NCBI RefSeq assembly: GCF_018446385.1
Contig: NC_055998.1
Location: 72,100,744-72,164,743 of the forward strand
Source: Zingiber officinale
Taxonomy: Eukaryota > Streptophyta > Magnoliopsida > Zingiberales > Zingiberaceae
Reading direction: 5' to 3'
Length of the DNA stretch: 64,000 nt
The position numbers were made by a program, and so were the translations under genes. This document shows positions 1 to 64,000 of this stretch, piece by piece. How positions within the stretch are numbered: position 1 is the first letter of the stretch; each line of letters starts with the position of its first letter. Below the pieces are notes generated by a model. That model ran no database searches. It was not told where the DNA came from and saw only the letters and a program-made list of their open reading frames with translations.

Positions 1-1305
1 CGTATACAAAATCGAAGAGGACATTTTATTCATTAATTTTATTATCTCGTCAACTTTACTTTATGACGAATAAAATTAATAGTTGATCTGTCTTTGATCA
101 AATATTTGGTCAAAACTTTTTGAATTTAAAATAACATTGATTCCTCAAACAATATTATTTAAATTCACCAACACCTCAAACATCATGAATTTAACATGCC
201 ACGATAGTGTGGACGTATACAAAATTAAACATTTGTAAGAGGAGGGGTTTACCCATTAATTACCTTGTCAATAAATCTTTATGACAAATAAAATTACCTC
301 AAACACCGTGAATTTTGTATGCCACGATAGTGTGGACGTATACAAAATCAAACATTCGTAAGAGGTGTTTTTAATTTTATTATCTTGTCAACCTATTTAT
401 TTGACAAATTAATAGTTGGTTTTCTTTGGTCACACAAATAATAGCAGTGACTCCGATGGGGAGGATACTATTAGACGTGCCTAAGTGTATACCATTACTT
501 GACACTAAGTCCATTAATAAGATTATGCCCCTTCCGATGGGGAAGATCACACGCTCTTAATTAACTTCCTATAGTTATCCAAAATGGAAGTTTAATCTAG
601 TGATCTGCAAACAAGCTCATCCAAAATGGAGGAAGGCACTCAGAGCCAACGCGCAAACTTGTTACATCACTTATAAACCAGTAATGGAGACCATGGAATT
701 TATTTAAAATAAATCCCTCTCCCACTTAGTTATTTAAAGTGAGGAATTTTAACTATGTTAGTCTATCTAACATGCATACTAACAAGCACACACAACACAG
801 CATAAAAAGCAATAAATAGAAAAACTAATTTTCAACTATTATGCTTTTATCTATTGCTGTCCTCCGTGTGTCGCCAACCCTAGCTGCTGCCATCTTTGGC
901 CACCGCCACCGGGTCTAGTTGTCGCATCCATCTTGCTCCTTGTTCCGCTGCGCCTCTGGTCCTCAAAAAAGGTTCCACGCCTTGCAAGATTCGATCCGCG
1001 ACATAAATAGAATTTTACATTTTTCTATCCTATATTCCTCGAAGGAATGTACATCTAAACTAGATCAAAAAATAAAATCCTAATAAAACTAAATACAGCT
1101 CTTGCTGTATTTTATAATACAATCATGCACACACAATAAATGCCCTTGACATGTCCAAGGGTCCAATCACACACATAATAACTATAAGCCATAATAGTTG
1201 GATCCTGCATCCACAAAGTTAGCACATCCTACTATTATCCTGCCTAAATTATGTATGACATGTGTATAATTAAACTAATACCAAATACACAGAGGCAAAA
1301 CCCTA
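1..1305 (-). mobile_element. Non-coding interior of a family-1 LTR element (LARD-like), partial
   Basis: This stretch lies on the internal side of the primer site at 1306-1317, so it is the 5' interior of the minus-strand element whose 5' LTR follows. No gag or pol reading frame is visible on either strand. It holds related modules with the string cgtatacaaaat at about 1, 214 and 337, the last two preceded by ccacgatagtgtgga. A GC-richer block lies near 860-1000. Long LTRs, a tRNA-iMet-type primer site and a non-coding interior fit a large retrotransposon derivative. The element runs off the left edge, so coding sequence further away cannot be excluded. Confidence 0.55.
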
Positions 1306-1317
1306 GCTCTGATACCA
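1306..1317 (-). other. Primer-binding site, tRNA-iMet type
   Basis: On the minus strand this reads TGGTATCAGAGC, the usual plant primer site complementary to the 3' end of initiator tRNA-Met. It sits two bases inside the LTR that ends at 1320. It fixes the orientation as minus and shows that the LTR to its right is the 5' LTR. Confidence 0.85.
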
Positions 1318-1319
1318 AT

Positions 1320-3979
1320 TGTTGGTTGCTACTCGGAAAACCTAATGGTTCCACTGTACAAAAATTTTGTACAAAGGTCTGAACCTTTTCCTAGCTACCA
1401 TGTGTTCTTTTAAATTAAACTTGGATCGCCTGCGGAACTTAACACGTTTGATCCAAAGTTTAATCTATTTGTTCTTTTAGGTTTTGACTTGAATCTCCTG
1501 CGGAGCTTAACACGTTCGATCCATATCACCTAAGTTATTAATTCCATTAAATATTAATTTCCATAATTGGTTCCCAGTACTGACGTGGCGAGGCACATGA
1601 CCTTCTTGGATATGGGAGCAACCACCACCGACTAGACAAAACCTTTTAAGGAAAGCTAATATTTAATTTCCTAAAATAACTTTAGGTTAACCGAAAGGAA
1701 CAATCAAATCACAAGGAAAAGAAAAAACAAAGAACACAAAATCGAAAATAAATTTGAAATACTAGAATCGCATGCCTCTTATATTTGGTATTGTTTCTAA
1801 AAATAACTAGTATGATGCGGAAAGGAAAAATACTAGTTATACCTTTTAGAAAGACCTCTTGATCTTCTACCGTATTCCTCTTCTAATCCCGGACATTGTG
1901 TGGGCAACGATCTTCCAAGACGAGAACCACCAAACCACCTTCTTCTTCTTTCCTTCAAGTTTCGGCCAAGCAAGACTTTCAAAGGAAGAAGATCCTTTTC
2001 CACCAACCAAGCTCCAAGGGATGCAAGCTTTCTCTCCTTCTTCTCCAAGCTAAGATCCGGCCACCACTTGATCTCCAAGAGAAAAGAAGGTTTCGGCCAC
2101 AAAGATGGAGAGAAGAGAAAGGGAAGGGCCGGCCACACCAAGGAAGAAAAGAGGGAGAAAAATAATAGAGTTCTTCACTATAAAGTCTCCTCTACCCCCT
2201 CTTTTATAATCCTTGGTCTTGGCAAATAAGAAAAATTTAATAAAAACTTCCTTAATTCTTTTGCCATTGAAAAGAAAAATTTATTTAATTAAAAATAATT
2301 TTCTTTTCATCATGATAATGGTCGGCCACCTTTAATCCCTTAATCAAGGAAATTTTAATTCACACAAGAATTAAAACTTCCTAATTTGCTTCCGGAAATT
2401 TATAAAAATTTCTCAAATAATTTTTCCCTTCATGATGGTTAATAAAAAGGAAATTTTATAAATTAAAATATTTCTTTTAAACATGTGGATAAAAAGAAAG
2501 TTATCTCTAAAAATTAAAATCTCTTTCAATCTACAAATAAGGAAAGATATCAAATCTTTTCTTAATCTTTTGTAGAAACTTATAAAAGAGAATATTTAAT
2601 TTTTAAACTCTCTTTTAAATCATGAACATGTTTAAAAAGGAAAGTTTTCTTAAAATTTAAAATCCACCTTTTAATCAGCAAATAAGGAAAGATTTCAAAT
2701 TTTTAAACTCTCTTTTAAACATGTGGATGATTTACAAATAAGGAAAGTTTTTACTAAAAATTAAAACCATCATTTTAATCTACAAATAAGGAAAGAGATT
2801 AATCTCTTCTCTTAATCTTTTGTAGAAAGCTATAAAAGGAAATTTTAATTTTTAAACTCTCTTTTAAATCATGATATCCACATAAGAAAAAATCCTTTTT
2901 AATATTCTAGTGGTCGGCCACCTAAGCTTGGGACCCAAGCTTTGGCCGGCCACCTACATGGCTCATCCACTTGGTCTTGGCCGGCCCTAGCTTGGGTTCC
3001 AAGCTAGCTTGGCCGGCCCCATTGGATGGGTAAGAAGGTGGGTATGCGGTGGGTATAAATCTCTATATACTAGAGGCTACGATAGGGACCGAGAGGAGGA
3101 ATTGGTTTTGGTCTCCCGATAAAATTAAGCATCCCGTGCTCGCCCTGAACACACAACTTAATTTTATCAATAATAATTCATTCCACTAGAGAACTATTAT
3201 TGAACTACCGCACCAATCCCAAATTACATTTTGGGCTCCTTCTTTTCATGAGTGTGTTAGTCTCCCTGTGTTTAAGATAACAAATGTCCACTAATTAAGT
3301 AAGTTACTGACAACTCACTTAATTAATATCTAGCTCCAAGAGTAGTACCACTCAACTTCATTGTCATGTCGGACTAAGTCCACCTGCAGGGTTTAACATG
3401 ACAATCCTTATGAGCTCCTTTTGGGGACATTCTCAACCTAGATTACTAGGACACAGTTTCCTTCTATAATCAACAACACACACTATAAGTGATATCATTT
3501 CCCAACTTATCGGGCTTATTGATTCATCGAACTAAATCTCACCCATTGATAAATTAAATAAATAAATATCAAATATATGTGCTTGTTATTATATTAGGAT
3601 TAAGAGCACACACTTTCATAATAACTGAGGTCTTTGTTGCTTTATAAAGTCAGTATAAAAGAAACGATCTCTAATGGTCCTACTCAATACACTCTTAGTG
3701 TACTAGTGTAATTATATAGTTAAGATAAACTAACACCTAATTACACTACGACCTTCCAATGGTTTGTTCCTTTCCATCATGGTCGTGAGCTACTGTTTAT
3801 AATTTATAAGGTACTGATAACATGATCTTCTGTGTGTGACATCACACACCATGTTATCTACAATATAAATTAATTGAGCAACTACATTTATCACAAATGT
3901 AGACATTTGACCAATGTGATTCTTATTTCTAGATAAATATTTTATACCAAAAGCTAGGCTTTTAGTATACATTCTAACA
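1320..3979 (-). mobile_element. 5' LTR of a family-1 element (2.66 kb)
   Basis: In element sense the LTR starts with a mutated TGTTAGAATGTATACT and ends GCAACCAACA just before the primer site. The same termini bound two further copies at 16268-21436 and 17175-19728. The sequence is AT-rich with several GGCCGGCC palindromes near 2944, 2979 and 3011, spaced 32-35 bp. A purine-rich stretch at 1833-2165 gives short open frames whose shared C-terminus also occurs in the other copies. I treat these as transcribed LTR sequence, not proven genes. The right flank is atatg; the matching duplication lies outside the window. Confidence 0.8.
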
Positions 3980-6261
3980 ATATGGCCGGAAGTCATGAAT
4001 AGAGGCATGATATCTAGACAACATACAAATATAAAAATCTCATGATATCTTCACATACTAGCATAATAAAGGTCATAAGCATGTTAACCTAAATTTTTAA
4101 GCCCTCCTAGGTTTCAAATTCTTCATGGCCGAAACCTTTCATGTAGAGCAAACAAGTTCTAATTAACATGCAAACATGTAAACCCTAAGCTCATATCATA
4201 TCATATTTCATAAGGAACCACTTAAGCATATTTAGTTTGGGTTCTAAGTTCCTTAAGCTCCCAAACTTATCATGGCCGAACCCTAACATGTCTCCTTCTA
4301 GGTTACAAGTAGCATGGAAGTATTGAACCTTAAGCCAATATCTTATACATTTTCATGAGAAACAACATAAGCATATTTGTTTTAAATTCCAAACTTCCTA
4401 GACCCCGTAACTCAAGGTGGCCGAAACCTATAACTCATGGAATTAGGTTTTTAGTGGCATAAGAGCATGGTAACCACAACTACATTTCATAGCATATATC
4501 ACAAGACATCATAAGCATATATAAGTTGGGTTCTAAGTTTTCTCTAGGCTTTTAAACTTGTATTGGCCGAAACATATAAATCATGGAACTAGATTTTTAG
4601 TGACATAAGAGCATAGGAATCACAACTACATTTCATGGTACTTATCACAAAAACATCATGAACAAATGTAAGTTGGTTTCAAAATTTCTCTAGGCCTTTG
4701 CACTAGTATTGGCCGAACCCTAACAAGCATGAACTACATTTCTAGTGGCATAAGAGCATGGAACCACAACTACATTTCATAGCATATATCACAAGACATC
4801 ATAAGCATATATAAGTTGGGTTCTAAGTTTTCTCTAGGCTTTTAAACTTGTAATGGCCGAAAGTTACATGTACTCAAAATTCTATGTAACAAGCAACCAT
4901 AAAACATCCACTAGTTCCATATTATTTTATCAAGAAAGTCATGAGCTTCCTAGCCTTGGTTTAAACTTTCCTAGACTCCAAATCTCATCATAACCGAACC
5001 TTTATAAGCATGAAATAAGATTTATAACTAACATACAATCATGGCATAAAACTTCATACCTTGTCTTAAGAACAATCTTAGCATGCTTAGCCCTAGATTT
5101 AAAACTCTCTTAAGCCTTTACTTCTTACATGGCCGAATACTCATGGGCATGAAAAATGGAGTTTCAACAATATACAAGTAGGAGAAAAAGTTAACAACAT
5201 CATTATCATAGGGTACATAACTCAAGAATAAGGAAACATGCTTAGTTTGAGTCTTAAACTTACCTAGTCTTCTTGTTCATGCTTGGTCGAGAGTTTAAAG
5301 CTTATGGATCTAAGTTTTCATCATTTATTCTAGCATGGAAACCTTAGATTAACTTTTTACATAAAATACATATCACAAGAAAGATAGTAAGCATATCTAA
5401 TTACAACTTTCTTAAACTCTTCTTCTTCTTTTGGCCGAATTTTCTTAAGGCAAGTCCTAGGTTTTTAAGCGATCTAACTCCATGAAAAACCATACAAACT
5501 ATTGTACCACAGGTGAGGGGAAGCTTACCTAGTAATTACTTGTTAATCTTTAAAGAAATGGTACCCTTGGTGAAGAGGAAGTAGGGGGCTTCTTCTTCTA
5601 GCACTCCTTTTGATTTTCTCTTGCTTGGAAGGGTACACCTTGAAGGCTCCTTCTTGTAGTTTAGTTTTCTCTTAGGGAGAAACCTAAACTTGGCTTGTGG
5701 AGATGAGGGAGGAGGCTTAGAGTCTCGGCAAGGGTGAGGGAGAAGGAAAAAAAAAAAATGAAAACCTTTAGTTCCTTTCCTTTTTATGCTAAGTAGGTGG
5801 AAGTTACCAAAATGAACTTTGTTTCCCTTCCTCCTTATCTCATGCATGTATTTGCTTAATGAGAATATGTCCTCATTCCCTTCCCTAAATTCTTCTCTTT
5901 ATTATCCTCTTAAACCCCACGAAAATAGAGAAGGAAAGGGAGAAGGACAACTTGTCTTTTGCTACTCTTTTTCCTTAACCAAGAGGTAAACAAGAGAAAG
6001 AAGCCACTTGATTTTCCCTTTGTTCCTTCACTAAATTTTAGCTTTACTTTTAACTACAATTCCCATTATTTCCCATTCACATATTATTCATTATCCTAGT
6101 GGTTATCATACATAATTTTGTTTCTATCCTTTGTGAGAGGTTCAAGGTTCAAACCTTCACCTCTTCTTTTATTTCTCTTATTTCTTTTTGATTCCTCAAA
6201 TTTTTAGGCTCTAAAGCAAATAACACCCATATACTTATCTCATAATTTTGTGGGTGTTACA
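3980..6261 (-). mobile_element. LTR-like sequence interrupted by the family-1 element, probably a Gypsy LTR part
   Basis: There is no coding region here. The right edge reads, on the minus strand, TGTAACACCCACAAAA, a common start for chromovirus-type Gypsy LTRs, and abuts Tat primer-region sequence at 6262. The left edge is cut by the family-1 element. Most of the stretch is a degenerate ~145-bp tandem repeat; 5440-6261 is AT-rich unique sequence. Assignment to a Gypsy LTR rests only on the terminal motif. Confidence 0.4.
3982..5440. repeat. Degenerate ~145-bp tandem repeat, about 10 units
   Basis: A GGCCGAA-type motif recurs near 4127, 4274, 4419, 4565, 4711, 4855, 4993, 5131, 5285 and 5433, steps of 138-154 bp. 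Between motifs the units share the order tcatgaa, gcataagagcatgg, cataagcatat and ttctaagttt. Units ending near 4565 and 4855 are nearly identical; the outer units are more diverged. No open frame spans units. Confidence 0.75.
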
Positions 6262-6647
6262 CTCCATCTCTGATTCTTAGATTTAGGCGAAGTTTCCTAC
6301 AAATGATACCAAATTTGATCCTATCTAAGGCCTGAGAAGATGACATGCTAGGCATGGTGGACGAATGATTGACCGCTAGAAGACCTTTCTCTCTAAAAGA
6401 AACTTCTCCTTCTATCCCACGCACAAAGAGACGATTAATAAAACATCAGGACCTAGATACCAGGGAACCGTCGAAGGGCCTTCGCCATGGACTACTCCTG
6501 GTTTCTAGGCACTGGCATTTTGTTGGATCATCCCTTTGTGCACAGGATCGAAGGAGAAGCTTCTTTTAGAGAGAAAGGTCTTCTGAGACTCAATCATTCA
6601 TCTACCGTGCCCAGTGCGTCATCTCCGTAGGTCTCAGATAGGATCAT
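6262..6647 (-). mobile_element. Tat-type 5' LTR end and leader, fragment
   Basis: On the minus strand the stretch ends with a primer-type region, a short leader and an ATGGAG start, in the same order as the Tat-1 element at 23220-23283 (shared ctccatctct and aggcgaa blocks). It is truncated on both sides: the leader stops at 6262 and the LTR is replaced by its own inverted copy. It is a remnant of a second Tat element, not the 3' LTR of Tat-1, because it carries a primer site. Confidence 0.5.
6317..6645. repeat. Large inverted repeat, ~114-bp arms and ~100-bp loop
   Basis: The left arm (about 6317-6430) and right arm (about 6532-6645) are reverse complements over most of their length. The arms start and end with gatcctatct and agataggatc. 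They share the gaaacttctccttct and agaaggtcttct type blocks, with scattered mismatches. The arms belong to a Tat LTR end, so the structure looks like an inverted duplication of that LTR. Confidence 0.75.
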
Positions 6648-8183
6648 CCTCCTTAAGAAAAATAACATCCTTAAGGAATAACTGAACTTAACCTCCTTAA
6701 CTAACCAAATTCAAAATATAAATTCAACTCAAGCTACAAATCTTAAGGAAGAAAATTCCGCCTTGAAAAGTTAAGTTAAAGAGTTAAAAGAATAGTTAGA
6801 AAAGTTTACCTTAGGATCCAAGTATCTAAATATGATACTTGGATCCCAAAGAGCTGTGTACAATAAATTCAGACTTGGATACAAGTTTAACTATATATTT
6901 AAATCATTTTTAACCCTAACTCAAAATAAAAAAATTAACGAAATCTTGGGTTCCTAAAATGTGCCTAACCATTTAAGTAGGATTCAATCAATACTATGTA
7001 TCAAAAAATAAAATTCACTATATAAATCAAATAACTCACTCTTAATCTCAAATATTAAATCTTCAAAACTAAATTCAAACCAAAAGAATAAAATAAAATC
7101 AAAATTTAAACCTAAATTAAATAAAAATAAAATTAATTTAAACTCAAACTATAACCAAGTCTATTATAACTATAAAGCAAATCGACACAAACCTAAAACT
7201 TAAACTTATAGTTCAATAATTCAGGGAGAGACTCCAAATTAGTTAGCACCTTAAAAATAATAATTTACTCGGCTGGGTAGTTAAGACTAGGATAAATAGA
7301 GACAAAAGTTTAACTTGATAAACGGTACTGGAGAAGTTTTTAGTTGGTAGTAGGTTAGGGAAGCTCTGTCTATGCATGTCTAGGAAGATATAGTTTCAAC
7401 CTGGTGCATTTGGATTAGTGGAGCAAACTGAAGTTACCCCTTATTAATCTTAACTGATTAGATCAAAGTTTTGTATTATGTTCAGTGGATAGAACTATTT
7501 AGAAATTTTTGAAGACGTGGTTACTCTAATGATATCTAGGTGACTCACCGCAGCTTAGAAGTTTATCCAAAAAATATTTGTTTGTTGAACTTAAAGTTAA
7601 ACTTGAATCTAATATAAATTAAACCAAACTTTGAAATTCAACTTAACTCATCTCATAAAATTATAGGATTCCCTAAATGAAAATATAAATCAGGTGAGAT
7701 AAATAAGAATTAATTAAATTAAAATTAAAATTAAACTAAATTAAGTCAAGTTAAACTAAGTTCACTCTTGAAATTGAACTTAACTTATTAAAAACATAAA
7801 ACCAAAATTAAATTAAAAGGCACCAAGTCTAAGCCGATAATCTTCGAAAGTGTTGGATAACGAACTTAAATTTTGTATTTACTTTCTGTAAAAGAAAAAG
7901 TGCAGTGTGTTACACTTATTCCTATTTTCCTTGTACTTGATCCCCTCTTTCAGCGGGTCTGGAGGAGATATTTAGTGGATTACTCGTTGATAGGTTCACG
8001 GAACTTGGGTCTTAGAGTAGGAGGTGCTGAAGACTTCGAACCAAGTAAAACTACTTGCGTTCTGGCACTCTCCTATTTTCGCTTTTTTCACTGCGCATAA
8101 TTACTTCAGTTTTAAAAGTAAAAGAATTTTTTTGAAAACCACGTGATTCACCCCCATCCTCTCACATGTGTCTCAATCCAACA
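6648..8183 (+). mobile_element. Family-2 Copia-like element, internally deleted fragment ending in its 3' LTR tail
   Basis: 6649-6812 encodes the gag coiled-coil tail (a run like LLKENNTLKEQ, with stops), matching 25270-25427. 6815-7580 matches the conserved non-coding stretch that follows gag in the other copies. From about 7830 the sequence is the last ~350 bp of the family-2 LTR, including a C-run before the terminal atccaaca at 8183. The part with the second ORF is missing, so the copy is internally deleted. There is no target duplication to show how it arrived. Confidence 0.65.
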
Positions 8184-8350
8184 TATGTATGTTTTTATTA
8201 ACATACGCTTTTTTACATACCCATCGTCTCGTCTTATCATCCTACGGTCTGGAATTTAGCTCGCCTTTTTATTATTATTATCTGACGACTCTACTTAAAA
8301 TATAATTTTTAAGAGGTTTCATTAAGTTTATCCACACACCCCCTGATAAG
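8184..8350. other. Unassigned AT-rich spacer
   Basis: Between the family-2 LTR end and the recognisable part of Tat-1 there is about 170 bp with short A and T runs and a tattattattatt stretch. I see no reading frame or repeat match. It may be the decayed 3' end of Tat-1. Confidence 0.3.
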
Positions 8351-8359
8351 CAGACTTCA

Positions 8360-9639
8360 ATTAATATGACCAAGGTTTTTTTCTCTCAAGGAAAAGATCC
8401 ATGTCAGTAGGACATCATCGACCTAAGTTTGTTATGAGGTCGATCGGCCCTATACCTATGCATTGCACTATCATACGGGATCTCGAGCTGATCAAGATGA
8501 TACCTTAGCCTTTATTCGCTCATTCGACATCATTGCAGCTTTTAGGTATCCCTTCCATCACATTGGGGAGTCCTAGGCAAAAGTCTATTATGAGGATGGT
8601 CGGTCCTACACCCACACCTTCTAGAGTCCCATGGGATCTCAAGCTAGTTGGGACAATACCAGAATCCTCCCTCTCCACTCGTTCATAGTCACCAAGGGTT
8701 TCTAGCATTCCTCCTTCAGTGCCTAGCTCTCCTACAAGCCCCCATCGTTATTTTAAACAATCCTGTGTATTACCCTCATCCTCTTACGGGGTATTGAAGC
8801 TAGCAAGCCCATTAGTCGAATCCTGGGTAAAAGCATGGAGACAGTTGAAAGGGTCCATGGTGTTGGCTCACACAGATGAATGCTCTTAGAATGCTACTAT
8901 GGTAGATTCCTAACTTGGCCTACCTTATGAATTAAGATATCATTGTTGTTCTTTTCAGCTTTACACTTTTGGGCTGAACTTAAGCCAATTGGTTGTAGAC
9001 TTAGAGCAGGATAATAAAATCCTGAGAGAACAGGTGGAGTTAGAAGCTTCTACGTCTACTCCAAACACCGAGATGGCTAACCTACAAAAAGAGGTAAAGG
9101 ATCAGGATGGGCTTATCTTGAATATGGAGAAGACCTTAAAGAAATTTCAACAACTGGTGGAGTCTCGACAAATGGACAGGAAAAAATTAGAAATCTTGTT
9201 GCAGACCAGTGAAACCAAGCTCTGAGCAGAAAGCACTATGAAGGCCAAGGTCATTTCCAACGTAGCTCAAAAAACTACTCTGCTAGAGGAGCTAAGACTT
9301 TCTCATGGTACCGAATCCTCTGAATGAGCCAAGGAGTTATCATCCAAGGGCTTGTTGATATTAGAACAATAGAGGGAATTGGACACACAAGAAGTCTGAC
9401 TGGAATCGATGCAGGCCGAGTTAGACTTTATAAAATCTAAGCTGGCAACCTGCAAGGTTGGGGAGGACAAGCACTTTGAGGTTAAGCAGAGGGCTTATCT
9501 TGACTCCTACAAATTTGGTCAAAAATTCACCAAGTGTATTTCAAGAATGACCACCCTTAAGGCTGAAGGAGTTGACCAACACTTACAAGAGGACAACTAT
9601 CTATTAGCAGAACTTCTTCCATGTTTCATAAAAAGTTAA
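8360..9639 (+). pseudogene. Antisense extra ORF of Tat-1, putative gypsy-type transposon protein with coiled coil
   Basis: This runs opposite to Tat-1 pol, in the region after integrase. From 8970 one frame continues to 9639 (about 220 codons) with four internal stops (9223, 9325, 9370, 9397). Each is explained by a single C-to-T change from CGA or CAG. The segment 8970-9410 is a heptad-like coiled coil rich in E, L, K and Q. The end, with YxSYKFGQKF then RMTTLK, resembles the C-terminus of the plant family called putative gypsy-type transposon (PF04195), from memory. The upstream part 8360-8890 has a serine/proline-rich stretch and a VESWVKAW-like motif in another frame. A tttcag acceptor at 8953-8958 suggests a spliced transcript. 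The N-terminus is missing. Confidence 0.6.
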
Positions 9640-10089
9640 AAACTTCTCAGAGAGCTCTCGAAGACCTCTTGAGCATATTTGATTAAGTGTATGATAGTAT
9701 TTTTCATATTATGTAATCATGGATGAAACAGAATTTAAATGTCAAGATACGCATGTAATATTATTAAATCACACCTATTTTCTTGTATATGTTCAGAACC
9801 ACCAATATTTCTTATAAACTAGATTCTGTGTGCATTCTTCATGAAATATTTATTAGTCCACCTAATAAACTGGGCAGGATATTAATGTTGGATAGAATAA
9901 TTAGGCTGAGTGAATGAATTGACTTATAAAGGGTCTCTGGACTGAATAATATGTTGGATGCAATATTAATGCCGAGCGGAATAGTCAGACCAGATGACTA
10001 TAACCTTTTAATATATTTATGAGATGACCTCTAAGCAAACTCTTTATAATGGATTTTTGAGCTAAATAATAGGTTGGCCAAGATAATAA
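9640..10089. other. Tat-1 3' region, no gene seen
   Basis: This is AT-rich sequence between the antisense ORF and the minisatellite. I see no open frame of note and no clear repeat beyond loose recurrence of tgttgga and aataat. It is part of the 3' untranslated region of Tat-1. Confidence 0.5.
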
Positions 10090-11325
10090 CCCACCCAGTG
10101 GCTCGAGAGTCTAGAATTTGAAGGTGCAAGAGCATGTTCTCTTATAACCCGGCTGGTGGCTCGGGAGTTTGGAATTTGAAGGGCGAGAGCATTCTCTCTC
10201 ATAACCCATTTGGTGGCTCAGGAGTCTAGAATTTGAAGGAATGAGAGCATACTCGCTTATAACCCAGTCGAGGCTCGGGAGTCTGAAAGTTAAAGGCACG
10301 AGATCATGCTCACTTATAACCCAGCAGGTGGCTTGGGAGTCTAAAATTTAAAGGCGCGGGAGCATGCTCTCTTATAACCTGGTCGGTGGCTCGGGTGTCT
10401 AGAATTTAAAGGTGTGAGAGGCTGGTGGCTCAGAAGTTTCGAATTTGAAGGCACGAGAACATGCTCGCTTATAACCCTGTTGGTGGCTTGAGAGTATGGA
10501 ATTTGAAGGCACGAGAGATTGCTCGCTTATAACCTGGTCTATGGCTTAGGAGTCTGGAATTTAAAGGTGCGAGCGTATGCTCGCTTATAACCTGGCCGAT
10601 GGCTCAAGAGTCTAGAATTGGCTAGGACTTTTAAGATAAAATCGCCTGCATTTTCATTGAGTAAAAATATTTAAAGTACTACATTAAAACATTACAAGTG
10701 TACTCTTAAACCCTATAAGGCTGTAGATGGTTGACATTCTAAGGTCGATCTTAATTTTTCCCATCTGCGTCCTGGAGATAGTAGGAGCCTGAGATGAGCT
10801 TTTGTACCATCTTATATGGTCCTCCCCATTATGACTCTAGCTTGTTAACATCCTCAACCAGCTTGACCCACTTTCAGACCATGCTTGCTTATAACTCGAC
10901 CGGAGGCTCGGGAGTCTAGAATTTGAAGGCGCGAGAGCATGCTCACTTATAACCCAGCCGGTGGCTTGGGAGTCTAGAATTTAAAGGTGTGAGAGCATGC
11001 TCGCTTATAACCTGGTCGGTGGCTCAAGAGTCTAAATTTAAAGGTGCAAGAGTATGCTCACTTATAACATGGTCAATGGCTCGAGAGTCTGGAATTTAAA
11101 GATGCGATAATATGTTTGCTTATAACCCTGCCAGTGGTTCAAGAGTTTAGAATGTGAAGGCACGAGAACATGCTCACTTATAACCCTGTCGGTGGCTTGG
11201 GAGTCTGGAATTTAAAGGCGAGAGAGCATACTCGCTTATAACCCGGCCAGTGGCTTGAGAGTCTAGAATTTAAAGGCGCGAGAGCATGCTCGCTTATAAC
11301 CCAGCCGGTGGCTCAGGATTCTGGA
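10090..11325. repeat. ~59-bp minisatellite in two blocks, with the intervening unit duplicated
   Basis: Units of about 55-60 bp carry ggctcgggagtctggaattt followed by gagagcatgctcgcttataa. Block 1 spans about 10090-10612 (roughly 9 units) and block 2 about 10885-11325 (roughly 8 units). The spacer 10613-10884 is a diverged copy of 11326-11598, which is the end of integrase plus downstream sequence. So a segment of roughly 710 bp (spacer plus array) was tandemly duplicated. Hypervariable tandem repeats in the 3' untranslated region are known from plant Tat/Ogre elements. Confidence 0.85.
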
Positions 11326-11459
11326 ATTGGTTAGGATTTTCTGAGATAAAATCGCATGCATTTTCATCGAGTAAAAAAATATTTAAAGTATTACATCAAA
11401 ACATTATAAGCGTATTCTTAAGCCCTATAAGGCTGTAGATGGCTGGCACTTCAAAGTCG

Positions 11460-12740
11460 CTTTAAATTTTTCCCATCCACGTCCTAGAGATAGTATGAGC
11501 CCGAGGTAAGTTTTTGCACCACCTTATATGATCCTCCTCACTATGGCTCCAGCTTGTTAACATTCCCAATTGGCTTGATCCACTTCCAGACCAGATCGTC
11601 CATCTGAAAAATTTGGATATAGCCCTTCTGTTATAGTTTTGCCTCATCCTTTGGCAGTATGCCATTAACCGAGTTGTCACCTTGTCTCTTACTTCTTCTA
11701 TCAAATCGAGCTCCATAAGGCGTTGGCTGACATTGCCCTCGTCATACAACTACCTTCGATCAGATTCTAGCACAATCTTTACTATGACCACTACTTCCCC
11801 ACCATAAACCAGTTGAAAAGGGGTTATACCTGTCGCTTCTCGGGGGTTTGTATGATATGTCTACAGTACACTGGGTATCTCATCGACCCAGCTTCCTCCA
11901 ACATAGTCTAATTTGGTTTTAAGTCCTTTGATGATGTCTCTATTCGTCACATCTACCTAGATGTTACTCTATGGGTAAGCCACAGATGTGAAGGCTTGTG
12001 TGATACCATAGCTCGAACATCATTCTTGGATTTTTCTACCCTAGAATTGTCTTCCATTATCTGAAACCAATTAGTGTGGAATTCTGAACATGAAAATAAT
12101 ATGTTGTCATAAGAATTTAATAACCATCTGCTCCGTTATCTTGGCTAATAGCTTGAAATCCACCCATTTTGAAATATAATCCACTTCCACTAGAAAGAAT
12201 CTTTTCTGGGCAGGTGCTAAGGGAAAAGACTCCACTATATTCATACCCCACTGATCGAATGAACACGAAACACTGGAGGTTTTTAGCAACTCCATTAGGT
12301 GGTACGAGATATTCTGATGCTTTTGACAAGATAAATAGGTTTTTACTAATTGAGTTGCATCTGCCTATAGATTGGGCCAAAAATACCTGGCTAATAATAT
12401 TTTCCGAGTGAGAGATCGACTGCCAACATGACTTCCACAGGAACCTTGATGCACTTCCTATAAAATGTATTGCACATCGTCCGGTCTGATGCATTTGACT
12501 AAAGGACATGAGAAAGATCGTTTATAAAGATGATTTTTGATCATAGTGAACTGACCGACTCTTTTCTTGATCATGCATGCTTGCCCTCCCTCTACTGGTA
12601 AGACACCTTGCTGTAGAAATAAAATAATTAGTGTTCTCTAATCACTCTACAATTCAAGGTTATCCTATCATTTAATGTAAGCTGCTAATAGTGTTTGTTC
12701 TACAAACTTATCCAAGGTCCATGGACCTATAGAGGAAGTT
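11460..12740 (-). pseudogene. Tat-1 integrase, broken
   Basis: Integrase inserts the cDNA into host DNA. On the minus strand the H2C2 zinc-finger part is seen near 12400-12620 (a CRPDDVQYIL stretch). The catalytic core starts near 12295 with FDQWGMNIVE and VDYISKWVDF, and the LVSDNG motif is near 12050. The C-terminal part at 11650-11749 has LDLIEEVRDK and YNRR. Stops and frame changes split it into at least three pieces (12117-12509, 12107-12295, 11462-11749). It follows RNaseH directly, as in Gypsy pol. Confidence 0.75.
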
Positions 12741-13521
12741 AATTTGGCCAAGTCATCTGCTATTTGATTTTCTGCTCGAGGAACTTTTTGTATGATTACC
12801 TCTTGAAACCCGGCTCTAAGCTTCTCGAATGCCTCTGCATAGAGCTTGAGCCACTTATTATTAATTTTAAAATTTATTGATAATTATTGAGCTGCTAACT
12901 AAGAATCTGAATAAATTAAAACCTGAGTAGCCCCCATATATCTTGAGGCTTGCAGGCTGGCTATCAACACTTCATATTCAACTTCATTGTTGGTAGCCTG
13001 ATAACTCAGCCAAATGGATAGTTGCATTCTATCTTCCCTAGGTGATATCACAAGAATATCTTTTCCGTTTCCCTACCGAGTGGATGATCCATCTATGTGT
13101 ATATCTTCTAAGTTTCCTCTGGCTCAGGGTTTTGCACTTCTGTTATAAAATCAGCTAAGGCTTGAGCCTTAATGGCCACTCATAATTGATATTATATATG
13201 ATACTCACTAAACTCCGTGGTCCACTTGATCAACCTCCTGGAAGCTTCAGGATTGACAAACACCCACCCAAGGTGCTATTGGTTAGCACGATGATAGGAT
13301 GAGATAGAAATTAAGGACATAATTTTTAGGTGGCTAAAATCAATCTGTACACTAATTTCTTGAGTGTGGTGTAGTGACACTCGGTCCTTTTAATAAATGG
13401 CTAAAGAAATACACAGGTTACTGCTCTTTCCCCTCTTGCCTTACCAATTGTCCCAACAGCGTGCTCATTAGCATACAAGTAAACCCATAAAGATTCACCT
13501 ACTATTGGCTTAGCTAATATA
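12741..13521 (-). pseudogene. Tat-1 RNaseH domain, broken
   Basis: RNaseH degrades the RNA strand during reverse transcription. On the minus strand, 13401-13521 has ILAKPIVGESLWVYL, the start of the Gypsy RNaseH region, with EHAVG nearby. Further on, about 12960-13000 gives NNEVEYEVLIASLQA, containing the catalytic-type Glu, and 12740-12930 gives a VLIYSDSQL-like motif and RAENQIADDLAKL. Frames change several times. The domain is cut from RT by the solo LTR at 13527-14902. Confidence 0.7.
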
Positions 13522-13526
13522 GGCAG

Positions 13527-14902
13527 TGTAGGATCAATGTGTGCTAAGGGGGGAGGGGGTGAATAACATTCGTGGCTTTTTTCACTCATTTCGAAAAACA
13601 CAGAATAACATAGCGGAAGATAGAAAGAGATGAGGAGCAATGCTAACAGGGTTTCTTTTACTTGGTTCGGAGTCTGTAACGACTCCTACTCCAAGGCCCA
13701 CAATTGTTTATCGCTTTCGGTGGGAAATCACTAATAGTTCAACAAAGATTACAAACTTGAAGTACATCAGCAATATAATAAAGTTACTGACAACAATAGA
13801 AATAAAGTCGTTCGTAGATTGTCAGAGCAGAGTAGAAGAAAGCAGCAGTTGTTCATTCTTAATCTTAGAAAAAATATCTTGTCGAAGCAACTGGTTGAGC
13901 CCTCCTTAAATAGCCAAGCTAGACTTGATCCAGATCCACTGATCTCGAGATCAGGTTTGACTCATCGCTGATCGGTCGATCGATCCCAATGTTTCATCTT
14001 CCCATCCAGATTCAGCTTTGAATGAGTCTTCATTCAGTCGACCGATCCTGCCATTCAGTTGACCGATCTTGCTATCCTTATCTGGTTTGATCTGATCAAC
14101 CTAGTCTAATCTCGATCACCACATATCCATTGTTCAATATATCGACCTCGAGGTTAGGTTGACCGATCCAGAGGTTCAGTTGACCGATCAAAGCTGAAAC
14201 TAACCTTACAAAAGTGTTAGTCTCCTACAAAATAGAGTTAGAATACTAGAAAATAATAAATCAATATAAAAGATAACTTTTGACAGTCTTCGGATTGTCT
14301 GGTTTTGATTTTAGGATTTCCTGAAAATCGTAGGTCGAATTGACGCCTACTGTTCCCTCTTTGGGGAACACATCCTTGCCTACTCCTCTCAGAAGAATTT
14401 ACCTTTTTCTAGACTGGTCCTCTAGACCAACTGGAATTTTGCTCAGTATCTGAGACTTTAAGACTTCATGCTGAAGGTCCGCTCCACGACCCATCCAGAC
14501 TTTCACCTGGTCCGCGACCACCAAGATTTTCACCTAGAGTCCCCAACTCTAGGATTTCCCCAAAGTTCTCGACCCACCAAGACTTCGCCTTTGCCTAACT
14601 GCAGTTAGGACTTTCCACAACCTAGGGTTACCACCCCTAGGACCTAGGGCTACCACCCCTAGGACCTAGGGCTACCTCCCCCTAGAGTTTCCATAACCTA
14701 GGGTTACTACCCCCTATGACCTAGGGTTACTTCCCCCTAGGATTTTCCACCTGCTTAGAATCCACTAGGAATTTTACCTAAGAACACTTAGAACTTTCCT
14801 GTAAGCTCAACCACACTTGTTAGACAACAAGTAACATTAATTTTAAACCCTTTTCCATAATCAAAACTTAGGTTCGATCGTCTAGTGCTCCCTGCACCAA
14901 TA
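13527..14902 (-). mobile_element. Family-5 solo LTR in Tat-1 pol (1.38 kb)
   Basis: Bounded in plus sense by tgtaggatca and gcaccaata (terminal aata from aaca), with ggcag at 13522-13526 and ggcat at 14903-14907 as a one-mismatch 5-bp target duplication. Removing it joins RT to RNaseH in the usual Gypsy order. No internal region or second LTR is present. It shares the G-run start and the paired gtcgacc/gttgacc palindromes with the family-5 copy at 36937-38380. A TATA-like tatttaag lies near 13903-13913 (minus sense). A CCTAGG-rich minisatellite-like stretch (acctagggttacc types) lies at about 14620-14745. Confidence 0.8.
13903..14190 (-). promoter_or_regulatory. Family-5 LTR promoter region with palindrome pairs
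   Basis: Upstream of the TATA-like site (minus sense), copies of gtcgaccgatc or gttgaccgatc start at 14037 and 14058 and again at 14158 and 14179: two pairs, each spaced exactly 21 bp. A weaker copy is at 13975. The same 21-bp spacing occurs in the other family-5 LTR, although the sequences have diverged. Confidence 0.6.
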
Positions 14903-14907
14903 GGCAT

Positions 14908-15960
14908 GGCGGATAAATAATTCTTTAGCTCTTCAAATGCCTTATCGCAGTCAGTGTCCCATTGAACTTTAGTAGCTCGGTGGAGAATCTTGTAGAAAGG
15001 CAAGCTCCGGTTGGCCGATCTTGAAATGAAACATGATAATGCAGTGATTTGCCCGATCAGCCTCTGTGCCTCCTTTAAATTGCATGGGGGAGCCATATCT
15101 TGTAGATCTTGCACCTTACTAGGAATTACTTCAATTTCTCATTTTGTGACTATGTAACCCAGGAATCGTCCACTCTTAGCTCCGAACAGGCATTTGCTGG
15201 GGTTAAGTTTAATCTCATACTGCCTTAAAGTTTTACAGGTTTCTTCTATATCTATGCAAAGATCCATAGCTTGGAGAGACTTAATGAGGATATCATCCAC
15301 GTAAACCTCCATATTCTACCTAATTTGCTTCTAGAAGACTTTGTTCATGAGTCGTTGGTAAATAGATCCTGTATTCTTTACTCCAAACGACATAACATTA
15401 TAACAATAAGTGCCTTCAGTAGTTATGAAGCTAACCTTTTCCTGGTCATCCTTGGCGAGCGGGACTAGATGATACCCTTGATATGCATCCAGCATACAAA
15501 TCAACTCGCAATCAGAAGTGGAGTCCACCACTTGATCAATGCGAGACAATGAATAATAATCTTTGGGACATGTCTTGTTAAGGTCTTTAAAGTCGACGTA
15601 AACCCTCCACTTGTTTCTGAGCTTGGACACTAGGACAGCATTAGCCAATTAGCTTGGTAACTAAACCTCACGAATATAGCCATCTCTAGTAATTTGTTTA
15701 CTTTTGTCTAGATGATCTTATTCTGATCGGCCCTAAAATATCACTTTCTTTGCTTGACCGGACGAGCATCTGGGTAAAAGTGGAGTGCATGCTCCATGAT
15801 CATTGGTGATATACCCATCACTTCTTTGGGCATCCAGGCAAAATCATCATTGTTACATGCCAAGGACTTAACCAGCTCAGCTTTAAGTTTAGGAGCTAGG
15901 TCGGCCACTATCTGAGTGGTAGTCTCTAGATGACTGGGTTGAATCTGCACCTCTTCTTTT
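14908..15960 (-). pseudogene. Tat-1 reverse transcriptase, broken
   Basis: RT copies the element RNA into DNA. On the minus strand, 15741-15950 gives the pre-RT segment (NNDDFAWMPKEVMGISP). 15331-15648 gives the palm with VYVDFKDLNKTCPKDYYSL and MLDAYQGYH, and YVDD is retained near 15298. 14908-15114 gives the thumb/connection (EAQRLIGQITALSCFISRSA). Stops separate the pieces. The wording of these motifs is of Tat type. The end is cut by the family-5 solo LTR. Confidence 0.8.
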
Positions 15961-16262
15961 TTTTCATAAATTAAGATAGGGGTGCTTCCCGAACAGTGTT
16001 AACCTCCATCCGTTGCATCTTCTGAGCAAAGTTGTCTTCAATTTTGATTATATCCACATAGCACTTGCGTGCTACTAGTTGATTTCCTTTAACTTCTCCA
16101 ACCCGATCATCCATGGGGAATTTTATTTTCTAGCGGATAGTTAAGACAACTTCCTAAAATTGATTTAGGGTCGGTCGGCTCAGAATAACATTGTATGCTG
16201 AGGGCACATCTATGACTATGAAAGTTGATCAGTGTGTCCTCATCAGGGGCTCCTCCCCTAAT
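15961..16262 (-). pseudogene. Tat-1 protease, C-terminal half and linker
   Basis: On the minus strand the piece next to the solo LTR reads DEDTLINF, then in another frame the PSAYNVI-type segment seen at 54830-54880 in Tat-2. It continues the protease whose N-terminal half lies at 21437-21730 on the far side of the solo LTR. The gatat at 16263-16267 matches gatgt at 21437-21441 as target duplication. Confidence 0.65.
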
Positions 16263-17174
16263 GATATTGTTGGTTGTTACTCGGAATACCGTCCTAGTTC
16301 CCCTGTACAAAAATTTGTACAAGCATAAAACTATCCTAGCTACCCATGTGTTCTACTAAAGTTAAATTTGGATTGCAAACGATGCTTAACATTATTAATC
16401 CAAATTTTTCCTTTAGAAGTTAAATTTGAATTGGGAACAAAACTTAACATTCTTACTTCAAGTTCAACCGATGTGATCTTCCTAAGTTAAACCATATTAC
16501 AGAAGTTGATCAAATATCTATTTCAAGGATCGGCTTCCAGGTCAAACGTGCTGAGGCACTAGGCCTTCTTGGGTATGGGATCATCCACTATTGCCTAGAC
16601 AAAGCCTTTCAAAGAAATCGGATATTTAAACTTCTCACAGTAAACTAGGTTTAACAATAGAGACCTCAATAGAAACACATTATCGAAACATGAAATCGAA
16701 ACAAATATCGAAAACAAAAATGATAATTAAAATTGATAACGTCTTGTGTATGGGTTTTCAAGATCTATACAAAAGATGAACTAGTTATGATGCGGAAACT
16801 AATAACTAGTTATACCTCTTGTAACTTATAGACCTCTTGATTTTCTATTGTATTCCTCTTCTAATCTCAGACGCCGTGTGGGCGACAATCTACCAAGACG
16901 AGAATCCACCCAAGCCTTCTTCTTCCTTTCAAGTTTCGGCCACCAACTTTCTCCAAGAGATGATGAAGTTCGACCACCAACTTTCCTCCAAGGGATGCTA
17001 GACAAGAGAACCTCCTTCTCTTCTTCTTCTCCTTCAAGCAACCGACCATCAATGGATCTCCACACCAATATGCCGCCAACCACCAAGAGGGAAAGCAAAG
17101 GAGAAGAGAGAAAGAGTAAGGGTCGGCCACCACCAAGGAAGAGAGGAGAGGAATAGAAGATGTATTCTTGTTAT

Positions 17175-19728
17175 TGTTGGAGTGTATACTGAAAGCCTAA
17201 GCTTTGTAAACATTCATTATGAATAAAGAATCGCATTTGGTCAAATTGTCTACATTTAGTTGTAGTTGTTCAATTAATTTATATTGTAGATAACATAGTA
17301 TGTGGTGTCACATGCAGAAGATAATGTTATCAGTACCTTATAAATTATAAACAGTAGCTCACGACCAAAATGGAAAGGAACAAACCATTAGAAGGTCGTA
17401 GTGTAATTAGGTAATAGTTTATCTTGACTATATAATTACACTAGTACACTCAGAGTGTATTGAGTAGGACCATTTGAGGTCGTTTCTTTTATACTGACTT
17501 TATAAAGGAACAAATACCTCAGTTATTATGGAAGTGTGTGCTCTTAATTCTAATATAATAACAAACACATATATTTGATATTTATTTCTTTAATTTATCA
17601 ATGGGTGAGATTTAGTTCGATGAATCAATAAACCCGATAAGTTGGGAAATGGTATCACTTATAGTGTGTGTTATTGATTATAGAAGGAAACTGTGTCCTA
17701 GAGATACTAGGTTGATAATGTCCTCAAGAGGAGCTCATAAGGATTGTCATGTTAAACCGTGCACTTAGTCCGACATGATGATAAGGTTGAGTGGTACTAC
17801 TCTTGGACTAAGATATTAATTAAATGAGTTGTCAGTAACTCACTTAATTAGTGGACATTCGATATCTTAAACACGGGGAGACTAACACACTCATAATAAG
17901 AAGGAGCCCAAAAATGTAATTTGGGATTGGTGCGGTAGTTCAATAATAGTTCTCTAGTGGAATGAATTATTATTGATAAAATTAAGTTGTGTGTTCGGGG
18001 CGAACATGGGATGCTTAATTTTATCGGGAGACCAAAACCAATTCCTCCTCTCGGTCCCTATCGTAGCCTCTTATTTATAGAGTACTATACCCACCTATAC
18101 CCACCTTCTATACCCACCAATAGGGGGCCGGCCAAGCTAGCTTGGGAACCAAGCTAGGGCCGGCCTAGGTATAAATTGGGGTGGCCGACCCTAGCTTGAA
18201 CCCAAGCTAGAGGGGCCAGCCAAATTAAATTAAAAAGGAATTTTAATTTTAATTTTTATTATGTGGAAGATATAATTTATTTAAGAGAATTAAAATTAAA
18301 ATATCTCTCTTGTAAAAGATCTACAAAAGATTAAAGAAAGAGATTAAATCTCTTTCCTTATTTGTAGATTGGTGAGATATTTTATTTTCTATTAATTTTA
18401 ATTTTAATTTTTATTATGTGGAAGATATAATTTATTTAAGAGAATTAAAATTAAAATATCTCTCTTGTAAAAGATCTACAAAAGATTAAAGAAAGAGATT
18501 AAATCTCTTTCCTTATTTGTAGATTGGTGAGATATTTTATTTTCTATTTAAAAATTATTCACATGTTGTTAAATTAAAATTATAGAAATTTCCTTTTATC
18601 AACCATGAAGAGATTTTTGAAGAGAAATTTTATTTTTAAAATTTCCGGAAACAAATTAGGAAGTTTTATTTGTTGATTAAAACTTGTCTAATTTATTTGT
18701 TTGATGTGGCCGGCCATTAGAGATTAATTGGGGAAATTTTATTTTATTTTTCTCAATTAAATCATGTCAAGGGAATTAAGGAAATTTTATTGTAAATAAA
18801 TTTCCTAATTTGCCTAGGCCAAGGAATATAAAAGAAGGGGTGAGGGTGCCTTCATGAGACACAACCTCTATTATTTCTCTTCCTCTTTTATTCCTTGGAG
18901 TGGCCGGCCATCCTCTTCCTCTCTCCCTCTTTGTGGTGGCCGAAACTCTCAAAGGCTTGGAGCTCTTGTGGCGGCCGGATACTACTTGGAGAAGAAGAAG
19001 AAGAAGAAGGAGAGAAAGCTAGCATCTCTTGGAGCTTGGTTGGTGTTTTTTTCTTCATCCTTGGTTAAGCTTTTTGTGGCCGAACCTAGCTAGGAGGAGA
19101 AGAAGGTGGTTGGTGGTTTCTCATCTCGGAAGATCGTTGCCCACACAACGTCCGAGGTTAAAAGAGGAATACGGTAGAAGATCAAGAGGTCTTTCTAAAA
19201 GGTATAACTAGTAATTTTTCTTTCCGCATCATACTAGTTATTTTTGGAAATAATACCAAATACAAGAGGCTTACGATTCTAGAATTTCAAATATGTTTTT
19301 CGATGTTGTGTTCTTTTATTTTTTCTTTTCCTTGTGATTTGATTGTTCTTTTCGGTTAACCTAAAGTTATTTTAGGAAATTAAATATTAACTTTCTATAA
19401 AAGGTTTTGTCTAGTCGGTGGTGGTTGCTCCCATATCCAAGAAGGCCATGTGCCTCGCTACATCAGTACTGGGAACCAATTATGAAAATTAATATTTAAT
19501 GGAATTAATAACTTAAGGTGATTTGGGTCGAACGTGTTAAGTTCCGCAGGAGACCCAAGTCAAAACCTAAAAAAATGAATAGATTAAGTTTTGGATCAAA
19601 CGTGTTAAGTTCCGCAGGCGATCTAAAATTTAATTTAAAAGAACACATGGTATCTAGGAAAAGGTTCAGACCTTTGTACAAAATTTTTGTACAGTGGAAC
19701 CTCTAGGTTTTCCGAGTAGCAACCAACA
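17175..19728 (+). mobile_element. Family-1 solo LTR nested in a family-1 solo LTR, opposite orientation
   Basis: It starts TGTTGGAGTGTATACT and ends GCAACCAACA, flanked by perfect 5-bp duplications gttat (17170-17174 and 19729-19733). It interrupts the outer LTR at its transcribed part. A TATA-like tataaaaga lies near 18830. GGCCGGCC occurs at 18126 and 18158. Host and guest are the same family in opposite sense, giving large imperfect inverted repeats around the site. It contains a 155-bp tandem duplication. Confidence 0.9.
18241..18550. repeat. 155-bp tandem duplication inside the inner family-1 LTR
   Basis: The segment with atgtggaagatataattt, starting at 18261, recurs at 18416, a step of 155 bp. 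The two copies look identical by eye across the aagatctacaaaagatt and gtagattggtgag blocks. It is absent as a tandem pair from the other family-1 LTRs here, so it arose within this copy or its close source. Confidence 0.85.
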
Positions 19729-21436
19729 GTTATAAGGTGAGGCACCTCTACCCTCTCTTTTATATTCCTTGGTCTTGGCAAATAAGAAAAGTTTTAAACA
19801 TAATTAAAACTTCCTTATATTCCTTGCCAATGGCTAAAAAGGAAAGTTTTAAAATAAAAAATTAAAACTTCCTTTTCTTCTTGTCATGGTCGGCCACATG
19901 CTTGTTCTCCAAGCAAGGAAAGATTTTAAACAAGAATTAAAATATCTCTTTTAAAAATTTCTTTTGTGGATAGTTCTAAAAGGAATGTTTTATAAATTAA
20001 AATCTCTCTCTTTTAAATCCTTTTATAGATATCTATAAAAGATAAGATTTAAAATAAACTATGGTTTCAAGAAAGGAAAGTTTTATCAAAAAATCAAAAT
20101 CTTTCTTTCACATTATAGATAACTACAAATAAGGAAAGATTTCAAATCTCTCTTTTATTCCTTTGTAGAAAGCTATAAAAGGAAAGATTTTAAAAATTTA
20201 AAACTCTCATTTAAAACCAATATAAAAGGAAAGTTTTCAACAAAATAAAAACTTCCTTTTATTTCCTTTTATGACTGATCTAAAAAGGAAAGTTTTATAT
20301 TAAAATCATCCTTTTAAATCCTTTTAATGGATCTCTATAAAAGGAAAGATTTTATAAAATAAAACTTCCTTTTGAATTCAATGTGATCGGCCACCCTTGC
20401 TTGGGCTCCATGCTAGGGCCGGCCACAACTTGAACCCATCTAACCTTGGTTTGGCCGGCCCTAGCTTGGGCTCCAAGCTTGGCTTGGCCGACCACCTTAA
20501 GATGGGTAAGAAGTTGGGTTTGGATGGATATAAGACTTTATAAATAAGAGGCTACAATAGGGACCGAGAGGAGGAATTGGTTTTGGTCTCTCGATGAGCT
20601 TGAGCTTCCCGTGTTCGCCCCGAACACCCAATTCAAGTTCATCAATAATATCTCATTCCACTAAAGAGTTATTATTGCACTACCACACCAATCTCATATT
20701 ACTATATGGGCTCCTTCTTATCATGAGTGTGTTAGTCTCCCTATGTTTAAGATATTGAATATCCACTAATTAAATGAGTTACTGACAACTCAATTAATAT
20801 CTAGCTCCAAGAGTAGTACCACTCAACCTTATCATCATGTGGGACTAAGTCCACCTACAGGGTTTATATGACAATCCTTATGAGCTCCTCAAGGGGACAT
20901 CATCAACCTAGATTACTAGGACACAGTTTCATTCTATAATCAACAACACACCATATAAATAATATCATTTCCCAACTTATCGGGTGTATTGATTTAACAA
21001 GCTAAATCGCATCCTTTGATAAATCAAAGAAATAAATACTAAGCATATGTGCTTGTTATTATATCATGATTAAGAGTACACACTTTCATAATAACAGAGG
21101 TATTATTCTTTTATATAGTCAGTATAAAAAGATACTACCTCAATTGGTCCTGCTCAATACACTCATAGTGTGCTAGTGTAATTTATTAGTCAAGATAAAC
21201 TAATACCTAATTACATTACAACCACTCTAATGATTTGTCCAATTCCATCTTGGTTGTAAGCAACTGTTTATAATTTATAAGGATCTGATAACATGATCTT
21301 TTGTATGTCTCCTCACACCATGTTATCTACAATATAAATTAAATGGGCAGTACACTTAGCATAAATGTATGCATTTGACTAATGTGATTCTTATATGTTT
21401 ATACAAAAAGCTAGACTTTGAGTATACACTCTAACA

Positions 21437-21730
21437 GATGTGACCAACTTGATTTGGCCAAGTGGTTGAACTTCATTACCCATAAAACCATAAAGAGGTG
21501 TCATCATGGGTTGGAGATCACTTGGCTCTATCTGCAGTTGTTTGAATACTTGCCAGAAAATGATGTTGATCGAACTGTTTGTGTCAACAAAAGTCTGATA
21601 GATATTGTAATTGACTATGACAACCTTAATTACCAATGCATCATTATGGGGAACCTTAACCCCTTCAAATCTCTAGGACCAAAGCTAATTTCAAGCCTGT
21701 TTGCTTGCTCTGTAATGTAGCCAACCGCGT
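21437..21730 (-). pseudogene. Tat-1 protease, N-terminal half
   Basis: On the minus strand this gives VNYNIYQTFVDTNSSINIIF and FKQLQIEPSDLQPMMTPLYG, a retropepsin closely matching the Tat-2 protease at 54554-54994. The active-site Asp-Thr-Gly has become Asp-Thr-Asn, so the copy should be inactive. The frame runs straight into the solo LTR at 21436. Confidence 0.75.
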
Positions 21731-21739
21731 GGATCTCAA

Positions 21740-23235
21740 TCAGTGAGCGTGCAATTTTCTTACTTGGTTAGAGTCTCCATCGATTAGACCCCCTGCTATC
21801 GTGCTGATATGTCTCCGGGTAGCATTGTTACAATTTTCATCTCGCCATGTTAGGGACTCTTTTTGGAACTGGGCGGGAGCCTGTGCCCGATCTACTGGCG
21901 GTTGGGATGTCCTTTGGCGTCTCTCGATCTCTCGTTGGTCTCTTTTGTGTGAGTCATTCGACCATTGATAAGGGTGATAGTTGGGCAACGGGGTGCGTTG
22001 GTAGAATCATTGATTGCTGTTCTGGCGATTTGCCAGATTATAATACTCCCGGGTGTTGTGAGTGGTTGACTGGTAGTATGTGCACCACTATCACGGGACT
22101 TCCCAAGGAGGCTTGGGATATCTCTCTCGCCCAACCTCCACATGTTGTATAACCTGAGACAGTGGTTCTTGATGATGAAGCTGAGGACCCGTCCGAGGTC
22201 ATTGATGTGGAGGATCTGGTAATGCTCGGCGCTCAGGAGCGGGAGCTAGAGCAGGTGTGGTGACCTCCTTCCTCTGGGCAAATTGTGCCTCTTCGATATT
22301 AATAAACTCAGTCACCTGGTTGAGTAGATTGTTGAAGTTCCTTGGAGGTCTTTTGATTAAGGAGCGGAAGAAGTCATTATTGGTGAACCCTTAGGAAAAG
22401 TCACTCACTAAAATTTTAGTGGTGGCTGTAGGGACATTTATAGCCACTTGATTGAATTTTTTGATGTATGCTCTGAATGCCTCCTTGTACCCCTATTTGA
22501 GCAAAAAAAAAGGCTAGGGGGTCTTGTCGTAACAACAACTACTGGTGAAATGATGAAGGAAAGCCTTGTGAAAATCCTTAAAACTATGAATGAACTTGAC
22601 CGACAATCGCTTGAACCATCTTTGTCCTGAGCTAGTGAGTGTAGTGAGGATCACTCGACACTTTACACCATCCGTATATTGATGAAGGAGGGTGGCATTT
22701 TCAAATTTAAGGAGGTGATCCTCAGGGTCAGTTGATCCTCCGTATTCCCCAAGGGCTGATAATGTTTTAGCATCTTCTCTTCTAGCACCCCCTAAGAGAA
22801 CGGGGTGCTAATATGCTCGAGAGAGCTGCAAGTCACTAGGGCTTTTCCCTTGCATCCCTCACGGGCAGGTGCTTCTCCAGAAGATTCTTACGGTAGTCCT
22901 TCTTGGCTAATGTACTCGGGTGGCATATGTAAGAGCGCTTGATGGCGTGGGATAGGTGAGTGAGGAACAGGGGTAGATGGCCTAGCAGCACATAAGGAAG
23001 GTCCATGTCGGCTGCCTAGGGAACGAGTTAATTCTCCACTGTGCCTCTCTCCTGAGCTCCTCTTTCCCTTTGATGTGCTGTTATCGATGCAACGTGATTG
23101 GCTATAGAGTACCACCAGTAGCAACTTGTTGTTGCTGCTGCAATAGTTTTTGTGATCAAACGTTAATTAGCATTTCCAATTCCACTTGAGTTAATGTGAC
23201 AGTGGTGAGTTATCCAACTTCCTCCATCTCTAAGC
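21740..23235 (-). pseudogene. Tat-1 gag, broken
   Basis: Gag forms the virus-like particle. On the minus strand it starts near an ATGGAGGAAG at about 23226, with a Gln-rich stretch (LLQQQQQ) near 23130. The main gag fold follows at 22270-22740 (DPEDHLLKFENATLLHQY and RWFKRLSVK). Towards protease, 21740-21870 has the IAGGLIDGDSNQ linker typical of this lineage. Many stops and frame changes occur. Confidence 0.7.
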
Positions 23236-23254
23236 TCCATATTCAGGCGAAAAT

Positions 23255-23273
23255 TTCCTACAGTCGGCACTAA
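23255..23273 (-). other. Tat-1 primer-binding region
   Basis: In minus sense this is TTTAGTGCCGACTGTAGGAA, a decayed form of the TGGYGCCG-type primer site of plant Tat elements. It lies about 10 bp from the LTR edge and 30 bp before the gag start. Confidence 0.6.
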
Positions 23274-23282
23274 ATATAATCC

Positions 23283-24718
23283 TGTATGAAATTAAAGAGA
23301 TGGTCTGTTGGCAACGATGACTTGGTTGTTGACTAGGAGATGACTCTTTACTCCGAGGAGAGGTTTCCCTTCGATCCTACGCACACTAGAACGAGCAAAC
23401 ATGATGTAAGTGCCTAGAAACCAGGGAGGGTGTCTCTAGCAAAGACCCTCTGACACTCAAGTTAGTATGAATTCTGGACGCACAAATGAAGAACTAGAGA
23501 AAATACGTGCGAGAGTAAGTTTCAGATGTTGATAAAAACATACTTTTCCCATGGAGAGGACCCCCCCCCCCCCCCTATATATCACCTCTCATAATCTCCA
23601 TAATCATGAGGTGGTGAAGAATGGCAGAGGTTGTCGGGTAATGAAAAGTGTATAACCTAGGTAATGTGCAATAATTGTTTGAGGAATATTCAATTACCCA
23701 CATGTGTAGCTCTTTTGTTGTTTATAACTTATGTCATTGACAAGGTGATTAAAGGAATATGCTGTCATATGTGGACGACTGATAAGAAACATGATAATTT
23801 TCGAAGAAAATTCCAGAGGAATATTCTATTACATATGGTTGTTATTCTAATAGGTTGTTAAGATTCTTTGCTCATGTTGTCTACTGAGTATATCTCAGCT
23901 GGACTATAAGGTCGACTGTCTTTATGCCTGTCCTCGCATTAAGCTGCCTGGTTATGTACTAAATGGTGTTAGCAATTTGTTTGAAAAATAATATAATGCA
24001 TTGGGCATGCTAGAAATTTGTTCAAGAAGCAATATGACAAACTGTGCGTGCTGGAAATTCATTTGGAAGCAATATGAAGCAAAGTGCCTCCGACCCGGTC
24101 GGCCTTGTATCTGGCCAAGTATGTAATGGGCTACCTAGAGAAATGGAGCCATGTTCTAAGAGGTTCGATCGATACTTTAAGTCGATCATTTGTATAATAA
24201 TTTGTGGGTAAAGTGAACCTAAGATATGGAAGTCTGACTAGGTTTATAAAGGGGTTTATGTTACCTTACACTTGTGTGTATATGAGATGGGTATGGAGCC
24301 ATATGAACTCGTCCGACCCCATTATCGAGTGGATACACAGGCGTATGGTCTCGTGGAAACCCATAGGGTTAGCTAGTAATATGGTCCACCAGGTGTGTGT
24401 AGAGGAATTTGTAAGAATCGGGGAGATCGATCCTTATGCTAACCAGACCTATGGTCTATCGATTGTGAGGTGGGTCAAACATCCCTTAAATTGGGTCAGC
24501 TATTAAATGACTGGACATGCTAACTTTCTAGTTCAAGAGTGAAGCACTAAACTCCCTATGTTCGACCGACTTAAGGGCCAGTCGACCTCTTCCGAATTGC
24601 TTGTAATATGGTCGGGTTGACATTGAGAGTCTTAGCATTAGGCAAATATCAAAGTTGGGTGGGGAATGTCTCTTTCCTTGACTTTGACCATGACATCACC
24701 TTGACTTTGACCTTCACA
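23283..24718 (-). mobile_element. Tat-1 5' LTR (about 1.44 kb)
   Basis: In minus sense it starts TGTGAAGGTCAAAGTCAAGG and ends TTTCATACA, a few bases before the primer region. The plus strand has a 15-base C run at 23562-23576 followed by tatatatcac. No open frame is conserved. Both ends are inferred from the TG/CA termini and the primer region, because no second LTR of this element is present for comparison. Confidence 0.6.
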
Positions 24719-24739
24719 TCATCCCTTGGGTCATCTTGT

Positions 24740-25427
24740 TATATCTTGTATTAGAAGCCAAAGCACGAACCCTAGCCAAACTCAAACCGAAGACAGAGTT
24801 TGACTCAGAGTCTGACGAAGAAGAGCAGCTAGTGAACATGACAAGAAAAATATTCACTAGATGCAAGAGAAACTTCTCCAAGCATGACATGAAGAAGATG
24901 TCCAAGTCCACATCCAACAACTCAAAGGTGAACGTCACGTGCTATGGTTGCAATAAGAAAGGACACTTCAAACACGAATGTCCAAATGAAGACAAGACAA
25001 AGAAAACAAAGTAGAAGAAGGCACTTTAAGGGACGTGGGGCGAGTCCTCCTTGGATAGATCAGAAGCTGGTGAACCAAACTAAGCAAGTTACATCGCACT
25101 GATGGCAACCAGAGGCAAATCAAATCAAGAAGATGAGTCTGAATATGAGTCAAGTAACGGATCCACATTCGGTTCAGACGAACCAAATGGGTGTAAATTT
25201 TAATTATATTTCAAAACTTTTCAAAATAATTTCTTACTTGAACAAAAAATTAACAAAAACTGAGGAACACGCTAAACTCCTCCTTAAGGAAAATAACACC
25301 CTTAAGGAACAACTGAACTTAACCTCTTTAACTGATCAAGTTGAAGATAGAAATTTAATTCAAGTTACAAGACTTGAAGAAGAAAACTCTGTCTTGAAAA
25401 GTCAAGTCAAAAAACTAAAAGATTAGT
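24740..25427 (+). pseudogene. Family-2 gag, C-terminal part
   Basis: The frame contains an acidic stretch (DSESDEEEQLV), a CCHC knuckle CYGCNKKGHFKHEC with all four zinc ligands (about 24940-24981), and a Lys-rich tail. After stops there is a second acidic part with SSNGSTFGSDEP. The C-terminal coiled coil spans 25200-25427 (KLTKTEEHAKLLLKENNTL). The N-terminal gag domain is missing. Confidence 0.75.
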
Positions 25428-26219
25428 TGGAAAAGTTTACCTCATGAACCAAGTATCTAAACATGATACTTGTATCCCAAAGAGTTGTGTATAATAAATC
25501 TGGACTCAGATACAAGTCTAACTCTACCCTTAAATCATTTCTAATCCTAAAATTTATTTAACCAATAATGTAGGACAAAATCAATATTATGCACCTAAAG
25601 ATAAAATTCATATCATTAAAAATAAAACTCAAAATAATTTAAATCAATCAAGAAAATTTATAAAATCAAACCAAAATTACAAAATCCATAAACAAAACTA
25701 TAATCAAGCTTACTATAACTATAAATCTAAACAAAAACTTAAAAGGAAAATCTATGATTTAGGGGGAGGCTCCAAATTAGTTAGTACCTCAAAAATATAA
25801 ATCTTATCTATTAAGGATAATTAGGACTAGAATAATTAGGAACAAAATTTAACTTGACAAATAATACTGGAGAAGTTTAGGATGATAGTAGGTTAGGAAA
25901 GCTTTGTTTATGCATGTCTAAGAAGATATGATTTCAACCTAGTACATTTTGCTTAGTGGAACTAACTAAAGTTACCCCTTACTAATTCTAACTAGTTAGA
26001 CCAAAGTTTTGTACTAAGTTTCATGGGCAGGACTATCTGAAAAATTTTGAAGTACGTGGTTACTCTAATGATGTCCAATTGACTCACCACAACCTAGACG
26101 TTTATCCAAACAACTTGTTGGACCCAAAGCTAAACTTGAATATAATATAAGTTAAACTAAACCCTAAAATTTAACTTAACTCATCTCACAAAATGATAAA
26201 TACCTTTACCTAAAAATTT

Positions 26220-26590
26220 AGACTAGGTGAGATGATTAGAAAATTAAAATTAAATTAAAATTAAAATTAAACTTAAATTAAACTTTAAATTAAAACTTAA
26301 ATTAAAAATTTAAACTAAGAATTTAAACCTAAAATTACAACTTAAACTTAAATTAAACTTAAGTTAAACTAAAATTAAAAATTAAATTTAAACTTAAAAT
26401 TTAAACTTAAATTTAAACTTAAAACTTAAACAAAAATTTAAACTTACATTAAACTTAAGTTAAACTAAAATTTAAATTTAAAATTAAAATTAAAAGTTAA
26501 ATTAAATTAAAAAAATTAAATCAAATTAAAAAAATTAAATCAAAATTTAAACTTAAAATAAAATAAAAAATAAAAAATCAAACTTAAATT
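26220..26590 (+). repeat. A-rich, G-poor low-complexity block of family 2
   Basis: The plus (sense) strand is made of aaattaaaatt, cttaaatt and similar words and almost lacks G. The same kind of block lies at the matching place in copy 2 (32705-32880, minus sense) and, shorter, in the fragment at 7690-7830. So it is a family feature, not chance composition. Confidence 0.7.
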
Positions 26591-26863
26591 TTACAAAAAG
26601 GCTATTATCAAAGATGACTCCGATACAATCGGAGGCACCCTCGGAAGAGCGTCAAAACTCCCGCCCATTTTACTGAAGGCGCCTTCAATGCATTTGAAGA
26701 CGCCCTCCATAATGCATGGAAGATGCTTTCCATCAGCGACGCCTTCAACCTAGATTTTATTAGTGAATAAAGACTTCACTCTGTTAGTGAAATCTTCTCA
26801 GGAAGGCGTTTTCAGCCAGCTTTTACACCTTTTTCTCCACTTTTTATCTTCAAAGCCCCAACT

Positions 26864-28149
26864 ATGCCTCATAGGTACCCTCTGACTCAATCTATCTAGT
26901 TATTTTTTGCATGCTTTTTCTTGAATATTTTCATGTATATATTACTTTAGGAAGCGACGGAACGTTATTCCATCCTAGGTTAGTTCCACCAGTGTCCCCT
27001 CTGTCGATGCTAGATTCCCTACTAAGCTTCTTAATCTAGATCTCCTAGATCGTACATATGTTGCATTAAAATTTAGATTCCTAAGTAGGACGTTCTTTAC
27101 CTATTATTATATCCCAATTATAGAAGTTATAGACTAATATAAGTTAGATAGATTACTTTACTATAGCAATTTAGTAAACTTAGATTTATATGCCCAATTT
27201 TATAACAACTTAGTTAAGGTCGATGACTTTACATACTCCACTAGAGTATGTGGTAAGGACTTTAGGTTCTCACCCACTCTACTATATGATAGTTTAAGAT
27301 TTAGGCAGTCTACATGCTCGTTTTTGTGTTATCCTAGTAGGGATTTACCATTTGGTGAACCCTACTCCCATATTAAATTGGATACTATCTATATATATTT
27401 TTTTGGGAGAAGAGAGTATCCACTATGATTGACTTCAGGTCTCTCTATCTTAGGGTTCAGGACTATGTCCTGTATAGAGTTTTGGCCACTTGCATTTTTC
27501 CGATCACATCTTATGATGTTGCGATGATGCAATCATCACATTCATTCCTCCTTTATGCACTATACCAGTGACTAGACATCGACATTGCATTATATATGTT
27601 TTAGAATTTATTTATGCATCCAGTCTCATCACTAGGAGATAGGTTTATATGCCTTATTGTCACATTTTGACTTTCATATTTTTGACCAGAGGAGTAGATA
27701 TGACCCAGGGTACATCTACTTCCCTTAGCACATATGATGAGATTGGTCAGCTTTAGCTTATATTGGTGCATATAGATGTTACCATTCAGGGGGGATTGGC
27801 TTGGAGAGTGGGTCCTCAGCCAAACATTCCAAACGAGGCCGAGGAGGATATTCCACCAGTCATTCCGGTCGTGGTGGAGGAGATGCCAGTATTTACGATT
27901 GAGGAGCTCTTTGCACCTCTTCTGACCCCAACTCAACCCTCGACCTAGCTTTCCATAGAGGATCATCTCGCTAGACTTGAGGAGTCTTTCATACAAATCG
28001 GACAGTCAGTCTCGGAGGGATTCAACTCTCTTCATGGTGAGATGACCACTGACTTTGGGCAGCTAAACTTACAGATATAGGCCATACTTCAGGCTTTACG
28101 AGTGACTAATCAACCCCCACCTCCACCTGCTGATGATGACGAGACATGA
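26864..28149 (+). pseudogene. Family-2 second ORF (plant transposon-protein-like), copy 1, with apparent intron
   Basis: The start ATGCCTCATAG at 26864 is followed by GT at 26875, and an AG acceptor ends at 26950. Skipping these 76 bp gives a frame aligned with copy 2, where the same positions hold GT and AG. Exon 2 encodes a domain with YAQFYNNLVKVDDFTYSTR and GKDFRFSPTLLYDSL, a Pro-rich linker, and a C-terminal helix ending in PPPPPADDDET. It resembles the domain called putative plant transposon protein (PF20167), judged from memory. Stops and a frameshift near 27424 break it. Its role is unknown. Confidence 0.6.
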
Positions 28150-28288
28150 CTTTGATTAGTGTAGTTGTATATATTATTTGTTGCTTGATTTGATATATCT
28201 ATGTAGTTACTTATTGACTACTTTGGATAATCTAATAAATTCCCTTTTGAAAACTTAATTAAGAGTAGGATGTGTTTCTCCTTAAAAC

Positions 28289-29619
28289 TATTAGATCAAG
28301 TCACATGTGAAGGGGGGGGGGGGGGTGAATCATGTGGTTTTGAAAAACTTATCTTTTTCATTTTATAAAACAAAGTTCATAGCAGAAAATTAAGAAAGTG
28401 AAATAGAAAAAAAAAGTAAAAGAGCACATGTTTGATTTTACTTGCTTTAGAGCCTTCAGTGACTCCTACTTCAAGACCCAGGTCCCATGGACCTATCGAT
28501 GGGTAATACACTAAAATACCTCTTCCGGTACATTCAGAAGAGGAAATTGAGTACAAGAGAATTCAGAACAAGTGTAACATACTGTACTTGTCCTTTTCCA
28601 ATAATTAAGTACAAAAATGAAAAGATTACCAAACATTCTTTTAATATGGTCGGCTTAAGCTCAGTGTTTGGGCAACTTTATAATAGTAGATGAGTGTAGC
28701 AGCATCACAACAGAGTTGTAGCAGGAAGCCGGAGCATTCGGAAGTCTGATCGAAAGCGCAGATGTTCGTATGAGTGTTGTCTTTGATGGCTTAGGTGAGC
28801 ACCCCTTATATTGAGCATGGAAGGAACCTTCAAAGGCCTTAAAGGCACCTCCAATGTGACAATTCTGATCCTGAACAGCTCGGTCCTTATCTTTGACAAA
28901 TTCTAAACTTTATCTTATGGAAGGCGCCTTCCATGAACTGAAGGCGCCTTCTATGAATAGTATCAAGATGCCTTCAGTGCTTGAAGGCGCCTTCCATCTC
29001 CTTAAGGGCACCTTGAGTACTGTTCACCCGAGGATTTTTGTGATTTTCTTACCCTATAAAGTGTGCTAGTCCAATAAATCAATAATAACCTGCAAGACAA
29101 GTGTTAGCACAACAATATTGAGTAGTAATTAGACCCTGTCTCTCCGAGACCAAGATCTAGTCAAGGTCTCAGTTTAGGGGTCTAAAATGGGTTTAGAGTT
29201 TATCTAAACTAGACTGATGCCTACTGTCCCTCAACCAGGATGCGCCCTCATCGAGTCACTCTCCTCCAGGGACTTACCTTACTTACCAACTTGTAATCGG
29301 CTGACTAGCCTCTTGACCCACCAGGTCTTCATGCCAGTTGTCAGGTTCGCAGACCTAATTGGACTTTTGCCAGCTGTCAGGTCCCGAGAACCCAGCCATA
29401 CTTTCTTCTAGATATCAAGTCAGCCCATTGACCTATCTAGAATTCACACCAGTTATCTGATCCCATGGAGCTAGCTAGATTTCAGCATGATGTCAGGTCC
29501 TTCAGACCCATCAATTCCTGCATGCTTGGTAAAGTACTCAGATCATAAATACACCTAACTTAACTCATTTATCATTCATCAAAACCTAAGTTAGACCGTC
29601 ACTGCAAACTGCACCAACA
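28289..29619 (-). mobile_element. Family-2 copy 2, 3' LTR (1.33 kb)
   Basis: In minus sense it starts TGTTGGTGCAGTTTGCAGTG after the polypurine tract and ends at 28289 with a decayed GATCTAATA (from GATCCAACA). A 14-base G run at 28312-28325 (plus sense) lies near the 3' end, as in other family-2 LTRs. The promoter region is around 28801-29015. Confidence 0.8.
28801..29015 (-). promoter_or_regulatory. Family-2 LTR promoter region with GGCGCC palindrome pairs
   Basis: A TATA-like site (plus cttatatt, 28805-28812) is followed upstream, in minus sense, by gaaggaaccttc and aaaggcacctcc with cores at 28823 and 28844 (21 bp). Next come gaaggcgccttc cores at 28923 and 28943 (20 bp), 100 bp from the first pair. 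Further copies are at about 28967, 28986 and 29007. Copies lacking CpG are explained by C-to-T decay. Confidence 0.65.
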
Positions 29620-31179
29620 ATCTCCCTCTTTTTAATGAAATGACAATCTAGGTTAAAGTTAAGAAAAATATGCAGCAACATATAAAATGATTTAAGAGAA
29701 GTAAAGGAAGGAAAAATATGCAGTAAAACTCACTTCTCTTGATCATTTTTAGGGTTAAGTTTTCTTGATTTTCTTGGATTTCTAACTTAAACCCTAACCC
29801 TCTCCCTTTAGTATTCATCAAAAAATATGCAGATAGATGATTCAAAATAAGTTAAGTAAAAAAAATACTGAAAGTAATAAAATGTTAGTAAAGACAATTT
29901 AAACACCAGTTTGGAGGGAGGAGTTAAATTTTCTTTTGAAAATATAGAGTTACTTAAGCTTTTTGTTTAGTAATAGCTTTCTAAAAAAAATTATTAAGTG
30001 AAACACTTTTCAAAAACCTTTCCAAAATATCTTTCAATAGAACATTTGAATTCTATTTATTAAAAAAAAAGAAAGTTTAGCAATGAAAGTGTTGAAAGTC
30101 TGTATGCAAAATCAATTGAAAGTGATTTTGAAAAGGGATATATCCAATACTTGTTAAGAAAAATAAAGATTTTGAAAATATTAACTTTGTAGAATAGGTT
30201 TAAAAAAACATATAAGGGTTTTGGAAAGCAAATAGCTTAAAATAAATTTTGAAAAACAATTTTGAAAGAAGTCTAATAATTGTTCAAGTTTCAAAAATGA
30301 TTTGATTTTTCAAAACTATCACAATTTTATAGTTTTCAAGGCAAATAATTTTTGGCAAAAATGTTTTTTTTTAATCCTTTTAAAATAACCTTAAAACATG
30401 AATTTTAAAATATTTTTGAAATAAGAATTTTTAACTTAGAAATATTTTCAAAGTAATTTTAAATAAGAATTTGTAAATTAGAAATATTTTCAAAAGCTTT
30501 AATTGAACTTAAAAAAAAACGTAGCTTTCAATTTCTTAAAAAATAGTATTTTTTTGAGATTATGTAATTTTTTGATTATACTTTAATTGAATTTTAAAAA
30601 TAGAATTTCAGAATACAATTATGAAATTATGCTTTAATTGAACTTGACATTATTCAACGATCGCAGGGTTTTCAAAAATATTTATAAGTTAGAAAAAATA
30701 TCTTTGAGAGTATTCTCCCCTTGAATTTGATATATTTTAAGGAAAATAAATATCTAGAAATTATCTTAAATATCTAATAATTAGTTACTAGCTTACTATC
30801 ATAAGATAACAGTGTTCACTTGGTTAGTCAAGTTAATTACATGTATCCAGTTAGTGTTTGACTAAAATGGATTACTTAACTTGATTACTATAGTTTTGGT
30901 ATTTTTCACCCAGACTTGTGTTGATGCACTGATATAAGCATCATAAGTCCAGACAATTTGCCTATACATCTCACACCATTCTAAGTTTTTGAATACACAA
31001 TCAAGGAAGTTCTAGTGTGTTTGTGAGATGCTCAAGTCCTAGGTCTATAGGATTATGCTTTCTATGGATTTGATCTAGACTAAGGCTAAACTCAATTTTT
31101 GAAAATCTAAGGAATTTGGAAATTTTTTAGAAAGTAAGAAATTTTCCCTAGAATTTACAAATTATTTGGAAAAAATAGC
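29620..31179 (-). mobile_element. Family-2 copy 2, 3' non-coding tail and polypurine tract
   Basis: 29620-29637 in minus sense is a polypurine tract (AAAAAGAGGGAGAT) directly before the 3' LTR. The rest is AT-rich with many T and A runs and no open frame. Positions 30700-31070 match 48310-48640 of copy 3 in opposite orientation, so the tail is a conserved family part. Confidence 0.7.
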
Positions 31180-32435
31180 AAGTGCTGAAGTCCGGTGGTC
31201 ATCTCCTCCCGGAGTGAGGAGAATTCGGTGGTCATCTCTCCCAGAAGAGTGTTGAATCCATCTAAGGCTGATTGTCAAAGCTGTGCGGAAGACTCCTCAA
31301 GTCGTACTAGTTGGTCCTCGATGGATAGTGAGGTCGAGCGTCGAGGACTGGGTCGAGGTCGAGGGCTGGGTCGAAGTTAGAGGCTATCCAAAGAGCTCCT
31401 CCTCCGTGAATTCTGTAACTTCTCCCCCTCGGTTGAATGATAGGTGGGAAATCATCCTCGACCTCGCTTGGTATCTCTGGCTATAGTCTCACTCTTCATG
31501 CTAGTCCCCACTAAGCAATGACCTCTATATGCACTAGTACAAGCTATCACTGACCAATCTCATCATATGTTCTAAGTGGAGTGGATGCACCCTGTATCAT
31601 ATCTACCCCTATGGTCGAGAATATGTATGTCAAAATGTGACAATAGGGCATATGAGCCTGACGCTTGGTGATGAGACTGGATGCATGAATGATATTATGA
31701 AATATGTGTAATGAGATGTCGATGTCAAGACATTGACATAGTGCATATAGGAAGGAGTGAGAGGGTCGCATCATCGTAACATCGCAAGATGTGATTGACA
31801 AAATGGATGTGGTTAGTACTCGATATAGGACATAATCCTGGACCCTAAGGGAGAGTGACCTAAAATCAGTCATAGTAGGTAGTCTTTCCTCCCTAAAAAA
31901 ATACATGTAGATAGTATCTAATATAATATAAGAGTAGGGTTCATCAAATGACATATTCCTACTAGGGTAGCATAAAAATAGACAGGCTAACCTCCTGAGC
32001 CCTAAGCTATCATATAATAGAGTGGAAGAGAAGTGAAAGTCCTTCCCACCAACTCTAGTAGAATAAGTCTGGTCATTAATCTTAACAAACTTGTTATACA
32101 ATTGTGCATATAAATCTGGATTTACTGCATGGCTACAGTAAACTAGTCTATCTAACTGGTAGTAATCAATGATCTCTATGATAGGTGTATAGTATCTGGT
32201 GAAAAAAGACCTATTCAAAAATCTAGATTTTAGTGCAACATGTGTATGTTGTAAAAAATCTGACCTGAGTCGTTCAGTGGAGAATCTAGCATCAGCAGAT
32301 GGGGTATTGCTAGAGCTAGGATTAACATGTCATTATTTCCTAAAATATTTTTTATATATGCAAAACATTCATATAACAGCAAATAAATAACCAAAAGGAC
32401 TTATGAAATTAAGTTAGGATGTACCGAGGAGGCAT
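31180..32435 (-). pseudogene. Family-2 second ORF (plant transposon-protein-like), copy 2, with apparent intron
   Basis: Start ATGCCTCCTCG at 32435; apparent intron 32424-32340 with GT and AG; exon 2 from 32339. Apart from two stops right after the junction (TAA TGA, where copy 1 has CGA CGG), the frame stays open from 32319 to 31547, over 250 codons. It contains DLYAQLYNKFVKIND, GGKDFHFSSTLLYDSLGL and MPYCHILTYIF motifs. Further C-terminal sequence with frame changes runs to about 31180. Likeness to the plant transposon-protein domain (PF20167) is from memory. It sits between gag and the 3' tail, where an autonomous Copia element would have pol. Confidence 0.65.
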
Positions 32436-32556
32436 TGTTGAGGTTTTGGAGGGGAAAAGACAAAGACGTAGTGGAAAATGACCGTGGAAGGTGCCTTCTC
32501 ACTGCCAAAATTATGAACAGAGCATCGCTCTATTTGCTGGAAAAAATGAAATTGAA

Positions 32557-32692
32557 GGCACCTTCAACCTCATTGAAGGTGCCTTCAAGGTGTTATGGAA
32601 GGCGCCTTCAACCGACTGAAGGCGCCTTCAGTCGGTTGGGGAGGGAAATATCCCACCCTTGCGAGGGCGCCTCCAATTTACTAAGAGGCGCC
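32557..32692 (-). promoter_or_regulatory. Internal palindrome pairs upstream of the family-2 second ORF
   Basis: GAAGGCGCCTTC-type palindromes have cores at 32557/32578 (21 bp), 32601/32621 (20 bp) and 32666/32687 (21 bp), ending 120 bp before the ORF start at 32435 in minus sense. The same motif lies at 26678/26699 (21 bp) upstream of the ORF in copy 1. They match the LTR promoter pairs, which suggests a separate promoter or an LTR-derived piece. I see no clear TATA box here. Confidence 0.5.
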
Positions 32693-32704
32693 TTCGGTGG
32701 TGCA

Positions 32705-33780
32705 ACATTTTTTTAATTTAATTTTATCTTTAATATTAATTTTGATTTTAGTTTAAATTTAAGATTTAATTTAATTTAATTTTAATTTTAATTTTAATTT
32801 TAATTTAATTTTAATTTTAATTTAATTTTAATTTTAGTTTTAAGTTAATTTTTAATTTAATTTTAATTTAATTTTAAATCCTTAATCATCTCACCCAATT
32901 TATATTTTTAATCAGGGAATCCTATATTATTATGAGATAAATTAGGTTAAATTTTAGAGTTGAGTTTAATTTTTTGTCAGATTCAAGTTTATCTTTTGGT
33001 TCAATAAATAGGTATTTTTCGGATAAACTTCTAAGCTGTGGTGAGTCACTTGGACATCATTAGAGTAACCATGCCTTCGAAATTTTCCAAATAGTCCTAT
33101 CCACTGAACTTAATATAAAACATTGGTCTAACCGGTTAGGATTCGTAAAGGGTAGCTTCAGTTAGTTCCACTAAGCTAAATGCACCAGGTCGAAGCTATA
33201 TCTTCCTAAACATGCATAGATAGAGTTTCTCTAACCTACTATCATCCAAAACTTCATCAGTATTGTTTATCAAGTTAAACTTTTGTCCCTTTTAGACTAA
33301 TCCTAATTATCCATCTTGGTAAGTTTATTGATTTTAGATGTGCCAACTAGTTTGAAGCCTTCCCCTGAATTATTGGACTAGGTTTTGGGTTTTGGATTTA
33401 TGTCGATTTGCTTTATAGTTATAATGAACTTGGTTATAGTTTGAGTTTAGATTAATTTTATTTTTAGTTAATTTAGGTTTAGTTATAAACTTGGTTGACT
33501 TTAGCTTAGAGGGGTTAGTTTATGAGATTAAGGTTGACTTATTTGGTTTATGTTTTTTTAGATGTTGTATCTTATTTTTAGGTACGTAATATTGATTGAT
33601 CCTACTTGCGTGGTTAGGAACGCTTTCGGAACCTAGGCTTTGGTTTGATTTTATGTTGGTTGACTAAAAATATAAACGTTTTGTTAGTTGAGCTGGACTT
33701 GTATCCGAGTTCAGACTTATTGTATACAACTCTTCGTGATCCAAGTATCATATCCAGATACTTAGATCTTGATGTAAATT
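32705..33780 (-). mobile_element. Family-2 copy 2, low-complexity block and conserved post-gag stretch
   Basis: 32705-32880 is T-rich in plus sense (the A-rich block in element sense). 32990-33330 matches 25830-26120 and 7250-7580 (shared gtgagtcact, gtagcttcagtta, catgcatag blocks). No open frame continues across it. 33350-33640 still carries a decayed NYNQ-type gag tail. Confidence 0.65.
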
Positions 33781-33781
33781 T

Positions 33782-35120
33782 TTATAGTAGTTGTTTTAGT
33801 TCAAGTACTTCACTTTTCAATTTGGAATTATCCTCCTCAAGTTGTGTAACTTGAGTCAGAATTTCAAGTTGAATTGACTTAATTGTTGAGTTTGAATTTA
33901 GTTGTTCATTAAGTATTTTATTTTCTTTGGCTAGTTCATTTATTTGTTCTTCAGATACGGTCAATTTCTTATGTAAGCATGCAATAATTTTAAAGAAATT
34001 TTTTCTTAAGATAGATTGTACCTCATTGGAACCTTCAGAAATAAGTACGAACTCATGGCTCCATTCGGGTTCGGACCTATCTTCTGATTCACTCTCCAAC
34101 TCTGGTCCATACGCCATCAGTGCGAGGTAGTTGGTGTGCCTTGGTTCATCGCCATCTGATTCCTCCGTGGACAATTCATCCCACGTTGATTTGAGGACCT
34201 TCTTTTTCTTGAGATTCGGGCAGTCAATCTTGCAATATCCCTTCTTATTGCATCCAAAGCACGTGACGTTGGTCTTGTTGTTGCTGTAATTTGAAGTGGA
34301 GTTGATTTTCTACAGGTCCTTTTTGGTGAAGTTCTTCTTTCTCCTGGTGAACACCTTTCTTACTAGGTTCACCAGGTATTCTTCATCATCTAAGTCTTGG
34401 TAAGACTCAACTTCAGGTTCTGGTTTAGTTCTAATTTTTTTTTTCTTTTGATGTTCCTACAATAAGAGAAATACCTTTCTCGAGTTTGGCATTAGTTTGT
34501 TCGTGTAGCTCTAATTCACAGAAAAGTTTATCTAATTTAAGTTTAGATAGATTCCTTGAGATTTTATAGGCATCCACAATGGATGCCCACAATGTATTTT
34601 GAGGGAAGGCATTAAGGGCATATCTTATCAGGTCCCAGTTCTCCATCTGATGGCCAATTGTATGGAGCCCTTTAAGGATGTCTTTTATCCTCGCGTGCAA
34701 CTGACTAGAGGATTCTCCTTCCTGTATTTTGATATTAAATAATTTATTTAAAAGTAAGTCTCTTTTTGTTACATTTACGTCATTAGTCCCCTCGTGTAGT
34801 TCTATGAGCTTGTCCCATACTTCCTTTGTATTTTCATGTGGGCTAATACGGTTCAGTTCCTCCTTCATCAGTCTACATTAAATTGTGTTGAGGGCCTTGA
34901 AGTCAATCTGAGCCTTTTTCTTCATCTCCGGATTCTAATTTTTTGGATCCATTGGAATTCCAGTGTTGTGGTTGACTGACTCCTTGTATCCTTTGGTGAT
35001 GCTGAACCATTGGTCGAAGTCGATCTTCAGGTAGACTTCCATCCGCTTCTTCCAGTATGAGAAATCATCTCTGTTGAATAGGAGGGGATGAATAGTGTTA
35101 TATCCTTCGTTTTGAGCCAT
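33782..35120 (-). pseudogene. Family-2 gag, copy 2, near full length but broken
   Basis: Starts MAQNEGYNTIHPLLFNRDDF at 35120, the usual beginning of Copia gag of the UBN2 type (PF14223), with FSYWKKRMEVYL. The core follows at 34431-34868 (EVWDKLIELHEGTNDVNV and DLIRYALNAFPQNTLWAS). The zinc knuckle near 34230-34270 reads CFGCNKKGYCKIDC, so the zinc-binding His is replaced by Tyr. The C-terminal acidic part and coiled coil are at 33782-34174. Stops at about 34935 and 34880 interrupt it. Confidence 0.8.
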
Positions 35121-35373
35121 TTGTCACTAAAATAGAAAACTAGAGAAAGGTACCAAGACTTGGTCTTAGATTAGAAGAGTTTTAAGAAAATAAAATATAT
35201 CGAGGAATTTGAGTGGTGTTGCACCAACTTCAAGTAAAAATCGAATGAAAAAGAGTTATTTAAAGAGGTAAACTTTTACTGATTCAAATAGAATGCGAAA
35301 AATTGAAATCTAAAGAAAATAAATCAATTCCCCCTAGATTGATTGGTGGTTGCACCAATTCATAGTAGAACCT

Positions 35374-35952
35374 GCTCGAATACCACTTGTTGGATCCAAT
35401 CACATGTGAGAGGTGTGGTGAATCAAGTGGTTTTGAAAAATTTATCTTTTTCATTTTTAAAAACAAAGTGCACAACGGAAAAATAAGAAAGTGAAATATA
35501 AAAGCAAGTGAAAGAGCATGACTTCGATTTTACTTGGTTCGGAACCTTCGGTGACTCCTACTCCAAGACTCAGGCCCCACGGATCTATCGATGAGTAATC
35601 CACTAACATACCTATTTTGGCACCTCTAGAAGAGGGAATCTAGTATAAGAGAATTCCGAACAAGTCCAACACACTACACTTGTCCTTTTGTAGTAATTAA
35701 ATGCATAAATGAAAAGATTACCAAACACTATTTTAATATGATCGGCTTGAGCTTGGTGTTTAGGTGGCTTCATAGTAGTAGACGAGTGTAGCAGCATTGC
35801 AGCAGAGTTGTAGTAGGAAGCCGGAGCATTTGGAAGTTCGATCAGAAGTGCAAATGTTCATATGAGTGTTGTCTTTGATGGCTTGGGCGAGCACCCCTTA
35901 TATTGGGCATGGAAGGCACCTTCAAAGGCCTTGAAGGTGGATCCAATGTGAC
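35374..35952 (-). mobile_element. Family-2 copy 2, primer site and first part of 5' LTR
   Basis: 35374-35385 in minus sense is TGGTATTCGAGC, a variant of the tRNA-Met-type primer site, two bases from the LTR. The LTR end (plus tgttggatcc, 35388) continues to 35952, where Athila-like sequence takes over. Its TATA-like site and first palindrome pair (35889-35940) lie in the part repeated at 48189-48263. Confidence 0.75.
35878..35952. repeat. 75-bp direct repeat flanking the Athila-like element, left copy
   Basis: The segment starting atggcttgggcgagcacc recurs at 48189-48263 with three mismatches by eye. Both copies are family-2 LTR sequence. Left of this copy and right of the other the LTR continues normally, so the repeat is a target duplication around the 35953-48188 insertion, far longer than the usual 5 bp. 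Confidence 0.8.
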
Positions 35953-36936
35953 CACCCCTAGACTTAAACCTTTGCTTGCCCTCAAGCAAAACCCGCAATC
36001 TAGATTCATGTGGTTAGTTGGCATGTAATAATTCCTAATGAATCAATATAAACCTATCATATAGTTTCATTGATGAGCATGATACAAAAATTATTTGAGT
36101 GTGGCCTAAGTAGAAGTTCTCCGTGCTCAGTGTAATAAGTGGCCTAATTTTTTCAAGTATCAATCTCTAAGCCTAGTCAATTTTTCATTTAACCGTGTTC
36201 CTCATACTTCCCGTGATAAGTCTAGTCAATTTTTTTGGGATTGATTTTTACAAATGAGCTTACACGATTTGAGTTTATCCAATAACCAAAATGTAGTTGA
36301 GAAGTCACCATAGAAGCAAGAGTACTAGTCCGATTCTATGAATCATGACTATTTTCAAAAATATCTACTATCAAAGTCAAGCATAATGTGAAGAGATCCT
36401 AAAACTAGGACAACATTCAAATTCTTCTAGTAATTACAATGCTCACTTCATGCTACTATGGATAGCAAAACATAGATCAATAGACATACTAGCATACCAA
36501 ATCACACAACATAAATATCTAGATGTAACGTGCTAGTATTTTGCATTAAGGAACAAACAATCATGATGCGATGAATGATGCAACTAGGAAAAATTTCTTA
36601 TGCAAAAGAAATAAGCAAAAACTAAACTAAGCCAAATGCATCTAATGCATCCCCCCAGACTTAAACTTTTCATTGTCCCAATGAAAACTAAAATAATGTG
36701 GAGGAGATTAAAAGTAAGAGAAGTTACCAAATGATGCGTGCCCATGTCATTAACTTCTCCATCATGTAATTACACTCCCCCTAATCTTTGAGTCCTATAA
36801 AAGAAAATTGACAACAAAAATTAAGTAGAGGATACATTTTTATTATAAAAAAAATGAAACTAAAAAGAAACTAAAAAAATGAAAGCAAAATTGAACTTGA
36901 GTTGCCTTCCAAGAAGCGCTTGTTTAAGGTCATTAG
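35953..36936 (-). mobile_element. Athila-like 3' region with two polypurine tracts
   Basis: 35953-35970 in minus sense is GGTTTAAGTCTAGGGGTG, the terminal polypurine tract; the next base leftwards is already family-2 LTR. A second tract, TTTAAGTCTGGGGGG, lies at 36651-36668. Between them there is AT-rich sequence without frames. At 36900-36936 a short frame (LNKRFLEGNSS) marks the end of the coding side. Confidence 0.65.
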
Positions 36937-38380
36937 TGATAGATCGGATGCGAGCGATAGAGGGGGGGTGAATATCGCTTTCTTTAAAACTTATCTTTTT
37001 CTTTTCAATCAGAATTGTGTAGCGGAAAATAAGAAAAGGGACAAAGTTGTTTACTTCGTTCAGAGTCTAGCTCGACTCCTACTCGAAGGCCCGCGATCCT
37101 TGACCGCTCCGATGGACAAAACACTATAGCCCTTCTTTCTGAAATCCTCGAAAAGAAGTGGATCGTACAGATACAAAGATGTAAGATAGTAACACTCCTA
37201 CTATCTTACATGAAATTAAGTGTAGTACAGAATAAGATATACCGACAATAGTAGTTGTAAGTCGAAGCTCGGTCGGCACTATCAGACAAAGTGGCTTGCA
37301 GAGTTGATGAAGATTTGTAGCACGAGCAGCTTGTAGAAGAGCACTTGAGTCAATCAGAAGTTCTCTCTTCGCCTCAGACTTCGAGCCTCCTTTTATAGGT
37401 ATACTGGACGTTCGGTCGACCGATCCTCCTATTCGGTCGACTGAACACGCTCCCTTCCTTCCTGGCTGGAGTCTGACGCTGGCTCAATATCTGCATTAAT
37501 TGGTCTTTAATGGTTCGGTCGATCGATCCATCTTTTCGGTCGACCGAACAAGCTCTTTCCCTGTTCGTCGAAATCTGCCGAGATCTTTCTTTAATGAGGC
37601 TTTAATATTGATTAGATCGGTCGACCGATCCCTGGGTTCGGTCGACCGATCTGCTTCTTTTCCTTTACTGCTGATCGGTGTTGATGAACTGGCAGTGCTG
37701 AGTCATTAAGGTTTGGTCGACCGATCTTACTGTTCTGTCGACCGATCATGCTTTGACCAGACTCTGGTCTGATCTGTTCTGAATTGATAATTTCTTTAAG
37801 TTGACCTGATTCGGTCGACCGATCATCCCGTTTGGTCGACCGATCGGACAGAACTTGTAAAACAGTGTTAAGCAAAACATCTTGCAAAACAGAGATTAGC
37901 AAAGTAATATAAAATGCATGAGTAGTATGAAAGACAGTAGAACTGTCTTGATCTCAACTTGGAAACCTTCCCGGTTTCTTTAGTTGGATCAGCGACCTAA
38001 GGTTGTTCCCTTTGGGAACCCGACCTCACTGTCGCTCCTCCAATTTTTTACCTCAACCTACCTGCCAAACTTAGATCCTTCAGATCTAGTTTGGACTTTT
38101 CACTTAGCCTTGACCGGCTCCCCAGGACTTTTCTCTTGATCTTCGGTCCTCCAGACCTCTCGATCACATTGCCAAGCTTCTGGTCCCCTCGACCTACTTG
38201 GACTTGTACCTGAGTTCCATGATCTGCTAAGATTTCTCCTGCCTAGCCTCCAACTAGGTCTTTCATGGTTGAGTAAATATCCTGCATACTTAGTCAACTT
38301 GTTAGATCATAATAAGACTTAACTTGAACCTTTGACAACATCAAAACTTAGGTTTGATTCTGGTGCAACTTGCACCAACA
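36937..38380 (-). mobile_element. Family-5 LTR inside the Athila-like element (1.44 kb)
   Basis: Plus-sense termini are tgatagatcggatgc and gcaccaaca. A G run followed by tgaat lies near the left end, as in families 2 and 4. No internal region is attached. The flanks attag and aataa match at only three of five bases, so a target duplication is not convincing. Positions 37661-38380 form most of an 807-bp segment repeated at 43286-44092. Confidence 0.7.
37389..37849 (-). promoter_or_regulatory. Family-5 LTR promoter: TATA box and five palindrome pairs
   Basis: In minus sense a TATAAAAGG box lies at 37389-37398. Upstream of it are five pairs of TCGGTCGACCGA-type palindromes, with gtcg cores at 37415/37436, 37518/37539, 37620/37641, 37716/37737 and 37814/37835. 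Each pair is spaced exactly 21 bp, and pairs start 103, 102, 96 and 98 bp apart. The nearest palindrome is about 13 bp from the TATA box. Confidence 0.75.
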
Positions 38381-38467
38381 AATAACTCGACCACCTCATT
38401 AAATTCATCAAAATCTCGCTCTTGGAGGGGTAAGATATTTCAACACCCTCCTACCAAGGGCTCTTAT
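37661..38467. repeat. 807-bp direct repeat flanking the chromovirus fragment, left copy
   Basis: Identical by eye to 43286-44092 (offset 5625). It covers part of the family-5 LTR and 87 bp of Athila-like sequence up to cttat, where the chromovirus LTR begins. The right copy ends at the same cttat and then continues into Athila-like sequence. Confidence 0.9.
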
Positions 38468-41400
38468 TGTCACGCCCCAGGTAGTCCCTGTCCGAAGAAA
38501 TTTCGGCAGCATCTCCCCTGTACGGCGGACAATATGAAGCTCAGTATACATATATCTCCATACCTCGGCCACACACGGCCGGAACAATACAATACAATAA
38601 GAACACACCACGCAGTTTATATCAACATTCACATAACTCAACATATAATCAATCCACGCAGTATAAAAAGGAAAGACGATATAGAATCTCGAAGATATAT
38701 GTAAACATCCTACTCCACTACATCGAAGAAAACCAAATCCACGAAGTAACGGAAATACAACCGCAGCGGAAAACAATAGTAGTAAACCCGAATGTTCAAT
38801 GTCCACAATACAAACCCACAATACAAGTATATAAGATGCAAAAGCAAAATATAATCCGACAACGAAAATCCTCGCGATAATGGGGCTAGCGACTGGAATA
38901 TCTCCCGACGGCCTCAACCTGAAAAATAGTAACAACGGGGTGAGTTCAAAGAACTCAGCAGGTAATCCAATAGATATGTACAGCAATATATAACTACCAG
39001 TAATATCCTAAGGTACAGTCCCCTAACTATAAGATCAATAGTACAGTTCTCTAACCATACAACCTACGGTACAGTTTCCTAACAGTATAACAGATATGCA
39101 TAGCTGAAATAAACTGTAATAACCAGCAACAGGCATAAAGTACAGTCTATAGCAAGAAGAATAAGAAATGCATAACTGAAGTAAACTGTACTCACTGCGA
39201 GGCTTGGGCGATTGTTCGTGGACATACAGATAAAGATAGTCGGATCGAATAAGCATGTATCACTGATGATCGTCAATCGTACGCAATCACCCAGTCGTCG
39301 TCATCCAATACGCAACAATCACAATAAATGCAATATGTGTATGATGCCGTATACGACACGGTCACCCACGCTAGTCAGTCTCTGTGATGGCGAGGCCGAG
39401 TAGGTAGGTGTGACACCGCTCTGTCGTCACTACGATGGTGGCCGAGTGGGCGGGATCTTTGTCGAGTACACCTATCCTCCTACCTCAAACATAGTGAGGC
39501 AACTCCCGGTACACGATGACGGGAGGGATCTCACTGCTACCACGCTGCAATCACACTACCCACGGACCCGGAGCACTACTGAGCAGCCATACACACCCTG
39601 GTGCTGTGCCACTACCCACGCAGTGGTCGCGTTGTGTGCAGCCCCGAGTACCGACGAGCTCAGCAATAATGGGTCGTCGATCGCCCAAGACGCAATCATG
39701 CGGGATGGTGCGATGCTACTGTCATACCGAACATAGCCTCCTCCATATATGTGTGTGCCCAAAAGGTAAACGCATATATATAATCATGATATAAACAGCA
39801 TAAACCCAAAGACATCACATATAACAATGATGTAAGTATCATGAATCCAAGAGCATGTATCACACATGTAAAGCAACTAATCCAGTAGAGTAGAGCACTA
39901 TAGATATGCATCTCTATGAACATATATATACATGGCAAGAGGTAAATATCCAATCATGAAGTAAAGCAACTAACAGATGAAGCATGTGATAGGTATCAAC
40001 TAGCTAAGACCAGGGAAGAAATAAATCTACCACCTATCACTAGTAACTATATATAAACTATACATATCATAAGACAGTATCAAAAGATAAGTCAAAGGGT
40101 ACCCGCCTCAAATAGAAGGTACAATCCCAAATCCGAAGTCAACGTCGAGACGCCTGTCTCGAATCAGAATCCTGTGTCAAACAACATATATATTTTATTT
40201 AGCTAAATCCAAATGAATAGCTAAATAAAATCCCTAATACTAAATTAGGGCAAAACCCTAATCAACACAATAACACCTTACCTAGTTAAATCTAATGGTC
40301 AATTAGGGTTAGTTACCTAACCTCTAATCACCAATTAGATTAGAAATCTAAACTTAGATTAAATCCAATAGTTGACTAGGGTTAATTGTCTTAACCCTAA
40401 TCATTCCATTAGTTTAATCTAAGTAAATAAATCTAATCACAATCAACAACTAGTAATCCAAAAAAAATACCTAATTCAACATGATCATAACCCTAGTTCA
40501 TCCACACTAAGATCCATCATCTAAAACAAAGAACAAAACCTACACATCATATATCAATTATCTGTTTCTTACCTCAATCTCAGCTACTGGATGCTGGAAT
40601 CAAGTAAGAACCTCACTGGAAATCAATCCCGTGACCTAAATCATTGATCCACAGCAGCCCAATGCTTCCTTTAATCAAGAACAAGGAACCTCCCAACCTA
40701 CAGAACACCTCTATCACAGCAAAGAAGGAAACATCCAAGAACTGATCTGTGGATTACAGCAAGTAATTGGATCCGATCTCTCCCTCCTAGTTCAGAACCG
40801 AAAGATATCACCAAAACGAAGAATTCATCGAAATCCTTGAATCTACAGAATTCCCCATGTTACCTCAACTGATCATTTCCAGATGGATCACCTACTCCGC
40901 TCCGTGAACCAGCATACCAGGGATTCCCCTGACTCTCAATCAACAACAACAAGGAAGGGATCCAAGACCTGACCTGCGATCGCCAACAATTAGAGAGGAA
41001 ACGAGCAAGAATTGGGAAAGAAGACTCGATCTAGGGCACAAATCAAAGAACAGACAAGAGGAAGGATCGTCACTTACCCTCAAAGCCCTAATTATCTCTT
41101 CACGCCGACGATCAAATCTGACTCGATTCCAGTGGCGTCGGCAGTCGGCGTGAGGGAGGAGAGGGAAGGCCTACCGATGGAAGACGATGCAAGATCTAGC
41201 TCTCACCGTGCCCTAGCCATCGATCGTCGACACTCGGCCACAGAAATCACCAAAGCAGCGACCCCTCGGTCGAATACAACTTGGATTCCGTCGAGCTCCG
41301 GTGACTTCCTCCTCAGGCAACACCGACAATCGTCGAAGGTGCTCCTCCGGTCTCGGCGCCAAGTCGTCCGCGAGAGAGAATCGATGGTGAGGAGAAGTGA

Positions 41401-41688
41401 TCGGGGAAGAATGGTCGGGGATGAGGAGATCGGGTCGGGATATCGGCGTTGGGTTGGGGGAGGAAATAAGAAAAGAAAAAGGAAAAAGGAATTTATAATT
41501 AGAAACATTTCCTCATTTAATCGGGTATCCCAAACAGGCTTTATCCGCGCCCGAAATTGATCCCCTCAAAACCCTCCGTACGAGCTCCGAAAAATTCCCA
41601 GAAAATTTCTAAAAATTCCGGAAAAATCCTATAAGGCTATTTCCCAAATAACCTTATTTATTTAATTTTTTTTTTCCGAGATCTCACA
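38468..41688 (-). mobile_element. Chromovirus 3' LTR (3.2 kb)
   Basis: In minus sense it starts TGTGAGATCTCGG, right after GTAGGGGAGGA (polypurine tract), and ends CCTGGGGCGTGACA at 38468. The length is large but within the range of Tekay-like chromoviruses. Long frames on either strand inside it (for example 38408-38986 and 41012-41560) show no known domain and lie in LTR sequence. A TAATTAG-rich stretch lies at 40230-40450. Confidence 0.75.
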
Positions 41689-41798
41689 TCCTCCCCTACT
41701 AATAAAAATTTGGTCCCCAAATTTCGCTATAACCAACAGCAACCACTAGAATATAACCAACCAGTATAAATGCTGAACGAAACTCTAACCCACATACC

Positions 41799-43245
41799 TC
41801 AAGTAAAAAGATGAGGGTATCGAGCTCGGATCGTATCCTCCAGCTCCCATGTAGTCTCCTCGTCAAAATGATACTGCCATCCGACTTTAACCAGTCGGAC
41901 AGTCTTGTTCCGCAGCTGACGCTCTCTATGGTCCAGAATCCGCACCGGAACCTCCTCGTAAGTAACATCAGGCTGAATAGGAACAGATATATCTGACAGA
42001 ACATGTGCCGGATCGGATACGTATCTCCTCAGTGTAGATACATGGAATACATCATGAATGCCAGCTAGAGATGGTGGTAGCGCCAGACGGTAAGCTACTG
42101 CTCCAATCCTCTCCAAGATCTGGAATGGTCCAATATATCGAGGAGCTAGCTTACCTCGGAGACCAAATCTCTTCACCCCTTTCGTGGGTGAACTCTAAGG
42201 AATACATGATCACCAATGGAGAACTCCAGGGGTCTCCGTCTCTGATCAGCATAACTCTTCTGACGGTCCTGAGCCTCAGACATCCTCCGCCTAATAGTGC
42301 GAACTAACTCTGCATCCTGCAGAGCTCTCTGAGGTCCTATCAGCTGGGCCTCCCCAACCTCTTCCCAGAGGATGGGTGTCCGACAAGGCCTACCATACAA
42401 CGCCTCAAACGGTGCCATCTGGATAGCCGAATGATAGCTGTTGTTGTAGGCGAACTCCACTAATGGCAGGTGGTCCTCCCAACTGCCTCCGAAGTCCATG
42501 ACACAAGATCTCAGCAAGTCCTCCAATGTCTGAATAGTCCGCTCTGACTGCCCATCTGTCTGCGGATGGAATGCCGTACTGAAACGGAGCTGTGTGCTGC
42601 AGACTCTGCCAGAATCGGGACGTGAACCGTGGGTCTCTATCTGATATGATGCTCAAAGGAACACCATGTAATCTAATAATCTCACGACAGTATAACTCAG
42701 CTAATCGATCCAGAGAATCAGTCTTCCGGATCGCTAAAAAGTGTGTGGATTTGGTTAATCGGTCAACGATTACCCAAATCGCATCATGACCTCGTCGAGT
42801 CCTAGGCAAACCAACCACGAAGTCCATAGTAATGTGCTCCCACTTCCACTCGGGAATAGGGATCCTCTGAAGTAATCCAGCAGGTCTCTGGTGCTCAGCC
42901 TTCACCTGCTGACAAACAAGACATCTAGCTACAAAATCTGCGATGTCTTTCTTCATGCCATTCCACCAATAGGAACGTCTCAAATCGCGATACATACGAG
43001 TCCCACCTGGGTGGATAGCAAATCTAGAACGATGAGCCTCCTGAAGTAACTCCTCCATGACCGGGTGAGACTGAGGTACACATAATCTGCCTCGGAAATA
43101 AATACTACCCTCAGCATCTCGTGTAAACTCGGTCTGCTGTCCGGAAGCTATCTGGCTGCTAATGAACTGTAAATGCTGATCTCCGGCCTGGGCCTCTCGA
43201 ATCCTCATCCTGATCGACGACTGAGCAACCATGGTAACAAGAATA
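41799..43245 (-). pseudogene. Chromovirus integrase with chromodomain, 5'-truncated and frameshifted
   Basis: The H2C2 zinc finger (HRSRFAIHPGGTRMY, then CLVCQQVK) lies at about 42900-43035. The catalytic core has MDFVVGLP and IISDRDPRFTS. A frameshift near 42595 moves the frame; it continues with LEDLLRSCVMDFGGSWEDHL and FEALYGRPCRTP. A GPF-type module (PRYIGPFQILERIG) and a C-terminal chromodomain-like segment (VKVGWQYHFDEETTWELED) end at 41799. Reverse transcriptase, RNaseH and gag are absent: the element stops at about 43245 in filler sequence. Confidence 0.85.
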
Positions 43246-43288
43246 CCCTGCTCTGTCCGTCCCTGCTCTGTCCGTCCCTGCTCTGTCC
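43246..43288. repeat. 15-bp filler repeat at the truncation junction
   Basis: ccctgctctgtccgt occurs at 43246-43260 and 43261-43275, with a 13-base third copy at 43276-43288 running into the repeated flank through shared tccttta. It sits exactly between the truncated chromovirus pol and the right copy of the 807-bp repeat. Confidence 0.85.
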
Positions 43289-44092
43289 TTTACTGCTGAT
43301 CGGTGTTGATGAACTGGCAGTGCTGAGTCATTAAGGTTTGGTCGACCGATCTTACTGTTCTGTCGACCGATCATGCTTTGACCAGACTCTGGTCTGATCT
43401 GTTCTGAATTGATAATTTCTTTAAGTTGACCTGATTCGGTCGACCGATCATCCCGTTTGGTCGACCGATCGGACAGAACTTGTAAAACAGTGTTAAGCAA
43501 AACATCTTGCAAAACAGAGATTAGCAAAGTAATATAAAATGCATGAGTAGTATGAAAGACAGTAGAACTGTCTTGATCTCAACTTGGAAACCTTCCCGGT
43601 TTCTTTAGTTGGATCAGCGACCTAAGGTTGTTCCCTTTGGGAACCCGACCTCACTGTCGCTCCTCCAATTTTTTACCTCAACCTACCTGCCAAACTTAGA
43701 TCCTTCAGATCTAGTTTGGACTTTTCACTTAGCCTTGACCGGCTCCCCAGGACTTTTCTCTTGATCTTCGGTCCTCCAGACCTCTCGATCACATTGCCAA
43801 GCTTCTGGTCCCCTCGACCTACTTGGACTTGTACCTGAGTTCCATGATCTGCTAAGATTTCTCCTGCCTAGCCTCCAACTAGGTCTTTCATGGTTGAGTA
43901 AATATCCTGCATACTTAGTCAACTTGTTAGATCATAATAAGACTTAACTTGAACCTTTGACAACATCAAAACTTAGGTTTGATTCTGGTGCAACTTGCAC
44001 CAACAAATAACTCGACCACCTCATTAAATTCATCAAAATCTCGCTCTTGGAGGGGTAAGATATTTCAACACCCTCCTACCAAGGGCTCTTAT
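43286..44092. repeat. 807-bp direct repeat, right copy
   Basis: A copy of 37661-38467, with family-5 LTR sequence to 44005 and Athila-like sequence after that. No difference from the left copy was noticed by eye, so it is either recent or an assembly artefact. It contains two of the five palindrome pairs (cores near 43341/43362 and 43439/43460). Confidence 0.9.
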
Positions 44093-45324
44093 TATGGAGA
44101 GAGCTTTCATCAAAGGAGCTATAGAGTAAAGTATAACTCTCTCCATCTTTATCTTCTTTGAAGTTTTTTCAGGTGGTCGAAGACGGTTCAGTCTGAGCTT
44201 CCAAATATAGGCCCCATGAAAATCTGCATACCCAAAAGGAAAACATACCCCTCCCAAGCATGCTATATTAGATAGAACTAGAATCTTATTAAGATGAACT
44301 GAGTATGGATCACAAATTGAATCACATCCAACAAAATCTACTATTGATACATCTATGAAATTTTCCAAAAGATCACAAAAGATACTAACCTTGCTTTGCT
44401 GAGAGATACCTGAAAGTTCTAAACATGTGGATGTGACTTCTGAATCCTGTATTAGCTCTAGCTCTGGCTCAAGCGGTGGTGTCTCTAAAAGTGGTGATTT
44501 TTGGGGCTTTGCTTCTATTTCATAAGTCCCTACATATTGGTCCACAACATGTTCTATCCTTGCAACTCTCATAATCTCAAAATGTTGTGTAGATAAAGGA
44601 GGTGATTCTTGATTGTTGCTTCCACAACACAACTCCCTACACTTCCTTTCATAACATCATCATCAACACAAGCATCAAAAAATAAACCAACATCAATATC
44701 CTCAGTGGGAGAATCATCTATAGGAGGATCACTGACTTCATTTGCAGTTTTAAGTTGATCTACCACATCACATTCATCATCTGAAAATTCAATTTCATCA
44801 TAACACCCTGTAAACCCAGAAGGTAAATCTGAAAACTTGTTATCCACTGCATTATCATCACAATCCTCATCTGAAGAGTCTTCATCTTCATATACATCCA
44901 AAAATCTACACTCAACCATATTAGTGTCACAGAATTTGCCAAAGTCTTCGTTTTCATTGACCCTCACTAGCCTTTGTGGAAAAGGAACCTTTAGTGAAGG
45001 TATTGGGAAAGGTACTTCCTTTTCCCCATATTCCCTTTGAGCTTGCGGAGGAGGTCCAACTTGCTTATCTAGTGTTGATGTGATCAACCATTGAGGGAAA
45101 GGTACTTGCAGCCTTTGGGAACTTCCTAGAGTAATGGAACTGAGTTCTTGTGGTCTTCTACTGTTCATCTCCTCAATTCTGTACAAATCCTTTTTCAGAA
45201 GTTCTTCATGATTCTTGCCACTTCTCAACTTAAAATTATTACACTGTTCACTAGACACTGTCTGTGTAGGAGAGGGATCTTGTTTGAACCATTTTGAAAC
45301 AATGCTATCAATCTTTGCCCCCAA
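44093..45324 (-). pseudogene. Athila-like gag-downstream ORF, frameshifted
   Basis: On the minus strand, 45324-44569 encodes 251 residues with KLRSGKNHEELLKKDLYRIEE near the start and a long acidic tail (EDEDSSDEDCDDNAVD). A frameshift near 44620 links it to 44632-44093, with EIEAKPQKSPLLETPPLEPE, WKLRLNRLRPPEKTSKK and ALGRRVLKYLTPP. The PPLEP stretch recalls the linker before protease/RT in Athila pol, but no protease or RT follows. I assign it no function beyond an extended gag polyprotein. Confidence 0.55.
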
Positions 45325-45554
45325 ATATTTGAACTCCCCATTCTATGACTTATGGATTTCAAAACTCTTGGATGGTTGAATTGTATTTTGTTTGACAGGC
45401 TCTCTTGTATATATGGCTTGTACTTCTTGAATTTCTGAGGAAGATTCCATCCAACTTTTGCTTAACTATTCATGGAGGTTCAATGCTACTTGATTAATTA
45501 ATAAATATGCTTCATCTATACTCTTATCCATAAAAGAACCTCCAGTTAATGAAT

Positions 45555-46109
45555 CTAACAAACACTTATCTGAGAAAGAATTCCCCTATAGAATATGTGC
45601 AAGGTTAGCCACTTCTCCAAACCATGACGAGGGCACTGTCTTTGTAGACTCTTGAATCTGTCCCATGCTTCAAATAATGTTTCTCCATATGCCTGAGTAA
45701 AATTTGTGATGCAATTCCTAATACAAATTGTTTTACTTAGAGGGAAAAAGTGATTCAGAAATTGCTTCTCCAATGGTTCCCAACTTGTGATGCTTTGAGG
45801 ACGAATAGAATATAGTCAACTCCTTGCTTTATCCTTAATACTGAAAGGAAATGTCATCAATCGAACTGCATCCGCTGAGACACCCTCACAGTTCACCATA
45901 TCACAAAGCTCTAGAAATGTCTCAAGGTGCAGGTAAGGACTTTCTGATGCTTCTCCTTCAAATTTGTGACCTTGTATCATGAAGATTAACTCTGACTCTA
46001 GTTGAAAACTTTCTGTTTCAATGTGAGGCTGCACAATGGGAGATAAAAATCTTGCAGAAATGGGTGCAGAGAAATCTCTTAAGGACTTGCTTGACATGTT
46101 AGTGCTCAT
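45555..46109 (-). pseudogene. Athila-like gag core
   Basis: Starts MSTNMSSKSLRDFSAP at 46109, followed by HLETFLELCDMVNCEGVSAD and FPFSIKDKARS. After a stop near 45816, a second piece has EKQFLNHFFPLSKTICIRN and YGETLFEAWDRFKSLQRQCP. This is the retrotransposon gag fold (PF03732 type) as in Athila and Tat elements. Confidence 0.8.
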
Positions 46110-46312
46110 GGTATCTAAAAAAATTATGAGAAAAGAACAAAAATGAAGAATTAAGACAAGAAATAAAATGCTATATGAAAAGCAAGAAAGAAAATGCAGA
46201 ATTTAAATTGCAAGAATGAAAGTGCATAATAAAACAAGAAAGAAAATGCAAAGGAAAATGAAAAATGTCTAGGGTAACTCATATGCTAATCAACTAATGT
46301 TAATCGAAAATA

Positions 46313-46337
46313 GTCCCCCGCAACGACGGTAAAAACT
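46313..46337 (-). other. Athila-like primer-binding region
   Basis: In minus sense the run AGTTTTTACCGTCGTTGCG is a decayed form of the TTTGGCGCCGTTGCCGGGG region used by Athila elements. It directly follows the LTR end at 46338. Confidence 0.6.
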
Positions 46338-48188
46338 TGTTACGATTCCGCAAGTGCACGGATTCATCGTCAGTAATATAAAAGACTGTCGAACCACAGA
46401 GACTGTTGATTAAGCACTAGAGATGTCGCAAAGTAAGTTATCTAGATGGTCGAAAGTTGGCTTTGACGCTTGCAAACTAACAAGAGTGATTGAAGAGAGA
46501 AAGAGAAGGATGAGAGAATCAATCTTAGAGGGAATTGAGCTTTGGGAAATGGATTCTAGGATTTCGGTTTCATTGTGGTGGAACATGATGTATCATGTTC
46601 TATCTTTTCCTCATTGTCAATCGACATGCATTCGTCGAAAGTTAAAGCTGCTATCCTTAAGCACTAAACAGAGAAGATCCCTGTGAAATCCTGTTACGGT
46701 TAACCCCTGTCACTAGGGCGTCTCGGTAGATCACAAGAATGCAAATCCAATCGGTGTCATTAAGGATAGAGATAATGGTTTAATTCGGTCTCTTACTTCC
46801 TTATGGAGAAGTTGTCTCTCCTTTCAAGGGAGTATCCTAGATGCCCGTGAATGGGTTACCCTTGTCACTAGGGCCCCTCGGGTGTACGATCTAAGATCTT
46901 CTCTTTACGAAATTAGCAATTCCTACACAATCGATCAGTATGATGAGATAATCTCAGCAAGTCTCATTCATATCAAATAGAAACAAAGCAAGTAAAATCA
47001 TCCAATAAGTAAAGGCATAAACATGAGTCTTACATCAAACTCTATCCAAAACTACTCCCTACGTACATAGAAAAGGAGATCTACTCCATTGTGAGGGAAG
47101 AACAACCCCAAAACATGAAGTAAAGCATACTTACAACCCTTGATGTGAGAAGAAGGGGAAGAAGAGATGCTTGCCAAGGTTTTCGATGTCTTGGGGATGC
47201 CTCCTTGCTCTGGAGATGAACGAAACGTCAAGGGATGGCGGTGGATGAAGCTCTAGGGTTTCCCCTGAAGGGGAGAACTCTTTCCCAAGGAGAGGAACGA
47301 AGTCTCGAACCAAAGATGATACCAAGAATAGGGTTCTTGACCCTTTTATAGGCTAGGGCACGGGCACCGCACGACCCGTGTCACGACCGTGCGAGATTCA
47401 CACGACCAACACTTTCCTCCCTTCGGGTTGAGTGGCACGGTCGTGCGAGATCGCACGGCCGTGCCTTCCTTCTACTCTGGTCGTGCCTTCCTTTGCCTCC
47501 GGCCACTCCGCACAGCCGTGCGAATTGGCACGGTCGTGTCTCTTTTCTTCTCTGGTTACATCGCACGACCATATAAATTGACACAGTCATGAATTCCTTC
47601 TGCACTGGTTACACCGCACGGCTGTGCGAATTGACACGATCGTGCCTTCCTTCTATACTGGCCGTGCAGAATTGTATCAAGGCCATGTAGATCATTTTAG
47701 CACATCTTAACGTGGTATTCTTGAGTTGAGGTCTTCATCAAAGTTGTATATATTGAAGTTATCTACAAATTGGTATAAAGAACAGCCCAAAACTCCAACC
47801 AAGTACAAAGTTATAGTCATTTTACTTTTGGTCTGCAGTGCTAAAAATTCCACACAGCCTTCACACGGCCATGTGACATTCACACGGCCTCAAGCCCCCC
47901 ACACAGCCTTTGCATGGCCGTGTGGTCTCCGCACGGCCAAAACTTGGAAGAACTTAGTTTTCATATGCCCGTGACACTCTGGAAGCTCTAGACTTCATTT
48001 AAGCTCTGTTTTTGCTCCAAATCATGTCCTATCAATCAAAACAATCAAAGAGTAGATCTCCGAACAAAATATAATGGAAGTATGAGATTATAATGAAATA
48101 GGGTACAATAAACATAGATTATGCTAATGAAATGCAAGTAGATGTGCGTCAAAGCATGCATAAATGATCATAAGATCTACGCACATCA
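46338..48188 (-). mobile_element. Athila-like 5' LTR (1.85 kb)
   Basis: In minus sense it starts TGATGTGCGTAGATC at 48188 and ends GGAATCGTAACA at 46338 before the primer region. Termini and length suit plant Athila LTRs. It carries a palindrome-rich promoter region at 47341-47645 and further cacacggcc motifs at 47850-47940. No conserved coding frame is present. Confidence 0.75.
47341..47645 (-). promoter_or_regulatory. Athila-like LTR promoter: TATA box and GCACGGCCGTGC pairs
   Basis: TATAAAAGGG (minus sense) lies at 47341-47350. Upstream, palindromes of the form GCACGGYCGTGC start at 47435/47453, 47510/47528, 47563/47581 and 47616/47634. All four pairs are spaced 18 bp, and pairs start 75, 53 and 53 bp apart. 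A denser group nearer the TATA box (47369, 47381, 47400) has irregular spacing. Confidence 0.7.
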
Positions 48189-48300
48189 ATGGCTTGGGCG
48201 AGCACCCCTTATATTGGGCATGGAAGGTACCTTCAAAGGCCTTGAAGGTGGCTCAAATGTGACAATTCTGATCCCGAATAGCTTAGTCCTTATCTTTGAC
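48189..48300 (-). mobile_element. Family-2 copy 2, remainder of the split 5' LTR
   Basis: The first 75 bp (48189-48263) repeat 35878-35952; the rest continues the family-2 LTR (aattctgatcc, gtccttatctttgac) as at 28860-28900. At about 48300 it switches abruptly to plus-oriented family-2 3' tail, so the LTR is truncated here. Confidence 0.7.
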
Positions 48301-48967
48301 GAACCAATAGAAAGCATGATCCTATAGATCTAGATAACGAATATCTCACAAATACACTAGGTCTACCTTGATTGTATATTTAAAAAATTTAGAATTGTGT
48401 GAGATGTGTAGGCCTTTTGCCTGGACTTCAAATACTTATATCAGAGAATCAACATAAGTCCGGGTGAAAAATACAAAAGTACATTGATCAAGTTAAGTAG
48501 TCCTTTTTCAGTAAATTTCTAACTAGACATTATTACTTAATTTGACTAACCAAGTGAACATTGTTATCTTCTTATAGTTAGTAACTAAAGGTTAGACATT
48601 AAAGGAAAATTTTTAGATGAATATTTTTAAAGTAATATCAGGTTCTGGGGAGGATATTTGAAAACTGCTTTCCAAGGGTCATATTTCAAAGCCTTGCAAA
48701 AATTTTTCACTTTGTTCTGAAAAAATATTTTGAAAATGTTTCCAAAACTAATGTGCTTATTTTTTTAATAAATGCTAAAAGGAGAGGGTTAGGGTTTAAG
48801 TAAGAAAAACTACAGAAAATCTAAAAAACTTAACCCTAAAAATAATCAAGAGAATAAAATTTACCTATTTTATTTTTCTCTTAAAGTCATTTCTTTTACT
48901 ATAGGTGTTTGTATATTTTTTTTTATAACTTTAACCCAGGTTGTCATTGCATCAAAAAGGGGGAGAT
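48301..48967 (+). mobile_element. Family-2 copy 3, end of interior and polypurine tract
   Basis: Plus-sense match to the tail of copy 2 (minus 31070-30700), with the ctcacaaatacact, gtgtgagatgtgtagg and taaccaagtgaacat blocks. It ends in AAAAAGGGGGAGAT (48954-48967), the polypurine tract, directly before an LTR. No open frame is present. Confidence 0.75.
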
Positions 48968-49649
48968 TGTTGGTGTAGTTGTCACCAATGATCAAATTCA
49001 GGTTTTGATGAATGACAAATGGATTAAAATTAGATGTGCTTGTGATCTAACTGTGTTATCGAGTGTGCAGGATTCATTAACTTGACGGGTCAAGAGGATC
49101 AGACACCAGGCAGGAAGCCTAGTCGGGATGTGCGATTCCTGATTGGTGAAGTCTAGATGTGGGATTCTAGTAGGAGTCAAGATGCTTGATTCTCGATGGG
49201 TTGAAGTCCAGATGTATGATTTTGGTAGGAGGTCGAGATGTTGGATTCTTGATGGGTTGAAGTCCAAATGTATGATTCTGGCAGGAGATTGGAATGTTCA
49301 ATTCCTGATTGGCGAAGTCCGAATATGTGATTTCAGTAGGAAGACCTGGTGGATTAGAGTAGATATCAAGGAGGTAACTTAACATTTGGTAAGTGGAGGT
49401 AAGTCACTAGAGGAGAGTGACTTAGTGAGGATCTGTCTCGGTTAAGGGGACCATTGGTGTCAGTCCAGTTTATGTCCATTTGGAAAACCTAAACTGAGAT
49501 CATGACTAGATCCGAATCTAAAGGACAGGATCTAATTAATACTATTTTTATTTTGCTAACTTGTCTTGCAGGGTATACTTTATTTTGTTGGACTAACCCT
49601 TTTTGTAGGATGAAATAAGCACAAATTGCCTCGGATGAACAATACCCGA

Positions 49650-49840
49650 GGTGCCTTCCATGAGACTGATGATGCCTTGAGGTGGGTGATGAAAGGCACC
49701 TTCGGGAGCTTGGAAGGCGCCTTCGGTCGGATAAAATTAGACTTCATCGACAATAGGAAGCAAGCTATTCAGGATAAAAGTTTTTCTATGGAAGGCGCCT
49801 TCAGTGCTATGGAAGGCACCTTCAACCCTCTTTAAAAGGG
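49650..49840 (+). promoter_or_regulatory. Family-2 copy 3 LTR promoter: three palindrome pairs and TATA-like box
   Basis: Cores of GAAGGCGCCTTC-type palindromes lie at 49650/49671, 49695/49716 and 49794/49815. All three pairs are spaced 21 bp, and the last two pairs are 99 bp apart. CTTTAAAAGGG at 49830-49840 follows about 10 bp after the last palindrome and is the likely TATA element. Confidence 0.7.
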
Positions 49841-50023
49841 CTACTCGACCAAAACAAAAGAAGAACTCATATACAACTCTTTTACAAGCTTTTATGCATC
49901 TGTTCGATGCTCCGATTGCTCTAACTTCGTGTTGCTGCTCTGCCGACTACTGCTGAGGAGTCGTCTAACATAAAGATCGAGTCGACTATCTTCAAAGAGT
50001 ATTGGGTAATAAAAGTTTGATTT

Positions 50024-51029
50024 TGTTAGGACCCTTGGCGGCCGGCTAGAGGGGGGTGAATAACCCCTGCACAAAAATAAACAAAAAAGACCTTTTGTTG
50101 AACTTATAGCTTAATTAAAACTCTTGCATAAACATAGAAAGAAATAATGAATCAGAAAGTCGAGGCTCAACGAATTTACTTGGTTATAACCGGGGAGGTT
50201 GTTAATTCAAGACAGATGAAAAAGCACACTAAAAAATCTCCTCTGGGCGGAGAATTCTCTTACAGCAATGAACGCACAGAATCAGAAAGCTAAACTCAGA
50301 CACACTCAAGCACAAGTATTGTTACTCTATAATTCTTTGTTGTTATTAGCTTCTAGGAGCAGGGTTGCTTATATAGCCCTTCTTGGGACGCCTGGAATAG
50401 GATATAATTCTATCCTCGATGCAACGATACACGCTACGTCAACTTTGGATGAAAACTGGGTTCTGGACGCTAGGAGTCCGGGCGCTCCGGGCCCCCTGAG
50501 CACCAAAAATCATCTTTTGCTAATTTTTGGTCGCGGTCTCCTACTCCGGTTCCGCTCGCATCGGTCCGGGTCTTCCACTCTAGCTCCCCTTGCTTGGGTG
50601 ATTTTGGCCACCTGGAATAGGGCTCACCCGAACCCAACTTCTGGGCTTCTTGAGCAAACTTCCACTCCGGCTTCTCATCCCTCGGAATTGCTGCTTGCTT
50701 CCTTCTCGTCCGCTAGCGTACACTTCCACATCTTTTCATCCCTCGGACAACTGTATCTTTTGTTCCTTGAGCAATCTTCTGTTTCAGCTTCTCGTCCCTC
50801 AGAAACACGCACGTTCCCTTCTCGTCCGCCAGTGTACTCTTCCGTAGCACTTCGTCTCTCAGACGCACTGAGCCCATCAGCTATCTCCCGTGCCGTCCTT
50901 CTCGCTAGCTGCGTCTTTCGCTCGACTTCCTGTGCTCCTAAGTTCCTGCACACTTAGACACATGGGTAAACACAACAGAACCTAGCTTAACTTGTTTGAT
51001 CACATCAAAACTACCTTGGGGTACCAATA
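50024..51029 (-). mobile_element. Family-4 solo LTR (1.0 kb) in a family-2 LTR
   Basis: Plus-sense termini tgttaggaccc and ggtaccaata (from aaca), flanked by perfect 5-bp duplications gattt (50019-50023 and 51030-51034). It matches the LTRs of the gag-only element at 59514-63532 in reverse, for example gctcctaagttcctgcacac and gtgtttgatcac types. No interior is present. The frame at 50268-50957 on the plus strand lies wholly inside it and is not a gene I recognise. Confidence 0.9.
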
Positions 51030-51344
51030 GATTTCTATATTTAAATATTATTTAAAAGAAAAGTGTAGCTTGTTACACTTATCCTCATCTTTTTGTACTT
51101 GATACCCTCTTCCAGCGATTTCAGAAGAGGTAATTAGTGGATTATTCATCGATAGGTCCGTGGGACCTAGGTCTTAGAGTAGGAGTCACTGAAGGCATCA
51201 AACCAACTAAAATTGCTTGCGTTCTTGTGCTTTCTTATTTCTATTTTTCCGCTGCATGTACTTTTTTTTAAAGAAAAAAAGAAAAGGTTTTAAAACCACA
51301 TGAATCAACCCCCCCCCCCCATGTGCGTAATGATCCAACACTAG

Positions 51345-53960
51345 AGATATTGGTAAATGCCCGAGCTGCAAAAATATTGCAACAACAATAGCAGGGTCCG
51401 ACCGACTATCGAACACCGAATGACCTAGCCGTATCAGCAATAGGTCAGCAAGATGACGAAAGAACCCAAGCAGAGGACCCTATCGATCGCAAGTTGAACC
51501 ACCAATCGACGGCACCTTCTAGCAAGCACTAAACGCGCCAATCCCGTACCACAGGGCGTTATTTCGAACGCCCTCAGAAGAGCATGGTCGAGCCGAAAGA
51601 ATACAAGGATCATCTTCCAAGAATGCACTCATTCGGGATGTGTAGAAAGGCAAAGCACCCTGACTCGATGACTCTCTTGAGTAGATAAATAGACAGTTCT
51701 CCCAAGAAATTCTGGACAATCAGTTGCCACCTCACTTTAGATCTCTGACGATTGGAGAGTATACGGGGTCGACTGACCCCAAAGACCATCTACACAAATT
51801 TGATAACATAGCCATGTTCCACTAATACATCGATAGAGTCAAATGTCGTATGTTCCTCACCACGCTATTTGGATCAACGCAAAGGTGGTTCAAACACCTA
51901 CCAATCGACTCCATCTATATCTTCAAGGATTTTTGAGTGGCTTTTCTTCAGTACTTTGCTAGCAGTTGTCGCTATCAAAAGACTGTTAGTATTAGCCCTA
52001 GTACCAATTATGAGATAATTGTAAATGACTTATTTTGTATTATATATCATTATTAATAAAATACAAAGTTGGTTATTATATTTATTCCAGTTCAGTGTCA
52101 ATTGAATAAGTATAATAATATCCTTGGGTAGTAGGTTCTTATCGACAGTATGACAATTGGTTGAATTGATAGTGAGATATTATAGAGAACACTACTCTTA
52201 ACTGTTCCTAGTTGAGCATTAATATACAAGGACAATATTAATGCGGTGAGACTAGAATGTAGGTCAATGGATGACTTGATCTCACAAGTCATGGATATGA
52301 GACATCAGGTTGACACATGGGTATATATTAGAGAATATGTACTGAATGACCCGACATGAGAATGTTTCATGGATTATCATATGAGTGTCATAAACATCCT
52401 CATGTGACTATTGGTATGAATAGTCCTTAGATCAGAAGTCACTACGGTTCCCTACATAAGGAGTTGTATACTTTGGTATCGTCAAACGTCACCTGTAACA
52501 GGGTGGACTATAAAGTCGATCACTGGGTATGCAATAAATTATGCAGAGGGATGTGAGTGATATAGATGGAGCATATCCCTTCCATATGACGGAAGCGATA
52601 TCTGTGGGCCCCTTGATTAGTAGGACACAAGAAAGCATGGCCATGCGTAAATGAGTCAATATGAGATATTGAGCTCATTTGTTTGAGTGTGTCTACTTGG
52701 AGATCAAGAAACACAAAGATTGATAAGAGGATGACACAGTCTATGCCTCATTGATCAATCTAGATATCAAGGATAGAGGGACCAAGTCATACAAGATAAT
52801 AGCCATGGAAAGGTTAAGTCGGATCTCGACATTCTCGTCACTTGGGTAGCAATGATGCCTTGCTAGATGCCACTCATTGCTTATGTATTTAAATGTTGAT
52901 TTGGATATGTTGCCAACGTTACGAGAACCTATTGGGTCACACACAAAGAACAAGTCAATGGAGATGGATTCATATGATGAATCATTGGATTAAGTCTAAT
53001 TCAAATTGGACTCATTGAGTAAGACTCAATTAAATCCAACTATTGGATTGAGTCCAATTCAAATTAGACTCATTGAATCAATTGGATTGATGATTAATGA
53101 GTTGGACTTATTATATGATTTCATGAATTATTTGATGATTAATGAGTTAGACTCATTATATGATTTCATGAATTTGAATTCATGAAGAAAGAAGAGTGAA
53201 CAATTTTAATTGCTCATGCTTTGCATGCATTGGATTCATTGGATGAAGACAAATATTAATGTCAATCAAGGCAATTGACATTAAGGCATGAGACAATTTT
53301 ATGAATCTATAAAAGGGAGTTTTTGGATTCATTTTCATGATGAATTTTTGGTGTTCTTGCTCTTCTTCCTCCTCCTCTCTTCCACTTGGCCGAAACTTCC
53401 AAGAAGGGTTGATAGCACAACCTTTGGTTGTTCCATTCTCCACTTGGTGAGTTTGTGAGACAAACGAGACTTGTTCGTGTGGATACCATAGAGGCGAGGC
53501 CACTTGATCACGCTAAGATCCATATCTAAAGAAATATTGTTGTCGGGATTGCGAAGGGAACGCAACAAAGGTATAACTTTCTCATGTATAAAAATTAGTA
53601 CTTAGTATATGGTTTCCTTTCGCATGGATCTTCTGGAAAGGAACTAGACGTTTTCCGCTGCGCTTTCGCGTGTTTAGCTCCCTAGTTCCTTACAAAGACA
53701 AATGTCAACTTATTCTCACTCAAACAAGGGCCCAAGGAGGTATTACGGGCCTATATTAAGAGATTCAATCAAGTTGCCATGGATGCCCCATCCGCCACCC
53801 AAGAAATTTTGGTAAGTACCTTTTCACAGGGACTTACAAATAATGATTTCTTTCACTCACTTATCAGGAAGCCTCCAAGAGACTACGATTATCTATTCAG
53901 ATGGGATATAAAGTACATCAATGTTGAAAAGGCCCAGTCAACCCATAAAAAGAAGTAATC
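51345..53960 (+). pseudogene. Tat-2 gag, split by a solo LTR
   Basis: Before the LTR: a Gln-rich stretch (KILQQQQ), then DPKDHLHKFDNIAMFHQYID and RMFLTTLFGSTQRWFKHLP at about 51770-51960. After the LTR: KQGPKEVLRAYIKRFNQVAM and STFSQGLTNNDFFHSLIRKP at 53725-53960. The two halves join across the aagac duplication. Several stops and frame changes occur in the first part. Confidence 0.75.
51984..53694 (+). mobile_element. Family-3 solo LTR in Tat-2 gag (1.71 kb)
   Basis: Starts TGTTAGTATTAGCC and ends AGTTCCTTACA, with perfect 5-bp duplications aagac (51979-51983 and 53695-53699). It is the same family as the 3' LTR of the Copia element at 56222-57897 but in opposite sense. Near its end there is a duplicated 45-bp unit (tgatgattaatgag at 53088 and 53133). 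Confidence 0.9.
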
Positions 53961-54271
53961 TCTGAGCCGACGGTTGTCCTAGAACTCCAAGCGACCACAC
54001 CAATCTGCCGCCAAGAGGGCCCCAAGTGGTCGCACCACAGCAACACCAAGAGCCCCAAGCCCATACAATCTAGCATGTGGAGGTCGAGCAGGCAAGATTC
54101 CTCAAGCCCCGATAGTGGACCCCGCTATTGTGTTGTAACCATGGCTCGACATCCCACAACACGAAGGATTGTTACCATTTCAACCTAAAGTCGCACCAAC
54201 CAACCCCCTAGGATTCCTCCATCGACCTCTCTCTCCCAAGCACCACCATCACCACCAAGCGGGTAGATAAT
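53961..54271 (+). pseudogene. Tat-2 gag-to-protease linker, decayed
   Basis: About 310 bp rich in C and A, with Pro- and Gln-rich translations in changing frames (caccaagagccccaagccc). No zinc knuckle is clear; GC content is above that of the surroundings. It links gag to the protease region. Confidence 0.45.
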
Positions 54272-54994
54272 ATGATCAAGGCATTGCATCTATCGAGCAA
54301 CACTGACCACAACCTTAGGAAAAAGATAATCAAACCTACTCGGGCATCTGCCGAGCAGTTGCGCCAGTCAGCTCGGGAGCAAGCAAATGACGACAATGCT
54401 GCTTGGGGTGACATTGACATGATAGTAGGAGGCCTGACCAACGGTGACTTGAATTGGGCTTAGAAGTCATATGTCAGGTGGTTGAAGATTCATGTAGTCG
54501 GGTGCAATGAGGAAAAAGCATAGGGACCAGAAATTAGTTTCAATCCTCGAGATTTGGAAGGGGTGGAGATCTCTCATGACGATGCCTTAATTATCAAGAC
54601 TGTGATCGCCAACTATAACATCCACCAGACCTTTGTTGACATAGGCAGCTCGATCAACATTATATTCAAGAAGACATTTAATCAACTTCAAATAGATCAA
54701 AATGAACTCCAACCCATGACTACTCCATTATACGACTTTATGAGCAATGAGGTGTTGTTGATCAGTCAGATCTGGTTGGCCATCTCTCTAGGGGAGGAGC
54801 CGTTCATGAGGAATCACCACTTGAACTTTAACGTGGTGGACACGCCTTCCACATACAACGTAATTATTGGCCAGCTAATTCTAAATGAGTTCCAAGCTGT
54901 TGTCTCTATATTTTGCCAGAAGATCAAGTTTCATGTTGGCGAAGTCAAAGGCGATCAGCTAGTAGCATGCAGATGTTATGTAGAGGTGGTATGA
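54272..54994 (+). pseudogene. Tat-2 protease region, active-site changed
   Basis: 54272-54463 carries the IDMIVGGLTNGDLNWA linker, as in Tat-1. 54554-54994 (146 residues, open) is the retropepsin: ANYNIHQTFVDIGSSINIIF, LQPMTTPLYDFMSNEV, PSTYNVIIGQLILNEFQAVV. The catalytic Asp-Thr-Gly is Asp-Ile-Gly here, so activity is doubtful. A single stop at 54462 separates linker and domain. Confidence 0.8.
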
Positions 54995-55099
54995 GCCAAG
55001 TCCCGAGCTGCTCGGAAGGCTTAATGGCTTGAGGTCAACACAATTCGGGAGGCTCCCTCAACTCTGGTTTATGAAGAAAAAGAAGAAGTATAAATTCAT

Positions 55100-56221
55100 C
55101 CCAATCAACCAGACGCCACCATGTTCATCGTAGCCAATCTGAGCCCGGAGAAGAAGTTCGAGCTGGTGGCCTACTTGAGCAGAATCATGATGTATTTACA
55201 TGAACAACCCACGAGCTCTCGAGGATTCTCTCTAGCAATAATGCAATATGAGTTGCACATTCAGTTAGATGCTTGTTCAATCAAACAGAAGAAAAGGGAC
55301 TTCGAAGTGGAGCAGAATCAAATTATACGAGTGGAGGTGGAAAAGCTACTTGAGGCTGGACACATCAGGGAAGTGCAATTCTTGAGCTGGTTTGCCAACA
55401 TTGTACTAGTATCCAAGCCAAGGAACAAGTGATGGGCCTGCATCAATTTCAGAGACATGAGCAAGGCGTACCCGAAAGACTACTACTCTTTGTCATGCAT
55501 TGATCAATGAGTCCCGCTTGGATACCATTATCATGCATTGATCAGGTGGTAGACTCCATATCAAGGATACCATCAAGTCCCGCTTGCCAAAGAGGACCAA
55601 GAGAAAGTTAGCTTTATCACGGCCGAAAAAACTTATTGCTACAATGTCATATCATTCAGATTAAAGAATACCGGGGTGACATATCAGAGACTTATGAACA
55701 AGGTATTCCAATGATATATCAGCCGGAATATGGAGGTATATGTTGATGACATATTAATAAAATACCTCCGGGATACTGATCTTTTTACATATATCAAGGA
55801 GACGTGTTAAACCTTGATAAATACAGAGTTGAGCTAAACCCTGATAAATGCTTATTTGGAGCTAAGAGTGCATGTTTCCTCAGTTACATCATAACCAAGT
55901 AGGGAATTGAAGAGAATCCGAGCAAAGTAAAGGCACTCCAAGGCATGCCTCCTCCAAGCAATCTAAAGGAAACTCAGCGTCTGACTGGACGAATTATAGC
56001 CTTGTCAAGATTCATCTCTAAGTCATCCGATCGGAGCCTCCAATTTTTCAAGATTCTGCATCAAGTAACTAAATTCTAATAAGATGCCAAATATGATAAG
56101 GCACTGGAAGAGCTCAAAGTTTATTTATCTTCTTTACCTGTTCTTGCAAAGTCCACCGTCGGTGAACCACTCTAGATCTACTTGTCTTCCACAGAGCGAG
56201 CAATCAGGTCAGTAATGGTGA
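55100..56221 (+). pseudogene. Tat-2 reverse transcriptase and start of RNaseH, broken
   Basis: 55121-55432 holds the pre-RT and finger region (VEVEKLLEAGHIREVQFLSW). The palm motifs NFRDMSKAYPKDYYSL and, after a short local duplication (catgcattgatca at about 55494 and 55532), the YHQVPLAKEDQ and YVDD (about 55739) motifs follow. The connection LTGRIIALSRFISKSSDRS is at 55980-56035, and RNaseH starts near 56160. Frameshifts are frequent. Confidence 0.75.
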
Positions 56222-57897
56222 TGTAAAGAACTAGGGTGCTAAACATGCAAAAGCGCAGTGGAAAACATCTAGTTCCTTTAGGAGATCCATGCGAAAGGGA
56301 AAGAAAATAACTTATACTAAGTTGCATGATGGTGGTTATACCTTTGATGCATGCTCATGAACTCCAGACAACTTGGATATCAGCATGATCACATGTTCAC
56401 ACCTCTACGGTATCCACATGAATAAGCCTTGCCTTTGTTTGTCTCACAAACTCACAAAATAGAGATGGAAACCACCTAAGGTTGTGCTAGCAACCACAAG
56501 AAGGGGTTTCAGCCAAGAGAGGGAAGGAGGAAAAAGAAGAAGAAGACTAAAGGTTTTTCATATAATGAAAATATCATCCAAAAATAATATATATATCCAT
56601 CTCATGAATACTAAAGCTTTTTACCCTTTCATCTTCCAATCCAATGGCTCAAAATTGGTCATTCAATCCAATGGTTCAATTTTGACCATTCAACTTCCTT
56701 GGTGAACTCAAATTCACCCAATGAGTCTAACTCATTGATTCTCATGCAATTTCAAAGTCAATGAATCACCATTCCAATCATTCAAATTATTTCAATGAGT
56801 CTAGTTTGAATTGGATTTAATCCAATAATTAGATCCAATTGAGTCTTACTCAATAAGTTCAATTCAAATTAGACATAATCCAATGATTCATTATATGAAC
56901 CCATCTCCATATCTACTTGTTCTTTGTGTGTGACCCAATAAGTTCTCGTAATGTTGGCAATGTACCCAAATCAACATTTAGATACATAAGCAGTGAGTGG
57001 CATCTAGCAAGACATCATTGCTATCCAAGTGACGAGAAAGTCGAGATCTGACCTAACCTGTTCGTGGCTATTATCATGTATAACTTGGTCCCTCTATCCT
57101 TGATATCTAGATTGATCAATGAGGCATAGACCATGTCATCCTCTTATCAACCTTTGTGTTTCTTGATCTATAAGTAGGCACACTCAATCAAATAAGCTCA
57201 ATATCTCATATTGACTCATTTGCGCATGGTCATGCTTTCTTGTGTTATACTAATCAAGGGGCCTACAAATATCGCTTCTGTCATATGGAAGGGATAGATC
57301 CCATCTACATCACTCATATCTCTCCACATAATTCATTGCATACCCAGTGATCGACTTTATTGTCCACCTTGTTACAGGTGACGTTTGTCGATACCAAAGT
57401 ATACAACTTCTTATGTAGGGAACCGTAGTAACTTCAGGTCTAAGGACTATTTATACCAATAGTCACATGAGAATATTTATGACACTCATATAACGATCCA
57501 TGAAATATTCTCATGGTGGGTCATTCAGTATATATTCACTAATATATATCCATATGTCAACCTGATATCTCATATCCATGACTTGTGAGATTAAGTCATC
57601 CGTTGACCTACATGCTAGTCTCAACGCATTAATATTGTCCTTGTATATTAATGCTTGACTAGGAATAGTTAAGAGTAGTGTTCCATGTATATCTACAATA
57701 TCTCACTATCAATTCAACCAATTGATATGTTGTAGATAAGAACCTACTACCCAAGGACATTATTATACTTATTCAATCGGCACTGAACTAAAATAAATAT
57801 AATAACCAACTTTGCCTTTTTTTATTAACAATAAAATATGATACAAAATGAGCTCTTTACAATCATCTCATAATTGGTATTAAGGCTAATACTAACA
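56222..57897 (-). mobile_element. Family-3 Copia 3' LTR (1.68 kb)
   Basis: In minus sense it starts TGTTAGTATTAGCC after a purine stretch (CAGTGGAAGAT) and ends GTTCTTTACA at 56222. It matches the solo LTR at 51984-53694 in reverse, so 1.7-kb inverted repeats lie 2.5 kb apart. No palindrome pairs like those of families 2, 4 and 5 were seen. Confidence 0.85.
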
Positions 57898-59513
57898 ATC
57901 TTCCACTGGCACTGGTGCTAATCACTAAGATATCGATTATCCATTGACCTAGTGTGATCATCATGCTTTCTCTATGCCAAAGACTTAGTCAAAGGATCCA
58001 CAATGTTATCATCGGTCGGGACTCTGCATATCCTCACATCTCCTCTATCGATGATCTCTCAAATGAGATACAATCGTTGTAGTATGTGTTTGGATCTCTG
58101 ATGAGAGTGAGGTTCCTTAGCCTGTACAATAGCCCCATTGTTATCACAATAGAGGTCTATTGGGTTCGCTATACTAAGAATAATACCAAGCTCTATGATG
58201 AACTTCTTGATCCAAACAACCTCCTTTGCTGCATCTAAAGCAGCAATGTACTCAACATCTGTTGTAAAATCAGCGACTGTGTCCTGCTTTGAACTCTTCC
58301 AGCTCACAGCCCTGCCATTTAAGTAAAACACATACCCTGACTGTGATCTGAAATCATCCTTGTCAGTTTGGAAGCTAGCATCGATGTAACCCTTTACAAC
58401 AAGCTCTTCATTGCCTTCAAAGATCAAGAGATAATCTTGAGTCATTCTCAAGTACTTAAGAATATTCTTGACTATTGTTTAGTGACCTTCACCTGGATTT
58501 AACTGGTATCTGCTCATCATGCTTAACGCATACGAGACATCTAGGCGAGTATAAAGCATGGCATACATGATAGACCCTATAGTAGATGCATAAGGAATTT
58601 GATCCATGCGGTCCCTTTCTTCCTTAGAGGAGGGGCATTGAGTCTTCGAAAGACTCACACAATGTGACATAGGCAGGAATCCCTTCTTGGGATTCTCTAT
58701 GGCAAAACATTTAAGCACCTTATCAATGTACGTACTCTGCCTTAGGCCAAGTAATCTTTTAGATCTATCTCTATAGATTTTAAGGCCTAAAATATAGGTT
58801 GCTTCACCTAAGTCTTTCATTGAAAAATAATTCCCAAGCCAAGTCATCACTGACTGAAGAGTAGGGATATCATTTCCAATGAAAAGTTTGTCATCTACAT
58901 ACAATATGAGAAAGATGACTGTGCTCCCACTAACCTTCTTGTAGACACAAGATTCATCTTCATTCTTAATGAAACCAAACGTTTTGATCGCATCATCGAA
59001 TCCAAGATTCTAGCTTCTAGAAGTTTGCTTTAATCCATATATGGATCTTTGCAGCTTACAAACCTTTCCAACATTCTTTGGATCTACAAAACTCTCAGGT
59101 TGTGTCATGTACACATCCTCCAGTAGATTTCCATTAAGAAATGTGGTTTTGACATTCATCTACTAGATCTCATAATCATAGTAAGCAACAATAGCAAGCA
59201 TGATCCGAAAAGACTTAAACATCGCAACTGGTGAAAAGGTTTCATCATAGTCTATACCATGAATCTGCTTAAATCCTTTAGCCACCATTCTACCTTTATA
59301 GGTATGCATATGACCATCCATGTCAGCCTTCACCTTGAAGACCCACTTACACCCAATGGGCTTGATCCCTTCAGGTGGATCAACCAAAGTCCATACTTGG
59401 TTAGTGTACATGGATTCCATTTCGGCTCTCATGGCCTCTAGCCATTTCTCAAAATCTGGGCCCTGTACAGCTTCTTGATAAGATGTAGGCTCGTTGAGAC
59501 CAACTAGCACTAC
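57898..59513 (-). pseudogene. Family-3 Copia RT and RNaseH, broken
   Basis: RT: 59510-59163 has EAVQGPDFEKWLEAMRAEME and GCKWVFKVKADMDGHMHTYK. A stop follows at about 59163, then SIYGLKQTSRS and another stop near 59010. 58904-58479 holds LYVDDKLFIGNDIPTLQSV with the catalytic YVDD retained. RNaseH: 58451-58059 has KGYIDASFQTDKDDFRSQSG, KQDTVADFTTDVEYIAALDA and DLYCDNNGAIVQA. The frame is largely open between a few stops, so the copy is less decayed than the Tat elements. Confidence 0.85.
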
Positions 59514-60437
59514 TGTTGGAACCCTAAGCTTATTTTGATGTGATCAACAAGTTAAGTTAGGTCATGTCATGTTTTAACCTTGTGTCTAAGTGTGCAGGAG
59601 CTTAGGAGCACAGGGAGTCGAGCAAAAGACGTAGCTAGCGAGAAGGACGACACGGGAGAGAGCCGACGGGGTTGGTGCGTCTAAGGTACGAGGTGCTGCG
59701 GAAGAGTACGCGGGCGGACGAGAAGGAGGCGCCAACGTTTTTGAGGGACGAGAAGTTAGAGCGGAAGGTTGCTCGAGAAGGCTGAAATTAAGTTTAGGTG
59801 AGCCTTATTTCGATTGGCTGAAATCACACAAGAGAGCAGAGCTGGAGAGAAAGACCCGGACCGAGGCGAGCAGCACCAGAGTAGAGTACCCGGACCAAAA
59901 GTCAACTTTGTTGACTTTACTAGTCCGGGCGCTCAGAACCATTTTGAGTGCCCAGACCAGTCCGGGCGCCTGGAGCCATTCCGAGCGCCCGAAATTAAGT
60001 TTTGACCAGGATCAAGTCAAACGTAATCTGTTGCGAAGGGGATAAAATTTTATCCCCTCCCAGGCACCTGGACACCTTCCAGGCGCCCCGACCAAGGCTA
60101 TAAATACAACCTTGGTCTAGAAGTTTTTCATCAATTCAAGAATTGTGTACTCAACACTTGTGAGCTTCATTTCTAGTTTAGCTTCTTCATTTTCTACGCG
60201 TCACTGCTGTAAGAAGGTTCTCTGCCTAAAGGATATATTCTAGTGCGCGATTCATTCCTTGGATTAACAACCTCCCCAGTTGTAACCAAGTAAAAATACT
60301 TATGCCTCTTCTTTTATTTTCTTTTTGTTTATTTAATCTATTTTATGCAAGTGTAATTTTGAAAGATCGAGAAGGGTTGTGTTTTGTTTTTTACAAGGCT
60401 ATTCAACCCCCTTCTAGTTGGCCAACACGATCCAATA
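59514..60437 (+). mobile_element. Family-4 5' LTR (924 bp)
   Basis: Starts TGTTGGAACCC and ends GATCCAATA (from AACA) before the primer site. A C run and aaccccctt lie near the 3' end, as in families 2 and 5. It carries one more palindrome pair than the 3' LTR, which accounts for most of the 33-bp length difference. Confidence 0.9.
59925..60106 (+). promoter_or_regulatory. Family-4 5' LTR promoter: palindrome pairs and TATA box
   Basis: GGCGCC-type palindrome cores start at 59928/59947, 59965/59984 and 60063/60082, each pair spaced 19 bp. The last two pairs are 98 bp apart. TATAAATA at 60099-60106 follows about 12 bp after the last palindrome. In the 3' LTR the pairs are at 63058/63077 and 63156/63175, also 19 bp, with TATAAATA at 63192-63199. 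Confidence 0.75.
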
Positions 60438-60439
60438 AG

Positions 60440-60452
60440 TGGTATAAGAGCC
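60440..60452 (+). other. Family-4 primer-binding site
   Basis: TGGTATAAGAGCC, two bases after the LTR, is one base from the tRNA-iMet-type TGGTATCAGAGCC. Confidence 0.85.
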
Positions 60453-60494
60453 AGGACGCTTCAGGAGGACTAACCACCGATCGAAGCAAAGACA

Positions 60495-61931
60495 ATGGTC
60501 GGACCGAGCATATACCCGCCGAAGTTCAAAGGAGAATTCGTTACCTAAAAAAAGTGAATGTAGGTATTTTTTAAAACGGATTTTGAGTTATTATTAATTA
60601 TGGAATTCAGTCTTATAGAACCAGAAGGTAAAGAGAAATATCAGTGGACAAAAAAGGAGTAGGCCGACTACGTGGCAAACGGTAAAGCAGAGTACCATCT
60701 GTTGAGCATTCTTCCGTCACAAGAAGTCAACCAAATCGGCAACTACGACTCTATGAAGGAACTTTGGGAGAAGTTCCTTGAGCTACATGAAGGGGTGTTC
60801 GAAGCCAAGATCGCAACACGGGATCTACTTCGCTACCAGCTCACTAACTTGCGACTTAGAGAAGATGAAACAACTACGCATCTGCACTCGCGAGTTAAAG
60901 AGCTTATCACCGAACTTTCGAATCTCGGAAAAAAGGTAAGTAACCGAGATTCACTAAGGTACACACTAAATTCTTTACCTAGAAATACGAAATGGGCATC
61001 ACTAGTAGATGCATTTTATATTTCTAAAGACTTAGAAAAAATTACTTTGGAAGAATTATTCTCGACATTTGAAGTGCATGAATCAAGATGTGTAGGTAAA
61101 AAGGAGTCCAATCACAACGTCGCCCTCAAAGCATCGAGAGACGAACCTGAGTTAGAGTCTTCTCTCGATGATGAGGAATTGGTTATGATGGTAAAACGTT
61201 TTAAGAAACTATGTAAGTCTAGAAATACTAACCATCCACAGGGTAGAAAGAAAAGGACGATCCGCTGCTACCACTGCAACAAAGAAGGGCACGTCAAGGA
61301 CAACTGCCCCAAGCTAAGGAACAAGGACAAAGACAAAGGTAAGAAGCCTGTCCAAAAGCGCAAGGTCTTAAAGGCGACGTGGGATGATACGTCGTCCGAA
61401 TCGAAAGTTGAGGCCTTCTCTGGACTTGTATTAATGTCAAGTCATCAAGATGATGACTGCGATTCAAGCTCTTCTGAAATGAGCATCGAGAGTATCGATG
61501 AACGGGGAGCTACGTCGGAAGAAAGCACCAGTTCAGGGGGAGACACGGATAACGAGATCGACAAGGTAAGTCAGGTATGATCTCTTCCTCCCGATAAATT
61601 ATTTAAGTTCGTTAAATTGTTAACAAAAGATTGATGGAAATTAGAAAAAGAAAATAAAAATTTTAAAGTAATTCTAGCTAAGTACTGCCCATTAGAAGAG
61701 TTAGAAAAATTAAAGTTAGAAAATGAAAATTTGAAAAGACAAATAGATTCTTTAAAAAATCATGCATGCTTCCATAATATAGATTTTAGAAAATACAATA
61801 ATTTAAATTGGTATTTTAGATATCACCAGGGAAAAATTAGAAATATTTCAAAAAGGTATGTCCCTAAGAAATATTTAGTTAATTCAGTAGGCTGGAACCT
61901 ATATTGGGTTCCAAAGTCTTGTTTAACTTGA
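60495..61931 (+). pseudogene. Family-4 gag, single frame with several stops
   Basis: Starts MVGPSIYPPKFKGEF at 60495. One frame continues to 61931 (about 479 codons) with stops at 60546, 60555, 60561, 60660, 61578 and 61632. The longest open part, after 60662, runs to 61577. It holds the UBN2-type core (SMKELWEKFLELHEGVFEAK and RDSLRYTLNSLPRNTKWASL), an intact CCHC knuckle CYHCNKEGHVKDNC near 61264-61308, an acidic Ser-rich part and a C-terminal coiled coil (LEKLKLENENLKRQ). It ends YVPKKYLVNSVGWNLYWVPK. No protease follows. Confidence 0.85.
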
Positions 61932-62641
61932 ACTATTAATTAGATTTAGCGCTTTCAGCGAGAAAATTAAATAATTAATTTCTTTATGAGGTTTTGTCTA
62001 AGAAAGTGGTTGTTGCTCCAATAACAAAGAATGCCTAGTACCTTGCTACTATCTGGAAGCCAAAATATTGAAATGAAATGTTTAATTAACTTTCTGATAA
62101 AGCATGCTTTGGAAAGTCCTTCAATTTTTTTTTGGAAATTAAAAAAAAATGCTTAGAAAAAATTTTCTGGCTTAAGTTTTCTGTTTAGAAAATTCTCAAA
62201 AATAATTTTGATTGCAAAAACTTAAAAATTTCTCAAAAATATTTTGTTTTCTTAGAAAAATTTTCTTGCTTAAGTTTTCTGCTTGGAAAATTCTCAAAAT
62301 AATTTTGATTGTAAAAACTTAGAAATTTTTTTCAAAATAACTTTTCATGCAAAAGTGAAATTTTCTTTGAGATTTTCTTTCACTTAGAAATATTTTCTAA
62401 AAATCATTGAAATAGTTTTCAAAAATTTTCTAAGTTTTAACTCTTAGATTTTTTTCTTAGAACCTCATTTTTTATGTAATCAAAGGGGGAGAAGGAAAAG
62501 TATAAGTCTAGGGGGAGGTAGACTAATTTTTTTTTCTACAATTTCTCTATATTTTTGCACTTTATTGCAATATTAGTTATTTCTTTTTATGTCTATTTAC
62601 CCTAGCTTAACTTGGGTTGCTCACATCAAAAAGAGGAAGAT
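61932..62641 (+). mobile_element. Family-4 non-coding tail and polypurine tract
   Basis: AT-rich, with a duplicated block (agaaaaattttctggcttaagttttctg at about 62155 and again near 62257, step about 100 bp) and many aaattttc words. It ends with AAAAAGAGGAAGAT (62628-62641), the polypurine tract. No open frame is present. Confidence 0.75.
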
Positions 62642-63532
62642 TACTGGAACCCCAAGGTTGTTTTGATGTGATCAACAAATTAAGTTAGGTCCTGTTATGT
62701 TTTAACCTTGTGTCTAAGTGTGCAGGAGCTTAGGAGCACAGGGAGTCGAGCAAAAGACGTAGCTAGCGAGAAGGACGGCACGGGAGAGACCCGACGAACT
62801 CGGTACGTCTGAGGTACGAGGTGCTGCGAAAGAGTATGCGGGCGGACGAGAAGGAGGCGCGCAACGTTTTCGAGGGGCGAGAAGTCTAAGCGGAAGGTTG
62901 CTCGATAAGGCCGAAAATTGGGTTCGGGTGAGCCTTATTTCGGCTGGCTGAAATCACCCAAGCGAGCAGAACCAGAGCGGAAGACCCAGATCGAGGTGAG
63001 TAGCACAGCAGCAGAGTACTCGGACCAAAAGTTTACTTTGTTGACTTTACTGGTCCGGGCGCTCGGAACTATTCCGGGCGCCCAAAATCAAGTTTTGACC
63101 AGGATCGCATCAAACGTGATCCGTTGCAAAGGGGATAAAATTTTATCCCCTCCCAGGCGCCTGAACCCCTTTCAGGTACCCCGACCAAGGCTATAAATAC
63201 AGCTTTGGTTTAGAAGCTTTTCATCAATTCAAGAATTGTGTACTCAACACTTGTGAGCTTTATTTCTAGTTTAGCTTTTTCATTTTCTGCGCTTCACTAC
63301 TGTAAGAGGCTTCTCCGCCTGAAGGAGATATTCTAGTGCATGATTCATTCCTTAGATTAACAACCTACTCAGTTGTAACCAAGAAAAAAATACTTGTGCC
63401 TCTTCTTTTAGTTTCTTTCTATTTATTTAATCTATTTTATGCAAGTGTTATTTTGAAAGATCGAGAAGGGCTGTGTTTTATTTTTTACAGGGCTATTCAA
63501 CCCCCCTTCTAGCCGGCCAACGTGATCCAACA
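62642..63532 (+). mobile_element. Family-4 3' LTR (891 bp)
   Basis: Starts TACTGGAACCCC (from TGTTGGAACCC) and ends GATCCAACA. It aligns with the 5' LTR throughout (gtgtgcaggagcttaggagc, ctcgagaaggctg and acttgtgagctt types) with many substitutions and one missing palindrome pair. Confidence 0.9.
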
Positions 63533-63537
63533 ACTAC

Positions 63538-64000
63538 ATCACCGTTGTCAGACAAGAGAAAAGAATATCTCTCAGGTTGACGATGGGTCCTATCAGATCT
63601 ACATAGAGCTTGTGCTACTTGAACTGGTTGTTATTCCACAACTTCTTGTAGTGTAACAAAATCCTGATCCACAACATCTTGTGGTACCTGTTCAATTTCC
63701 ATCAAGGTGTCAGTGCTAGTTTGTGTATCTTGAATTTCTTCAAGATCGACTTCATTCCCACTAGTTTCACCAGTTCTGGCAACAAACACCTTGCCTTGTG
63801 TGGGACTATAGAAGTATCCCTTTATTTCCTTGGGATATCCAACAAAATAGCACTTGTCTGATTTGGGTCCTAGTTTATCTGAGACTTGTCGTCTAATATA
63901 AGCCTCACAACCCCAAATCTTTATAAAAGATATCTTGGGGCTCTTCCCTATCCATATCGTATATGGTGTCTTTATGACGGCCTTGGATGGAACTCGGTTA
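63538..64000 (-). pseudogene. Family-3 Copia integrase end and linker to RT
   Basis: In minus sense the frame reads KTPYTIWIGKSPKISFIKIW and GCEAYIRRQVSDKLGPKSDK, the conserved end of Copia integrase. An acidic linker follows (SGNEVDLEEIQDTQTSTD) and stops at the actac duplication. It continues at 59513 into the RT start. The frame is open over the visible stretch. Confidence 0.8.

Follow-up and report, generated by a model that had tools for sequence, protein, structure and literature searches.

Paired palindromes in four LTR families

Several LTR families at this locus carry short palindromes in pairs upstream of the TATA box, which raises the question of whether the arrangement has a fixed geometry, whether this geometry is common to the families, and what might read it. 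The locus is a stretch of 64,000 nucleotides from Zingiber officinale, referred to here as the window, taken from a genome of 3,090,333,446 bases (3.09 Gb) and crowded with nested LTR retrotransposons. An earlier note on this DNA had described four such arrangements, each of which is present at its place in the window; the roughly two-turn spacing that the families were said to share was not borne out, as the distance within pairs varies by family instead (21, 20–23, 19 and 18 bp for families 5, 2, 4 and an Athila-type family, respectively). The TATA box served throughout as a proxy for the transcription start. The features of family 5 are as follows:

37412–37843, minus strand: cis-region of the family 5 LTR with five TCGGTCGACCGA pairs (37412/37433, 37515/37536, 37617/37638, 37713/37734 and 37811/37832)
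37390–37397, minus strand: TATAAAAG of family 5, starting at 37397, with the proximal box centre 20 bp away
36961–36970, minus strand: CACCCCCCCT, polyC-rich, downstream within the LTR and resembling the Sirevirus integrase signal
43338–43468, minus strand: another family 5 fragment, carrying two pairs at 21 bp and lying within 808 bp that are identical to 37661–38468
13972–14187, plus strand: decayed family-5-type boxes, one single and two 21-bp pairs

Between 37389 and 37849 (minus strand) ten boxes, each with at most three mismatches, form five pairs of exactly 21 bp, as the earlier note had it; this count leaves out an additional match at 37519 that overlaps. At up to two mismatches, TCGGTCGACCGA has 19 matches in the window, whereas 100 shuffles gave 0.50 on average and 3 at most. 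The strand of the decayed boxes was assigned from a plus-strand TATAAAAG at 14265, which lies 83 bp past the last recognised box centre, so that the proximal pair is either missing or too decayed to be recognised. The direct repeat formed by 37661–38468 and 43286–44093 (808 bp, 100% identical, 5,625 bp apart) extends, as judged by eye, past the start of the family 5 LTR, and its ends are thus unlike LTR ends; it represents a recent duplication, gene conversion or an assembly artefact.

To follow the arrangement beyond the window, 20 copies were chosen from 100 listed TCGGTCGACCGA–TATAAAAG matches, giving 21 cis-regions together with the window copy. Selection guaranteed each chosen copy an exact box at most 30 bp from TATAAAAG, while the exact TATA distance, the remaining boxes and the box spacing are free of it. 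The 21 copies are related (median identity approximately 0.67; a pairwise value of 0.006 clearly reflects a failed alignment) and contain 178 boxes, compared with 0.65 on average and at most 3 in dinucleotide shuffling repeated 20 times. Measured directly in these LTRs, 74 of 86 close gaps are 21 bp. The pairs themselves are not evenly spaced at about 100 bp, as had been claimed: among 71 gaps between neighbouring boxes that exceed 40 bp, 68 fall at 57–104 bp (the others being 149, 162 and 229 bp), and the commonest single value accounts for only 12 of the 68. The nearest two boxes lie 20 and 41 bp from the TATA box in 18 of the 21 copies, and at 20/124, 14/51 and 14/34 bp in the remaining three. 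A comparison of variances was weak (within-pair standard deviation of 2.57 over 86 gaps against 3.31 expected from scaling), because five of the 86 gaps are outliers at 25–37 bp (25, 27 and 37 bp). Additionally, a 22-bp perfect palindrome, GGTCGACCGCGCGCGGTCGACC, was observed approximately 400–600 bp from family-5-type pairs at two of 50 listed places (C1:284969–284990 and C1:1660354–1660375).

Assignment of the families

A polyC-rich integrase signal has been described for Sireviruses (PMC2829016), and among the Sirevirus LTR/PBS marks sought in the window copy of family 5 only the polyC stretch was seen. One genomic copy, L085, carries both the 5' LTR/PBS junction CA/ATTGG-TATCAGAGC (ATTGGTATCAGAGC without mismatch at 52) and the polyC-rich integrase signal (a C10 run at 17). 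Two pieces of that copy (L085 and L086) display the copia order of gag_2, zinc knuckle and integrase before RVT_2, the rve match of 29.9 bits being under the curated cut-off of 32.6. Furthermore, family 5 shows the features by which Sirevirus repeated motif (RM) boxes are recognised, i.e. at least eight CGG–CCG palindromic boxes with a TATA box shortly after the cluster.

Family 2 is represented by the following features:

28820–28994, minus strand: GAAGGCGCCTTC boxes at spacings of 21, 79, 20, 24 and 19 bp
49692–49823, plus strand: boxes forming two 21-bp pairs, 99 bp apart, with the TATA-like TTTAAAAG next
32487–32695: further family-2-type boxes at spacings of 67, 21, 23, 20, 45 and 21 bp

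Its pairs were found as described previously, 28820/28841 at 21 bp, 28920/28940 at 20 bp, and 49692/49713 and 49791/49812 at 21 bp each, with 99–100 bp from pair to pair. The PPT/LTR junction is GGGGGAGATTGTTGG, exact at 48959 (plus strand) and with one mismatch, as GAGGGAGATTGTTGG, at 29628 (minus strand); family 2 thus displays the PPT followed by an AT/TG attachment site that is the rule for Sireviruses in PMC2829016. Its GAAGGCGCCTTC box differs from the RM boxes of that paper, and from those expected of a Sirevirus, in being without the CGG–CCG signature, to which the paper names one exception, Tnd-1. Families 2 and 5, which both bear marks of Sireviruses, are Sireviruses. A 30-bp perfect palindrome, CAACCGACTGAAGGCGCCTTCAGTCGGTTG, surrounds a family 2 box at 32609–32638.

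Two LTRs in the window belong to family 4:

59927–60089, plus strand: GGCGCC boxes with a 19-bp pair (59964/59983) and an extra box at 60081; TATAAATA at 60099
63057–63163, plus strand: second LTR with a 19-bp GGCGCC pair (63057/63076) and an extra box, CAGGCGCCTG, at 63154; TATAAATA at 63192

Here too the 19-bp pairs and the positions of TATAAATA agreed with the earlier description. The family (pair pattern GGGCGCCCN{2,32}GGGCGCCC) is known from the window and from a class of boxes 32 bp from the TATA box (10 of 100 listed AGGCGCCT rows, see below). A PBS-like AGTGGTATAAGAGC at 60438 (plus strand) has two mismatches in 14 positions to the Sirevirus PBS, and Retrotran_gag_2 and zf-CCHC domains are encoded downstream of the LTR at 60663–61580 (plus strand); a copia gag in this position is a Ty1/copia mark that is not specific to Sireviruses. 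Family 4 is probably a Sirevirus, its marks being weaker than those of families 2 and 5.

The last family is marked by the following features:

47381–47645, minus strand: LTR array of GCACGGCCGTGC boxes with pairs at 18 bp
47343–47350, minus strand: TATAAAAG, starting at 47350
46315–46331, minus strand: degenerate PBS, four mismatches in 17 positions to the Asp-tRNA-type motif
45555–45815, minus strand: Retrotrans_gag (PF03732, E 4.2e-14), a gypsy-type gag downstream of the LTR

The pairs 47435/47453, 47510/47528 and 47616/47634 are 18 bp each, in agreement with the earlier note. We take the degenerate PBS to resemble the Asp-tRNA type of Athila/Tat elements. Ten genomic loci were chosen from 100 listed CACGGCCGTG–TATA rows: the Asp-tRNA-type PBS was detected downstream of the boxes at up to three mismatches in two of them (background, one per 400,000 bases) and the LTR-end motif of the window, at the same threshold, in seven. 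Both are lacking in three loci, and at one locus, L097, a Met-type PBS 12-mer is present instead. With a degenerate and patchy PBS and a gypsy gag, the Athila label is likely, not certain, and the family is, on these sequence marks, probably an Athila-type Ty3/gypsy element. A chromovirus assignment, based on SH3_Tf2-1/Chromo and integrase domains at 41799–43289, was weighed but not kept, because the LTR at 47 kb has an Athila-like PBS and a gag of its own downstream. The region 41799–43289 (minus strand) itself encodes chromovirus-like Integrase_H2C2 and SH3_Tf2-1 domains, with rve and Chromo under their cut-offs, and its proximity to the Athila-type LTR and gag, with a family 5 fragment between, is a case of nested elements. 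Elsewhere in the window, 10270–11593 is a tandem array, often spaced at 58 bp, with GAGCATGCTC palindromes at 10364, 10939, 10997 and 11286.

Genome-wide spacing and TATA register

Counts of matches across the genome are lower bounds, and the pair places listed are the first on contig C1 and hence non-random, some sharing one LTR. The exact 12-mer TCGGTCGACCGA has at least 47,023 genomic matches against 23 for a reversed-pattern control. Pairs of GGTCGACC (gap 2–32) number at least 17,040 against 85 for the control and, among the matches listed, are spaced 21 bp centre to centre at 40 of 50 distinct places, the other ten being 14 (two), 17, 20 (two), 23, 25, 32, 34 and 40 bp. For the GGCGCC-type AGGCGCCT, at least 79,287 pairs were counted (control, 13), of which 23 of 50 listed are at 21 bp and 43 at 20–23 bp; for CACGGCCGTG there are at least 2,595 (control, 1), with 24 of 50 listed at 17–19 bp and 20 at 35–37 bp. 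A broad within-pair spacing in other copies of the same families would have spoken against the arrangement, and such breadth was seen neither in the listed matches nor in the fetched copies.

The register, also measured directly, is the distance from the box centre to the first T of TATAAAAG in 100 listed rows per box type. For family 5 it is 20 bp in 79 rows and 14 bp in nine, with 6, 12, 17, 19, 27 and 34 bp among the others (at least 566 forward and 516 reverse matches; control, 4 and 7). The AGGCGCCT rows, in which several LTRs are listed twice, are at 13 bp in 47 cases, at 32, 33 and 34 bp in 10, 12 and 27, and at 12–14 or 20 bp in four more (at least 2,526 and 2,118 matches; control, 7 and 4). 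In many of the rows at 34 and 32 bp a second, often imperfect box lies nearer the TATA box, 21 or 19 bp in; those with a 19-bp inner box are family-4-like, and many 33-bp rows are without an inner box. For CACGGCCGTG the register is 36 bp in 63 rows, 27 bp in 16, 37 bp in six and 26 bp in five (at least 242 and 246 matches; control, 1 and 0). The distances thus differ between families (13, 20, 27 and 36 bp) and no single geometry is common to them. The suggestion of a promoter module is supported in that box positions are fixed relative to the TATA box for all three box types among the listed genomic matches.

Pairing, helical phase and folding

The possibility that the pairs are remnants of a uniform array with decayed slots was rejected for two families: 75 empty slots in family 5 scored 3.64 of 12 matches against 4.21 for shuffled linkers, and 56 empty slots in the Athila-type family 3.45 of 10 against 3.88. 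As both values are below chance, pairing in these families is not that of a half-decayed uniform array. The empty slots of family 2 retain box remnants (10 slots, z 4.5), and this family is therefore less clearly paired and closer to a continuous 22-bp lattice.

The earlier note had further proposed that the pairs lie on one helix face. While 21–22 bp corresponds to approximately two turns, 19 bp amounts to 1.8 and 18 bp to 1.7. At distances above 26 bp, phasing at 10.5 bp was weak in family 5 (R 0.174; 95% of the jitter null, 0.076) and in the Athila-type family (0.203; 0.056) and somewhat stronger in family 2 (0.295; 0.111). The best periods are 19.6 bp (R 0.29) for family 5, 17.8 bp (R 0.72) for the Athila-type family and 11.0 or 22.3 bp (R 0.54 or 0.51) for family 2. 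A helix face as the general rule was rejected on these differing best periods and is not supported by the Athila-type lattice of approximately 17.8 bp or the 19 bp of family 4; at best, it fits the 21–22 bp families. A family-specific contact distance, not a common helical rule, is supported.

Alternatively, the boxes might act as RNA, with hairpins of the 3' LTR U3 feeding small-RNA production, a role already proposed for the palindromes of maize Sireviruses, and each pair forming the arms of a stem with a 9-nt loop. The family 5 region folds at −150.8 kcal/mol (z −5.45) and the Athila-type array at −135.8 (z −6.13), each better than 100 of 100 shuffles, and palindrome regions of maize Sireviruses are reported as hairpin-forming small-RNA hotspots (PMC5311732, PMC10760457). 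Any self-complementary set of boxes should, however, fold well, and the z-scores do not discriminate. A second line of evidence came from the flanks of family 2 (F2) boxes, taken from the window together with 20 randomly drawn 10-kb loci and 20 selected among AGGCGCCT pairs, many of the copies being related: inner complementarity, as in a hairpin, exceeds self-symmetry at the first flank position (0.74 over 81 pairs against 0.63 over 135 boxes) and at the second (0.54 against 0.47), while past the second position neither is in excess among the 81 pairs. This covariation is indecisive and, if anything, leans toward the hairpin. Conversely, a hairpin requires neither a fixed loop length nor a fixed distance to the TATA box. 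Moreover, the family 5 core widens over the 178 boxes to a 16-bp near-palindrome, G-A/T-TCGGTCGACCGA-A-C, that is asymmetric at precisely the position that would extend the stem, where A mostly stands opposite A (left A at position −1 in 127 of 178, right A at position 13 in 167 of 178). An RNA function is considered unlikely.

Linker variation and possible tandem duplication

The spacing could also be a relic of tandem duplication of a one-pair unit, passed on by descent without being selected for. The Athila-type array of the window lends itself to this reading, as it contains a 53-bp tandem unit identified by TRF over 47479–47661 (3.5 copies, 67% matches). The same unit is apparent at 20 loci fetched from the 50 listed CACGGCCGTG pair places, where adjacent gaps of up to 60 bp are 17–19 bp in 63 of 143 cases, 34–37 bp in 42 and 52–54 bp in 22; several loci alternate 18 and 35 bp, which add up to 53 bp, over hundreds of bases, although the regularity of the alternation is interrupted at some of the 20. 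Family 5 behaves otherwise. Among 40 of its 13-nt linkers 32 are distinct, and while the four outermost bases at either end are conserved (1.39–2.0 bits), positions 5–9 hold only 0.75, 0.24, 0.03, 0.17 and 0.41 bits. The linker middle, a direct observation, is thus nearly free in sequence while the length of the linker is kept, which argues against simple inheritance, as does the variation of the gaps between pairs, so that changes in length do happen where they are tolerated. Furthermore, TRF at score 30 detected no repeat of a pair unit within 37300–37900. On balance, descent by duplication appears improbable as the explanation of the spacing.

Probable methylation of the boxes

The boxes of the 21 family 5 cis-regions make up 25% of their length and contain 427 of their 612 CpGs. 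The spectrum of decay was read off the 178 boxes: transitions affect 93 of 1,068 CpG positions and 36 of 356 CCG positions against seven of 712 A/T positions, with 16, one and two transversions, respectively. Such an excess at CpG and CCG is the mark expected from cytosine methylation and deamination, and the rates, far above those at A/T, support the earlier suggestion that the boxes are a CpG-rich target of silencing. From this we infer methylation itself, and the spectrum would reflect germ-line CG and CHG methylation; it suggests methylated boxes, without showing that they are there to be methylated. That they exist primarily as CpG/CCG-dense targets for host recognition and silencing of the elements is, despite the concentration of CpGs and the transition excess, very improbable, since by reasoning an element that escapes should lose such a target, neither palindromy nor a fixed TATA spacing would be needed, and the decay spectrum suggests no more than that boxes become methylated.

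Discussion

The reading that we favour, and consider probable on present evidence, is that the boxes serve dimeric host factors as elements of an upstream promoter region, paired at a fixed distance, registered to the TATA box and methylated when the element is silenced. Each box would be the site of a two-fold symmetric, i.e. dimeric, host DNA-binding factor, and two boxes at the family-specific distance would constitute the working unit. With the first unit in a fixed register to the TATA box, bound dimers could make contact with one another and with the basal machinery; in a silenced element, the boxes would be methylated in the CG and CCG context and then decay. Here we infer the bound factor, the contact between dimers and the effect on transcription from the arrangement of the boxes.

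Boxes of this kind have precedents. Bousios et al. (2010, BMC Genomics 11:89; PMC2829016) described palindromic RM boxes that precede a conserved TATA box in 13 Sireviruses, among them the Vitis motif CGGTCGACCG, as well as CpG islands in Sirevirus LTRs that lie on average 37 bp from the TATA box; the RM was called specific to Sireviruses relative to classic retrotransposons, and the role of the palindromes was left to future promoter experiments. Later work in maize has pointed toward RNAs involved in silencing. The arrangement in ginger is alike in its high-copy, CpG-dense palindromic boxes upstream of a TATA box, the Vitis motif being the family 5 core. It differs in that pairs, a fixed length within pairs, variable linkers and a fixed box–TATA distance go unmentioned in the accessible text of that paper, and in that a comparable layout occurs here in a probable Athila-type Ty3/gypsy family. 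The earlier note knew of no description of the arrangement; for the Sirevirus families this does not stand, given the boxes before the TATA box and the family 5 core in Vitis, while no account of the fixed length of the pairs, of their register with the TATA box or of such boxes in an Athila-type family was found in the open-licence literature searched, as far as its texts were accessible (PMC6911290, PMC3601003, PMC11963269 and PMC11302176 among them), the 2016 Bousios study lying outside it. That study (Genome Res 26:226), as represented in PMC5311732 and PMC10760457, likewise concerns hairpin-forming palindrome clusters in the regulatory region of the LTR, yet draws on small-RNA data where the present analysis draws on sequence alone. 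The CpG islands in LTRs of Del (PMC4029996) are similar in being a CpG-dense LTR region that, within a gypsy lineage, has been discussed with respect to the TATA box; they belong to another lineage, and the stem ‘palindrom’ is absent from the accessible text. What may be new is the rigid geometry of the pairs, together with its occurrence in a group unrelated to the Sireviruses. The feature is real and strong, mostly of a known kind, with its geometry newly measured and one probable new host lineage.

A further reading, which we offer only tentatively, is that two unrelated LTR superfamilies arrived independently at one and the same composite core promoter, consisting of two dyad-symmetric boxes with CpG, a fixed distance specific to the family, a free linker and a TATA register. 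The comparable layout in the probable Athila-type element suggests that such boxes are not confined to Sireviruses. Returning to the boxes as promoter elements, the fixed pair length, variable linkers and TATA register argue for a DNA-bound module read by protein, and a probe to find the factor could be designed as two boxes with a fixed gap and any linker. Since box pairs within 40 bp are very abundant (at least 79,287 for AGGCGCCT and at least 17,040 for GGTCGACC), they constitute a large reservoir of putative binding sites. If the two superfamilies did build this promoter independently, the distance of 18, 19, 21 or 22 bp would be the fingerprint of each family's dimeric factor, and a whole class of host factors that transposons recruit would become readable from sequence alone.
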